Source: Ilex aquifolium (lineage: Eukaryota; Streptophyta; Magnoliopsida; Aquifoliales; Aquifoliaceae). From it: a stretch of 64,000 bases of DNA. The DNA lies in contig OX637392.1 of NCBI GenBank assembly GCA_951799425.1, positions 32,014,093 through 32,078,092 on the forward strand, in the 5' to 3' direction. Position 1 is the stretch's first letter, and every line of letters starts with the position of its first letter. The position numbers and the translations under genes were made by a program. This document shows positions 1 through 64,000 of this stretch, piece by piece. A model generated the notes under the pieces. It was not told the DNA's origin, did no database searches, and saw only the letters and a list, made by a program, of their open reading frames with translations.

Positions 1-78
1 TTTACATCATTGGAGGGAAGGAAAGCATAAACCGAAAATAGGGCAAAGTAGTTTAAAAATCTGAAAATTCTTGAGAGT

Positions 79-219
79 GTACCGGTACTGTGTACCGGTA
101 CTGTGTACCGGTACAATATCATACCGGTACTGCGTACCGGTACGGTTTGTCTACTGGAAAGTGCGTACCGGTACGGTTTGTCTACTGGAAAGTGCGTACC
201 GGTACACAGTACTGGTACT
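79..219. repeat. Array of the palindrome GTACCGGTAC
   Basis: Six exact copies of the self-complementary 10-mer GTACCGGTAC begin at 79, 92, 105, 134, 165 and 196, with one-base variants near 121 and 210. The first three are 13 bp apart; the copies at 134, 165 and 196 are 31 bp apart and share the spacer that contains TCTACTGGAAAGTGC. The block sits at the edge of retroelement-like non-coding sequence. It may be a protein-binding array or a structured RNA region of an LTR element; no function can be shown from sequence alone. Confidence 0.9.
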
Positions 220-379
220 TTCTACCCAGTTTTGCCTTTTTCGACCATTTTTCATTTTCAATCCATTCCAAACCTCCCAAAATCATCCAACACATGTTTG
301 ATAAGATTTCTCATATAAAACATAATTTATACAAGTTCCATTACAATTAATTTCATACATTTATACATCAAAATGGAAT

Positions 380-2188
380 TTTCACAAACGCTTTACAAAA
401 TAAACCATAAAAGCCACAAGTTGGCTTTCTTCAACTTTGGGGCTCGAATTGGGAGCCGTCCACCGGTGTACATCCCGCACCTGAAATGTTTTTCCCACGA
501 AGGGTGAGCCAACGCCCAGTAGAGTAGATCCTACAAAGGCTACTCCCCCCCTAGATGCTCATGCTCATGCAACATTCATTCCTTATAAGGATATGCATTC
601 TAAGTTGGAATGCAACAATACCATGACATGAAATGAGATAACACTCACTCATGCACTTCAACCCGAGTCCTCACCGACTCCCACTACACGATGCAATGCC
701 AAAGTGTTTCATTCCATCATTTATGTTCACATCAAATGACATTTTCAAAACTAGGGTCTTTCTTGGGATTGGATATTCATGGACTTACACCAAGGGTCAT
801 CCATACCCGCACACTTTATTGACTCTTACACCAATGGAGTGCATCTCCCAAATCACCGGGCCTTGCACCTGAGAGGTCGCCATGCCTCTTTTTGCTAACC
901 CCAACCCAATTTATCATGCAACCAAGCGGCTTAGTTCGGTCTTCGACCCAACTTTTCCCAAGCCATACCGTCAATCACCAATTGTGGTGTTGACATCAAC
1001 CATGCACACACTCATGTGATGAGATGCTTCCGTGCATATGCAATGCCATGTCCCATTACATACAACATAATGCTCAATATGCCAAGAACAACACATGAAC
1101 AATTTCAACATGCACATTCAATTACAAATCATATCATAAGCATATGATTCCACAAGTTAAACTTAAGCATGTTATTTCAATTCAATCAAAACAACAATTT
1201 CCAAATACTCAAGGCATTTCACCAAACACCTTCAAGGCATAATTTATATAACACATAGCATTCCTTTAATTTCACTAAGTTACATAGTAAATCACATGTA
1301 ACTTCCATATACCAAAATCAAGCTAGCAATTAGCTTAAACCATTTCCATGCTCACTTTTCCATTTCTATAAACATAAACATACATATGAAAGTCTATCCA
1401 TATGCATAAACATCTCAAACCCTTAAATTATCAACATCTAAGGAAAGATTAATCCAAGGTAGGAAGAACCCTACCTCTTGAAGCTTGAAATGAAGACTAG
1501 GCTTCAAGAACACACCAAGAACACCCCCAAAAACTCAAGACTTTGATTTCTCCAAAACTTTGTCTTTTGATCTTCGGTGAAACTCTTCGTTCTTGGTACC
1601 CACGCGTAGACCTAGTCACGTAGAGCAACTTTAATTCTTGGCTCGAGCGATTCCGAGTGACGGAACTCCGAGAAACCAAGGGAAAAGCTTGAAGAAAATT
1701 AGTTTTCTCTCTTTTTCTCTTCTCTCTCTTTCTTGGCCGGCCAAACAAGAACAAGTGGGCTAAAAATCCCATTTTCTAAGATATTTACCCTTATTTATAA
1801 TTTTAAATACTTGGCCCATGTCGCGTCACGTGTCCTTCGCTTAATCGGATCCGATTTCGTCCCGAAACGCTTTATTTGATCCCGGTTTAAGTTCAAATTA
1901 ATTTTATTTGAACTTTAACTTAATTTTAAGGAAATTTTATAAAATTTATTTATGGGGACGTTCGTGAGGTCATTCGCCACGCAGTCGCCTCAAACGACGT
2001 GCAAAATCCGACTCTCTCAGAATTTGACGAAATTTGACAAGGTGACTAGATTTCACGATACGAATCCAACGGCGAACTCCGTTTCCTCATCCGAGGTCTA
2101 GAGCATGAATATTTCAAATAAGCATTAGGTTGATAAATGACCATTTTGCCCTTATTCACAAAAAGTTCAAATTTGCCCGGGTTTTACA
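380..2188 (-). mobile_element. Non-coding LTR-like retroelement sequence, copy A
   Basis: There is no coding capacity. On the minus strand the block would begin TGTAAAACCCGGGC at 2188, which looks like the LTR start of Ty3/gypsy Tekay/Del-type chromoviruses. The part from about 1030 to 2188 is repeated in diverged form at about 2515-3898: the shared landmarks include the AACCCTACCTCTTGAAGC block (near 1468 and 3220) and the TTCTTGG blocks. The family call is from resemblance; the left boundary is not defined. Confidence 0.45.
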
Positions 2189-2514
2189 GTAAATGCCATT
2201 GTTGGGCATATTCTTTTGATATTGTAGCCATGGCTTGGCTTATTCTTTTGGAATGTTATTGTGGGTATTACATACGATGAATGGAAATCTTTTGGGATAA
2301 TGTTGTAAATATTTTATGGATAAATGGACCCGGTGTGGTCGATGTAGTATAATTGCACAGGTTGTATTTTGGGTAGAGCTCCCCGAACAAAGGAGACTCT
2401 GCCCGAATTTTGTTAAATTAAGGACCCCTGGTTATTTATGGATTTTATTAGTGCTCTCATGGTGTAAATGGTTGTTAGTATGTAATGCCGTTCAAGGGGG
2501 TATTTGGGGCGTTA

Positions 2515-3898
2515 CACTCACACTCATGTCAAATGCCCACGAATGTGATGTTACCCATGCATATGTACAATTGCAATTCTCAACCATGTTCAACATGTCA
2601 TGAGCACATTATGAATAATTCAATATCCAACAACCTTTTCCATGGTAAATTACATCATATGCATATAACCACCATAAACAACCTCAATGTCAATATATCG
2701 TATGCATACACCAACACCAACTCTAAAGCTTGTTATAACACTATCAATGCAAAATAACACACTTAATCCACATAAGCATTTCATCAATCACCTTCAAGGC
2801 ATAAATGTAAACACATAACATGCCCAATCAATACATTTCTCAAGAAATCACAAACAAGTAATTTCTAAATACACAATTTATGCTAAAATTGATTTTAACT
2901 ATTCTCAATATTCAAGCATGTTATAACATTTTCAACGAAATCAACATGCTACATCAACATAGGCATTTTATCAAACACCTTCAAGGCACCAAATCATGTA
3001 ACACACAATCATGCACAATTTATCACATTTTTCATGAATTTACCAAACAAGTAAATTCTACAAATCCAATTCATGCAAGATTGGTTTAGCATATTTCTAT
3101 ATCCATTTCTCATAATCTAGTTACACTAGGAGTACATCAAATAAGAGAATTCATCTCAATTCATGCTACTCATATCATATGGAACCCTAAGTTGAAAATA
3201 AACCTAATTAGGAATAGAACCCTACCTCTTGAAGCGTAACACAACGGTAGAAAACTCTCAATATCCGAAACAAGCTCTAATCCTTGCTTCCTCTAAAATT
3301 CCCTTTTTTGTTCTTCGTCAAAACCTTCAATTTTTGGTACGTAGGTGTAGCCCTTGTCGTGTAGATGAACTTTAGTTCTTGGCCGGAAGAATTCAGACCA
3401 ATGTAGAGCCGTAGATCGTAAGAGAAGTTGGAGAATCCTTTCTTTCCCTCTCTTCCTCTCTAATTTCGAAAATTTGATGGGTATGGGGAGAAAATTTGAT
3501 TTTCTCCCTTATTTATACCCCTTAGATGCTTAACCCTCGTTGCGCCACACATCCTTTATTCCCGGGTTCCGTTTTGTCCCGAAATAATTAAATTTCATCT
3601 CGGTTCAAGTTCAAAATATTTTTATTTGAACTAGCTTTAAATTATTTTTCAGTTTTTGAAATTTAATTCCACGTCTCGTTTTTAGGTCAAGCGACATCCG
3701 ATCACCTCGTAAAACGTGAAAAATCTGACTGTCTCGAAATTCAACTAAAATTGACTAGGTAAATAGATTTTGCGAGACGAATCCAATGATGAGGTCTGTT
3801 TCATCATCCGAGTTCCAGAAAAATTTGATTTTTCAACCCGTACCATAGTGGCTAATTACCGTTTTGTCTTTTTTCATAAAAATTTAAATTTACTACAA
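2515..3898 (-). mobile_element. Non-coding LTR-like retroelement sequence, copy B
   Basis: This is a diverged direct copy of the 1030-2188 block, in the same order and orientation. It could be the second LTR of one decayed element or a separate insertion of the same family. The 2189-2514 interval between the copies has no recognisable gene, and a TGTAACGCC-like LTR start on the minus strand lies near 2513. Much divergence between copies indicates an old insertion. Confidence 0.4.
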
Positions 3899-5150
3899 AT
3901 GCAACACTCTCTTTTGTTTTTTTTGGGCACCACACCCTTTATATACACTAACCCACATTAAAATTCTTATATCAAACTTTATTTCAGGAAAGTTATTGTC
4001 ATAGACATCAATGATATGACTTATTAGAAAATAGAAAAACATATGAAGAAAACATCTTTAATAATAATTGAACTTCAAATATACATGAGCATCTGGATGA
4101 GGATAGATGAGCAGTGACAAAAAAAAAATATTGAAAATTTTATAGTCATTGTTGTCAACCATAAGTGCAACTTTTTTTGGGGAAAAAGCTGTCAATATAC
4201 ACATTTGAATAATTGCTCAGAGAAAATAGTTTTCGGAAGGATAAGACTATTTTTTGAAAGGGAAAAACATTAGGAATTGTTTTACGTTATTAAAATTTCT
4301 AAAGTATTTCAATTTTAATTTAATTAAACTGTTATTTTATTTTTAATTTTTTGGGGAGGGGGAAGGGGAAGGGGGAGGAAGACAAATTCTTTACGAGACA
4401 AGGAGTACCATTGGAGTAAAGACCCATTGGTTTAATTAAATTGTTCCAATTTCCATTTTCATTATGAAAATCATCATTTTTATAGACCATGCATTATAAA
4501 TTGGTAATGTAATCTAAGGGTTTATTTATAACGAACTATTAATATTTTGAACTAGGTAATTTTATAAAGCAAATACATTATCACAACTTACAATCAAAGC
4601 ATTAATTTGGCCAATGCACACTTATGCCCTAATTTCTTTTCAGACTTTTTTCAATATGTTAGTTGTAGTATTTGAGCATATGTTTTTTAACTACACACTT
4701 ATGATTGTTTTGTTTTCTGAACTTTAGAAGATATACATATCAATCTTATCAGGATATGAGATTTTCAAACAGATATTTAGTGTATTCTGCATAGTAATTA
4801 TCATAGAAGTTGGACACTCTTGACTACCAATTAATACATCTCACAGTAGAGTTGGTACATTAGGTAATCTTAACAATTATGGATAAGCAATTCTTGTCCA
4901 TCCACACAATTGTATTGATGTGTCTTGTGTTTTCAAATTATAAGTAAGAATAAGTAACCTTCCTTTGCAAAAGTAATTAGGAGTGCTAAGTTTTTTTTCT
5001 TGTATAGTTTCACGTTTTTATTGAATTTGTTTAATCATTGGCCCTTTCATATTTATACGAGGATTAATGCTTGGATTGTTTCAATATTTGATTTCTCTGT
5101 ATTGCATATTGTGTCCTCTTAAATTAACTTATTTTTTCTAAAATATTTCA
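3899..5150. other. AT-rich intergenic sequence, nothing recognised
   Basis: No gene-like frame or element terminus was recognised. There is one purine run rich in GGGGAGG near 4350-4380. The right part may belong to the Helitron whose 3' end lies at 5177, but its 5' end was not found. Confidence 0.5.
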
Positions 5151-5430
5151 TGTGCAACACACGTGTGCAACAACTAGTAATAACAATATGTACCAATATT
5201 AGAACAATATGAAAAAGAATGTAATAGCCAAGATGCAGATTATACAAAATATCAGCCATGGAGATTAGATGAATATAACTTTTAGCGTATAATGCATCTT
5301 TTTTATTTGTTGAAAGATACACCACAACAACCAAATCATCTGGTGTCATTTTAATCACATTCGTCAACATATTACACACCACCTCCATAATCGCATCTCG
5401 ACCTGATTCCTTTGAAATCGCATTGAACAC
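5119..5430 (-). pseudogene. Unrecognised frame, faint von Willebrand A/Ku70-like look
   Basis: A minus-strand open frame of about 100 codons has no good ATG at its start, so it would be an exon or a captured fragment. The segment with TPDDLVVVVYLSTNKKD and the following KSYIHL faintly resembles the strand-helix-strand start of the Ku70 N-terminal domain. It overlaps the 3' end of a Helitron, a class that often captures gene pieces. The resemblance is weak and could be chance. Confidence 0.2.
5150..5177 (+). mobile_element. Helitron 3' terminus
   Basis: A palindrome-bearing hairpin (CACACGTGTG) is followed about ten bases later by CTAG and then T, which is the usual Helitron 3' end (stem-loop then CTRR, inserted before T). 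The matching TC-start was not found upstream, so the length of the element is unknown. Confidence 0.5.
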
Positions 5431-6136
5431 TTTAAAGTGATAAAAAAAAATAGCCTCTCACCTTCCCACAAAACCCCCTCTTTTCGACTCCAAATACACC
5501 ACCCTCTTCAATTCCACAACAGAACAAATCAGGAAAGAGAGAGAGACAAACACCACCTATTCAAACAGTTTGCTAGTTTGGCAACACAGACAAAGAGCAA
5601 TGGAAAACCATTTTTGTAAGGAATTCAGATGTGAATTGACTGCAGATGTATGGAGCCACCAAGAAGAATCACTTTTTGTAACTGAATTCCTATAATTAAA
5701 TAATTTTGGACAAGAAGAGAATGAATTACGTTGTATTAGGGTCAGTAAAGAGAGAGTGACGGAGAGGGGGAAGGTGAAAAGAGGGGGATGGGTGGTTTTT
5801 TTTTTACTAACTTGTGGATGCGTAGGGGAGAGAGGGGGGAAGGTAAAAAGAGATTGAACACTGGACGAATTTAATGTGGCATCAATTATGCAATTGTTGG
5901 AAATTAATAAGGGTAATTAATCTATTATTAACTTGACTTTATACAAATATTAAGATGAAATGAATAAGGTTTGGAAGTATTCACTTTAGATGAGTGACTA
6001 ATCTGTAAAACTTCTCCTAAGAAAAAGAAATGTATAAGCAATACGTGAAAAGGTAGGATATAAGCGGCATTAGTTATTTTATCAGGGTTAATTTTGTCAA
6101 ATAAACATTTTTCACTCATCCTCACATTTTAAAGTA
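5178..6136. other. Intergenic sequence between two Helitron ends
   Basis: AT-rich, with a C-rich tract near 5450-5500 and G-rich tracts near 5760-5850 that are partly complementary to it. No gene recognised. Confidence 0.4.
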
Positions 6137-7490
6137 CTAGTTGATGTATACGTGTTTTGCACGTGGACAATCTCATTACGAATATTCTGTTCAGCACCAA
6201 AATTAGAAAAAGTGATCCTGACATTGCAAATAGCTGAAGTAAGCTCAATAAGATTGTAATTTTAATTTCTTTTTTTGGGAGGTAAGGAATCAACGGTTTG
6301 AAAAGTTTCAATCTATATTTGCTTGACCAAACAAATAATAATTTTCAAAGGTACATAAGCTAATGTCTTTTCAGATTTTTTATTGTTGAATATAAAGCTC
6401 AAGGAGCAAACCTCTGACTCAAAAATCCAATTAATTATTGAGATTATTGCAATTCCAACACCTTAATTTGACCTGCACTAAGTAAAAATAGTAGGATTAA
6501 ACTCAATAAAATAGTGTCTATATATTGATCGTTATTTTGTAAAATTTAATTATATTTGGCTTTGTAAATATACACCCAATGAAGAAATAGATTATCTAAT
6601 ACGTGGTTATGTCAGATACATGGAGGATCATAAAATTTTACTTTTCTAGCTACTTCTTGTTCAATGCTTTTGCAAATTTCTAGAAATATTTTTTTCTAAA
6701 TAGAGTGTAAAAAAAATAATGAAGAGTTGAAGTTGAAAATAATTGTACAACCATCAATATATAAGGACAAGACTACAAGCTCTTTTTATTTTTGGAAAAA
6801 TCACAAGCCCCCACATGTAAATAGGGGCAAAGGTGATTACCTAGCAATCGAGTTCTACGATGTAGAGAAGGCACATTCACATCAAACGATAACATTTTTA
6901 TAGCAATCCTTGAAACCCAGTAGGAAAGAGAGAATTAGTTTTAAAAAAAATTTGTAGTTACCATAAACTCTTGGTTTTTCCATGTCCATAAAACCCAAAT
7001 ATTAACTTAGGAGAAAACTTTCAAACTTTCTTGTCGTCACAAAAAAATTTTGGCCTACAAATATTAAAATCTCAAATATATTCATGTGGTTAGAATTAGA
7101 CTATCAAAAGTCGCTGAGTCTATTATATGGAGAAACAAAAAAGTGGTAATGTACTGTTTTGTTATTACTCATAATGATATGAACATCATTAGAGTTAAAA
7201 TCAATAATTAAATTTGAAATTAATACATGAAATATTAAGTATATGTTCATAACTAATTTAAGGAGATGAAATAATAGTAGAAGAGTATGTAATTAATTGG
7301 AGAAGATGAAAGAAAATTGTTCAAGGGAAATTTATGTTTTATGAAGGATATTATAGTCAATCAAAAGTTAGAGTATGTAATTAATTGAAGAAAATGAAAG
7401 AAAATTGTTCAAGGGAATTATATGTTTTATGAAGGATATTATAGTTAATCAAAATTTTTTCACTTAGCTTCATTTTATTAGTAGTATAGA
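6137..7490 (-). mobile_element. Short non-autonomous Helitron
   Basis: On the minus strand the element starts TCTATACTACTAATAAAATG at 7490, next to a host A, and ends ...CATCAACTAG at 6137, next to a host T. A stem-loop of ACGTG-CAAAA-CACGT lies about eleven bases before the CTAG end. These are the expected Helitron hallmarks (5' TC, 3' hairpin plus CTRR, A/T target). It is 1354 bp long and has no Rep/helicase frame, so it would depend on a helper. Confidence 0.75.
7282..7456. repeat. 88-bp tandem duplication inside the Helitron
   Basis: Two copies of an 88-bp unit beginning AGAGTATGTAATTAATTG lie head to tail at 7282 and 7370, with few differences. They lie near the 5' end of the minus-strand Helitron. 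Confidence 0.8.
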
Positions 7491-7626
7491 TTATAGAATA
7501 TTAGCTTTATATTTTTGTGTTTGTAAGTAAGATGAGACAAAAGCAAACCTATTATGTCAAACACTCAGGCAACAAGCACCACAAGAAGGCAGCAAGCATG
7601 AGCATGCAACAAGAGCACTCATCAAG

Positions 7627-9186
7627 TGATTAACCCTAAAAAGTGTGTTAATTAGTTAGGTTAATAAGTTAATCATGTGTATAAAATTAGGTTAAAAGTG
7701 TGATGTTCCAGCAAATTAGGATTAATGCCGAAATTCTATATTTTGTAGGGTTTTGTGCGTAATTGCCAAAAATTGTGGAGAGCAATCAGTCAAAGTCTAA
7801 ACCAGAAAAGGATGCAAGTGTAATTATAACAAGAATATGCCAGAATAAGGAGGAACTTCACCAAAACAATCCAGAGGTTTAGCACTGTCCGGACGATGGT
7901 GATGGCGTCTGGACGGTTACCAAACCGCCTTCCTCCCTTCTTCTACATTCCAGCAGATTCCTTAGCCTATAAATAGGCCTTGCCAGCATCATTGTCGGGG
8001 GTCTAGAGGAGGAGAGCTTAAGTTCAAATCCAAAGAGAGAAACCAAGGGAGATTCAAGAGAGAGATCCTGTCTAACCTACTCTCCAGCCAGACTTTCTGT
8101 TATTTCTACATTTCTGTTATACCTTTCTACTTGGAAGGTTGAACTTTTGTCACCTTTGTACCTTAATCGGTATTAAGAGTGGTTGTATTTCAACTAATCC
8201 TCAGGGAAGGAGTGTTCGTATTTTATTTAGTATTGTAATGAAACTTTCTCTCACTTCTTGCATGATAATAGAAATGGGGTGTGAGTAGATTACTTTTACC
8301 CTTCAGTGAAAGGTGAACATATGTATATTATTGTTTTAAGTTATGGAAATGCCGATGTTTAACTATGATTTATTGTTATATATACCTCCCTTTATTGATG
8401 GATGGTTATATTTTTAATATGCTCATGGTTATGATCACCGAGCAGTACTTAATATTCTATACCATACTATCTATTAGTCATATATTTCATGCATAATACA
8501 GTGATGTACGTGATTGGGCGTTTCGTAAAAGTCGATTGTTTGGTTATAGACAAGTTAAGTCTCGGCATAGCCAATGCTTTTCATTCAATGCGTAAACCGG
8601 AGTCTCGTCATCAGTGAATCATCAACCTGTCGGTTGAATAATTGTAGTGTTCCATTTGAATGGCTTGCCTTCTGGTTAGCTAGGGTTATTTAACTAATGC
8701 ATTGTACAGAACTGCTGATTGAGTAATTCAAGTATTCCTCCTGAATGGCTTGCCTTCTAGTTTACTTGGATTATTTGATTGTTGCATATACCTTCCAGCT
8801 AACTTAACCAGTTGTTGTGTTATGGTTTAATATATATCAAACCTACTGGTTGACTTTTCAGTGAACTGGAAGTTAAATGTTGTAAGGTGACATTTCCAGT
8901 ACTTAACCAATATAATGCATATCGGATCCTTGAACTGAAGGGTACCTTTTATATTATTGTCTTTCACCAGTTTACCCATGCATTTTATTTATCAGTTTTA
9001 TTTACCAGTTTTAAGTTCACATCAAAAGCTATCTCACACTGCTTTAATAACAATTTCTCTGTTCTTATTTTAAATCCCAGTTATTAAAACTCTTCGTGGG
9101 ATCGACCTCAGACTTAAACTGAGAAAACTATAATTTGACCACTTATACTTTGGTGTATGATGTAAATTAGGTCACGAGAATCCCTA
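7627..9186 (+). mobile_element. Lone Athila-type LTR (fossil)
   Basis: The block begins TGATTAACCC, exactly like the LTRs of the intact-looking Athila element at 11758, and has an LTR-like promoter (CTATAAATAG at 7968) and a TACA end before Tat-like coding sequence. No primer site or internal region follows it, and no matching target duplication was found, so it is a solo or truncated LTR. It is clearly diverged from the 11758 LTR apart from the start and general layout, hence older or from another subfamily. Confidence 0.6.
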
Positions 9187-10551
9187 CAGGTGGAGGTGCT
9201 TGATCCTAGAGATGATGACACATTGGAGAGAGGAGAGCTAGTGGAAGAGCTCACACCAGTGATCCTGGATGAGGAGTTTTCAGAGAGGAGGGTTTACATT
9301 GGCTCCTCTCTTCCTAAGGATCTAGCTTGCTAGCTCGTGGATTTTCTCAAGCAAAATATGGACGTCTTCACATGGTCACATGAGGACCTCGAGGGCATCG
9401 ACCCTGAGGTCACCACCCACCTCCTCAATGTCGATCCTCGTTATAAGTCTGTTCGTCAAAATTTGAGGAGTGTCTCCATTGAAAGAGCGAAAACAATGGA
9501 CAATGAGGTGGGAAAACTAATAGAAAATGGGGCAGTTAGAGAAGTAGCCTATCCGGTTTGGCTATCAAATGTGGTAATGGTGGCCAAGGCTGGTGGAAAG
9601 TGGCGACTTTACGTCGACTTCACTGAGCTCAATAAGGCATGTCCTAAGGACAGCTACCTGTTGCCGCGGATTGACATCCTCATCGATGCCACTGCTGGTC
9701 ATGAGCTGCTCACCTTCCTGGATGCATATTCTGGATATAACCAGGTCAGCATGTACCCCCCAGACCAGAAGAAGATATATTTCATCACTCCAAAGGGAAC
9801 CTACTGCTACAGGGTCATGCCATTTGGACTAAAAAATGCAGGGGCAACATACCAATGACTAGTGAACAAGATATTCCAGTCACAGATTGGAAGGACAATG
9901 AAGGTGTATGTGGACGACATGCTAGTAAAGAGCCTTGTTGCAGTGGACCACCTAGACCACCTACAAGAGACCTTTGATGTTCTTAGATCGTATCACATGA
10001 AGCTGAACCCTGAGAAGTGCGCCTTTGGCGTCGGGTTAGGAAAGTTCTTGGGCTTCATGTCAACCAAAGGGGAACTGAGGCAAATCCAGATAAAATCAAA
10101 GCCATCCTAGATATGAGGTCACCCACCACAGTCAAGGAGCTCCAGCGCCTTAATAGGAGAATTACAGTCCTCAGTAGAGTTGTCTCCAAGTCTACAGACA
10201 AGTGCTTACCCTTCTTCAGAATCTTTCGGAAGGCTTTTGAGTGGGGACCTGACGTAGAGGATGCTTTCCAAAAATTAAAAGCTTATCTAGCTGCGCCCCC
10301 TCTCTTTTCCCATGGCATATCAAGAGAAATCTTATACTTATACCTCTTCGCCTCCCCATTTGTAGTGAGCTCCGTCCTCATCAGAGATAACGAAGGGGTA
10401 CAGAGGCCCGTCTACTATGTAAGTAGGGCATACCGGGGAGCAGAGATAAGTAGAACATCCACCTTAGCCATCTTGGGTGGAGGGGTACTCCAAGTGGAAT
10501 AATGGGACTCCACCACTGTTCTATCCACTGTAGAAGGGTAAAGTGTTACCC

Positions 10552-10792
10552 TTAAAAAAAAAAAGAGAAAAATCTGAAGGAAGCCAACATACCTTTTCTC
10601 TTCGACGAGGAGCTGCTAGCCTTGGAAGAAGACACACAGCCCCTAGCATCTCCAAAATGAGGGTCCCTAGCCTCATCCTCTTTAGGCATGAGGGTCCCAT
10701 AGTCCCTTACGGGACAGGCCCTCATAGCCTGAAGCTTCCACTCTTGATCTGCTAAGAACACCAGAGATCTTGGAAAAAAGGTAGTTAATACC

Positions 10793-10831
<39 letters not shown>

Positions 10832-11520
10832 GTACCTATCTTCTTTGGAATGCCCCACGTCACTGGTACCAGAGCCCTATCCACCTCTGAAGTCCACTCT
10901 CCTCCTACAAACAAGAAGCGATCTTTCCAGCTATGGTAGTTGGATCACATCCCAACAATTAATTTTCCTCCCCTCGGAGTGAAGTACTACAAGCCGCGGT
11001 TGGGAGCAGGATTTTCACTCAAAATATAGGCAGCAGAAAACTCTTTAGGGGAGGCATCCTCATAATGCACCCTCCTCCATAGTGCAAAAAATTTCAGCAG
11101 AACTCTCCAACCATTGGGCGACAAATGCCCCAACATGAGTGAAAAATAATGAATGATCGGGCAAACGGGTGGAGGTACAGGAAACCTTAACCCCGCCTCA
11201 AGTACCTCCTCATAAATAACAATGTCCCCCGAGGAGTCATTAGAGGCTGGCTCGCCCATCTTAGCCTGACGGTACAACACTGTAAGAGGAATGCAAAAAA
11301 TGGATATAATCCTAGCAATCTCAGCATCAGTGTTAAGGGAGCTAGAGATAGAGCTCACCTTAGAGGTATCATTAGTAGACACTTTACCACGATACTTGCA
11401 TCGTCGTGGAGGATGAGGAGCACTACCACCATCATCTCTCGCCACCTGTCTAGCCCTTGTCTCCGCGCGTAGCTCATTCCTCACACCTAGCCTAAATGCA
11501 TGTGTCGTGGCACCTGCCAC
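10552..11520 (-). pseudogene. Antisense accessory frame of Tat element (Transposase_28-like)
   Basis: On the strand opposite to pol, a region encodes LRFPVPPPVCPIIHYFSL and HLSPNGWRVLLKFFALW, which recall the plant 'putative gypsy type transposon' domain (PF04195). A segment with VGGEWTSEVD...VPVTWG further down resembles the rest of that family. Tat/Retand elements are known to carry such antisense frames downstream of pol. The copy is broken. Role unknown in the family; capsid-like or regulatory functions have been guessed. Confidence 0.6.
10797..10827. repeat. (GA)n microsatellite
   Basis: About fifteen uninterrupted GA dinucleotides inside the antisense accessory region of the Tat fossil. 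Confidence 0.95.
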
Positions 11521-12029
11521 CCGCGCCCATGCTCTTGTGCCCGCTCCTATACCTGCACCTTCCCATGTGCCAACGCCTCCTGGCCAACTCCTGCACCCCG
11601 GCCAGCGCTTGTGACACCGACACCCATACCTACCTTGCCTGTGTTTGCTTCACTCACACCACTTTTGCCCTCCATCACTCTTTAGTCTAACCCTCTCAAG
11701 GAATGTAACAAAGGGAAATGAGGATGGACCTATTTATAGCCCAACCTTGGGAGTTACTGATTAACCCTAATTAATGCAAAATGTAATTAAATTAAAAGGT
11801 CAATTGTGTAATTAAATAAAGTTAAACTAGTCAAAATAAATCTAATTAGGGTTAATGTGTGAATTAAGGATAATGCATTGAATGTTGTTCTTTTCAGGTT
11901 TTTATGCGTCAAAACGACGGGAGCCAATTATCAAAGCATGGAGAGCAACTTATCAAAGCATAGGGTGTAAATTATTAAAGCTCAAAACAAAGGGAGATCA
12001 AAGTGTAAATCAAGATCATCTTGATATTT

Positions 12030-12225
12030 GTAAATAAATATCTTTTAGGATATTTGTATTTAAATATCTTTTAAGATATTTAAATATATTTTAGGATATT
12101 TGTATTTAAATATCTTTTAAGATATTTAAATATATTTTAGGATATTTGTAATTAAATATATTTTAGGATATTTGTATTTAAATATCTTTTAAGATATTTA
12201 AATATATTTTAGGATATTTGTAATT
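12030..12225. repeat. AT-rich internal repeats in the 5' LTR
   Basis: Repeated units with TTTAGGATATTTGTATT and AAATATCTTTTAAGATATTT lie just before the LTR TATA box. They hold many short palindromes and could form hairpins. The same block is present in the 3' LTR at 24401-24596. Confidence 0.85.
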
Positions 12226-12386
12226 TGGATGCCTATAAATACCCCCCTTGGGGGCTTGTAATGGGCATCCTTCTCTTGTTTCATTTTTCTTGTAAAGAAC
12301 ATTTCTTCCTAGTGGAAAACACTCCAAAGGTCTTGAATCTTTTTCTTGAATCATCTTTCAAGTATTATTGTTTTATTTATTTTCTT

Positions 12387-12602
12387 GAGTTATTGTTTTC
12401 TTTTTATTAGATCTTGGTTGTGAATTAAACACCAAGAAGTTGTTGTTTTCTTTTTATTAGATCTTGGTTGTGAATTAAACACCAAGAAGTTATTGTTTTC
12501 TTTTATGTTTTTATTATATCTTGGTTGTGGATTAAACACCAAGAAGTTGTTGTTTTCTTTTATGTATTATCATCTCTTGGTTGTGGATTAAACACCAAGT
12601 AT
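12387..12602. repeat. Four ~60-bp repeats downstream of the LTR promoter
   Basis: Units containing CTTGGTTGTG(A/G)ATTAAACACC recur four times, in what would be the transcribed R/U5 part of the LTR. The copy in the 3' LTR is at 24758-24973. Confidence 0.85.
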
Positions 12603-13518
12603 TTATTGCTTTCTTTTAATTTAAGTATTGTTTTCTTTTACTTCCATTGTTGGAGCTTCCTTCTTCCCCTTAGAGGAGTGAAACTCTTCCACTTTTCTAG
12701 AGCTTTACCAAAGCCGTGAAGGGTGGAACGTGATTCACTCATTCTTTGTCGAAGATCGGCTCCTTGTTTAGCTATTTTACTTTAAAGCATTTCACTTCTA
12801 GTGCTTGAGCATTTTACTTTGTAACACCTTTTGGGGATGAGTACCATTCATCATTCTAGCTTTACCATAGCTATGAAGGGTGAGTAGTCCTCATTCACTC
12901 TTTGGGAAGGGATGATAGATATGTAAAAGATTAATCCGGACATTATGTTTGTGTATCACCTTTATGCTTAAATGTTCTATACTCCACTTGATTTTTGGGT
13001 GATTGAATGCACCTAGCAAAGTAAAGGTACTTTGTATAATCAACGGATCTTTCTATGATAAATGGATGACTCCTACATGGAAAGATCCATTGATTCAAGG
13101 CAAGTACCCTAACTAACTCTTCATGACAAACTTTCAATGTCCACCATTATTGCACTTCATTCCTATCTTCCGATTAATTTGCCGTTGACACGGGAGTTAA
13201 TTGAGTTATAAAGCACAAACATAATGCACCGGACAATCAACTACATATTCTGATTCCCGAACCAAAGAGTGTTTGTTACATTTAATCATCTTATATTTTG
13301 TCTAGCAAAATACCCATTGGAAAGAATCTTACATTCTATCCAAAACTTCCCACAACTTCAAAATCATAATATTTCCAATTACAAGTCTTTCTCACTATTT
13401 ACTTCAAAGAACACCAACCATAGTTCCCTGAGGATTCGACTCTGGACTCAAACCAGATTATTACTACAACTTGACCGCCTGCACTTGGGTGTACACATTT
13501 CGGATCAAGTCAAGTTTT

Positions 13519-13536
13519 TGGCGCCGTTGCCGGGGA
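13519..13536 (+). promoter_or_regulatory. Primer binding site (tRNA-Asp)
   Basis: TGGCGCCGTTGCCGGGGA lies six bases after the 5' LTR. It is complementary to the 3' end of plant tRNA-Asp, including the CCA, as is usual for Athila elements. Confidence 0.93.
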
Positions 13537-13627
13537 ATCATAAAAGGTGTTTTTTTTTAGAAAAAAGTGAAAAAAAAAACCTCTCTTTTTGTTTATATTT
13601 TTGCCTTATTGTGAATAATTTTGTTTT

Positions 13628-15590
13628 ATGACTGACACCAATCGCCTCTTTCAAAATTTGCCTGCTGAATCTTCTGGGTCTGTAAATCAACTTGAACCAC
13701 CTTCACCCAAATCAGAAGCCGATTCTTGTAACTTCAATATGGCAAATATTGACAGGCAGGGTGAAGGTCATGTGAGAGAGGGGGAAGTACCCAACATTCG
13801 AACATTGCGAGATTACTTACATCCCACAAGGAATAGTGTCCCCTCTTGTTTTATTTTTCCTGAAAATGCTCCCCTCTTTACTGTAAAGCCGGGGACAGTG
13901 CAGTTATTGCCCGTGTTTCATGGATTGGATGCAGAAAATCCGTATCTGCATATCAAAGACTTCGAAGAAGTGTGTGGAACATTTCAAGACAATTCTGAAT
14001 TGACAAAAATGAAATTGTTTTCTTTCTCTTTGAGGGATAAAGCCAAACAATGGCTGCATTCTTTAAAATCTCTTTCAATCCCTAATTGGCAGGCTCTACA
14101 GAATGAATTTTTCAGAAAATTCTTTCCTCTGCACCGCACTAATACACTCAAAAGACAAATCATGAATTTTTCGGTCAAAGAAGGGGAAACTTTTTATCAA
14201 AGCTGGGAGAGATTCAAAGATCTTCTCCAATCTTGTCCACACCATGCTTTTGAAAATTGGACTTTGGCAGGTTTTTTCTATGATTCCTTGCCCACTAGGT
14301 TACGACAGTTTGTCGAAATGATGGCTCAAGGAGAGTTCATGGGAAAAAGTCCGGAGGAGGCATTCAATTTTTTTGATACCATATCTGACAGTTCTCAAAT
14401 GTGGGACTCAGCCTCTCCTACCACTGTAGAAGCCAAACCACCTACTTTCCAAGGGGGTAAGTATGTCTTGAGAGAAGATGATGATCTTAGAGCAAAAATG
14501 TCCACTTTGTCTCGAAAGCTTGAAGCTTTAGAGATGAAAAAGATCCATCAAGTTGATGTTGTCCCTCCCACAGAACAAGTATGTGGGATTTGTGCGCTAA
14601 CAGGGCATCCTACTGGGGAATGCCCGACCATTCCGGCATTCAAAGAAGTTTTGTTGGAACAAACAAATGCCATTTCCAATTTCAACAAGCCTTACTCCAA
14701 CCCATACTCTGAAACATACAATCCAGGGTGGCGGAACCACCCAAATTTCAGTTGGAGAAACACACAACCAACCCCCATGAATCAGCAACAAAGTCCACAA
14801 CAACCACCTCAAGGACCTCCACAATATCCTCATCAACAAAGTCCACCACATCCACCTCAAGTACCTCCACAATATCCTCCATATCAACCACCACACAAAA
14901 GGAACCTTGAAGATACATTGAATCAATTCATGCAAACCCAAATGAGCTATAACAATAGTTCTACTCAGGCTTTTATTGATTTCAAGGCCCAGACCACACA
15001 ATCTTTTGAGGATCTCAAAGGCCACATTCAAAAGCTGACCCAGTCCATGAGCACACATGAGAAGGGAAAATTTTCTGCCCAACCAAAGCCTCCACAAGGC
15101 CAATTTCAGGTGGGAAATCCATCAACTATGGAAACTCCACAAGACCAAGCCAAAACTGTCACCACATTGAGAAGTGGCAAAAAGATTGACAAGTCCATCA
15201 GAAACATGCTGATTCCAGACCCAAAACCAGTCTCAATTCCAGCCAACCCATTAAGTGAGCCAGAACTTGAAAAAAAAAATGACTGTGATCCCATGATTGA
15301 ACAAGAACCAGAGCCATCAAGGGAAGAAGAACCCTCGTGTTCTATTCCTGCTCATTTCCCTCATAGACTCAAGAGCATACAGAAAGCAAACAATCAGTCT
15401 GAAATTTACGAGCTTTTCAAGCAAGTAAAAATCAACATCCCACTTCTGGATGCAATCCAACAGGTTCCAGCTTATGCCAAGTTTCTAAAAGACTTGTGCA
15501 CAGTCAAAAGAAGCCAAAATGTTCAAAAAAGAGCCTTCCTCACAGAGCAAGCCAGTGCCCTACTTCAACACAAAATCCCTTCAAAGTGCG
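13628..15590 (+). mobile_element. Athila gag region
   Basis: The frame opens with an ATG about 90 bp after the primer site. The capsid-like part (about 13900-14430) has the retrotransposon gag signature around KQWLHSL, FFRKFFP and FYQSWERFKDLLQ. A CCHC zinc knuckle (C-x2-C-x4-H-x4-C, around CGICALTGHPTGEC) lies at about 14580-14625 and is followed by a region very rich in Pro and Gln (about 14770-14910). Gag would bind RNA and form the particle. Gag runs on into protease in one frame, typical of a gag-pol polyprotein. Confidence 0.9.
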
Positions 15591-15990
15591 AAGATCCAGG
15601 GTGTCCCACTGTGTCATGTGTCATTGGAAATTTCAAAATTGAGCAAGCATTGTTAGACCTTGGAGCTAGTGTCAACTTGCTTCCTTTCTCTGTCTACCAG
15701 CAGTTGGGTTTAGGTGAACTGAAACCCACTTGCACCACACTCCAATTGGCAGATAGATCTGTAAAAATTCCTAGGGGTATTGTTGAAGATTTACTTGTCC
15801 AAGTGGATAATTTTGTCTTCCCTGTAGACTTCATTGTTCTAGATACTCATCCAGAAGTTCATTCAGAAACTCCAATTCCTGTCATTCTTGGTCGACCTTT
15901 TCTAGCAACCTCCAATGCACTAATCAATTGCAGGAATGGTATTATGAAATTGACTTTTGGGGATATGACTCTCGAAATGAACGTCTTTGA
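15590..15990 (+). mobile_element. Athila aspartic protease domain
   Basis: The aspartic-protease core ALLDLGASVNLLP is followed about 230 bp later by PVILGRPFLA, the expected second half of a retropepsin fold. Athila proteases often have DLG rather than DTG/DSG at the active site. The domain would cleave the polyprotein. Confidence 0.88.
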
Positions 15991-16499
15991 CATTGCAAAA
16001 CACCCAAGAGAGTACGAGGAGGTAGGAGAAATAAATTCCATTGAGTCATTGATACAAACACATCTGAATGACTCATTCTGTGAGGATCTTAGTGAATCAA
16101 CTTTGTCAAAATCTGACTCATCTGACTCTCTGGAACAAAACTCCATTGAGTGTCCTACCTTCAATGTGGGGACATGGGCTCCTAAATTTGAAGAAATTTC
16201 ATCAAGTGGTACAAAACCACTATCTTCAAGTGACAGGCCACCAAAGCCTGAACTGAAACCGCTCCCATCTGATCTCAAGTATGCATTTTTAGGTGAGGAT
16301 AAATCTTACCCAGTGGTAATTTCTTCAAAAATCACAGACTTGCAAGAAGCTCAATTAATTGAAGTTCTTAAAAGTCACAAAAGCACCATTGGGTGGACCA
16401 TCGCTGATTTGAAAGGTATAAGCCCGTTAATTTGTAATCATGCCATATACTTGAAGATGACTCAAAACCCTCTCGTCAAATGCAGCGACGATTGAATCC

Positions 16500-17790
16500 T
16501 CACATGAAAGAGGTTGTGAGACTGGAAGTGCTCAAACTCCTGGATGCAGGGATATTTTTTCCTATCTCCGATAGCAAATGGGTTAGTCCAACCCAAGTTG
16601 TACCAAAGAAATCTGGAGTCACAGTAGTCAAAAATGATGCAAATGAACTCGTGCCAACACGAGTCGTCACATGATGGCGAATGTGCATTGACTATCGAAA
16701 ACTCAATCTGGTGACTAGAAAAGACCATTTTCCTCTTCCCTTCCTTGACCAAGTCCTCGAGAGAATAGCAGGCCATGAATTTTACTGTTTCCTGGATGGG
16801 TATTCCGGATACAATCAAATTGAGATAGCTCTGAATGACCAAGAAAAGACCACATTCACATGTCCATTTGGCACCTTTGCATTCAAAAGGATGCCATTCG
16901 GACTTTGTAACGCTCCTGCAACATTTCAAAGATGTATGCTGAGCTTGTTCAGTGACATGGTCGAAAAATTTTTGGAAATCTTCATGGATGATTTCTCGGT
17001 ATATGGTGACTCATTTGATTTGTGTCTAGCTAACCTAGAAAAAGTTTTGATGAGATGCAAAGAGGCAAATCTGGTGCTTAACTGGGAGAAATGTCATTTC
17101 ATGGTGAATCAAGGCATTGTCTTGGGTCACATTGTGTCGTCTGAAGGCATGAAAGTTGATAAAGCAAAAATTGATTTGATAAGGAATCTTCCTGCTCCTA
17201 GGGTTGTAAAGGATGTTCGATCATTCTTAGGTCATGCAGGATTCTACAGAAGGTTCATAAAAGACTTCAGCACCATAGCAAAACCTATGTGTCATCTTTT
17301 GAGTCAGGATGTCATTTTCGACTGGAATGAAGCGTGCCAAAAATCCTTTGACAAACTCAAAGGCATGTTAATTTCTGCCCCAATAATGCAACCTCCTGAC
17401 TGGACTCTACCCTTTGAATTGATGTGTGATGCTAGTGACTATGCTGTAGGTGCTGTTTTGGGACAAAGAAAAGATAAGAAGCCACATGTGATTTACTATG
17501 CAAGTAAAACTTTAAATGATGCCCAAATGAATTACTCAACAACTGAAAAGGAATTACTTGCTGTAGTATTTGCATTGGAAAAATTTCGATCTTATCTTGT
17601 TGGTTCTTCTGTTACTGTATTTACTGACCATGCAGCACTGAAATTTTTGCTTACAAAAAAAGATGCCAAACCAAGGCTCTTGAGATGGATCCTCTTGCTC
17701 CAAGAATTTGACTTAGTCATTAAGGACAAAAAGGGTGTGGAAAATGTGGTGGCAGATCATCTGTCGAGATTAACTTATGAATTTCATGAG
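16500..17790 (+). mobile_element. Athila reverse transcriptase and RNase H region
   Basis: Reverse transcriptase motifs appear in order: [34 protein letters not shown] and the catalytic FMDDFSVYG, followed by the connection segment ([15 protein letters not shown]). RNase H follows with [29 protein letters not shown] and TDHAAL. The part belongs to the broken gag-pol of this copy. Confidence 0.9.
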
Positions 17791-18029
17791 GATGGACTGC
17801 CAATTAATGAAAAATTCCCTGATGAACAACTATTCAGGATTGATGAGACCCCATGGTACGCTGATATTGCTAATTTCCTTGCTACCGGAACACTTCCTCC
17901 ATTTTTCACTCCCATGGACAAAAAGAAGTTTCTGAGGGAGGTCCGCAATTTCTTTTGGGAAGATCCCTACGTATTCAAGTACTGTAAGGATCAGATCATA
18001 AGACGTTGCATCCCCGCTCAGGAAAGTAG

Positions 18030-19108
18030 ACAGGTAATAACATTTTGTCATTCAAAAGCATGCGGTGGTCATTTTTCATCTCGAAAAACCGCTGCAAAAA
18101 TCTTGCAGTGTGGATTTTACTGGCCCACACTTTTCCAAGATGTCCATGCTTTTTGCGTAACTTGCGATAGATGTCAAAGGTTGGGAAACATTTCAAAAAG
18201 AAACATGATGCCCTTAAACCCAATTTTGGTGATCGAAATTTTTGACTGTTGGGGTATCGATTTTATGGGACCATTTCCCCCCTCCTTTGGCTATCTATAC
18301 ATTTTAGTAGCTGTAGACTATGTATCCAAATGGGTTGAAGCAATTCCATGCCGAAATAATGATCATCAAACAGTGATCAAGTTTTTAAAAGAAAATATTT
18401 TATCTCGGTTTGGAATTCCAAAATCCATTATAAGTGATGGGGGTTCTCATTTTTGCAATCGTCCCTTCTGGAATTTAATGAAAAAATACTTGATTTTTCA
18501 CAAAATTGCAACCCCTTATCATCCACAGACCAGTGGACAAGCTGAGTTAGCTAATCGGGAGATCAAATTAATTTTGGAAAAAACGGTGAACCCAGATCGC
18601 AAAGATTGGTCATTAAGACTAACTGATGCGCTCTAGGCATACCGAACTGCTTTTAAAACAATTTTGGGCATGTCTCCCTATCGATTAGTCTATGGAAAGC
18701 CATGTCACTTGCCTGTGGAATTGGAACATAGGGCATACTGGGCTATTAAAGCAATGAATTTTGACTTAGACAAGGCTGGACTGTCACGGAAGCTTCAGAT
18801 TAATGAATTGGAGGAATTGAGAAATGAAGCATATGAAAATGCTAAGATTGCAAAAACCAGGATGAAAATTTTTCATGACAAGAACATAGTGCGAAAATCT
18901 TTTGAACCTGATCAAAAGGTTCTACTTTTCAATTCGAGACTTCGCCTATTTCCTGGTAAGTTGAAATCAAGATGGACTGGACCATACATTGTTAAAAAGG
19001 TATTTGAACATGGGGCAGTGGAAGTGGAGAACCCATCAAACGGTAACATTTTTACCGTCAATGGTCAGCGATTAAAACCCTTTGTGGAGAATTTTGTCCA
19101 AAATGTGG
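18030..19108 (+). mobile_element. Athila integrase region
   Basis: An HHCC zinc-binding N-terminus (H, H, then CVTCDRCQR) precedes the catalytic core with [18 protein letters not shown] and [12 protein letters not shown], followed by the family-typical [18 protein letters not shown] and a C-terminal domain ending around VNGQRLKPF. It would insert the cDNA into the genome. No chromodomain is seen, as expected for Athila. Confidence 0.9.
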
Positions 19109-19211
19109 AGACCATTTTTTTTATGGATCCAGAAAGTATCTCCGGAAATCACTTCGGAGATTACGCTTGCCGACACAAAAAAGGGTCGGGTCAATCAGAC
19201 ACCCGACACGA

Positions 19212-19330
19212 TGGACTGCCTTTATAAGGCTCCCATCATTTTTTTTTTTTCCTTTTTCTTTTCCCCACCGCCTTTACTCTTTTCTTTTCTTTTTCTTCTT
19301 CTTTTTCTTCTCTTTTCTTCTTCTTCTCCA
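19212..19330 (+). repeat. Pyrimidine-rich leader of accessory module 1
   Basis: A GCCTTTATAAGGC-like block is followed by about 100 bp of C/T-rich sequence. The same arrangement recurs at about 20996-21130 before module 2, which marks the left edge of the tandem duplication. A TATA-like or splice-related role is possible; neither is shown. Confidence 0.55.
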
Positions 19331-19374
19331 CTGCATCTGGTCTTCTGTACCACGATCCAACCCATAACAGTACC

Positions 19375-19521
19375 ATGTCTGCATTTTTCGATGACCCTAT
19401 CCTCCTTCTCATGATCTACATTTGTTTGTATTATTTACTTATGGCTGTTCTTCTTCGGGCCGCACTGATGATCAAGGGTTTTTGTCCCAATGAAAACCCA
19501 GACCACCCCAAAGATGCTTAA
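19375..19521 (+). CDS. Small single-span membrane protein, module 1 (48 aa)
   Basis: A 48-residue frame opens with MSAFFDDP, runs through one hydrophobic segment (ILLLMIYICLYYLLMAVLL, about residues 9-27), then a basic residue-containing stretch and a polar tail with NPDHP. The module 2 counterpart at 21161 keeps Met, DDP, the membrane segment, a following basic residue and NPD-x-P, although the DNA has diverged considerably; that pattern suggests selection on the protein. It lies 3' of integrase, where Athila elements may carry env-like genes. Function unknown. A small membrane or movement-type protein is only a guess. Confidence 0.6.
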   Translation: MSAFFDDPILLLMIYICLYYLLMAVLLRAALMIKGFCPNENPDHPKDA

Positions 19522-19868
19522 TCTCTGTTTTTTTTGGTATAGGTCATCGGCGATTGAACAGATCTCCACAGTTAACTGCGTATTCAAGCTCTACAAACCG
19601 AAAAACTCGAAACATTGGGGACAATGTTCAGTCTAGGTTGGGGGGTGAGATCTACAGTTTACAGTAGTTGATCTGCAGTTTACAGTAGTTGATCTGCGCA
19701 GGTTGAACCCGTAAAAATTTTCTGTAAATTTTTTTGTTTTTGTTTTTATTGTTGTATCTGTTCAGATTATGTACCTTGTATTAATGATAATATATGTGGG
19801 TCAGTTTTGATCGTCTTTGTGACTGGAAGACGTAAAAGAACCAGATAGTGGGTTATAAAGTAGCAATC
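19522..19868 (+). other. Spacer between the two genes of module 1
   Basis: It contains TTTTTTTTGGTATAG followed by GTCATCGG, which looks like a 3' splice site and is conserved in position in module 2 (TTTTGTTTGTAG, near 21312). It also holds a polypurine-tract-like block at 19614-19647 and two copies of a TTTACAGTAGTTGATCTG(C) unit near 19656-19696. Confidence 0.5.
19614..19647 (+). promoter_or_regulatory. Polypurine-tract-like block 1
   Basis: ATTGGGGACAATG, then GGTTGGGGGGTG. The second part repeats the true polypurine tract before the 3' LTR (24117-24128). It could serve as a central priming site or be a relic of a former LTR edge. Confidence 0.5.
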
Positions 19869-20279
19869 ATGGATGTAAATTTTTTTTGGTTTAGTCTAGG
19901 AGTCCTACGTACTTTTCCATCTGATGTACATACCATGATCATGAGAAAAACAAGATTAGTAAGGAAGGCTGAAATCAAAGAAAAACAAGCGAAACCCCTC
20001 TGTGGTCGAAGCAGTTATTCTAAACGTCGTCGTGCTACACGACTTGGTGCCTGTAAACAGTGTGGCAGATACTTTCATGAGAAAAGATACAACAAATGTT
20101 CTGAACCAATTTCCGGTCGCGCAACCGATCGATTAAACTGGATAGTGAATGGGCTGAGTAAGGATTACCCTGATACGCCATGCTATTCCGGTACTGTGCT
20201 TAACCGATTTGTGAGAGAGGAAGTTGGGAGAGTTACTGGTTGTCCATTTTACACAGATACGGAGGGGGAATCGGATTGA
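19869..20279 (+). CDS. NABP-like cysteine-rich basic protein, module 1 (136 aa)
   Basis: Starting from the first ATG in the frame, the protein reads MDVNFFWFSLGVLR, then FPSDVHTMIMRK, a basic segment, PLCGRSSYSKRRR, GACKQCGRYF and NKCSEP, and ends in an acidic tail (EGESD). The order P-x-D-V-x4-I-x-R-K, GRSxY-x2-RRR-A, C-x2-C, C matches the cysteine-rich nucleic-acid-binding proteins of carlaviruses and allexiviruses (PF05515 type) as I recall them; those act as silencing suppressors or zinc-finger regulators. The finger here would be C-x2-C-x4-H-x6-C. About two thirds identical to module 2. Its frame is uninterrupted. Confidence 0.65.
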   Translation: MDVNFFWFSLGVLRTFPSDVHTMIMRKTRLVRKAEIKEKQAKPLCGRSSYSKRRRATRLGACKQCGRYFHEKRYNKCSEPISGRATDRLNWIVNGLSKDYPDTPCYSGTVLNRFVREEVGRVTGCPFYTDTEGESD

Positions 20280-20995
20280 CCTCTGTGGAAAAGTGTACTG
20301 AGGTTGGGAATGAGAGCTGAAGGTCCGAGTCTGTAAATTTTATTTTATTTTATTTTATTTTTTTTATGTTCTGTACAAACTCTTTTGACTAAAATGAAAA
20401 CATGGATTCCTTTTAGTATGCATAATGTAGTGTAAAAAAAAAAAAAAAAAATTTTTTTGATTCGACGTTCGAACGTTACAACACGTTTGAATGTTTTTGC
20501 TAAAATCCTTCTACAATAGTGTACAGTTGTTTTTATTTAATGTTATTTTTAATGCATGTCACTTTCTTTTGTTGTATAGTTTTGTTGTTCCTATTTTCAG
20601 ATATCGGTGCCAGGTCAAAACTCAAGGGCAAGGTGTTCTCTTACCCTACTCATTTTTTTATTGTGCGTCATTAATTATCATATCTTTTTGTTACATTGAG
20701 GACAATGCATGAACCAAGTTAGGGGGTGAGGTTGCATTATTTGTGGGAATATTCTGCGTGGATATCCACTCTGCCGACACTGCGCACCATTAAAAAAAAA
20801 AAAAAAAAAAATTTCAAGCCTGCACCATTATTGCGCCTGCTGCCATGATTTGCGCCTGCCGACACTGCCGAAAGTAAAAAGGGGGGGGGCCTCCCATTCT
20901 TTTTCTTCTTCTTTTTCTTTTTAAATGCCAACTCCTGCCGACATTTTTTTAAAAAATAAAAAAATAAAAAAATAAAAAATAAAAAAAGTCTGAGG
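20280..20995 (+). other. 3' flank of module 1 and junction to module 2
   Basis: AT-rich with several homopolymer runs and an (AAAAAT)n stretch at about 20947-20985. The first 130 bp resemble the 3' flank of module 2 (22284-22400: TGTGGAAAA and TTTTGTACAAA-like landmarks). No further gene recognised. Confidence 0.5.
20695..20728 (+). promoter_or_regulatory. Polypurine-tract-like block 2
   Basis: ATTGAGGACAATG followed by AGTTAGGGGGTGAGG. It is related to the block at 19614 and to the true tract at 24117. Confidence 0.5.
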
Positions 20996-21160
20996 AATGC
21001 CTTTATTAGGCCTTCCACCTTTTTCTTTTTCTTCCACCATCACCGGTGTTGGTTCCCCCCTTTTCTCTTTCCCTTCTCTTCTTCTCTTTCTTTTTCTTCT
21101 CTTCTTCTTCGTCGTCGTTCTTTCTGTTCTCTGTAAAAACAACTTACCCCCTGTAAATCC

Positions 21161-21292
21161 ATGACCATATACGCCGACGATCCAGTCTTTTGTTTAATAA
21201 TTTGTCTTATATGTTTGTATTTGTACCTGGGTGCTCTTTGTGTTCTCACACTTAGGATGAGGAGTTTCCAGAGAAACCCAGATATTCCTTGA
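21161..21292 (+). CDS. Small single-span membrane protein, module 2 (43 aa)
   Basis: A 43-residue frame: MTIYADDP, a hydrophobic segment (VFCLIICLICLYLYLGAL, about residues 9-26), then TLRMRSFQRNPDIP. It aligns along its whole length with the module 1 protein (DDP, LY, the basic patch, NPD-x-P). Its frame is uninterrupted. The arrangement of an acidic DDP before and basic residues after the span is shared by both copies. No homologue recognised. Confidence 0.6.
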   Translation: MTIYADDPVFCLIICLICLYLYLGALCVLTLRMRSFQRNPDIP

Positions 21293-21857
21293 GTTGAGTA
21301 ATTGTTGTATTTTGTTTGTAGGTTTCGGCAGATGAACAGATCTGTACCTTACAACCTCATTTCCAAGCGTCATACACTTTCACTACTGCAACCTTATCTC
21401 CACTAGCCCACTAGTGCTAGTGTTGTAAGTATTGCTTGTTTGTAATTTCATTTATATATATATTTGAAATTTGATATCTACAGCTTGTGATTCTCATGGC
21501 TATTTGTCTTTATAAAATTCCTTGTGAATTTGCTATGCCCTCCAATGACTATGCTGTAATTGCTGTTAGAGTAAGATCTGATAATTTGCCAAATAATTCT
21601 CCTCAATCCTATGTATTCTGGGTTTATTCCTTCTTCGTTAATTTGTTTGTTTCATCCTAAATCTTCTTCCTTCCGCTTGTATTTTGGTATATTTTCTCTA
21701 GTTTCGTATTTGTAATTTTAGTTTTAGATTTGAAAAAAAAAAAAATTTATTTTTTCTGGATCGCGTTTTTTTAAGTATTTGTACCTGTATTTCATGATCA
21801 CATCGGATGCAGCTTCAACTGTCTTTGTGACTGGCAGACGTTAAAAAACCAGATAGA
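21293..21857 (+). other. Spacer between the two genes of module 2
   Basis: It keeps the splice-acceptor-like TTTTGTTTGTAG near 21312 and the GATGAACAGATCT block (19553 in module 1: GATTGAACAGATCT). It ends with a block at 21821-21856 that is nearly identical to 19813-19848. Confidence 0.5.
21821..21856 (+). promoter_or_regulatory. Conserved block before the NABP-like gene
   Basis: GTCTTTGTGACTGG-x-AGACGT, then AACCAGATAG, lies 2-23 bp before the candidate start codons. The same block precedes the module 1 gene at 19813-19848 with few changes, while the flanking non-coding DNA differs a great deal. This suggests a functional leader, splice or translation signal; which one is not known. Confidence 0.5.
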
Positions 21858-22283
21858 ATGTCTTTAGTCTTAGCAAGCATGGATCCTAAACTTTTTTGGT
21901 TTAGTCTAGGAGTTCTACGCATTTTCCCATCTGATGTGCATGCTGTGATAATGAGAAAAGCAAGGGATGTGAGAAAAATTGAGATCCGAGAGAAACAACA
22001 ACAACCATTGTGTGGCAGAAGCAATTTTGCTAAACATCGTCGTTCCAAACGACTGGGTGCTTGTTACCATTGTGGCAGGATATTTCATATGAAAAAACAT
22101 AATCAGTGTTCTGAACCAATTTCGGGTCGTGCAACCGATCGATTAAACTGGATAGTGTATGGGCTGAGTAAGGATTATCCTGACACGCCATCTTATGCCA
22201 GTCCAGGACTTACAAGTTATGTGCGACAAGAAGTTGGAAGGTTCACTGATAATGACATAGATCCAAGCGATGACTCGGATTAG
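21858..22283 (+). CDS. NABP-like cysteine-rich basic protein, module 2 (141 aa)
   Basis: The first ATG gives 141 residues; the ATG at 21879 (MDPKLFWFSLG) is the one that matches module 1 and would give 134. Key blocks: FPSDVHAVIMRK, PLCGRSNFAKHRR, GACYHCGRIFHMK, NQCSEPISGRATDRLNWIV and GLSKDYPDTP, then an acidic tail (DPSDDSD). The finger is C-x2-C-x4-H-x6-C. The frame is uninterrupted, and the conserved residues are the same as in copy 1. As for copy 1, it resembles carla/allexivirus nucleic-acid-binding proteins; the SGRATDRLNW part is not known to me from them. Confidence 0.65.
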   Translation: MSLVLASMDPKLFWFSLGVLRIFPSDVHAVIMRKARDVRKIEIREKQQQPLCGRSNFAKHRRSKRLGACYHCGRIFHMKKHNQCSEPISGRATDRLNWIVYGLSKDYPDTPSYASPGLTSYVRQEVGRFTDNDIDPSDDSD

Positions 22284-22394
22284 ATTTTGACTATAAAAAC
22301 AAAGCTGTGGAAAAATGTGTTTTGGAATGAAGGTTAAGGGTCTGAACTCTTTTGTAAAATAGTTTTGTACAAAGTCTTGTTGTTGAAATAAAAA

Positions 22395-22660
22395 TGTGGG
22401 CCGAGTAAGGAACGTCCCGAACTACCAACTAACAGTGTAGGTAGGGATTTGATCCTGAGACGCCATAAATTTCCAAGTTCAATTTGTGCATTTTATCTTC
22501 TTTCAATTTTCATAGATAAATGAGTATGTGGGCTGAGTAAGGAATGTCCTAAAATGCCAACCTGTAGTGTGGGTAGGGATTTTATCCTGAGACGCCATAG
22601 TTTTTCAAGTTTAATTGGTGCATCTAGTCTTCTTTCAATTTTCATAGATAAATGAGTATG
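22395..22660 (+). repeat. 131-bp tandem repeat, two units
   Basis: Two units begin ATGTGGGC(C/T)GAGTAAGGAA at 22395 and 22526 and share GAGACGCCATA and TTTCATAGATAAATGAGTAT. Their first 30 bp resemble the GLSKDYPDTP codons of the NABP-like gene just upstream (22157-22190), so they look like decayed partial copies of its 3' end. Confidence 0.7.
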
Positions 22661-24116
22661 TTTATAATTTTGAATTTTATTTCTTCTTCTTTAAAAAAAA
22701 AAAAAAACTCACTTCCTTGAAAAATGGTATTTTCTCTATGCTTAAATGTCAAATGTATATTGCTATTTGTTATTCTTAAGGTACAGAATGACCAGACTCG
22801 AAAATAGAATTAGTATATAACCGACATTCCATGAAAAAACCTGACATTACCAGTGGAGATGATAAAGAATACCATGGTAAGTTTTGAGCCTTATCATACT
22901 TTTGAGAGATAATTAACATTTATTCAAGTAAGGTCTTTCACTCTCTATTTTTGAATAATCTCATTAAATTTGCTTTGATTGACGCAACTAAGGTAATCTG
23001 TTGACATATCCCCCAAGAAATCTGTTCATACGACACATACATGTTCACATACTTGAGAAAGGATCTTAGGTCATCTTTGATTTGATATTGAGCCTTAGCC
23101 ATTTGTTCTACAAAATTATTTCCCTAGTCAGCCATGTTTGAGCCCTCAATGTATGATTTCTTCTTTGATAAACCCAAATGTTTACCAAGCCACAAGAAAA
23201 CATACTGGACACACCATTGCTATCTAATTTTCTTGCACACTCTTATAAATCAATATGACACAGAAATGCAAAGAAATGGAAATGCAAAGAAATGGGGAAA
23301 ACTGTGGAGACTACTTTACGATGACAAAAAAAAAAAAAAAACGTTAGAATTAGGTGTGCTACACTACATAAACAAAAGATAGCTTTTGAAAACCTCTGAC
23401 GTCATTTCGTTAGCCACTGACCTTTGGCCATGCTACAACCTATGAAAAGCCCTAATTGATCTCAAGTTTGTTTTTACATGTGTGTGTTGTTAATCAAAAT
23501 TGGGGTATGGTAAATAGTATTTCTTTAAATTGCATCAATATTCTTTCATGAGATTATGCCAAACATGATTAGTTTGTTTCCTTAAACTTCACTCCCTTCC
23601 TAATTGTGCATGTGATTTTTCGATTGGCCACCTTCTGATCACATGCCCCGTGAGAGACAAGTCACTATAATCGAAGTGAATTTTTGCTGAGAGCATTCTA
23701 CGAGAGGTTTGTGAAATCGAAGCTATCCATGGAAGGTAGTAAAGTGGAGTGTTTGTTATATAACAATTCTTGTTGCTAGAATGATCATTCTTACTACATA
23801 GGGAATTTCAAATACCAATATAACAAGTGTTTATTTTTGCATATATTACGTACCAATGACAGAGAAGTGTTTTATATTGCTAAAAAAAAAAAAAAAAAAA
23901 TTCGGCGTCTCAGCTATCATGGTGCTAATGCATATACACATTTTTTTCAAATGGAGTTTGTAGGTAGCTTCACTGAAAACCTTCACGAGACAAAACTCGT
24001 CCACTAGGAATCACCTAGGAGTTTAACGGCTTATTGCATATGCTAAATGCAATCGTGTTATCTACGAAAGTGATTTTGTTATGCTGTTATTTATTACTAG
24101 GGACTAGTAATGTTTA
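22661..24116 (+). other. 3' untranslated region of the Athila element
   Basis: No gene recognised. AT-rich with A-runs near 22692, 23326 and 23881. This long non-coding stretch before the 3' LTR is usual for Athila elements; no env-like frame is seen. Confidence 0.6.
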
Positions 24117-24128
24117 GGTTGGGGGGTG
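24117..24128 (+). promoter_or_regulatory. Polypurine tract
   Basis: GGTTGGGGGGTG directly before the 3' LTR start; the expected primer for plus-strand DNA synthesis. Confidence 0.85.
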
Positions 24129-25883
24129 TGATTAACCCTAATTAATGCAAAATGTAATTAAATTAAAAGGTCAATTGTGTAATTAAATAAAGTTAAACTA
24201 GTCAAAATAAATCTAATTAGGGTTAATGTGTGAATTAAGGATAATGCATTGAATGTTGTTCTTTTCAGGTTTTTATGCGTCAAAACGACGGGAGCCAATT
24301 ATCAAAGCATGGAGAGCAACTTATCAAAGCATAGGGTGTAAATTATTAAAGCTCAAAACAAAGGGAGATCAAAGTGTAAATCAAGATCATCTTGATATTT
24401 GTAAATAAATATCTTTTAGGATATTTGTATTTAAATATCTTTTAAGATATTTAAATATATTTTAGGATATTTGTATTTAAATATCTTTTAAGATATTTAA
24501 ATATATTTTAGGATATTTGTAATTAAATATATTTTAGGATATTTGTATTTAAATATCTTTTAAGATATTTAAATATATTTTAGGATATTTGTAATTTGGA
24601 TGCCTATAAATACCCCCCTTGGGGGCTTGTAATGGGCATCCTTCTCTTGTTTCATTTTTCTTGTAAAGAACATTTCTTCCTAGTGGAAAACACTCCAAAG
24701 GTCTTGAATCTTTTTCTTGAATCATCTTTCAAGTATTATTGTTTTATTTATTTTCTTGAGTTATTGTTTTCTTTTTATTAGATCTTGGTTGTGAATTAAA
24801 CACCAAGAAGTTGTTGTTTTCTTTTTATTAGATCTTGGTTGTGAATTAAACACCAAGAAGTTATTGTTTTCTTTTATGTTTTTATTATATCTTGGTTGTG
24901 GATTAAACACCAAGAAGTTGTTGTTTTCTTTTATGTATTATCATCTCTTGGTTGTGGATTAAACACCAAGTATTTATTGCTTTCTTTTAATTTAAGTATT
25001 GTTTTCTTTTACTTCCATTGTTGGAGCTTCCTTCTTCCCCTTAGAGGAGTGAAACTCTTCCACTTTTCTAGAGCTTTACCAAAGCCGTGAAGGGTGGAAC
25101 GTGATTCACTCATTCTTTGTCGAAGATCGGCTCCTTGTTTAGCTATTTTACTTTAAAGCATTTCACTTCTAGTGCTTGAGCATTTTACTTTGTAACACCT
25201 TTTGGGGATGAGTACCATTCATCATTCTAGCTTTACCATAGCTATGAAGGGTGAGTAGTCCTCATTCACTCTTTGGGAAGGGATGATAGATATGTAAAAG
25301 ATTAATCCGGACATTATGTTTGTGTATCACCTTTATGCTTAAATGTTCTATACTCCACTTGATTTTTGGGTGATTGAATGCACCTAGCAAAGTAAAGGTA
25401 CTTTGTATAATCAACGGATCTTTCTATGATAAATGGATGACTCCTACATGGAAAGATCCATTGATTCAAGGCAAGTACCCTAACTAACTCTTCATGACAA
25501 ACTTTCAATGTCCACCATTATTGCACTTCATTCCTATCTTCCGATTAATTTGCCGTTGACACGGGAGTTAATTGAGTTATAAAGCACAAACATAATGCAC
25601 CGGACAATCAACTACATATTCTGATTCCCGAACCAAAGAGTGTTTGTTACATTTAATCATCTTATATTTTGTCTAGCAAAATATCCATTGGAAAGAATCT
25701 TACATTCTATCCAAAACTTCCCACAACTTCAAAATCATAATATTTCCAATTACAAGTCTTTCTCACTATTTACTTCAAAGAACACCAACCATAGTTCCCT
25801 GAGGATTCGACTCTGGACTCAAACCAGATTATTACTACAACTTGACCGCCTGCACTTGGGTGTACACATTTCGGATCAAGTAA
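24129..25883 (+). repeat. 3' LTR of the young Athila element
   Basis: 1755 bp, begins TGATTAACCC, same length as the 5' LTR. It is followed by GTTAC, the target duplication. TATAAATA lies at 24605. Confidence 0.95.
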
Positions 25884-26806
25884 GTTACCTGGTAAGATTG
25901 ACATTCAAGTATACTAATTGGAGTAGGATTGACATTGAGGAGCTCTCATTCACTTTGACAATTATCTAATTAGATTGGCATTCAAGTATCCTAATTGGAG
26001 TAGGAGTGACACTAATGAACTCTCATTCACTTTGGCAGTTACCTAGTTGGATTGGCATTCAATTATCCTAGTTAGAGTAGGATTGACCTTGAGAAGTTCC
26101 CATGAGGATAAACCATACCAAAAAGGAAAAAATAAGCCTAAAAAAAAAGTCCTTGTCAAGGAAAAGAGTTTAGCCGCAGTTGGACCAGTTAATGCCCTCT
26201 CCCCCAAATCATTGGGCTCGAGGCATGGGGGGCAAATGATGGGCCCAGCCCCAAGGCCTAACTCAGATAGTGGGCCCGCACTAGTGGGTCTGGCCCAGAA
26301 GAGACCCAGATCTATTCAGACTCACCAAAGCCTCGAGAGCCATAATATCCTAAAGTCAAGGAGTCAACAACGCCATCAGAGAGCCTCATCCACACCATCC
26401 TAGAGTGAGGAGGTCTGTCACGCCATCCTGGGACCAGGTCTTGAGGAGATCTCCACGCCCTCTTTGCAACTGCCTCATCTGTTGCGAGGATGGCACCCAC
26501 TCCACCAAATCAGCCTTTCTGTTACTAATAAGACGCCTCAATCTGTTAAGAAGCACCAATAAATTATAAGCCCCGCCTACACATGGGGGGCATCTCTCAC
26601 ATCTTGTATCTCACATATCATTCACACTTGAGCACCCAACACTCCTTAAAGCAATAAAACACTCAGGCCATGCTAACCCTTCATAGTGGAGTAGGTCACC
26701 TTGACCGAACCACTTAAATTAACTTTTGCTTGTGTTGTTTCTCTTTATTCATTTATTGCATTTATTACTTGACAGGTGGTACATAAAATTAATTTGTGGA
26801 TCATCA
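25884..26806 (+). mobile_element. 3' end of the Tat-lineage element with 3' LTR (fossil)
   Basis: This continues the Tat fossil beyond the Athila insertion. The purine tract ATGGGGGGCAAA at 26225-26236 is followed by an LTR start TGATGGGCCCAG at 26237, typical of Tat elements. The LTR seems to run to about 26806 (GGATCATCA). A TATA-like AATTATAAG lies near 26575. The left LTR is not in the window. Confidence 0.7.
25895..26110 (+). repeat. Three ~77-bp tandem repeats
   Basis: Units beginning GATTG(A/G)CATTCAA at 25895, 25973 and 26050 contain GGAGTAGG(A) and CTCTCATTCACTTTG. They lie between the Athila insertion and the Tat polypurine tract. The Athila target GTTAC also recurs within the units. 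Confidence 0.8.
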
Positions 26807-27654
26807 ATTACCAAACACAACCTAAGTTAGATTGAACTAAGAAATAAAAAAGAACACTTCACATGTTTGTAATGCCTTAAAAGTATTCTGTTAGGATTTA
26901 ATGACTTAAGAGGCTATCTGATTAGATTTTTGACCAATATTTACTAAGGTGCTATTTGGTAACATGCTGTTTTCGTTTTTTTTTTTTTCATTTTATGGCA
27001 AAAAAAAAAGCATTTACTGAATGTTTTCATTTTTTTTTACTGCTCCATTTGGAAAACAAGGCCAAAATATGGAAACATCTAAAAAGATGTTTTTGAAAGC
27101 ATCAAAAAACCCAAACAGGCGGACAATCCAATTCCCCATTTAATGAGGTTTGGACTTTGAACCTTTTCTACAGCAAAATATCCTTTTTTTTCCTTACCAT
27201 ATAAAATGCCAAGAAACATGCATTTGTATCATTTCTTCATTTTAGACCTCTCCAAATCCGGCGACCTCACCAACTCCGGCGACCAAGCTCCTCTAGCTCC
27301 AGTGACATCTCCATCTCTGGCGAAGCGGTAAGCTCCCTTTTCTCCGCAAAAGTTTTCATTTATTTTCAGATCTATGATGATGTTGTTCAAATCTGGGCCT
27401 TATTTTTTTAGATCCATAATTTATTTTTACAGATCTATACTCTATTATTTCAGATGTAGGGTTTATTTTGTAGATCTAACTTAGTCCATCAGATCTGGGG
27501 TTTATGAAACATTGTTTATAGTTCATCAGTAGCTCCAACTTAGTCCATCAGATCTAAGTGTTAAAGTAGTTCCTTGATCCTCGTATTTATGGTGGATTGA
27601 TTGGCATGTGTCAAGTTGTGTGCTTTACTGACATTCTTAAATAATAAATCCAAC

Positions 27655-29066
27655 TAAAAGGTAACAAATTGAAATTATTATATGCCATTCTTTTTTAAAA
27701 GTATACTGATGATGAGCGCATAATATTGCATATTTAATTGTCATATTTAATGGCCTTACTGACATTCTCCAAACTACTCCACCAACTACGGGGGCCCACT
27801 TTTTGTCACCTAATCCATGCTCTGATATTTCTAACACTTCATGATGATCTCCTATTCCCTATTTTCAGATTTTAAGCATGAGGGAGTGGGTGACCAATGT
27901 TGAGAGAGAGAGTGGTTGGAAAAGCATGGGAGGACCATGCTTTGACTGATTTTGCTTGTTTTTGTGGACAACCTCTCTCCAATCACTCCAAGTCAGCCAC
28001 TTATGCCAAGAGAGATGGGGATGGATGAAAATAAAGACCTCATTCACACATTTTCAAATTACCAAGCTTTTAGAAAGAGAGGGAGACTACCTCAACTTTG
28101 GAGTAGTGTAGAGAGAGAAAGCTAAGGTTTTTGCTTTTCCTTCACCATTTTCACTCTTGTAAGCTTTAATCTTCATGTAATCTTTCTTTCTAACAAATTA
28201 ATCTTGTTTATTTCAAGTTGTATTGGGTTTAGCTAGGGTTTACTAGTTCTATTGCTTGTATTTGGGTATTTTCTCTTTAAGCTTTACATTTTGTGTATGA
28301 ATGCTATTTCTTTTGTAGTTTAAATTTCTTTTTACATTAATTCAAGTTTATGTTTGATTTCATTACCATGTTTTTCTCTTTCATGTTTGTTCTTGCCTTT
28401 ACCACACATAGCTAAACCTTTAGTTGGCTAATCCAACATAGATTTTCTTTTGGGTATGTGAAATTGATTCTCTTTCATTCTTCCTCGTAGTGTAAAGTGT
28501 TTGGTATGACTAGTTTGAGCATGGATGTAGTTGTGGGCTTTTGATACACCGTAGACTTGTCACGGGGTATGCTTTTGCCCAACAAAACTACATTAGTCCT
28601 TCACTTCCTACGAATCAATCAAACACCGAGACACCACTGGTTGAATGAAATAAGTCGATTTGGCATACCCATTGGAATGAACTCTATGGATTAGCCAACC
28701 CTCTTTTTACTTGCATATTTCTCAAAACACAAATCACAATATTTTTTATTTTTCCCTCTCACAAATCACTTTCGAAAACACTTGACATTTCCTTCTTTAA
28801 GGAGACGACATTGGAATACTCATTCCAAGTAAAACATGACATTGCGAGTCTCTCTACGCTTGGTGAGCACTTTTGCACACACACGTTTTTGTTCATCCAC
28901 ACACAATTTTTCCACTTCTTGCATTGAGCTCAAGGGATAATGACACTCACCATACGCTATAAGTCATATACACAAACAACCGGGTTCGTGTTGGGAGGTT
29001 AGGGAAAACCATCAAACAACTAACATTCTTTTTCAAAAGGTAACAAATTGAAAGTATACTGAGATT
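27655..29066. repeat. Non-coding block flanked by a direct repeat
   Basis: AAAAGGTAACAAATTGAAA occurs at 27655 and again at 29036, followed in both by GTATACTGA (after 26 extra bases in the first). Between them lies gene-free sequence that resembles a solo LTR or other non-coding insertion. Origin not determined. Confidence 0.4.
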
Positions 29067-29089
29067 CTTTTTTTTTTTTATGTAGTATA

Positions 29090-29590
29090 TTTTTTTTTTC
29101 AAAAAAAATCAAAATTTATTGATTTAAACCAAATAATTCCACGAATCAAATGGAAAAAAAAACCAATTAATGGCTTTAATCCTTCAAAATACAAACACAT
29201 TTATAAAATTCCTCCTCAAAGCTCGCAAAACCTCCTGCTGTAGCAACTCGATCAGCCCAAACAACAGCTGCATTGAGAATATGAGTTTGTTGCAGGACCA
29301 AAAGTTCTAACAAAGAATCAAGAAAAATTGTCTTCTTCCTCAAAGTCTTGAATCCTTGTTGGTCTTGCAGCAAAAGCATTTTCGCCTGGAGTGGAAAATG
29401 TTGCAGCTGGGAAAAATCCACGGAACAACCATTATGTACAGCTTGATTAGCAAAAAAATCTGCCAACCTATTAGCCTCCCTATATACATGACTTATACTA
29501 TAATTCAGTGTACCCAAAAGCTCCAAAATCTGCTAGATCAGATCCCAAAATTTTCATGCCTTGTTATGTCCTTAGGCTTAACATTGTAAG
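29090..29590 (-). mobile_element. LINE 3' end with RNase H remnant
   Basis: A minus-strand frame reads ISHVYREANRLADFFANQA, the C-terminal RNase H signature seen in plant LINEs (and in related 'RVT_3' proteins). On that strand the frame is followed by AATCAATAAATTTT and an A-rich tail at about 29071-29110. Only the 3' end is present, as for typical 5'-truncated LINE copies. A non-mobile RNase H-like gene fragment is a less likely alternative. Confidence 0.6.
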
Positions 29591-29895
29591 CCTGCAATCT
29601 CAATATCGAACAAATTCTTAAGAAGACAGCATAAGCAGAATTAGTATGTCTGTTTATTTTCTTTTTCTGCAATATGCAATTCACATCTACGTGTTATATG
29701 TTGCTTTATAACTGTTAAGGATGAATTTCAACTTGATTTAACATGTTATATGCATATGATTTTTGAATTCAAGTATGAATTATGAATTGATTTAACATGT
29801 TATATGCTTATGTTTATATATAAGTAATTGTGATTTGAGAGGGTCGTTTAAGTGTGAGAGTGTTTGATGAATGTTTGGAGTTGTTGGTTATATAG

Positions 29896-30195
29896 ATGGA
29901 AAATAAGGATGACGATGTTGTTGAGGTTGGGGCTAAGAAAGGTGATGGTTCATGGACGTCTAAAAATGAGGCAATTTTTATTGAATTGATGGGTTTAGAA
30001 GTACCATGTCGGCCTAAAGACACATCTACGTTTGAAAGGGATGCCTGGAACAGAATCTTAGTGCAACTAAGCGCCAAGACGGGATATAATTACAACTTTG
30101 AGCAGCTGCGAAATAAATACAATACTTTGAGAACAACGTACAATGCATTTAAGAAGTTATTGAATGAAACAACTGGAGTAGGATGTGACCCATAA
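29896..30195 (+). CDS. Myb/SANT-like DNA-binding protein, N-terminal part
   Basis: The first 99 codons hold a Myb_DNA-bind_3-type domain (PF12776): GSWTSKNEAIFIELM, then AWNRILVQLSAKTGYNYN, QLRNKYNTLRTTYNAFKKLL. Proteins of this type are the ORF1 of PIF/Harbinger transposons and the related plant LIMYB-like proteins; in transposons they bind the element ends with the transposase. A possible intron separates this part from the downstream part at 30330. The frame ends at a stop right after GVGCDP, where relatives continue (GFGWD), so this copy may be decayed. Confidence 0.65.
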   Translation: MENKDDDVVEVGAKKGDGSWTSKNEAIFIELMGLEVPCRPKDTSTFERDAWNRILVQLSAKTGYNYNFEQLRNKYNTLRTTYNAFKKLLNETTGVGCDP

Positions 30196-30329
30196 AGACA
30201 GACAATTACTCTACTTGATGACGTCTGGAAGAATTTGTTCAAGGTAGCCAATTATTCTTAAAACTCTTAAGCATTATTATGTCTATATTTGTCAAGGGTT
30301 TAGTATTCATTAGTTTTCATGTCTGCTAG

Positions 30330-30900
30330 GTGAATAAGCATGCTAGACAATTCAAGAAAAAGGGTTGCCCGCATTATGACAAGCTTAGTAGAATTTATGG
30401 TAAGACAAGTGAAACCGGTGAGCATACTCACCCTTCAACCCTACCTCCATCTGACAGCAAGGAAGAGAAAGACCCAACTTTTGATTCTACAAATGAGGTT
30501 GATAAAGACAATGACAATGAAAATGCTAAAGGGCCACCCAACTGTTCCCGTAGTAGGTCTACCACTCCAACATGCAGTCGCCGTAGGAAGAAAAATAATG
30601 CTATGGTTGGTCTTACAGCTGCCCTTAATGTTTTGGTTGAAAATTCAAAGAAAAAAAATGAGTATTTAGACTACAAGATGACGCAGTCAATGAGAGCAAC
30701 ATATTCATATGGGGATAGTGAGGTTAATACTAATAAGGATGATTTTGGTAGATGAATGTATGAGTGCTTTGAATGCTCTGGAGGACATTGATGGTGACAA
30801 CTATTCAAAAGCCATAACAAAATTTAGCGAGGGTATAACTTGGAGGAAGTTGCTCCTGGCTATGCCAGACCATATGAAGCGGGATTGGGTTATGCACATT
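30330..30900 (+). pseudogene. Myb/SANT-like protein, C-terminal part
   Basis: Following the N-terminal part, this stretch begins near a splice-acceptor-like TCTGCTAG|GTG and encodes KHARQFKKKGCPHYDKLSRI, a Ser/Asp/basic linker, and then, in a shifted frame from about 30740, DECMSALNALEDI...YSKAITKF...WRKLLLAMP, the C-terminal helix region usual for this family. The change of frame near 30755 shows that this copy is broken or has another small intron. It belongs to the Harbinger-like element and not to the neighbouring host gene. Confidence 0.55.
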
Positions 30901-31366
30901 TGATGTTTATGATTGTTCTTTACGTATTTGGATATGTATTTCTATTTAACTTTAGAACGTTGGGATGTTTGTTGCTTTATGACTTTCGTGGATGTCCGTC
31001 TATCTTTTTGTTTTATGTTTAGAAGTTAGGATGTTTTTGTAACTTTAACGGCATGGATGTTTTTATAAGTTTAATGCCATGGACGTTTTTGCATACTAAT
31101 GCTTATTATGTGCTATAGGTGTTTGGACACTAATGGATTCAGATGAGGAATTGAGATTGATATTTGATAGCGATATTTTTAAAAACGTGAAAACGAAAAC
31201 GTTATCAAACGCACTTTAAAAAAAACATAAAATAGTTTTTGATTTTTTTGGAAGACTAAAAACCGAAAATTGAAAACTTCGCCAAGCGCCAACTTCGCGT
31301 TCATAAATCGTTCAATGGCAAATCTCACTTAATTCACTGCCCACTCCACTACACCATCAGCACCCC

Positions 31367-32844
31367 ATGCTCCCGAACCCCCGCCCACGGCGGCGAACCC
31401 GTCACGGCGCCCAATTATGTGCCATATCCGCCGCCCTACTCCTCCTCATCTCCGTCTCTCTCCTTCACAGCCGTCTAGGTTTCGACCGCCATTCTCAACA
31501 CCCTCTTCCCATCAACGAAGTCGTTTCCAACTCTGATCCCCTCCTCGAAGACACCGATCCGGAGGACCGTAACTCCAACACCAACTCCGACGATCGAATC
31601 GACGAGCTCGACGAGCTCGACGACGTCGTTTTGAACTCCTCCAATTCCAATTCCAATTTGGAAGTGGACGAGGAATTTCCCACAGGGGCAGATGCGGAAG
31701 AAGAAGAAGAAATCAATCAATCTAGGGTTTCAGGTTTTTTCTATGATCACATAAATGGCGTCGTTCGTAGAGCTATAAATAAGCGAAATATAGATGAATG
31801 GGAGGATTATGTTAACTTTGATTCAAATTCATTGAGGCTAGGCTTAGGGTTAGAAAGTGGAAATGAAAATGAAAATGAAAAATCTGAGGGCGCATTTGGA
31901 TCAGACGATACTCCGGTGGATGAGAGTATAAGAAGTAAAGTAGGGGAAGTGAAGAGTATTGAGGATGTGCTATTGTTGAAAGTGGGGTCGAAAGTTTCAC
32001 CGTTGAGGGAAGGGTGGGGGGAGTGGTTTGATAAGAAGAGTGATTTTCTGAGGAGGGATAGGATGTTTAAGTCAAATTTGGAGCATTTGAATCCGCTGAA
32101 TAATCCAATGTTGCAAGACCCGGATGGGAGTGGAGTGACTAGGTTCACGAGGGGCGATAGGCTTGTGCAGAAGGGGTTGTTGAACGAGTTCAAGAAAGTG
32201 CCATTTCTTGGGAAGAAGACATTGGGGATTGCGGAGGAGGCCCATGAATCAAAAACGGAACGGCTGTTTAAATCTAAGTCTGAATTGGTGGAAGATGGAG
32301 TAGGCAAGGTGATCAAGGAGGAAAAAAATAGGAATAATGTGAATGTGAAGGGTAAGGAGATTGAGAGTGCAGATGAAAGGAGGAGTGGAATGAAGATGGC
32401 GGAGGGGAGAACTTTGGATGATAATGATAATAGTGGTTTGTCTACTATAAGAATTATCGATTCTGATAAGGTTTTGAATGTAACTAGAGTTGCAAATTTA
32501 TCTTTCAGGAGTGATAGGGGTGATGGAATTCAAAAGCAAAATGTGGGGGCCCATGTTAGGATAAAGTCTGAGTTTTCTGGTCAAGTGTATGCTGATGGGA
32601 AGAGATGGGGTTATTATCCTGGTTTGCATCCTCGTCTGTCTTTTTCAAACTTTATGGATGCATTCTTTAGGAAGGGCAAGTGTTCAATGAGGGTTTTTAT
32701 GGTGTGGAATTCACCACCATGGACCTTTAGTGTTCGGTATCAAAGGGGTCTTGAGAGCCTTCTCTTCCACCATCGAGATGCTTGTGTAGTTGTATTTTCT
32801 GAAGCAATAGAACTTAATTTCTTCAATGGTTTCGTCAAGGACGG
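31367..32844 (+). CDS. Glycosyltransferase gene, exon 1
   Basis: 492 codons plus two bases, ending ...FFNGFVKD-G(GG) before GTGATT. It holds the membrane span, an Asp/Glu/Asn-rich stem with runs of DELDE and SNSNSN type, and the start of the catalytic part ([20 protein letters not shown]). The first ATG of the frame is used; it follows the end of the Harbinger-like element by 151 bp. Confidence 0.93.
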
Positions 32845-35800
32845 GTGATTCCCTAATTATAATTTTTTAGCTACCATGTATGATTAACAGTGTTTGTAAT
32901 CATTACATCTGTCTTCAGATTTAAGAAGTTGCTTGTGTCAGACTGTTTAGCATGGTCACTCTCATTCTGTTACAATTTTGGGCATTTCTTAGTGCATGTC
33001 ATTTCATGATGATATGAGATAAAAATTGGAGATGACTCATTGTTTATTGCCTGTTTACCAGTTTCAAGGTGGCTGTTGCAATGCCGAATCTTGAAGAGCT
33101 GCTGAAAGATACACCAACCCATATTTTTGCTTCTGTGTGGTTTGAATGGAAGAAAACAAAATTTTATCCTACTCACTACAGTGAACTAGTTCGACTTGCT
33201 GCTCTCTACAAGTAAGAATTCTACTCCTTGTTACATATCTTTATGCCTACAGCATATAATAATAGTGCTTTCATCTCAGACTGTTAAACATTTCACAGTC
33301 TGGGTTACTTAAACTCCATTGTTAATAGATATTGAAAGATTGAAGGAAAATGCATTATACCCAGGAAAGAAGCACATCAATATTCAATTAGCACGCGTCT
33401 AAAATGGAATGATGAAAGATGCACAGAGAAAAAGATACTGCACAAGTCATGGAATATGGGAGTTAAATTAAACTTTTGGCAGATAAGTACAAATATAAAA
33501 TATATATTAATTGACTACGTGTATATAAATTTATAATTATATAGTATTTTAGATAATAGAAAATTGAGCACAAATGTAAGATAAATAGTAACTGACTTAT
33601 TGTTTATAAATGTTCTATGATATATAATGTTGTATAGTAGTGAAAACGATCTAAATAAGAGTTTCAAAATGAATTGCGACCCAAAAAACCGTACCAACTA
33701 AGTCCACCCCTATCGTACTGTGTACCTAAGAAAGTGTTATACCCGTACTACGTATTAAAGCGACCCACTATCGAAGTAACATTGGGTTAGACCAATAAAA
33801 CCAATTACATGCCTAATATTGTCAAAAAATAAAAAGTGCAGAAAATTTGTCATCCTCACTAATGTCAAGTTTACCAGATAATCTAGTAGCATTCTCAACC
33901 CCCTCACTTATGTCCTTCTAAACGATGACTTAGTAGATTATTGAAGTTGTAAAGATGGTATTAGAATTTGTAAGGAAGAGAAGAATAAGAGAGGTAAGAA
34001 AAAGAGAGAGAAAGAATAATCTATATGTAGGCTATGTTTTCCTACACCCTCTTATTTATATTGAACAATATCTTGGGTAATTACAATATTACCCTACATA
34101 AATCTAACTAAATAAAAATAAGAACTCTAACATTTCCCTTCAAGTTGGAGCAGAAGGATAAAAAATGTATAGGTTGGAACAAAGATTATTGAAGGTAGCA
34201 CGAGACAATAGTTTGGTAAAAATATCATTCAGTTGATCATTAGACTTGATATATGGACTTGATATATGGAGTGATAATCTTCTTTCCCATTAGGAGATCC
34301 CGAATGAAATGACAATCCACTTCGATATGTTTGTTGCGCTCATGAAATACTGAATTACTGGTAAAGAAAATAGATGTTTGATTATCAAAATGCATCTGCA
34401 TAGGAGAAGACATACTAATCCCCATATCACGAAGTAAAAAACTCACCCACAACATTTCACACGGTTGTCTGAGCTATAGCTCGATACTTTGCTTTTGTAT
34501 TAAAACGTGCAATTACATTTTGTTTCTTGCTACGCCAAGTAACAAGATTACTACCAACAAATATGCAATACCCATAAGTCTAGGGAGCACAGATACTTTT
34601 TGGAAGGGTGCCGTGGTAGTGTTGGACATGTGTCTGATGTGGACATGCGTCAGATACGGTTAGAAGTGTCCAGAATAGTGAGCTTAGTTGAACACGGCTA
34701 AGATACGACCAGGACATGCATAGGATACGACCATGATACGGCAAAGATACAATCAATAATTTTTTTTTTCTAAAAAATGACTGGTAACTATTAAAAGGAG
34801 TGTGATTTTTATTTTTTTACTATATTTTTTATTATATTTTTTATTATGTAACTTATATATTATGAATGTTAATGGATGTAATGATGTTTGATGAAAATGG
34901 TGGATATTTATTTTAATCTATTTTAATATTAATCAAAAGTTAATATTTGTCAGGTCTTATTATTAATATTAATATTATATAATATATGCTTTATTTTTAA
35001 TATATTATAATTATGTTATTATCTGAAAAATATATTATGTTATTTTAATAGCTGCATCATTGCCGTAATCATGTCTTATAATTTTGAACTTTGTCGTATC
35101 CCCATGTCCGTGTCCGTGCTTCCTATCTATAAGTAGATTGTCTTTCAATATAACTACTTGCCTAGTCAGCATCAGAAAAGTCAGTAATAGTCATACATGA
35201 TGAAGACCGGTATAATAATTCTTTTTTAGGTGTTCTTTTAAGATACTGAAGAATACAATAGGCAGCCTCCCAATGAGGCTTATGATGAGCATGCTAAGAA
35301 GCACGGACACAGATACGATAGGGCACGGACACACGGACATGTCATTTTCCTAAAAAGTAGGACACATATACGTTGAATAAAATATAATTTTATATATTTT
35401 TGTATGACCAGAAGTTTACACATTTGGCTCAACTTACATTTTAGATACCATAAGTTAAAAGTTTGAACCAAATATATAGAGCTAAAATATGGGAAATACA
35501 AGCCCAACAACCCAAATTTGACCTCAATTCAATATAATGTGAATTGGGCCCATTAATTTAAGATTCCAAAAAAGAGTCTGAAGCCTCTTAGGGAGGCCCG
35601 CCCAGTTCAGATAAGTTGGACAAGTGTAATGTGATCTGAGATCTCACATGTCAAAAGGCATATCTCATGCCAAAAGCTCTCTCTTTCTCTCTCTCCTTCC
35701 TGTTCCTCTATGACTTCTTGCCTTTCTTTTCTCATCTCTCCTCCTTCCAAAATCTTCAATTTACAATGGAACAACTGTTGTTTCACTTCGTGTTTTCCTC

Positions 35801-38800
35801 CCAGAAAAGGAATCTCCTGGGCAGCTTTTTAACAGAGGGGTAATAGCCTCTATTTATCATCTTCGTCTTCCTTACGATGTAGTTTTTTCCTACTGTTGGT
35901 TTATTCTCCTGACAACGAACCAATGGGTCATGGCCGTTGTTTAGCATCTTCGTCTCCTTCATGCGATTCAGTTCTTTATTTTGTTTCATCTACCAATGAC
36001 AAATAACTGTGAGTATTTTCAATGGATTTCAAACTACAAACTTTTTTCAAAACGTGTCCCGACGTGTACGAAATTAAAAAATAAAAAATAAAAAAATTGG
36101 ACACTTTTCTGCTTGTTCGATACGTGTCCGTGTCCCAGATGTGTCGGACACGGATATGTTAGCCATTTTAACTTGTCGGCGCTTCATAGTGAGCACGTAT
36201 AAATTGACTAATCACACCAACTCCAAATGTAATATAAGGACGCGTAACTATGAGATAGATCATTTTACCAACTAACCTTCGATAGTACCCTATGTCATTA
36301 AAAACTTCTCTAGTCTCGGCATCTAACTTGATTGTAGAATCCACGGGTGTGTCAATAGGACGACCACCCAAAGTACCAGTTTTAGATAATAAATTTAATA
36401 CGTATTTTCATTGGCATAAATTAATACATTCCTTTGACCAAGCAACCTCAATCTCAAGAAAGTATCGAAGAAAACTCAGATCTTTAGTGTGAAACTACTT
36501 CCCCAAATGGAGCTTAAAATTGACAATACCATCAGAATCATCACCACTAATGATAATGAATGATATGAAGTAGAGCGTTGAAAACCATACTGAAGGACCA
36601 CATCACTGTTCGTGGCGATTGTTTCAAACCATATAATGCTTTCTTCAGATGACATACTAATTGTTCCTTATCAGAAGCGATATAACCTGGAGGCTGAATC
36701 ATGTGTATCTCCTCCAACAAATCTCTATGTAAAAAAACATTCTTTATGCCCAGCAGGTATAAGGGCCAATAACAACAGGCTGCAACCGAAATACGAAATA
36801 AGAATTCTAATAGAGTTAAGTCGAGCAACAAAAAAAAAAAAGATCTTATAGTAATCGATACCATATGTCTGAGTGTATCCTTTGGTAATCAACTGAGCCT
36901 TTAAATGTTCGATAGAGCTATTAGAAAGATATTTCACAAATAAGCTGCTTCCTAAGAGAGAGTGAAGTGAGATCCAAAGTCTGATTCTCATGAAGAGCTT
37001 TCATTTCCTCATCCATAGCTAGTTTCCATCTAGGAGATGCCAAAGCCGGTGTCAAAGAACTAGGAATAACAACAGATTACAAGTTAGATGCAAAACAACG
37101 AATTGATGAGGAAAATCAATGGTAAGGAAATAAAATTAGAATGGGATGCTTGGGCACTGTTACGAATACCTTTCCTCATGCTGGTCCGAAGAAGAGGGAA
37201 TAACAGAAGGCTCAGAAGGAAGGACCTTAATTGAATCAGGTGATGACTGTGGAACAGGAGTATATGGTACAACCTGTATGTTCTTGGTGTGTTGATAAAC
37301 CTACAATGGGGGGTTAGTAGGTGAAGAAGAAGTTGTACAAGTTGGTATAATAGGTAATAACAGCTCCTCTTGACTAGAAGAAACCAAATCTGGGAAAAAA
37401 ATATGTTTTGAGGTAGGAAAGAATGGAGAGGACTCAAAGAAGGTAATATCGTTATTAACTCTTGGGTCATAGCATCGATAACCTTTCTGAGTACAAGAAT
37501 ATTCCAAAAAGACACTTAATCCAGCAGAGAGAAAGTTTATCCCTACCTGAACCAAGTAGCTGAACAAATGCAACATAACCAAAAGCACAAGGAGTCTGAC
37601 CAATGGGATGTAGTAGGATAAAGTAATGAGAAGGGAGATTTGTTACCTAAAACAGAGAAAGGCATTTGATTAATAAGATAAACAGAAATAAGAACAACAT
37701 TTGCCCAATAGTGCTTACGAATATGCATATTAAACATTAAAGCATGAGCTACATTTAAGATATAATGATGTTTTTATTTAGTAGTACCATTTTGTTGGTA
37801 TGTGTGAGCGCAAGAAATTTGATGAATGATACTATGGTCAGCACAAAAGGAATGCATAAATAATTGAACATACTCAAGATTGTCAGAACGAATCTAAGAA
37901 CTAAAGAGTAAATAGAGGACAGATGGAAACAACAAACAAGGTGGTGGAGAAGAGATCTTATAGCTCACCTTTGTTGCAGAGACGAAGAGGAGAGAGAGAA
38001 AACTTGAACTCTAGAGTGGTTTGTTGGTCTAAGAGCTTGCTTTTCCCTCTCGCTATACAGTCAGTTTCTATCTGATCGCCTAATAAGCAAAATGGAAGAG
38101 AAATGAGTGGCTGGGGGCAAAAGCGTGATGTAGGACAGTAGTATAAAATCAAAATCTGTATTGTTTAGGGGCTGTGAATAGTACCCATGAATAGTAATAG
38201 AGCTGTGAACGGTGACTTGAATAGTAATATTGGCTAGGAATCACTTATTTAGTTTGAGTCAATTTGCTAGTATTAATATTTTATATGCTCTTTTAATAGT
38301 TTTTAGACTCACGAGTTTTTTTTTGTAATTTCTAGAATTTTGGAATGGGTCATAGTCCAACCCGTGGGTCGTATTTTGGGTAAAATTCTAGTGTTGAATA
38401 TTCTAGAATTCAGAATTCTAGTTCTAGTTTATTTTAGTCTTTCTAATTTTTAGTAATATATAATTTTTTATAGTCCTAGAGACTTTAGAATTCTAATCTT
38501 TTAGGATTAGGAGTACTCGAATTTGCGTTTCCTTGAGCATCTTATGGATTGCATCAAAGGGTTTAAACATCTTCAATTGGGAAATGGGCCACACAAAGAA
38601 GCCCTTGGATAAGCCCAATTTATCATTTTTTCCTTGGTGCTGATAGAAGTTGTTCTGGCCCAATAAACTAATGGAAAAACCGCTCAATAAGCTCGAGTCC
38701 AAATAGACCAGACTTCTTTTCTTTTGAATCCAACAAAAGCTAAAGTTTTTACCCCCCAAACAGGCCCATAATGACTGAAAAACATGGTTCAAAGTCGCGA

Positions 38801-41800
38801 CATCAGGTCCAAAAACACTAGATAGAATATAGACATTACAAAAAATTAGATAGAAGCTCCAAAAAACATATAAAAAAATCATGAAAATTTTTAAAAAATA
38901 TAAACATCATCATCCATATATTATATGTCCACAATACATCTAAAATTACATTAAACATAATTAAATTGAAAATATAAGGGCGTTATCAAACATAATTATC
39001 ATTATTAGTGTTCAATTTAAGTATTTAAGAACATGTTGATATTTTGACATTTAGTTAATATTTTGAGCTTAAAAAAATTGATATATTTATTATTTAATGG
39101 TCCATGAAAGAGTAAATTTTACATCAAGCAAACTTGGGTAAAAGTGTACCCAAAAACTATTACCTAAAAATAAAAAAAATTAATCATTTTAAAAGAAAAT
39201 AAAGAAGTTAAAAGAATAAAAAAATCTGCCTATTTTTATCCGTTTGGACATTCCTGAAAAAGTGTACCCAAAAACATTACCCACATAATCACTATAGTAT
39301 GGACTGAACAATGGTGTCTTTTTCCAGTAGCAATTGATTTACTGGTTGATTACTAACACCATGTATGTGTGTTTGTTTTTTGAGCTATCCAGATACGGTG
39401 GAATCTATCTTGATTTTGACGTAGTAGTGTTGAAACCATTATCTTCACTGAATAATACTATTGGCTTGGAGGATGTACTAGCCGGAAGCCCAATGAATGG
39501 CGCTGTGATGGCATTTAGAAAGCACAGGTACGTCAAGAACTCCGTCTGACTTGATTTTATTTGGTATTTTTGTTGTTCTTTTTCATTGTGGTCTTCTTCT
39601 TTAATAATGTTGAGAGTAATAGTGAAGCATAATAGTTTGTAGTCGTTTTTTGCTTTTAGCTTTTGCTTTTGCATATGCATATGCAAAATCTTGCGCGCTA
39701 TGATTGCATTACTCAAAGTTCTCATAAGGATCGCCAATGGGCCAATCTAGGCTATAGACTTGTGACTGAGTTGGCCCAACCTGGGTCTAGAAGGGTGGCC
39801 CAGGTGGTCCTTTAGCGGGATATTTAGCAGGCCGGCCTGATGGTCTTAAATGGGATTATTTTATTATTGAAACTAAATATCTACTTCTGTAGAATTCTAC
39901 AACCATAAAGTGTGTTACTAAAGTGGCAATTGGGATGAGGAAATAACTTTCATATATTGACGTAAATAATTACATCAATATTATAACTAACTGTCTTCTC
40001 TGGTGAACTACCAGCCATTCAATTAGGACTAGTGTTATTGGGCTTTCATATTATGGTGTAACGGTTACAACTTCCATTGAATGCCTAACCCATTAACAAC
40101 CATTTTGGATCTTAAAGTTCTTTCTTATACATATGAGGGGGTTTTGATATGTAAACATAATGAATGTAAAAGATGCAAAAAGGAGATTTAAGCAGTTAAG
40201 AAAGTATTTTGCAGAGAGAAGTAGGGACTAAATAGAGTGACAATTTTTTTGGTGAAAAAAATAAACAATTGACAACTTTTTTATCAACTAGCAATAACCT
40301 GGGCTGAAGACATTCTTCAATATCAAAAATTGAGTATTGATCGTGTAACATTTATATTTTAAATAGTAATTTTTTTGGGTTTAATTATGCCATTTAAAAT
40401 TAAAGTGAATAGAGAGAAAATAAAGAGAGGTATGAGAGAGAGAAGAAAGGGGTAGGTGTTCATTAATGAGGTTGTGTAACATCGTGGGCTGTTTGAAGAA
40501 GATGATGTCTTTGAGCAGCGGAATTTTTTTTTTTGGGATGATTTTTGTACCATTCGATTAAAATAGAAGATGAAAATTGGATCAATCTTGACCGTTATTG
40601 TGTTTTCATAAGTTGAGAATTCAATTTCCTAGCTATAATATTAGATAGATTTCTTGTAAATGGAAAGCCTAATTCACCTTCCTCCCTTCCCAATCAAATA
40701 TAATGGTCTGCTAATCTTTCCCCCATAGTTGAAAAACCTAATATCCTTGCTTTAAATAGCTGTGGAATATGGATAACTGATGCAAGAGAGAATCGTAACC
40801 AAACAATTCAAAGATATCCAATGTTCAATTGTTGTTGGAGTAGAGTATTTATTGTCAAGGATTGTGATTGAAAATTTGTCCTTAAGGTTGGTTGAGGTAT
40901 TCAGGATACCATTTGTTATGGTTTAATGTTGTCTGTAGAAGGATAGTGTAAAGAAATGCCATGTGTTGTGGGTAATGTTGACATGGCAAGCCAACTCCAC
41001 GCATCGTGACAAGTAGGCAATTGTTCCAGTAACTTACTACTGTTAACGTATTCGATGTCTCTAAACAATGCCTTTAACATTTCGTCTAACCAAACCAAGG
41101 GTTGCTTGGGAAGATCCCTTGCAGACTGTACCAAACTGTCTTCATGTCCACGAGACAATCCCCATGGGATTCCTTGAATGAAAGCACATATGCTAGAGGT
41201 TGGACCGGCAAATGTGTGCCATGCTACATTTGACGGCCTCAAGTAGTGCATCATCCTGCATAGTGAGTTGTTCACCGAAACATTTCCGTTTTCAAGTTCA
41301 CCAAAACTATGCACCGAAACTAAATTTTGATCATTGTGGGCTGGTAGTTATGGTGATAGACGATCTACTTCTAGTTATTGTACATTTGTCGATGGTAATC
41401 CTTTTGCTTGGCACAATAAGAAGCAGAACGTAGTTGCATGTTCTAGTGCAGAGGGTGAGTATTATGCTATGACATATACTGCATGTGAGATGTTATGAGA
41501 CTTATTGAAGTGGAATGGGACTTGATGTGTCTTCCCTTATGAAGATACACTGTGATAATCAAGCATCCATTTTCATCGCAAGTAATCCGGTATTTCATGG
41601 GCGTACCAAACATATTGAAGTGGAATGTCATTTTATTCGAGATCTATTGATACAGAAAAAGATCATCAGTCCAAGGATCAATTCGGTACATTGTTTCGGT
41701 CACCTAGGAAACGGAAACATTTCGACGTGTTTTGGAAACGTTTCGACTCATTTCAAAAACAGAATGAAAAAAAATAAAAAATTTAAAATTATTTTTTCAA

Positions 41801-44800
41801 AACATTGGTCGTAATATCTTGAAACATTCCAAAATAATGAGAACATATTCTTTCTCCAACTAAATTACTGTAGTACTACAATATGTTTTGGATTGAAATC
41901 ATGCTTTGATACCATGAAAATTTTGGTCAAAGAAAGTAGATCGAAAAGAGAAAGAGAAAATATTATTATTGCTAAACAAGTCTGTAATACAACTTAACCT
42001 AAAATAGACAATGTAGACGTTTATATAGTAGGGCAACAAAAAATAAAATAAATGCCCAAACTACCCTTAATATTAATACTGTAACACCATGCACACAAAC
42101 AGTAGAAAAAGATGCCCCGAATGCCTTGTTTTCAGGAATTCACTAAGCTATAAATTATGTAGTTCATAATTTGGGAACTTTTCTATTGCCATCATCAATT
42201 GTGAACTGGACAAAAAGAAGCATGTTATATGTGTGTACATGCTTGTTTCGTGCATATATTGTTAGTCTTCTGTTTTGTAGCTGAATTCAGTCCACCAATC
42301 TATGCAGTCCCTTCATAATGGAGTGTTTGATGGAGTTTTATGCAATATATGATGATACCCGGTTGAGGTGGAATGGAGCTGATCTTTTGACTAGAGTAGC
42401 TAGAAATTTCTTGAGCAAAGAGAATTTCTTTGATAAACAGATGGAGCTAAAATTGCAACCCTCATTTGTTTTCTTTCCTATTAGTCATCACAACATTACA
42501 AGGTATGCTCTAAAAATCTTCGTTTGGGTATTTATGTTTGTGCATGCTTACAAGGGTACCTTCATTTACAATTCAATACCTTTGGCTATGATTTATATCC
42601 TCTGCTTTATTTCTATGAGATGGAAAATACTTCTTTATAGTTTCCTGATTGTTTGCAATATACAGTAGTAGTTAAGGCTGCTTCAATGTTAGTATATGTT
42701 GAGAGCAATGGAGCATTTATTGGGTGTTTCCTTGTGCATGTCATTCTTTATGTAACATTCTTAAATTTCGTGATATTAATGCAAATATGTGCAGCATTTG
42801 GGTATGTACATAGAAATTTAAATGCTGGAAGTTTAACCAGGCAAATGCAACCAGAATCCAATCCAGCATACAACAACAACTACAATTGATGATACACCAC
42901 GAGGATTAAGTATTTACTCAGATCTTGAAAGGAAACCTGCTTTTGGAATGTTTCTCAACCGAATTGAAGTAGAAAGTGAGAAAAACTGCAGCCTTTTATT
43001 AGCCTTAGGGAAGGGATTAAATTTCGTTTCGAAACGGTCAAAACATTTTTGTTTCCATGGAAATCGAAACGAATCATTGATTGAATATCAAAATTCATTT
43101 GTTTCGAGTGTTTCAAGGTGTTTTGGCAGCTTTCGAGGTGTTTCGACATGTTTCAACCAATGTTCCAGAAATAAATTTTTAAATTTTTTCTTTATTTTCA
43201 TCTTGTTTCTAAAAATATTTTCGAAACATTACGAAAATTTTCTATGTCCAAGCTCACCGAAATTATGTACTGAAACGAAATTTTGATCATTGGCCTCGGT
43301 GTATCCAACAGTGACATGGAGATTGGTAGCTGTTGTGGCCCCGAATCCTGAAAACCCAAGCTTCCAAATTTTGAAAACCCCAGCTTGTTTTAGAGCTATA
43401 GCTCTTTGTAGGAATCCTTTACTTTAGGACTTCAAAAATGCTGGAAAAGAGTTTGACCAGTTCTATTTATATCTACCCAAAAGTTTCTGTAGGAAGTAGG
43501 CCTGTTAGTGGAGCAGATTTTAATCCAAATTCGATCCGAATCCGAGTCCATTTAATTGGATATGGATTGATATTTTAATTTGTTTATCCGAATCTGATTA
43601 TGTTTTTGTAAACGAATTTGGATTTAGATACATGTAAATTCAATCCGATATATATATGCATACATACATATTTAATTGAGAGAAATTATTTTATATATAT
43701 ACAATTAGATTATTAATGAGATTGACATGAAATTAAACAAAAATTATTGAATAGAATGATTGATGGATTAAATTAGGTTGAAAGTTAACTCAAATTTGGT
43801 AAAATTACTATTTTTTTATGAAATTTTGTTGGAATTCAAAATTTCAAATCAAATTGGGTAATTGGATCAGATGTCTGATTATTAACGGATGTGAATGTGG
43901 ATTAAGATTTTAAAATCCGTCGGGTAAATGGATCAGATTTAGAACTCGGATTTTTTATTGGATTCGAATTCGGACATATCAAGTTCTGATCCAGATCCGA
44001 TCCGTTGATGACCCTAGTAGGAAGTCATGGTTTGCAATAAACCTCCAAAGAACTACATTAGTTACTAAATAACCCAAACACAATATTTGTTGAAAAAGTA
44101 CCACAAAGGCCCCACATGTGTGTAGCTTGGTCAATCTAAGATCAAAATATGAAATGATAAAAATGTCCTTAACCATGTACTTATATATCAATGTACTAAA
44201 GACACATAATTGCTACTACAGATTCTTATGCCTACGATTTGCATCATTTTCCTCCGGTTAGAAAGAACTTGCCTACATGCGAGTTGCTATTTTCGTCACA
44301 TAACACATCTTAGGGTTAACACGTAAAAACTTAGCTTCATTTATCCATGAATCACCATAATCTGTCTTTTCGACCCATTTCACAAGAAATTAAAAGTAGG
44401 CACTAGCTCTAGTCTTGTTTTTTTGCATCTGAATCACACTTTCCAGCTTATCATTTTCTCTAGTGAACGCCTAATTCGATATTTTATTTTAAGCATATCC
44501 TTTTTCAACATACAAATCACCGTGAAACCTATGGATATTGATCATATTAAAAATAGGTGATATTTTCTAAGTAGTGAGGAAGCTCAACTTCATAGGCATT
44601 CTCACCAAATTTGCATAAGATTTTACCTCCACTTGGTGAATAGTGCCTTGGCTCGCCACGAGCCCAATTTCTTGCTTTTCAACTTGTAATAAGTACCTCT
44701 TTTCGAAGGAAAATCATGAACCAATCTTCTACTTGGTACTCTTTGAAACTCCAATTGCGATCAACTTCTTCTTTGTGACATTGATTCATTTCTTTCAACT

Positions 44801-47800
44801 TCTTTCAAACTTCTTTTTGAACTTACTTTAGATTTTCTGCGTATGCAATAGCATTGTTGTTAGCTTGGGACCGATTTCATACATCCATAAGTTCACTAAC
44901 TTGATTCTATTTGCTTCCATACACGGGTAGAACAGGACTCTTTCCTATAGACCTATTAACTATGTTATTATAGGCAAATTCAATTTGTGCCGAGATCAAA
45001 TCCCATTGCCCTATGTTGTCATTTGCAAGGCATCACAACAAGTTTTCCAAACTTCGATTTACTACTTCAGTTTGACCATCTATGTGGTGATGCTATGCAT
45101 TACTAAATTGTAGCTTAGGTTCTAGCTATCTTCACAAAGTTTTCCAAAAATAATTTGGAATCTTTGTATCCTAACCAGAGCTGATAGTTTTCGACACACC
45201 ATGCTAACTATTTTTCAAAAGAACAGACTTGCCATGTGGGTTGATCTAGAGTCTTCTTATCCACAAGGAAATGAGTCATCTTGGAGAAACGATCAACAAC
45301 AAGAAGAATGGAATCAAATTCCCTTACCGTCTGCCATAAACCCAACACAAAATTTATACTAATTTGAACCCATGGAGTTGGTATAGGGGTGATCACTCTT
45401 TTCGACTAGTACATGAGACTGACAATCTCCATCCTATTCGAACTATGCCATTAATCTCTGGTTTTTTTGTTTCTAATTTTCCCTATAACTTATTGTTTGT
45501 AAGTCAGCTAACTAAGTCATTACAGTGTCATGTAGCTTTTTTTTCCATCCTCCTGTGTTTTTTAGGACCTTAAGATAAAAAAAGTGATTGGTTTGGGGCG
45601 TGAGAGCAATGACCGGTACTACTTAGATCCTGGTGGTTCTGATCTTGCCTTGAGTACAACCATGTCTCCTCTTTAGTGGCACTTCTGACTAGGTCATCTC
45701 TCCTTGCAAAAGTTATCCCTAGTTTGAGTTCATCTTTTGTGTTTGAATGTGAGGGTTGTCAATTAGGCAAGCATCGCCGTAGTTCTTTTCCTCCTAATTC
45801 TTCAAGTCGTCAGCGTAGTTCGTTTCATGTTGTTTATAAAGACATTTGGGGTCCGGTAAGAGTCAAAAGTATTTATGATTTTCAGTATTTTGTCATATTT
45901 GTTAATGATTTTTCTCGTATAACTTGGTTATTTCTTATGAAAGATCGATTTGAATTGCCTATAGTCTTTACTGCCTTTTATAAAGAAATTTTGGTTCAGT
46001 TCGATAATCGTATTAAAATTCTTCAGTCTGACAATGCTCTTGAGAATATTCAATTATTTAAGAAAAACTTATTTGCAGACCGTGATATTATCCATTAAAT
46101 TACTTGTCTTCATACCTCCCAACAAAATGGCATTGTTGAAAATAAATATCGCCATTAGTTGGATGTTGCCCGTACCTTGATGCTTTAGCATGCATGTGCC
46201 AAAATCATATTAGGCTGATGCAGTTTTTATTTCAGTTTATCTTATTAATCGTATGCCTTACTCCATTTTGGACTACAAATCTCCTTTCTCGTTACTTTAC
46301 CCTAATAAACTGCCATTTGGACTCACTCTTCATGTGTTTGGTTGCGTTGCATTTATTCATATTCTTGGTCTGGGGCGGGATAAACTTTCGGCTTGTTCAG
46401 TTAAGTATATTTTTTTGAAATATTTTCGTACTCAGAAAGGTTATCAGTACTATGACTCAGTCTCTCACCGATACTATGTTAGTGCTGATGCTACTTTTTT
46501 TGAATCATCGTTTTTCTTTTCTGCGTCAAGACATACACTTTCACAAGATTTAGTTTTTCTGGTCAAGGGTAGCCCTTGCTACCTATTTGTACCAGACTAT
46601 GTATCTTCTCTCTCCTTGATTACTACTCCGTTGCAGGTTTATTGTCGTTCTGAGGACATACATGTTCCATATGCTCTAGGCCCATAGCCATCACCTGATT
46701 TTATTGATGTCTCTGAGCCGTCAGTTAGTTCATCATCTTCTAATTTATCTATTACATTGAGGAAATGTGCTTGTACCTGTATGGTTGTACCAAACATCCC
46801 ATTTCTAATTTTGTTTTTTTGTATCGGCTTTCATCATCCTTTCGTTGTTTTGCGTTGACTTTGTCTTCTGCATTTGTTCCTAGTTCTTTGTAACATGCTT
46901 TGACATCTCTTGCTTGGAAATTAGCTATGGATGAGGAAATGAGAGTCCTTTATGAGAATTAGACATGTGATCTTACTCCTTTTTCTTGTGGTAAGTAGCC
47001 TGTTTGTTGTCGTTGGGTTTATACAGTGAAGTATCATCCCTTGATGGTTCAGTTAGTGTATCATCTAAAGAAAGCATTATATGGTATGAACAATCACCAC
47101 GTGCTTGGTTTGATAAGTTCAGTGTTGTAGTTCAGTATGGTTTTTAGTGCTCTATCTCAGACCATTCAGTTTTTATTTATCGTTCTTCTAGAGACGTTAT
47201 TATTCTTATTGTGTATGTTGATGACATCATCATTAGCAGTAATGACTCAGATGGTATTGTACACTTTAAGATTAATTTGGGGAAGCAGTTTCATACCAAA
47301 GACCTTGGCCTTCTTCGATATTTTCTTTGGATTGAAATTACTCGTTCAAAAGAAGGTATGAGTTTGTGCCAATGGAAGAATGTATTGGATTTATTGTTTG
47401 AAATTGGTACTCTTGGTGCACGTCCAGCTGATACTTTCATGGACTCCATAGTTAAATTAGATGCTGATAGTGGTGAAGTTTTTTGATGATGTAGGGCGTT
47501 ATCGAAGGTTAGTTGGTAAGCTGATTTATCTTATAGTTACACGTCCTGATATTATCTATGCTGTTGGTGTGGTTAGTTAGTTCTTGCATGTTCTTCGTAA
47601 GTCTTATTGAGAGATTATTTATTGTATTCTTTGGTATTTAAAATGAGCACCAGGTAAATGATTATTATATTGTTATTAATCCTCCATGATTGTTAGTTTT
47701 TCTGACGTTGACTAGACAGGTAGTCGTACTGATAGACGATTTACTTCAGGTTATTGTACATTTATTGGTGGTAATCTTGTTACTTGACATAAAAAGAAAC

Positions 47801-50800
47801 AAAATATGGTTGCACGTTCGAGTATAGAGGCTAAATACTGGGCCATGACTCATACTGCGTGTAAGATGTTGTGGGTTCGTTCACTACTTCGTGATATGAG
47901 TATCAGTGTGCCCTCTCTTATGGAGATACATTGTGACAATCAAGTAGTTATTTTCATTGCCCTCAATCCAATATTTCATGAAAAGATTAAACACATTGAA
48001 GTGGATTGTCATTTTATTTGAGATTTCTTGATGCGTAAAGAATTCGAGATCTCTTGATGCGTAAAGAGATTATCACACCATATATCATGTCTAGTTATCA
48101 GTTTGATGACAGCAAAACCATTGGTTCGATCTGTTTTCAATAATTTTTGTTTCAAGTTTGATATTTTTTGTCTTAATGCTCCAGCTTGAGGGAAAGCGTT
48201 GGAGTTCTTATTTGTATTATTAGTGGTGTAGGGTAATATTGTAATTCTTATAATATCATTTTACTATAAATAAGGGTGTAGGGCAACATAGCCCACACAA
48301 CACATTATTTTCTCTCTTTCTTCTCTCTTTTCTTCTAACCATAAAATCACTTTTACTATTTCAACTGGTTTCAAAATAAATCATTTCATCTTGTCACCAA
48401 TTTTCACAAAGAGAGAATTAGTGTGAGCATCCTCATGCAATGTAACTCAAATCATATTGCCACAAACGTCCTAGTGAGATATCGCATGCATCCGTGGGCA
48501 CCCCATCACAATATGTGAAATCTTTAAGGGTCCCAATTGAGAAACTACCCAGTCATCTTGAAAAAACATTTACCTCATTCCCTTTGTTTGACCAAAGAAT
48601 GCGATAAGGTTGTGCATGCCTTTTGGTTTTGAGCTTAACTGGTCTACCTTCTCTTGAGCAACCAGATTTTCATTACTTCCGCTCTCTATAATTAGGTTAT
48701 AAAGCTTTCCTCCTGCTATACAACGCGTTTTGAAGATGTTCTTCCGGAGCCAGTCATCTTTATCGTTGGCAGGTGGTGCAAGCATCAAATTTTGAATGAC
48801 AAATGTCTCGCCAACCACTTCGTTTTCAATTCTTGCTTCCTCCACAACACTTGTATCACAGGCTTCTAGCTGCTGGTTTGCATCTTCCACATTGTGATCA
48901 TTAGCAAGATTAACATGAGCTTCGTTTTTTTTTGGGCATTCTTTACACTTATGCCCACTTTCAACACATCGATAAAATTTGTTCGTCATTTGGCCTTAAG
49001 TATTCTGCTGTGTTTGGACTGCCTTCCCACCGCAAAGGTTGACTATTGAATATGACTCATAGGAGTTGCTATTTTCCACACCTCGAGTAGGATTATTTGC
49101 TCAGCTACTTGATGCACCACTGCTGCCCTCATTTTTATGCATTCTAGATGATCCACAAGTTTGTTGAGCTTCAACCTTCAGTGCAAGCTGATATGTATCA
49201 CTCACTTTGTAAAGTCGTTGCAACTCACTTGGTCTATTATGGCCAGATGGAGACCATTCATGCTTCAGTTAACCTTCTTATTGTTGGTTTGAGCAACATA
49301 GCTCTTGAACAACAGCCTATAGAACATTTGAGTATATTCTCACACTGTCGTTTCACATTGCCTTAGGTTTTGGACCCTTCGATACAAAGTTTGTTCATAG
49401 TCACGAGGAAAGAACTGAGCTTTCACCTTCTCTTTCATTTTGTTCCATCTCCTAACAATTCCTTTTGCTTCTCGATCATTTTGGTAGTGGTTCCACCATT
49501 TAGAAGTTGGACCTCTTGGTCTTGTTTGGTTGTCATATTGCTAAAAAAAGGGATTGGAATAGTAATACTGTAGAAGTGGATAAAATGCAAGATTAAGTAG
49601 AGGATAATAATATTTTTTGTTTTATCCTGCATTTGGTATGGCATTGGATTATGTTCGAGATAACATTTATCATGTCTAATATTATGTTGTTTGGTCTACG
49701 AGTCCAGTGGTATTACTGTCACATTGGCCAAAATTCCCACGGCTTAATCCAGTCTAATGTTTTTACTGTTGTTTTACTTAAAACAAGATCTATGTATTAA
49801 ACTTCACAACCAAAAGTCTCAATAATACTAACACAATAAAGAATTTTTTTTATAATTAATTAATAGAGCACATGGTGCATGTATCCATGAGACTAAATAG
49901 TTGAGTTTAAAATATACTTCACGGTGAATAAGATTTTCAAAGCCACCACATTTGTTAAAAATTAGTCAGAATATTTTTGAAATTGTTTTCTTTCATTTAT
50001 ATGTAGTCATTTCCCACCAAATTAGGTCAAATATTGTGAAATTGATTTTTTTGAACATAACAACATCTTTAAATACGAAGTATAAACTCAGTCGAAAGGA
50101 AGTGTTATTATTAACCCAACATTGACAATAATTTTATTCAAAACTTTTATAAATCAACACAATAAATTAAACTGCAACTAATAACTAAACTACACTAAAA
50201 AGTCACAGTAACTCATATAGCTAATGGACCTATATGAGTTGCAAAGCTTGAACAACTATCTATCTAATTTATACTCACAATTAGTGAGCTTATTCCTTGG
50301 CAAAACTAGAAAAATATGAAGTTCTGCAGGTAAATGGAAAACAATTTTCTTCAAAGGTAACTATCAAGTAACATTCGTGGCTAATGCAGTGTGGCGTTAT
50401 CCGGCAAGCTGAAGAAGTAGTCGATTCTTTTTGGATCATTCACAATCATTTGCCCGGCTTTAATTCTATCATGAAAGTCTAGACCTTCAATTTGCTCTAG
50501 TGCCCCGTAAACCCTTGATCTTTTGCCAGCGACGTCATGTGCGTATCATATGTGTTTAGCCATCTCCCCAGGTGCCCGAGTGCTCTCAGCAGGGAAAGTG
50601 GCAAGTGTTTTGTTTATATCTTCTACTCTAGAATCGACTTTTTTTCTTACTTTTTCTCCCAAGTGGGGTCCTAGCATTTGCATTCTGATTTTGAGTGACA
50701 CCACTGGACACTCCAGAGTCATTCAAACCAACACCCATTCTACCTACATTAGCGGCTTGAAAGTTTACTTGCTCCCTAGCCAAGTCTTCAAGTGCGTCAC

Positions 50801-53800
50801 TTGGCGCCTTTACATTTTCACCGGTGGTAGCCCTATCCTTTCCAAATATAATGCACCATTGGTTATAGTATGGAAAGGATTTGGTTCCATCCCATCAACA
50901 TTGGGCTCTTTCTATATCAAAAACAATAAATATCACTAATTGAAAAACAATTAAGATATGTAGCAAATAAAGATAAATGGGATTAAAAAAAATAGATTAC
51001 TCAAAGCAAATATTACCTTAACAAACTCCTCCCAAACTTGATCACTATCCACTTCAAACTTCATTTCAAAGTCATTGAAACCAATCCCATTAGTGCTTAA
51101 CATGGTAGTAAGTATCCTATATTGCCTTTTCCGTATTTTAAGTTTTGATTCAACATGTGGAACAGCACGTACGTCGCATCCCGGAATAGCCTTAGCTAAT
51201 GACTTTTCGAGGAGTTCAAAAAACCTGTCATAAAGGTCCCATTCTCACACCTCCACCCACATGAAATAATATCCCTTAGGGAATGAAGGAGCTGTTTTTC
51301 CTCTTTTGTACTCCAAGTCCTCCTAGCAGCTTTATCATACAGCAATTAGCACTGCGTTGAAATGTCTAGTGATGGTCTCGCCTGATTTATGAAAGTTACA
51401 CTTAATTATCCTATTCTTCGTATGGTGAGCTAATATATAGAGGAACCTTGGTACCATTTCCTCCACACTCACAAACCTTTGAGTCATTAAATCCCCCATA
51501 GTTACAAATAAGACAACAAAGAAACCCCAAACGTACTTCTATCCATCCTAAGTTGTTGAAAACATGGTAAATCACCCTCCCCTATTATTTTTGTAAGGTT
51601 CTCCATTTGAGCTACAACCTTATTAAGTGAACGAGAATATGTTAACTGGTCCTAGAATATGTAGCACGTTTGAGGTGACAATGTATAGAGACCATGAGAC
51701 ATATTGTTATCAAATGTCTGATTATCGCATTAATCACAACGAAGACTATCATATCTCCAATTATCGCATATCAATATCCATTGTTACTGAAACATATAAA
51801 GTAAGGAAATGAATGAATTTACTTTTTTTTTTTTTAATCATGAATTGTATACATAATAACAAGAACACAAAAAACTAGTAACAGTAAAAACTAAACACCA
51901 AACTGTTAACAGTAAACCTCCATCCTCAAGCTCAAAAGAATGCGACAAATTTCTTCAATGATAAAGCAAGAAAATGAACAAAGTTATAAAGTTCCTTTTA
52001 AAAAAAAACCCAAATGAAAAATAAATGAGGCTTGAGACTTATAGAGATACCTTCAGTTAACAAAGGTTCACCTACTGGTTCTATATTGCTATGTGCTCCC
52101 AATGACCTAGTGGAGATCTATCCTTTATATTATTCGAGGACACAAACAACTCCATAAGGTTACCGTGTCGAAATTTACAAGTAAATAATGATTAATTATA
52201 ACTTCATAAGATCAAGTTATAGTTCAAGGTGGTCAAGTTAGGACAAAAGAAATTGTAGTGATCCTAATATGCTAGTATCAGTTCCAACAACATTGAGTTA
52301 AAAATCTAACCTTTATTTTCTAATAAATTTCGGCATAATACTTTCCGAAAACTTTCGGCATAATTTTAGCAAACTAACTTTTCCATGCAATTGTATTGGT
52401 TGTCATAGTTTGATTCACTCCAAAGGACATGTGAGGCCGCAATTTTAGAGAGAGAGAGAGAGAGAGAGAGAGAACTAGTAGCAAATTTTTTTTTGTGTTA
52501 GTTTGTTAATGTGGCAATAAACATAAATTATATACTAGTTTAGGCATTTTATCAAGCACTTGGTACCCAAGTCCTTTAACCCAAGTCATTACTCTACTGG
52601 ACCAATTGAAAAGTTAACATTGCACACATAGAAATCACAATAGACTTGCCAAAAACAATAACAAATTTATAATTTTGTTTCTATCTCCACACAAATAGAT
52701 GATTACATGTACATATGTATATACAATTATATATTACTTCCATAGAACCTGTAGGTGCCCTTTGTACACATTGCCGAGAAAAAAATTGTTTTCTTGAACT
52801 TACACATAATCATTGCCGAGAAATATTTTGTTCAACATCTGTACACAAACTTTGAATGAACCCAAAAGGAAAAGAAAATCAGCAAAACCTACTTTAATTA
52901 GGAAGGACTTACCTGTGTCGATGATGGATAAAATGCAAAAAGAAAATTATGCAGAAATCGGGAAGATCTATGCTGAAACAAGGAAACAATTCCGATGGAG
53001 TTGGATGGTGAGATAGCCAGAGAGGTAAGTGAGTAGAGCCATTATCTGATCAAGACACGTGCAAGAGTTATAGTAGTTTTTTGGACAAAATAGTAAAAGA
53101 ACGTTATAATACTTTTTGACTGGATTACAATACCCCCTCTTAAGTGGTATTAAAATAGGCTTAATAGTACTTGTAGAGGGTATTAAAAATATACGGTTGG
53201 TATATACATATTTGATTTAATACCATACACAATACCGAGTGACTCACAAATGTTATATAAGGCTGGATTAAAGTATTTTAATCCTATACAACTCTCTAAT
53301 ACTCTCTATAATACGGCAAACAAACGAGCCCTTAGTTTTTCTCCTGCAAGCTTCACTTTTATTTCTTCAGTTACTTCTTTGCAATCAAAGTAGTTTTCTA
53401 TACTATCTATCCAATCCCAAAGTGTGTCTGGCCCCATCTCACTATCAATTCAAACTCCTAGATATGGACCTGAACACCATATTCTTTTTAATTTTATAGA
53501 GCATGTACAATGCAACTTCCCATCATTGAGGTCTTGCGCTGCGTCGCACAGTTGTCTTTTGATCTTACCTTCTCCTTTCACAAGAACTATTACTTCCTGG
53601 TCAAACAAGTGATTAAGCTCATTCTCAACCTGCCCAATATGATCAGATTCATGGTCGCTTTCAGCCCCACGATTCCGGTTGTTAATTGCTTGCATAACCA
53701 GCTGCATAAGGTTCTGAATTTGTTGCGACAGTGCTTCAAACATTTCAACAGTTGCATATCTCTGCCTACAACCACGATTTCCTCTTGTACCTCTCCCTAA

Positions 53801-56364
53801 CTATGTTCTTTTTACAAATGAAGATACTCAAAACACAAAACAGCATTCGTAAATAACCCATCCGCACAACCTTTGTTGCAAAACATCCAAAACATCAAAA
53901 AGCACTCACTTAGGTGCAGCTAGGGCAATGTGGGATCAAAATTTGAAATGACAAAAAATACACACAACCATATATTTTTTAATCAGCTCACTAAAGACAC
54001 ATACTTAGTAGATATACACATACTCATGATTTGCATCAGCTATTGTGGCTTGGCTTTTGCAAAAGATAACGAGTGATGTAGATTTAGCTCGGTAGAATGC
54101 TTGAATTAGTGACTATACACTATGAATTGGGCTGACTTTATCAATTGGCGGGAGGGGATAATCTGCGAGAGGTCTTTCTTAGTCCTAATGGAAACCTTGA
54201 AGCACGCCTCATCTGTTAACATCCAATAATGACTTAAATATGAAATTCCAGCCACCTAGCTATGTAGTATAATCACGGTGAAGACCTTTTTTGAAAACCA
54301 GCCAAAAATACTCTTTGCATGTGAATCATCAACAATGGCATGAATCAGTTGTCTTTTACATTTTGCTTTTGAGGGTGGGAGGTAGGAGGCAATCAAGGGA
54401 GCTTGTGGCAATAGCATGGCATCAGCATGCCCATGCAAGTTTTTTTTTTTTTTCTGTTTTTTCGGTATGTACCTTGCCCAAGGATACTGGGATCGCAGGT
54501 GCTCTATGCGTGCTACTGTAACAAGGCTGCATGACCCTAACTGGGGTGTGAGCGTGACCTAGATTGCCCAAACTCCTGACCCTAACTGTAAATTCTCTAT
54601 CCCCCAATTTAGTCATATTTGGCACTATATTTCTTTATTCTAGAAATGTTTAAGCGTTTATTTTGAATTGGTGATGATTTGAATTTTTCTGTTAGAGAAC
54701 TTAATTTTCACGACCAAAGGTCCACAACCACACAAAATGTCTTGGCATTAGCATTTTAGGGAAATCCACAAGACTTTTTCATACCACAAATGCTATAGTA
54801 TTTCGTCATATGCTTGAGAAGCGTTCATTTCGCTGGATGGAAACTAAGAAAATACAAGTGCTTGTTTAGTCTCATGCTTTCTCCATCTTAAGCAGACTTC
54901 AAAGTCTTCATTTTGTTGTGAGGAGTTAAGTGTTTGGCATGGGGAGGTATTTTTAATTGTGAAACATTTCCTTGACAAGCAAATGTTATCCCTTTACCAT
55001 TTGTGCTCATGCGTACATTTAATTAATCTAGCAATTACTATATGTACCCAAAGAATACTGGAATTATTCAGTTTATGAAAAAATAGCTTAACAAGTTGTT
55101 AATGCAAAAGAGGCTCTGCACATACTCTGATCCACTTGATACTATTATTTCAGACATTACTATTGTGATTTTGTATTGTTTTGGGTCACTACCAATTTGT
55201 TGCACCGACTTTTATAAGCTTGTGGTGTTCATTTCAAGTCTTGGAGGGTACTAGAGGTGATTTCAAACAAGTTGTGTTTAGGTTTATATGCATTTACCTT
55301 TGTGGGGGTTACAACTTAATTTAGGCACACATCTCTTGCTTTTGAGGTTTGTATTGAGTTTGAGGTAAGTACATCTCTTCTGACCTACATTTGTTTTACC
55401 TCTTTTCAGTGTTACTAAACAATTAAGTCTTCCACAGTGCAATATAAGACTAGCCTTCAGTGGAAATGTTTGATGCTGGACTATGATTTCTTTGAGTAAC
55501 ATTTTGCTGAAAGGATGTCTGCACAATTGTCAAACTCAATTTGATCTCTTTCTTGAACACTTCACACTCGTCTCTCTTTCTGCTCTCCTTTTCTTAGTAG
55601 TATTGCCAAACAGTACCTGAGGTACTTGTGCATGCTTTAGAGGTGCATTTGAGTGAGGTCTTTCTGCTCTCCTTTTTTTAACATTTTAATTTTTTTTATT
55701 TACCTCTCCTTTATTCTAATATTTAACCAAAGCTTTGTGAAGCACAACTCTCACCTTTTATTCACAACTTTTGCATTTGAGTGAGCTGCTTTATGCATTG
55801 TGGTTATCTAGAAAAGAGGATCTATATTGTTACCATTTCTAACGTAAAGGCTCCTTACATTTATCTCAAGTATTGTTCTGTTCAATGGTGCATTGTTTTT
55901 TCATGTCTGCCACCTAGTTTATAATATAATTCAAACCACTTGTCTGATCTTTTGCGCATTTAAGTAATTAGGAGGCTTTTAGGTCTGTTCAAATTGCATT
56001 CAGACACGACAAATATCCTTAGAAACATTTAGAGATATTGAGTTTGCTCTTATGGATAATTGTCTGGTTTGTACTGCTTTCATATTCTTCCTGTACTGTT
56101 TTATTCTATACAATTGCAATCAGGAAATTTTGTTTTCTATCTTCTTAAAACTCAATAATTTACATGTTAAAACACAGATACTTCTCTGCACCAGCAATGG
56201 AAACTGAAAGACCCCAACACAACGGTCTGTTCGAAAGGATTTTGAATGAGTCGCTCACATTTCATTTTTGGAACAGCTTAACATCTTCTTTGGTTCCAGA
56301 GCCAGAAAGCCTTGTAGCCAAGCTTATTAACCATCATTGTATCTATTGCTCTGATGTACTGTAA
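31367..56364 (+). CDS. GT32-type glycosyltransferase (At4g19900-like), five exons
   Basis: Five exons with GT-AG introns and matching phases: 31367-32844, 33062-33211, 39393-39527, 42308-42502, 56178-56364; they give 714 residues. It is a type II Golgi membrane protein: a short basic N-tail, one membrane span (about residues 17-36), a long polar stem, then the alpha-1,4-glycosyltransferase domain with [33 protein letters not shown], the DXD motif in [13 protein letters not shown] (residues 550-552) and the C-terminal [22 protein letters not shown]. The family (sugar-binding DXD plus Gb3-synthase-type C-terminus) transfers sugar from a nucleotide donor; the acceptor in plants is unknown to me. 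Introns of 6.2, 2.8 and 13.7 kb are filled with transposons. All exons look intact. Confidence 0.92.
33062..33211 (+). CDS. Glycosyltransferase gene, exon 2
   Basis: 150 bp between TTACCAG and GTAAGA; encodes [16 protein letters not shown]...[13 protein letters not shown]. Both splice sites fit the reading frame of exons 1 and 3. Confidence 0.93.
33290..33943. other. Start of intron 2, nothing recognised
   Basis: AT-rich intron sequence with no recognised gene or element end before the copia LTR. Confidence 0.5.
34582..35124. mobile_element. Small inverted-repeat element 1 inside the copia fossil
   Basis: Ends AGGGAGCACAGATAC and (reversed) AGGAAGCACGGACAC form inverted repeats. The flanks share CATAAGT/TATAAGT, suggesting an 8-9 bp target duplication as made by hAT or Mutator-like elements. 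Copia RNase H sequence resumes on both sides. It is non-coding, 543 bp, with TGTCCGTGTCC-type subterminal motifs. Confidence 0.6.
35294..36190. mobile_element. Small inverted-repeat element 2 inside the copia fossil
   Basis: Ends CTAAGAAGCACGGACA and (reversed) CTATGAAGCGCCGACA resemble those of element 1. The flanks share a degenerate TGAGCA(T/C)G, again 8-9 bp. The interior (about 35660-36000) contains a pyrimidine-rich tract and unrelated sequence that might be captured from elsewhere. No transposase seen. Confidence 0.55.
37921..39392. other. End of intron 2, nothing firmly recognised
   Basis: Holds several CTAGAATTC-like short repeats near 38380-38430 and a minus-strand open frame of about 129 codons (38493-38882) that I do not recognise. 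A short repeat AAGTGTACCCAAAAAC flanks about 120 bp at 39140 and 39259. No splice site or known domain fits. Confidence 0.4.
39393..39527 (+). CDS. Glycosyltransferase gene, exon 3 (DXD motif)
   Basis: 135 bp between ATCCAG and GTACGT; encodes [19 protein letters not shown] and [14 protein letters not shown]. It carries the metal- and nucleotide-sugar-binding DFD. Confidence 0.93.
39528..41264. other. Intron 3, first part
   Basis: Mostly AT-rich sequence without recognisable genes. A minus-strand open frame at 40916-41314 (with [19 protein letters not shown]) looks protein-like but I do not recognise it; it may be a fragment of an element or of a captured gene. Confidence 0.4.
41265..41860 (+). 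mobile_element. Copia RNase H fragment within a TTTCG-rich repeat (fossil)
   Basis: About 41339-41690 encodes copia RNase H motifs ([59 protein letters not shown]), close to those of the copia elements at 34 kb and 47 kb. On both sides lies sequence rich in TTTCGAAAC/GTTTCG motifs that also occurs at 43015-43290. The fragment is broken and short. Confidence 0.75.
42308..42502 (+). CDS. Glycosyltransferase gene, exon 4
   Basis: 195 bp between ATGCAG and GTATGC; encodes [33 protein letters not shown] and [23 protein letters not shown] is strongly conserved in the family. Confidence 0.92.
43015..43290. repeat. TTTCGAAAC-rich dispersed repeat
   Basis: Many GTTTCG and CGAAAC motifs; its end (CACCGAAA...TTTTGATCATTG) matches 41270-41335 and its start matches 41690-41760. 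Possibly a non-autonomous transposon family. Termini not resolved. Confidence 0.5.
43497..44016. mobile_element. hAT-type MITE
   Basis: A 520-bp non-coding element with inverted ends TAGGCCTGTTA and (reversed) TAGGGTCATCAACGGATCGG, flanked by a perfect 8-bp duplication GTAGGAAG at 43489-43496 and 44017-44024. Its subterminal parts are rich in GGATCAGAT/ATCCGA motifs. The duplication length and the TAGGG ends point to the hAT superfamily. It sits inside the chromovirus 3' LTR. Confidence 0.85.
45411..48365 (+). mobile_element. Ty1/copia retrotransposon nested in the chromovirus (fossil)
   Basis: In plus orientation: pre-integrase region, integrase ([34 protein letters not shown]), reverse transcriptase pieces ([11 protein letters not shown] at about 47210), RNase H ([24 protein letters not shown]) and a 3' LTR from about 48197 after the tract GAGGGAAAG. 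The LTR resembles that of the copia fossil at 34 kb (GTTGGAGTTC against GTTAGAGTTC), so the same family. The 5' end is missing; it is broken many times. Confidence 0.85.
50370..51325 (-). pseudogene. Harbinger Myb/SANT (ORF1-like) remnant
   Basis: Minus-strand sequence encodes [52 protein letters not shown] and [11 protein letters not shown], a Myb_DNA-bind_3 domain. After an intron-like gap come [14 protein letters not shown] and [15 protein letters not shown], the region that follows this domain in the family. Later parts are interrupted. It directly abuts the transposase remnant, so an internal deletion has joined the two genes. Confidence 0.65.
51330..51660 (-). pseudogene. Harbinger transposase N-terminal remnant
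   Basis: Minus-strand codons give LRMDRSTFG, then in other frames [20 protein letters not shown] and [30 protein letters not shown]. This is the helix-turn-helix-like N-terminal region that precedes the DDE domain in plant Harbinger nucleases. The frame shifts at least once, and everything beyond this region is absent. Confidence 0.65.
52449..52472. repeat. (GA)n microsatellite
   Basis: About twelve GA units within the Harbinger element. Confidence 0.9.
54041..56177. other. End of intron 4, with a possible retroposon tail
   Basis: Mostly unrecognised. At about 54439-54640 a poly-T run (54440-54454) is followed by non-coding sequence that, read on the minus strand, would end in poly-A, as a SINE or LINE end would. 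No tRNA-like promoter boxes were confirmed. The rest is T-rich intron DNA. Confidence 0.4.
56178..56364 (+). CDS. Glycosyltransferase gene, exon 5 (last)
   Basis: 187 bp after ACACAG; encodes [10 protein letters not shown]...[26 protein letters not shown] and ends CIYCSDVL with a TAA stop. It lies 13.7 kb from exon 4. Confidence 0.92.
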
Positions 56365-57582
56365 ATTTTGCATGATCTCTTTTTGACCTGATACCCTGCT
56401 TAAAAAAGAATGAGTGATCCAAGATAGCATCTTGAGGCAAAGCTCCGTTTCATATTTTTTTAAAAAATGTGGATCTAGTAGCCATTTAAATAGATTTCAG
56501 AGTTCGAAGAACAGATCGATTGATGATGCTGTACAGTGACATAATCTTCCTTTCATAAAGAACAAGAGTTCGTCAAGTTGACAACATTCGGAGTTTGGAG
56601 AAAAACCTTTTTCTGGAAATTGAAAATGCACCATCTGGTTGAAGGTTTTATGCACTTGCTGGTTTCTCGGTTCATAGCTTGGACGAAGACTCTTGTGGAG
56701 ATTAGGAAAGGACTTTCTGGAATTTTTTTTAATTGTTGTTAAGAAGATAGGGTTTGTAAGATACATATATTTTAGCTTTCCCCTTCTCCCTTTGATCCAG
56801 TGGGAGAATAATTCAATGTTTATGATGATCTTTGCAGTAATATACTTCTATTTGCTGGTTTGTTCCACAATCTTGTTTGTCAGTTTATTCTCTTAGCATT
56901 CATATCTCACCTACTACCGATGTCAGATGCTTGACTGGTGCATCATCCTGTGTGTTGGATTGGAAAAGTATAGATTAGCTACTGAGTCTACGCATTTTTG
57001 ACAGTTTGAAAAAACTGCTAGGCTATAGATAATTCATGTTTAAAGCTTTGTCCATGTGATCAAATACCAGAAGAACAAGGGATTTTAAGCACGCAGAAAA
57101 AAAAAAAAGGAAAAAGAAAAAGAGCAAGGCCTGTTTGGAGCTGCGACTGAGTTCTTCCGAACAGATAGCAGAGACCCATTAGTCTTCAAATGAAACCAAT
57201 GTACACAGCCTGTGTTTTAATTTCTTTCACCCTATATAAAGTAATACAAATCCCCTCCCACCTAATTCCACAAACTTGACTTAAATCTTTATTTTGCTTT
57301 TATTTTACACCACTTTTTCCTGTTTTCGAGTGTCCTGCATAACCAATTGTTTTTCCGCTCCTTGCTGCAAACGGAAATTAGCTATAAATTGAACAAGGAA
57401 AGCATGAACTTGATCAAAAGTAAAGTACAACACAAACCCAGCAAAGCAGCCAAATTCGCCCAATGTCCCCAACCGACCTCATACCATTTTGGTGTCTTTC
57501 GGCACCGCTCTTCCTTTCTGGAGATATCAAGGGCACCAAGTAGCATGAGATTTACCATATACATGAATTTTTTTTTTACTTT
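56365..57582. other. Intergenic region between two convergent host genes
   Basis: Contains the 3' untranslated regions of the glycosyltransferase gene (left) and of the EXORDIUM-like gene (right). An A-rich tract lies near 57099-57125. No further gene seen. Confidence 0.6.
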
Positions 57583-58584
57583 CTAGTCCATGGCATTGGG
57601 GCCAAAGCATCTCCCCTTCACAGGGTTCCAAACCCATTGCACAAGAAACCTTCTTCCTCTCACCCCATTCACATTATACCCATTACCCCATGAGTCCTTG
57701 TACACTGCTCCCACAAAGCCACCACCCCCACCAGAGCCATAGACACCCACACACAAATCAGCTATCTCGGTGGGCGCGGTTGGGTCATCCCCGGCGTACC
57801 AAGCGTTCACGAGGGGGTTACTCGACACCTCGGCTAGCTCATGTGCAATCACACTGATCATTCCATCAATACCTGCATCCCCATTTGGTGCACTCATTAT
57901 ATTGTTGGCTCCATTGCTGTTTGGAGGTGGCTTTCCAGAGTAATTTGGCCATGCAAATGGATAAGCACACATGCCTGGGCATTGAGTGCCACTATATCCA
58001 ACCCATGCATAGGGCACTGTGACACCAACTATGGCTGGGAATGTGAAGTAGTGAAAACCACAAACTGCCCTGCAGAATTCCTGGACTTGAACATCTGACG
58101 ATGTCAATACCAAGTAGAGACCATTGCGATAATTTAGAGGCAAAGGAGGGTGTGAGCTGACGGCATTTTCTATGATTTTTTGCATTGATAGACGAGTGAG
58201 GTACCTTCCCTGAGAGTATTTATCGTCGTAGAATTCAGCTGAGAGGCTGACACTACCGGTAATGTTTGAGCCAGTTTGATCAGTATAGAGCCGGACGGTT
58301 CGCCACCAATCGGAAACAGAAGGATATGGAGCAGAAGAAGAGAGAGAGTAGATGAAGTCTCTTATAGTGGCCCTGTGGTTTGGGTTCCAATGACCATACC
58401 ATATTATGTAGATGTTGATAGGAGATGCAAGGACAGGACCCATGTGATATTGAAGGTCCACAAGGTCAGAAGAGCCTTCAAAGTTCTTGGCCTGGTTGTA
58501 TTGCTGGTTTTGGCTCCATGAAAGAGCTAGAAAAGAATAGAAAGAGAGAAATATCAGAAGGATAGGGAAATGCAGCTTTTGCAT
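57583..58584 (-). CDS. EXORDIUM-like secreted protein
   Basis: A single-exon gene of 333 codons, start at the first ATG of the frame ([12 protein letters not shown]). It has a signal peptide (about residues 1-24) and a full phosphate-induced/EXORDIUM domain (PF04674): [79 protein letters not shown], and the C-terminal [19 protein letters not shown]. The family acts in the cell wall/apoplast and is linked to brassinosteroid- and carbon-dependent growth. The length fits the family (about 300-340), and no defect is seen. Which EXL paralogue it matches cannot be settled here. Confidence 0.95.
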
Positions 58585-58605
58585 TTTGTGAGTATTGCTC
58601 CCCAC

Positions 58606-58700
58606 TGTTGAGAAGGTCTTAACTTATAATTGTTGATAAGTAGCAGAAGTTACGGGGGAGGTAGATTTGTTAGATTCTTCTGTTCCTTTGTGGTGGAGGT
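58606..58700 (-). promoter_or_regulatory. Promoter region of the EXORDIUM-like gene
   Basis: On the minus strand an AATTATAAGTTAAG stretch near 58620-58632 lies about 40 bp before the start codon and may be the TATA box; the leader would then be very short. Confidence 0.3.
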
Positions 58701-59860
58701 GGACAATGGCCTGCATGCTGATATAATTCATTGCCATCATTGTCAACTTTTAATTGATTGCCACCTTGCTACTTTTCCTTTTTTCAACTTCGGGTACTAG
58801 AAAACTGGTATTTGGCCAACTAACCTGTCTCTGTATTTTATACCACCTTTGTACAACTAATTTTATTAGCATCGGAATCACAAAAGCGCATCATGCATTT
58901 TTATGTTTTTTATGTGGATTTTTGGCGTACTTTTGAATTGTGGGCGTGCCAAAATTTGAATGGAATTAAAATCCAAACACGTATGATCTTATCTATTCAA
59001 ACCGGTATGAAGTTTTAAAATCATGGTTGTTTAGGTGATTGTAATGAGGCGTAAGGTTACCCCTACATTCTTTCTATGCTTTAGAGGTCAAATACTTAAA
59101 CAATTTTTCAACTTGTAACGTAATGGACTAGAGTGTAGAAAGACAACTGAAATGTAAACTAGTAGATAAACTAAACTTAAAAGATGAAACGCTTACTGTA
59201 CTTAACATTAAATGAAAACGGTAAAGATCACTGGAGTGATATTACAAATTAAAGTAAAGTTACTGGAAAGTAAAATAAGTAAGTAGGAGAGAGAATGACT
59301 CTGTATAGAGTTGTTGTGTTTGATCGAGGATCTTTTCTCTGTAGCCTTGCCTTCGTTATTTACAGGAGATGACCTTCAACTGTTGAAGCCATTTTTTCCT
59401 CGAGATGTGCAGACGTGCACCGAACTGTCTCTAACTGACAACTCATGATATCACGTTTTCCTGTTTTTTAGGATTCTTAGAGTCCTACTTCCTTAACCAC
59501 CCTGTCAAATGTGGACTCTTACAGACTCTTTCATGACCATTGGATTGTTTCCACGTGTCCCCCTTAGATTTTGCTATTTTAGGTGTAAACATTGCCCCCC
59601 CTAAACGATGCAATTGAACACTTCATATTTGGAGCGTCGTTTTGGTTCTTTGAATTTAAACTCTTGTTGCCCTACTAGCCTTGCTTAGCTGTCACTCCGC
59701 CATTGGCTACGAAGCTCTGAGTGTGTGGCCTAGCCTCCATGTGTAAACTTCCGGTCTTCTGTTCATCCTTCAAATCTACAAAAAACGATTAGCACATGAT
59801 CCGTCCATTGCAATGGTTCGTTCTTCGCGCATATATAATCCGTCCTCAGACTTGCATTTT
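58701..59860. other. Intergenic sequence, nothing firmly recognised
   Basis: Moderately AT-rich without a recognised gene. The C-rich part around 59590-59610 (TTGCCCCCCCTAAACG) resembles leader sequence of plant retroelements with a plant mobile domain; boundaries unclear. Confidence 0.4.
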
Positions 59861-59879
59861 GTCATTATTCTAACTTTCT

Positions 59880-60480
59880 TTTCTTCTTCTTTGATGGCTA
59901 CCCCATGCATTGTTGCTCTTGAAGCGGCTCTTGCACAATGGAGATGGGCCTTAGGCCTACTTTCAAAGAACTCCCTTCAGACGAAGTTCGCAATATCTAC
60001 CCTTACTCTCGTCTGTCTCTTCCTTTTAGGCTTGAAGAACCTCTCTGATGGTCGAACTAGCTCAGTGGAAATCCTGTTCGTGTATGGAAAGCCCTTACTC
60101 CAGATTGGGTCTCGTGGGTCGCTCATGTTAAAGCGGAAAAAGGCAATCTGTAGCATCGACTTGGCATCTACGATGCTATAGAATTTAGCATTATCGCAAT
60201 GCCTATTGACAATTCGTTACTTAGCACTGCTCTTTTGTTCTGGTTCATGGCAAACAACACCTTTCACTTTTGCTTTGGTAGGATGGGCCCCTCGGTATAT
60301 GATATATCTACACTCCTCACCCTTTCTCCTTTTGAGGCCGAGGCTGACAGTGTCCTTTCCTCATACTGAGGTGAGCTATATTTTTCCAACTAATGTGCAG
60401 GATAAGCCAGTTTTTGCCTATTCCCTTTTTAATGCAGCCTGTTGCAGCCGCGATGGATCTTCAGTCTTGGACAAAGAACA
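59880..60480 (+). pseudogene. Plant mobile domain (PMD) remnant (fossil)
   Basis: One frame reads LTPDWVSWVAHVKAEKGN, GIYDAIEFSIIAMPIDNSLL, ALLFWFMANNTFHFCFG and ISTLLTLSPFEAEAD, the pattern of the plant mobile domain (PF10536, 'aminotransferase-like'). Such domains occur in Ty3/gypsy and Mutator-like elements and in a few host genes (MAIN/MAIL). It is broken in several places. With integrase-tail sequence 350 bp downstream, an LTR-element origin seems more likely than a host gene. Confidence 0.55.
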
Positions 60481-60829
60481 CATTTTGTTCATGCTTTATT
60501 GACTCAACCATTTCTTCTTCTATACATCTTTATAAAAAATTACTAAGGAGTACATTCCACTGGCTGTGAATCTGGCCGCGGGAGCCTCCTATGCCCATCT
60601 CCTGTAATGATTTCCCATCTTTATTGAGGAATGTGGAAATAGTGACATCGAAGATGAATAAAGGTTTTGGCCCTCTTTGGTTTCTTTAACTGTGGCTTCG
60701 CGCCTATTTTCTAGAACTCTCCATCCTGCCTGTTGAAAATGCCTATTTTTCTTATAGCTGCGTATTTTACACGACCCCTTCTAAGGAGCAATCCTTTGTA
60801 GAATGCTTTTCTTTTTTGTACAACCTGGA

Positions 60830-62400
60830 CGAATCACGGCCTATTTGGATGCCTTTTGCCTAGGAAGTGTATCCTTATGGCATAGTTGAGATTGAAAATC
60901 CCAAGAATGAAAATGTTTTTAAAGTGAATGGTCAACGGTTTCAACTGTTTTTGGAATGTGTGGTCCGAGAAGTGGAATCTATCGAGTTGGTGGATCCCCG
61001 ATATAAGTAATTTTGTCAAACAACTCACTTTTTGTACGTATGTGTTATAATTCTAACTCCTTGTCTTAGTTTTGTGTTTTTAGGTTGGCACAATGGTGCA
61101 TGAGCATCTTTATGTGAATTTCTTGAGCATCTGTATAATTTTTACCTTACACTTGAGCATCTTTATGTGAATTTCTCTTTGCTTGATCATACATGGAGGA
61201 AGGACAATGTCATGCTTAGGTTGGGGGGTGAGATCACACTTTATGTGATGTTATGTTTATCTTAGTTTATGTCTTAATTTTGTTGCATGATTTTTGTGTG
61301 TGAATTATTATTTTTTTGTTTTTGAAGAAAAAAAAAGGATTTTTAGCTAAGTGTGAAGTTTTAAGGATTTTGGAGGAATTTTTTTCTAAGCGTCGAGATG
61401 TATTTTATTGAGGATCAAAATTTTTCTAACTGTTGGAAAAAATACTCCCAGAACCTCAAGTCTTGACTTAAAAATGTCAAGTCCAGACATCACTTCATTA
61501 GGAAAAAAAGAGGCACTCTATGAAGTCCACGTCCTGACTTAATTATGTCCACGTCTGGACAAAGTCTAAATGCTTAACCACATCCGGACGTAACTTGTAG
61601 CATGTCTGAATGCGTGTTCATCAAAGACCAACTACCATCTGATTAATGAAGTCCGGACGTAACTTTAACCACGTCTGGATGTGGTTCCATATCAGTGCCT
61701 ATAAATTGTGGACGTCCCAACTTCATTTTCAAACTTTAAAAAATATCTTCTCTTCCCTCCTTCTCTCCTCTGCTTCACACCTTAGCCTTTCTTTCTCATT
61801 TTCTTATTATCATGGCTCCTTCTAAGAGCACTGTAGGCAAGAGGGCCCACAGCCTGATCCCGATTATGATAGGGCCCAATTTTATTCATTTGAGCTTAGC
61901 CGGCGATTTCATGATCATTTTGAGACCAAGCCTATGTTAGTGGAGAGGTGGCTAACTGATTTTGATAGGATGGGCAATAAGGAGATGATGGTATCCAGGC
62001 GTTGGGGCCAAATTTTGGAGATGACTTGGGAGGGGGTCCTAGTCATCGTGAGGGAGTTCTATTGCAATGCTCATTGGGACCCCCAGATCGGATGTTTGAA
62101 GACTTGGGTGCAGGGACAGGGATTCATAGTGCTTGCCATTGACATTGCCACGATGGCATTGCTTGAGCAGGCTAGAAGGCCTCAACCTTAGTTCCCCTCA
62201 TCTCTAGTGGACCCATCTGAGCGTGCACAACTATTATTGGGTGATCCGGGTTATGACTGGAACCCGAATGCAGAGAAATACTTGGATCAGGGAGCTCTCC
62301 TTGAGAGATATTGGATTCTTAATCTGATATCTACATCTCGATTTCTGCCTCAGATGCGCAATAATGAGGTGTACCTGGACATGTAGTAAGTATTGAAGTG
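60830..62400 (+). mobile_element. Athila-like element remnant, 3' part (fossil)
   Basis: Integrase C-terminal tail codons (EIENPKNENVFKVNGQRF, about 60885-60945) are followed by the block GGACAATG...GGTTGGGGGGTGAG at 61203-61231, as in the young Athila. A frame at about 61810-62190 (ERWLTDFDRMG, RRWGQILEMTW, IVREFYCNAHWD) resembles the plant 'putative transposon protein' domain (PF20167) found 3' of pol in Athila-like elements. Direct motifs with (C/T)CCGGACGTAACTT-like sequence occur at 61560-61680. Broken; ends not defined. Confidence 0.55.
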
Positions 62401-62639
62401 AGAATTCTATCAGGGTCAAGACCCATTTGCAGATTTGACCTCTTATAATCGAGCTAGTTAACATGTACATAATTAAATCAATTTGCGTGACAATGTATAC
62501 CACAATTGAAATCATATATATTATTAACTTTTGTGATGCAAAGTACAATGCTAAATAAAGCTTCTCGATTGGCTTATAACACTACTTGACCAGAGTCAAA
62601 ATCCTACTTAAATAATAAATGACATGTTCTTTGCTTGTA

Positions 62640-64000
62640 TTATTATTCTGAGCCAGTAGACATCCAATGGATTTGTGAGCGGCTGACAAGTACAACAACA
62701 ACGACCTACCCTTTATAGGTGGCATGAGTCCTGGTGTGCTGGCCAAGTACTATTTGACTTGGTGGAAGGCTTTCTAGTGTTGTGTCTCCCATCTAAAGTC
62801 TTCTGCACCTTTCAAATTTAGGAGCAGTGAGAATGCTTGCACCTTCCCTATGTAGCTGGCTATGTATCGTCGCAGGAAATTGACTTGACCAATCAGTCAT
62901 TGTAGCTTTTTCTTAGTCCTCGGAGGCGCGGCCTCTATGATTGCCTTATTCTTGTCTACCTCAATTTCCTTCTTGTGCACTAAAAATCCTAGAAAATTCC
63001 CTACTGTGACTCTGAATGCACACTTCAATGGATTCATCTTCAACTGATGAACACGTATCCTTTCAAAAACAACTTTCAGATCGCTAAGTTGTCTTGCCAT
63101 GTCTTGCATCTTAACTATAATGTCGCCAATGTAAACCTCTACAATCTTGCTGATCATGTCATCAAAGATGGTATTCATGGCTCTCTGGTATGTTTCCCCT
63201 GCCTTCTTCAATTAGAATGGCATAACCCTCAATTCAAATGTCCTTATTGATCTAGGACATCGGAAGACAGTTTTGTGCTGATCTTCCTCGGCAATGAAGA
63301 TTTGGTGGTACCCGTGTTGCCATCTATAAACAATATGATGACATTCATGGTCGATGCATTCACTAGTTGATCAGCCAATGACATGACATATTTGTCTTTC
63401 AGAATTTCCACATTGAGATTATGATAGTCACAACATACCCTGATCTTATCAGTCTTCTTCTTGATTGACACAATATTCGATACCCATTCCACATACTGCG
63501 CCACTTGGATGCACTTGGCCTGCAAAAGATGCTCAACCTCTTACTTCAGCAGCAAGGTTACTTCTTGCGACATTAACCTCGGGGCCTGTTTGATCGGCCT
63601 ATATCCATCCTTGATTGGTAGTCAGTGCTTTACTAAGGTTGGATTCAACCTGGCATTTCTTCGTAACTCTAGGCAAAACAATCATGGTATTCTCTTAGTA
63701 TTTGTATGAGCCACGCTAGGAAATTCAGCTCCAGTAGTTTGCTGAAGAAAGTTGGTCTATGTTCATCTAGCCCATCAAGTTTTACTTCAAGTAAAGGATT
63801 CTGAACCTCAATGAAGTCGTCAAGCTTGATTGGGGAAATACCAATTTCGTCTAATTTGATGAACTCTCTGGAGGCAGTTTGTATGAACTCTTCCTTCTCA
63901 CACTCCACCATGTTAATGGTGCCTTGCTGTTCATCTGGCGTTTGCAAAGCTAAGGACTTCCTCTCTGCCAGGTAAGTTCTTATCCTAGGAATGCAGGCCC
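62640..64000 (-). mobile_element. Tat-like Ty3/gypsy pol fragment at the window edge (fossil)
   Basis: On the minus strand, reading from the right edge: pre-RT sequence (LREYHDCFA), reverse transcriptase (YVEWVSNIVSIKKKTDKIRVCCDYHNLN, shortened here to YVEWVSN and CCDYHNLN), a second RT part (KKAGETYQRAMNTIFDD, LKMNPLKCAFRVTVGNFLGF) and the connection region near 62880. It is broken with several interruptions and continues beyond the window. Confidence 0.8.

Follow-up and report, generated by a model that had tools for sequence, protein, structure and literature searches.

An Athila-type retrotransposon of Ilex aquifolium with a duplicated module resembling silencing suppressors of plant RNA viruses

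How active plant retrotransposons escape silencing is, to our knowledge, an open question, and we know of hardly any documented case in plants of genes passing between LTR retrotransposons and positive-strand RNA viruses. We analyzed a 64,000-nucleotide stretch of Ilex aquifolium DNA (the window) that raises both issues, as it includes an LTR element with two small genes that resemble the NABP/CRP proteins of plant RNA viruses. What are these genes, where did they come from, and what do they do for the element? The interpretation that we favor, with a probability of roughly 0.55, is that of an Athila-type element with a duplicated virus-related module of the silencing-suppressor-like kind.

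The element is an LTR retrotransposon of the Athila type, recently inserted and present in high copy number, in which the Ty3/gypsy features are all present, namely, LTRs, target duplication, primer site, polypurine tract, gag, protease, and the order reverse transcriptase (RT), RNase H, integrase:

11753..11757, no strand: left target-site duplication GTTAC, the same five bases as at 25884-25888
11758..13513, + strand: 5' LTR; homology to the 3' LTR extends to 13516
13519..13535, + strand: primer binding site TGGCGCCGTTGCCGGGG, starting five bases past the LTR, of what we take to be the tRNA-Asp type
13628..16495, + strand: gag and protease frame (Retrotrans_gag 60.2 bits, Asp_protease_2 25.5 bits)
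16681..18636, + strand: RT, RNase H, and integrase frame, from Pfam matches
18664..19227, + strand: end of the pol region, labelled by position, with no Pfam match above cut-off
24117..24128, + strand: polypurine tract GGTTGGGGGGTG, adjoining the 3' LTR
24129..25883, + strand: 3' LTR, matched to the 5' LTR
25884..25888, no strand: right target-site duplication GTTAC, repeating 11753..11757

In this copy, the RT-RNase H-integrase frame is broken from both neighbouring frames, and polypurine-like tracts are also found internally, at 19640 and 20722. The two LTRs are 99.886% identical over 1759 columns, with one mismatch and one gap. The family has 4090 first-look candidate places in one genome; among these, the best 150 matches to the second NABP-like gene (B, below) were scored, and all 150 are 98-100% identical and stop-free, an intactness that is selected for because these are the best of the 4090. 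The LTR and gene B identities bear out the recent activity proposed in an earlier reading of the sequence alone (hereafter, the sequence-only reading).

The assignment to Athila, also made in that reading, is supported in that the element has Athila-type features, as judged by Pfam scan, primer site, and literature rules. Neither a second RNase H nor a chromodomain was detected in a Pfam scan of the gag-pol frames (bases 16496-16680 and 18637-18663 lie outside the scan); the clade rule is that Athila lacks both, and a second RNase H denotes Tat (PMC6317226). The Athila ORF-1 domain PF03078 is not among the Pfam matches of the scanned frames, and only 16% of the Athila elements have it (PMC6317226). 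The element resembles Athila, Calypso, and Diaspora in the gag-pol order, in the two domains not seen, and in the primer site placed five bases past the LTR; Calypso and Diaspora have a tRNA-Asp primer site with the same 5-bp spacing (PMC1142308). Athila and Calypso likewise have additional coding sequence after pol, ahead of the 3' LTR (PMC6317226, PMC1142308). Unlike in these relatives, this region here holds a duplicated accessory module (micro-ORF, acceptor-like site, and an NABP-like gene whose product is a small basic zinc-finger protein), giving two NABP-like genes and two micro-ORFs:

19375..19521, + strand: micro-ORF uA, 48 aa, with a single strongly hydrophobic segment (19 residues, Kyte-Doolittle 2.75)
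19528..19545, + strand: acceptor-like site A, a T-rich tract and TAG|GT, cut after 19542
19869..20279, + strand: NABP-like gene A, 136 aa, intact frame with an arginine-rich motif and a CX2CX4HX6C finger
21161..21292, + strand: micro-ORF uB, 43 aa, likewise hydrophobic (19 residues, Kyte-Doolittle 2.79)
21310..21324, + strand: acceptor-like site B, a T-rich tract and TAG|GT, from the sequence pattern
21858..22283, + strand: NABP-like gene B, 141 aa, intact frame, the conserved part beginning at the second Met (21879)

Apart from these genes and micro-ORFs, only two frames of at least 90 aa follow pol, one of 110 aa (19082-19414, over a pyrimidine tract) and an antisense one of 93 aa (20737-21018). 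The two intact frames do share the sequence blocks that had been noticed at the outset: the A and B proteins are 67% identical, and the DNA matches at 80% (19813-20181 against 21821-22191; E=4.7e-72). In both, the arginine-rich motif (KRRR in one copy, KHRR in the other) directly precedes a finger of three cysteines and one histidine in the CX2CX4HX6C pattern. The conserved predicted membrane micro-ORF and acceptor-like site ahead of each gene are new, as is an intron-like deletion in another element copy (L033) that fits a GT-AG intron ending at an acceptor-like site of this kind. Neither micro-ORF has a Pfam match that exceeds the cut-off. Genome-wide, the L033 junction turned up a single time (0 with the reversed pattern as control), and three of its bases are ambiguous; being single and ambiguous, it makes for a weak splice reading, and a short-homology deletion is possible. 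A donor inside pol alone would not put the NABP start near the 5' end of the RNA.

To judge from their sequences, the A and B proteins are almost certainly true relatives of the flexivirus NABP/CRP proteins. PF05515 matches A with 39.6 bits (E=7.2e-10) and B with 48.4 bits (E=1.5e-12), against a curated Pfam cut-off of 23 bits, and Carla_C4 (PF01623) is also above its curated cut-offs (E=8.5e-6 and 3.3e-5, respectively). An alignment of element-type proteins that includes no virus (A1) retrieves the Grapevine virus A RNA-binding protein with E=2.8e-7. Reciprocal profiles, for which 30 of 48 proteins were drawn on, point the same way: a model built from 6 vitivirus-type proteins scores all 16 element-type proteins at 25.9-48.3 bits (best shuffle 10.7), and the converse model from these 16 scores all six vitivirus-type proteins at 29.9-51.7 bits (best shuffle 10.9), with 8324 and 8273 shuffled controls scored out of 9000 made. 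The family membership proposed by the sequence-only reading, the interpretation of which is partly supported overall, thus agrees across Pfam, reciprocal profiles, and Grapevine virus A retrieval; the other zinc-finger families among the matches listed, zf-C2HC_2 and zf-ChsH2, are weaker and below their cut-offs. Because A and B are located in an LTR element, they are homologues of NABP rather than viral genes.

The named viruses that the protein searches yielded are Grapevine virus A, Carrot vitivirus 1, Mint virus 2, Tomato vitivirus 1, and Allamanda chlorotic virus B. The Carrot vitivirus 1 protein is itself under the PF05515 cut-off (13.3 bits). The vitivirus ORF5 product of Grapevine virus A, p10, is 36% identical over 68% of the query; like A and B, it has an arginine-rich motif followed by a CCHC finger, and it shares the post-finger D-R-L-x-(F/W)-(V/I)-x-x-G, (D/E)TPxY, and an acidic tail. 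Taken alone, the post-finger segment scores 18.7 bits against Grapevine virus A and 11.1 bits against Allamanda chlorotic virus B (0/500 shuffles as high in each case), and 0.4-3.8 bits against the other four of the six vitivirus-type proteins, values equalled by 1-34 of 500 shuffles. Unlike the element proteins, the vitivirus-type proteins found are products of RNA viruses; they are missing some 40 N-terminal residues, and CX1C replaces CX2C in them: CX1CX3-4HX4C occurs in 6/6 of them, and CX2CX4HX6C in 14/16 element-type proteins.

The carlavirus and allexivirus likeness noted originally holds in that the family is the same and Carla_C4 is above cut-off, but the names reached by protein searches are vitivirus-type, and carla- and allexiviruses surface only when structure and sequence are searched together, in a weak result headed by a prunevirus and Cherry mottle leaf virus. 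The predicted structures are of low confidence (pLDDT 60 and 56), too poor for finger geometry. With such a query model, 22 of 35 Foldseek matches listed against viral models are named NABP, RNA-binding, or silencing suppressor; the first is a silencing suppressor of Glyptostrobus pensilis prunevirus (E=8.5e-5, 32% identity), in a 129-column alignment that includes the N-terminal part. In pruneviruses, trichoviruses, carlaviruses, and allexiviruses, NABP-CRP genes belong to RNA viruses, whereas here the gene is duplicated in an LTR element. Against PDB sequences, B had weak matches only, mostly ribosomal proteins L37 and L43 (E=0.08 at best), and comparing folds with PDB yielded no match. No relative turned up in viral contigs scanned with an element-type and a two-vitivirus alignment, or in bacterial and archaeal contigs.

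Viral suppressors are usually assayed on post-transcriptional silencing, and LTR elements are mostly under transcriptional silencing, which counts against a suppressor role in the element. Among the viral relatives, p10 of Grapevine virus A binds RNA and suppresses silencing, with an arginine-rich motif before its zinc finger (PMC9104223), and carlavirus, mandarivirus, and some allexivirus CRPs are suppressors as well (PMC12172455, PMC10335701). The garlic virus D CRP, in contrast, did not suppress silencing (PMC10335701), and CVB p12 acts as a transcription factor, its suppressor activity being weak (PMC12172455). By analogy, we put silencing suppression as the main role of A and B at slightly under even odds. 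The NABP-like proteins would be expressed from a spliced subgenomic RNA, the arginine-rich stretch would take them into the nucleus, and there they may bind RNA and dampen host silencing of the element, as their viral relatives do; the two paralogues possibly share out the tasks.

A serious rival, albeit on the unlikely side, is a role like that of Rev or nucleocapsid, whereby the arginine-rich stretch would bind the unspliced genomic RNA for export or packaging, any effect on silencing being incidental. The combination of this stretch with a finger would suit such a role, and the acceptor-like sites suggest spliced RNAs and, therefore, a need to export the unspliced one; the Cer1 element of C. 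elegans depends on a protein of its own to get its genomic RNA out of the nucleus (PMC10309623). Against this, those relatives whose function is known act in silencing suppression, virulence, or transcription regulation. An effect on RNA silencing has also been proposed for another element: the extra ORF of sunflower Tekay encodes a dsRNA-binding-like protein that would modulate it, but that protein resembles DRBM proteins and is encoded by a 5' aORF, with no virus homologue mentioned in the excerpt (PMC11728184).

As for the origin, the transfer of the gene would have involved an RNA virus and an ancestral Athila and would greatly predate the present burst, its direction being more probably from virus to element. 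The reverse, in which flexiviruses took their CRP from a plant retroelement or both received it from a lost plant gene, appears doubtful. The tree is unrooted with long branches and places the element-type and 129-aa-group proteins, a deep set, opposite the six vitivirus-type rows (100/98), so that either side could be the donor. However, the NABP family is spread across several virus genera in two families (tree description in PMC12172455), which requires an old viral presence, and three protein searches gave no match named as such a plant host gene, most matches being nameless and one being labelled ribosomal protein L37AE/L43A by its source. When the genome was queried with P0016 of the 129-aa group, the 150 candidates that were scored, out of 3399, were 44-47% identical, and one of them contained a stop; the query reached only the element's own gene type, and no closer member of that group was found among them.

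It is very improbable that the genes are useless passengers, intact only because the family is young. The copies in the genome are indeed very similar, and silent changes are not in excess when the B genes of two subfamilies are compared; between the window B and the L033 B, dN is 0.023 and dS 0.012, a ratio of about 1.9 at a divergence too small to reveal selection. However, A and B are diverged paralogues with pairwise signs of purifying selection, A joining its own relatives in the tree (support 100/99) and dN/dS being 0.27-0.39 in 5/6 pairs of NABP genes. Very probably, the A and B proteins are useful accessory proteins of the element. Convergence, with A and B being no more than basic zinc knuckles of the general CCHC kind that Gag has, was rejected as next to impossible: CX2CX4HX6C is close to the retroviral knuckle, arginine runs are common, and the core piece of B alone scores 19.7 bits with zf-C2HC_2 (cut-off 27), little less than with PF05515, but zf-CCHC is absent among the matches listed for A and B, the NABP models score best, the flanks carry more than half of the PF05515 score because the cores alone reach so much less (21.5 for B, 15.4 for A) than the whole proteins (48.4 and 39.6), and the post-finger segment matches Grapevine virus A.

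No report of an NABP/CRP-type gene in a retrotransposon was found among the literature matches listed, which span titles and abstract openings, with subscription papers mostly outside. With an abundant element that encodes a small, conserved member of a protein family known to include suppressors, the silencing-escape question becomes directly testable by standard leaf assays. Tentatively, a whole lineage of Athila elements could be virus-like, having kept an RNA-virus silencing-suppressor cassette (membrane micro-ORF and NABP, duplicated and diverged into two conserved paralogues) in the place that an env-like gene occupies in other Athilas, and its success in plants could rest on that cassette.

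A minor observation concerns the same genes. Downstream of gene B, 132-bp repeats at 22386-22649 match the NABP 3' end over 26 columns, with 0/500 shuffles as high.

Between pol and the 3' LTR, the retrotransposon in the window carries two genes, A and B, which resemble those of the small cysteine-rich nucleic-acid-binding proteins (NABPs) of plant RNA viruses. The element is organized as follows.

11758 to about 25883: LTR retrotransposon, within the window
13628-16495: gag and protease
16681-18636: reverse transcriptase, RNase H and integrase
18664-19227: last part of pol
19375-19521: micro-ORF A, 48 aa, hydrophobicity 2.75
19869-20279, sense strand: gene A, intact frame
21161-21292: micro-ORF B, 43 aa, hydrophobicity 2.79
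21858-22283, sense strand: gene B, intact frame
L033:3770-3898: third, diverged version of the micro-ORF, in a divergent genomic copy (L033)

The LTRs are 99.886% identical over 1759 columns (1 mismatch and 1 gap), and the element is bounded by a GTTAC target duplication and has a polypurine tract and a primer site, 5 bases beyond the LTR, which we take to be of the tRNA-Asp type. The polyprotein frame of this copy is interrupted. Neither a second RNase H nor a chromodomain is among the Pfam matches listed for the element frames, which, under the domain rules separating Athila from Tat and chromoviruses in an excerpt of PMC6317226, points to Athila; the primer-site spacing is equal to that of Calypso and Diaspora as described in part of PMC1142308. 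The sequence-only reading had named an Athila LTR element, and the domain set and primer-site spacing appear to bear this out. In Athila and Calypso, by comparison, an env-like gene occupies the position of A and B. Polypurine-tract-like sequences occur at 19640, 20722 and 24117, the first two lying inside the element, and both LTRs carry short tandem repeats (12388-12618 and 24759-24989; 12023-12226 and 24394-24597).

Both NABP-like frames proved to be intact, as had been claimed, and in the profile search that had been proposed, both proteins exceed the curated Pfam cut-offs of PF05515 Viral_NABP (A, 39.6 bits; B, 48.4; cut-off 23) and PF01623 Carla_C4 (26.1 and 24.2; cut-off 20.9). On the same scale, the Grapevine virus A protein scores 30.4 bits with PF05515 and falls below the Carla_C4 cut-off, and that of Carrot vitivirus 1 falls below both. 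The arginine-and-finger core alone scores 15.4 bits (A) and 21.5 bits (B) with PF05515, the latter also reaching 19.7 with zf-C2HC_2, under the cut-off of that family, and no Pfam match is listed for the flanks alone; thus, the whole-protein score requires all parts. Database relatives are already labelled by Pfam, and for two of them the source gives the name 'Viral nucleic acid binding', so the viral likeness is itself machine-visible. What appears to be new is that NABP genes sit, as paralogues and together with micro-ORFs, in a retroelement family that is still live: among the matches listed from 5.39 million open-access papers, extra ORFs are reported in Athila and other elements, and there is no report of an NABP-type gene in a retrotransposon. 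Past gene B, a 132-bp unit stands twice in tandem (22386-22649) and matches the 3' part of the NABP gene over 26 columns.

The claimed kinship with the viral NABP family is upheld by these Pfam scores and by searches with alignments. A and B were aligned with ten database relatives, giving a set of 12 element-type proteins that contained no virus; the 29 proteins listed for it include that of Grapevine virus A (E=2.8e-7) and, weakly, that of Carrot vitivirus 1 (E=0.019). With these two in a second alignment, the 45 proteins listed also include those of Allamanda chlorotic virus B, Mint virus 2 and Tomato vitivirus 1. Reciprocal profiles were built for 30 of 48 proteins, namely, 6 vitivirus-type (five virus-named, one without a name), 16 element-type and 8 from a second NABP-like group, of about 129 aa. 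Each profile finds members of the other groups, with a lowest between-group score of 18.6 bits (P0019, vitivirus-type profile) against 11.9 for the best shuffle. When residues up to the last finger cysteine were deleted and the rest was scored against the other group's profile, Grapevine virus A kept 18.7 bits and Allamanda chlorotic virus B kept 11.1, each matched by 0/500 shuffles, and the remaining four vitivirus-type proteins (0.4-3.8 bits) were matched by 1-34/500; in reverse, the 16 element-type proteins scored 5.7-10.7 bits (0-1/500). The extended likeness therefore lies mainly on the Grapevine virus A side. According to an excerpt of PMC9104223, this part of the Grapevine virus A protein is a conserved domain whose function is unknown, and its conservation does not extend to the other vitiviruses in that comparison. 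In the 129-aa group (P0016-P0018, P0021, P0030-P0034, P0041), shortened or altered variants are numerous, as would be expected if it were a further repeated family located elsewhere.

The AlphaFold2 models (pLDDT 60 for B, 32 rows; 56 for A, 22 rows) agree in the order of their helices but are too poor to support conclusions. A PDB fold search gave no match. Foldseek, which also uses sequence in scoring, listed 35 matches of B to viral models, all with low TM-scores: 22 bear names of the NABP, RNA-binding or silencing-suppressor kind, one is a 15-kDa protein of Cherry mottle leaf virus, one belongs to a Gymnadenia betaflexivirus, six are nameless and five are other proteins. The first, a prunevirus silencing suppressor (32% identity, 129 columns), is the only one of the 35 with E<0.001.

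The A and B proteins are 67% identical. Of 46 database proteins, 27 were placed in a tree with A and B (29 rows; fragments and near-copies left out), which is unrooted and has long branches. The A group (7 rows) is coherent (support 100/99), the six vitivirus-type rows are separate from all others (100/98), and the B-like rows form a single clade in only 6% of bootstrap trees. The A/B duplication therefore predates the present subfamilies. P0009 (A type) and P0015 (broken B type), each on a 2941-base contig, perhaps come from one contig. Among A, B and their L033 counterparts A33 and B33, five of the six pairs have dN/dS values of 0.27-0.39 (0.22/0.76 for A-B; 0.135/0.475 for A-A33). In the sixth pair, B and B33 are almost unchanged (0.023/0.012; 21858-22283 versus L033:4241-4642), whereas A and A33 share 78% identity, a difference suggestive of exchange between the subfamilies.

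Searching the genome (800 Mb, 103 contigs) with B gave 4090 first-look candidates; the best 150, the window's own included, were scored and are all stop-free, 98-100% identical and cover query positions 1-141 (1-140 in one). In 12 of 14 places fetched from these 150, the order is pol end, micro-ORF, A, micro-ORF, B, counting L011, where the pol end and second micro-ORF are partial and an inverted piece of A is added. Strict patterns find an intact A in 11/14 and an intact B in 12/14; by pattern, the micro-ORFs are open in 12/14 (A) and 13/14 (B), and the exact acceptor motif is present in 10/14 (A) and 12/14 (B).

The DNA upstream of A and B aligns collinearly, in the order pyrimidine tract, micro-ORF, T-rich TAG|GT and shared TGAACAGATCT. 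The micro-ORF products, 43-48 aa long with a hydrophobic stretch following DDP, have no Pfam relative above cut-off and look like conserved, putative membrane peptides ahead of each NABP gene. Versions A and B (35% identical) align with a score of 64 (best of 2000 shuffles, 33), a similarity reached by 2/2000 column-shuffled DNA alignments; the L033 version is 47-49% identical to both. The dN/dS values (0.29, 0.46, 0.84) are noisy and at most suggest constraint. L033 lacks window positions 17856-19542, a stretch that ends at the acceptor-like site following micro-ORF A and has the GT-AG intron pattern (ATG|GTACGC, TATAG|GTC; 3 ambiguous bases). The junction (around L033:2163-2165), which occurs once in the genome, is compatible with reverse transcription of spliced RNA or with short-homology deletion.

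The viral relatives vary in function. Grapevine virus A p10 binds RNA and suppresses silencing (PMC9104223, in part). According to passages of PMC12172455, relatives from sweet potato chlorotic fleck virus and mandariviruses suppress silencing and worsen disease, one mandarivirus CRP suppressed silencing, and chrysanthemum virus B p12 has a role in transcription; an excerpt of PMC10335701 describes the garlic virus D CRP as devoid of suppressor activity. Given this variety, the best-supported role for A and B, by analogy, is that of RNA-binding, probably nuclear accessory proteins. Among candidate functions, silencing suppression leads, although unproven, the main rival being that they serve RNA export or packaging. 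A silencing role has been proposed for a sunflower Tekay protein (PMC11728184, in part), and cucumber harbors a betaflexivirus replicase-like sequence (excerpt of PMC3136472).

In the flanking DNA, 33979-37887 and 46027-48336 form a diverged inverted duplication, in pieces of 70-76% identity, and frames at 9337-10502 look, by eye, like those for the reverse transcriptase and RNase H of a different element, which is broken.
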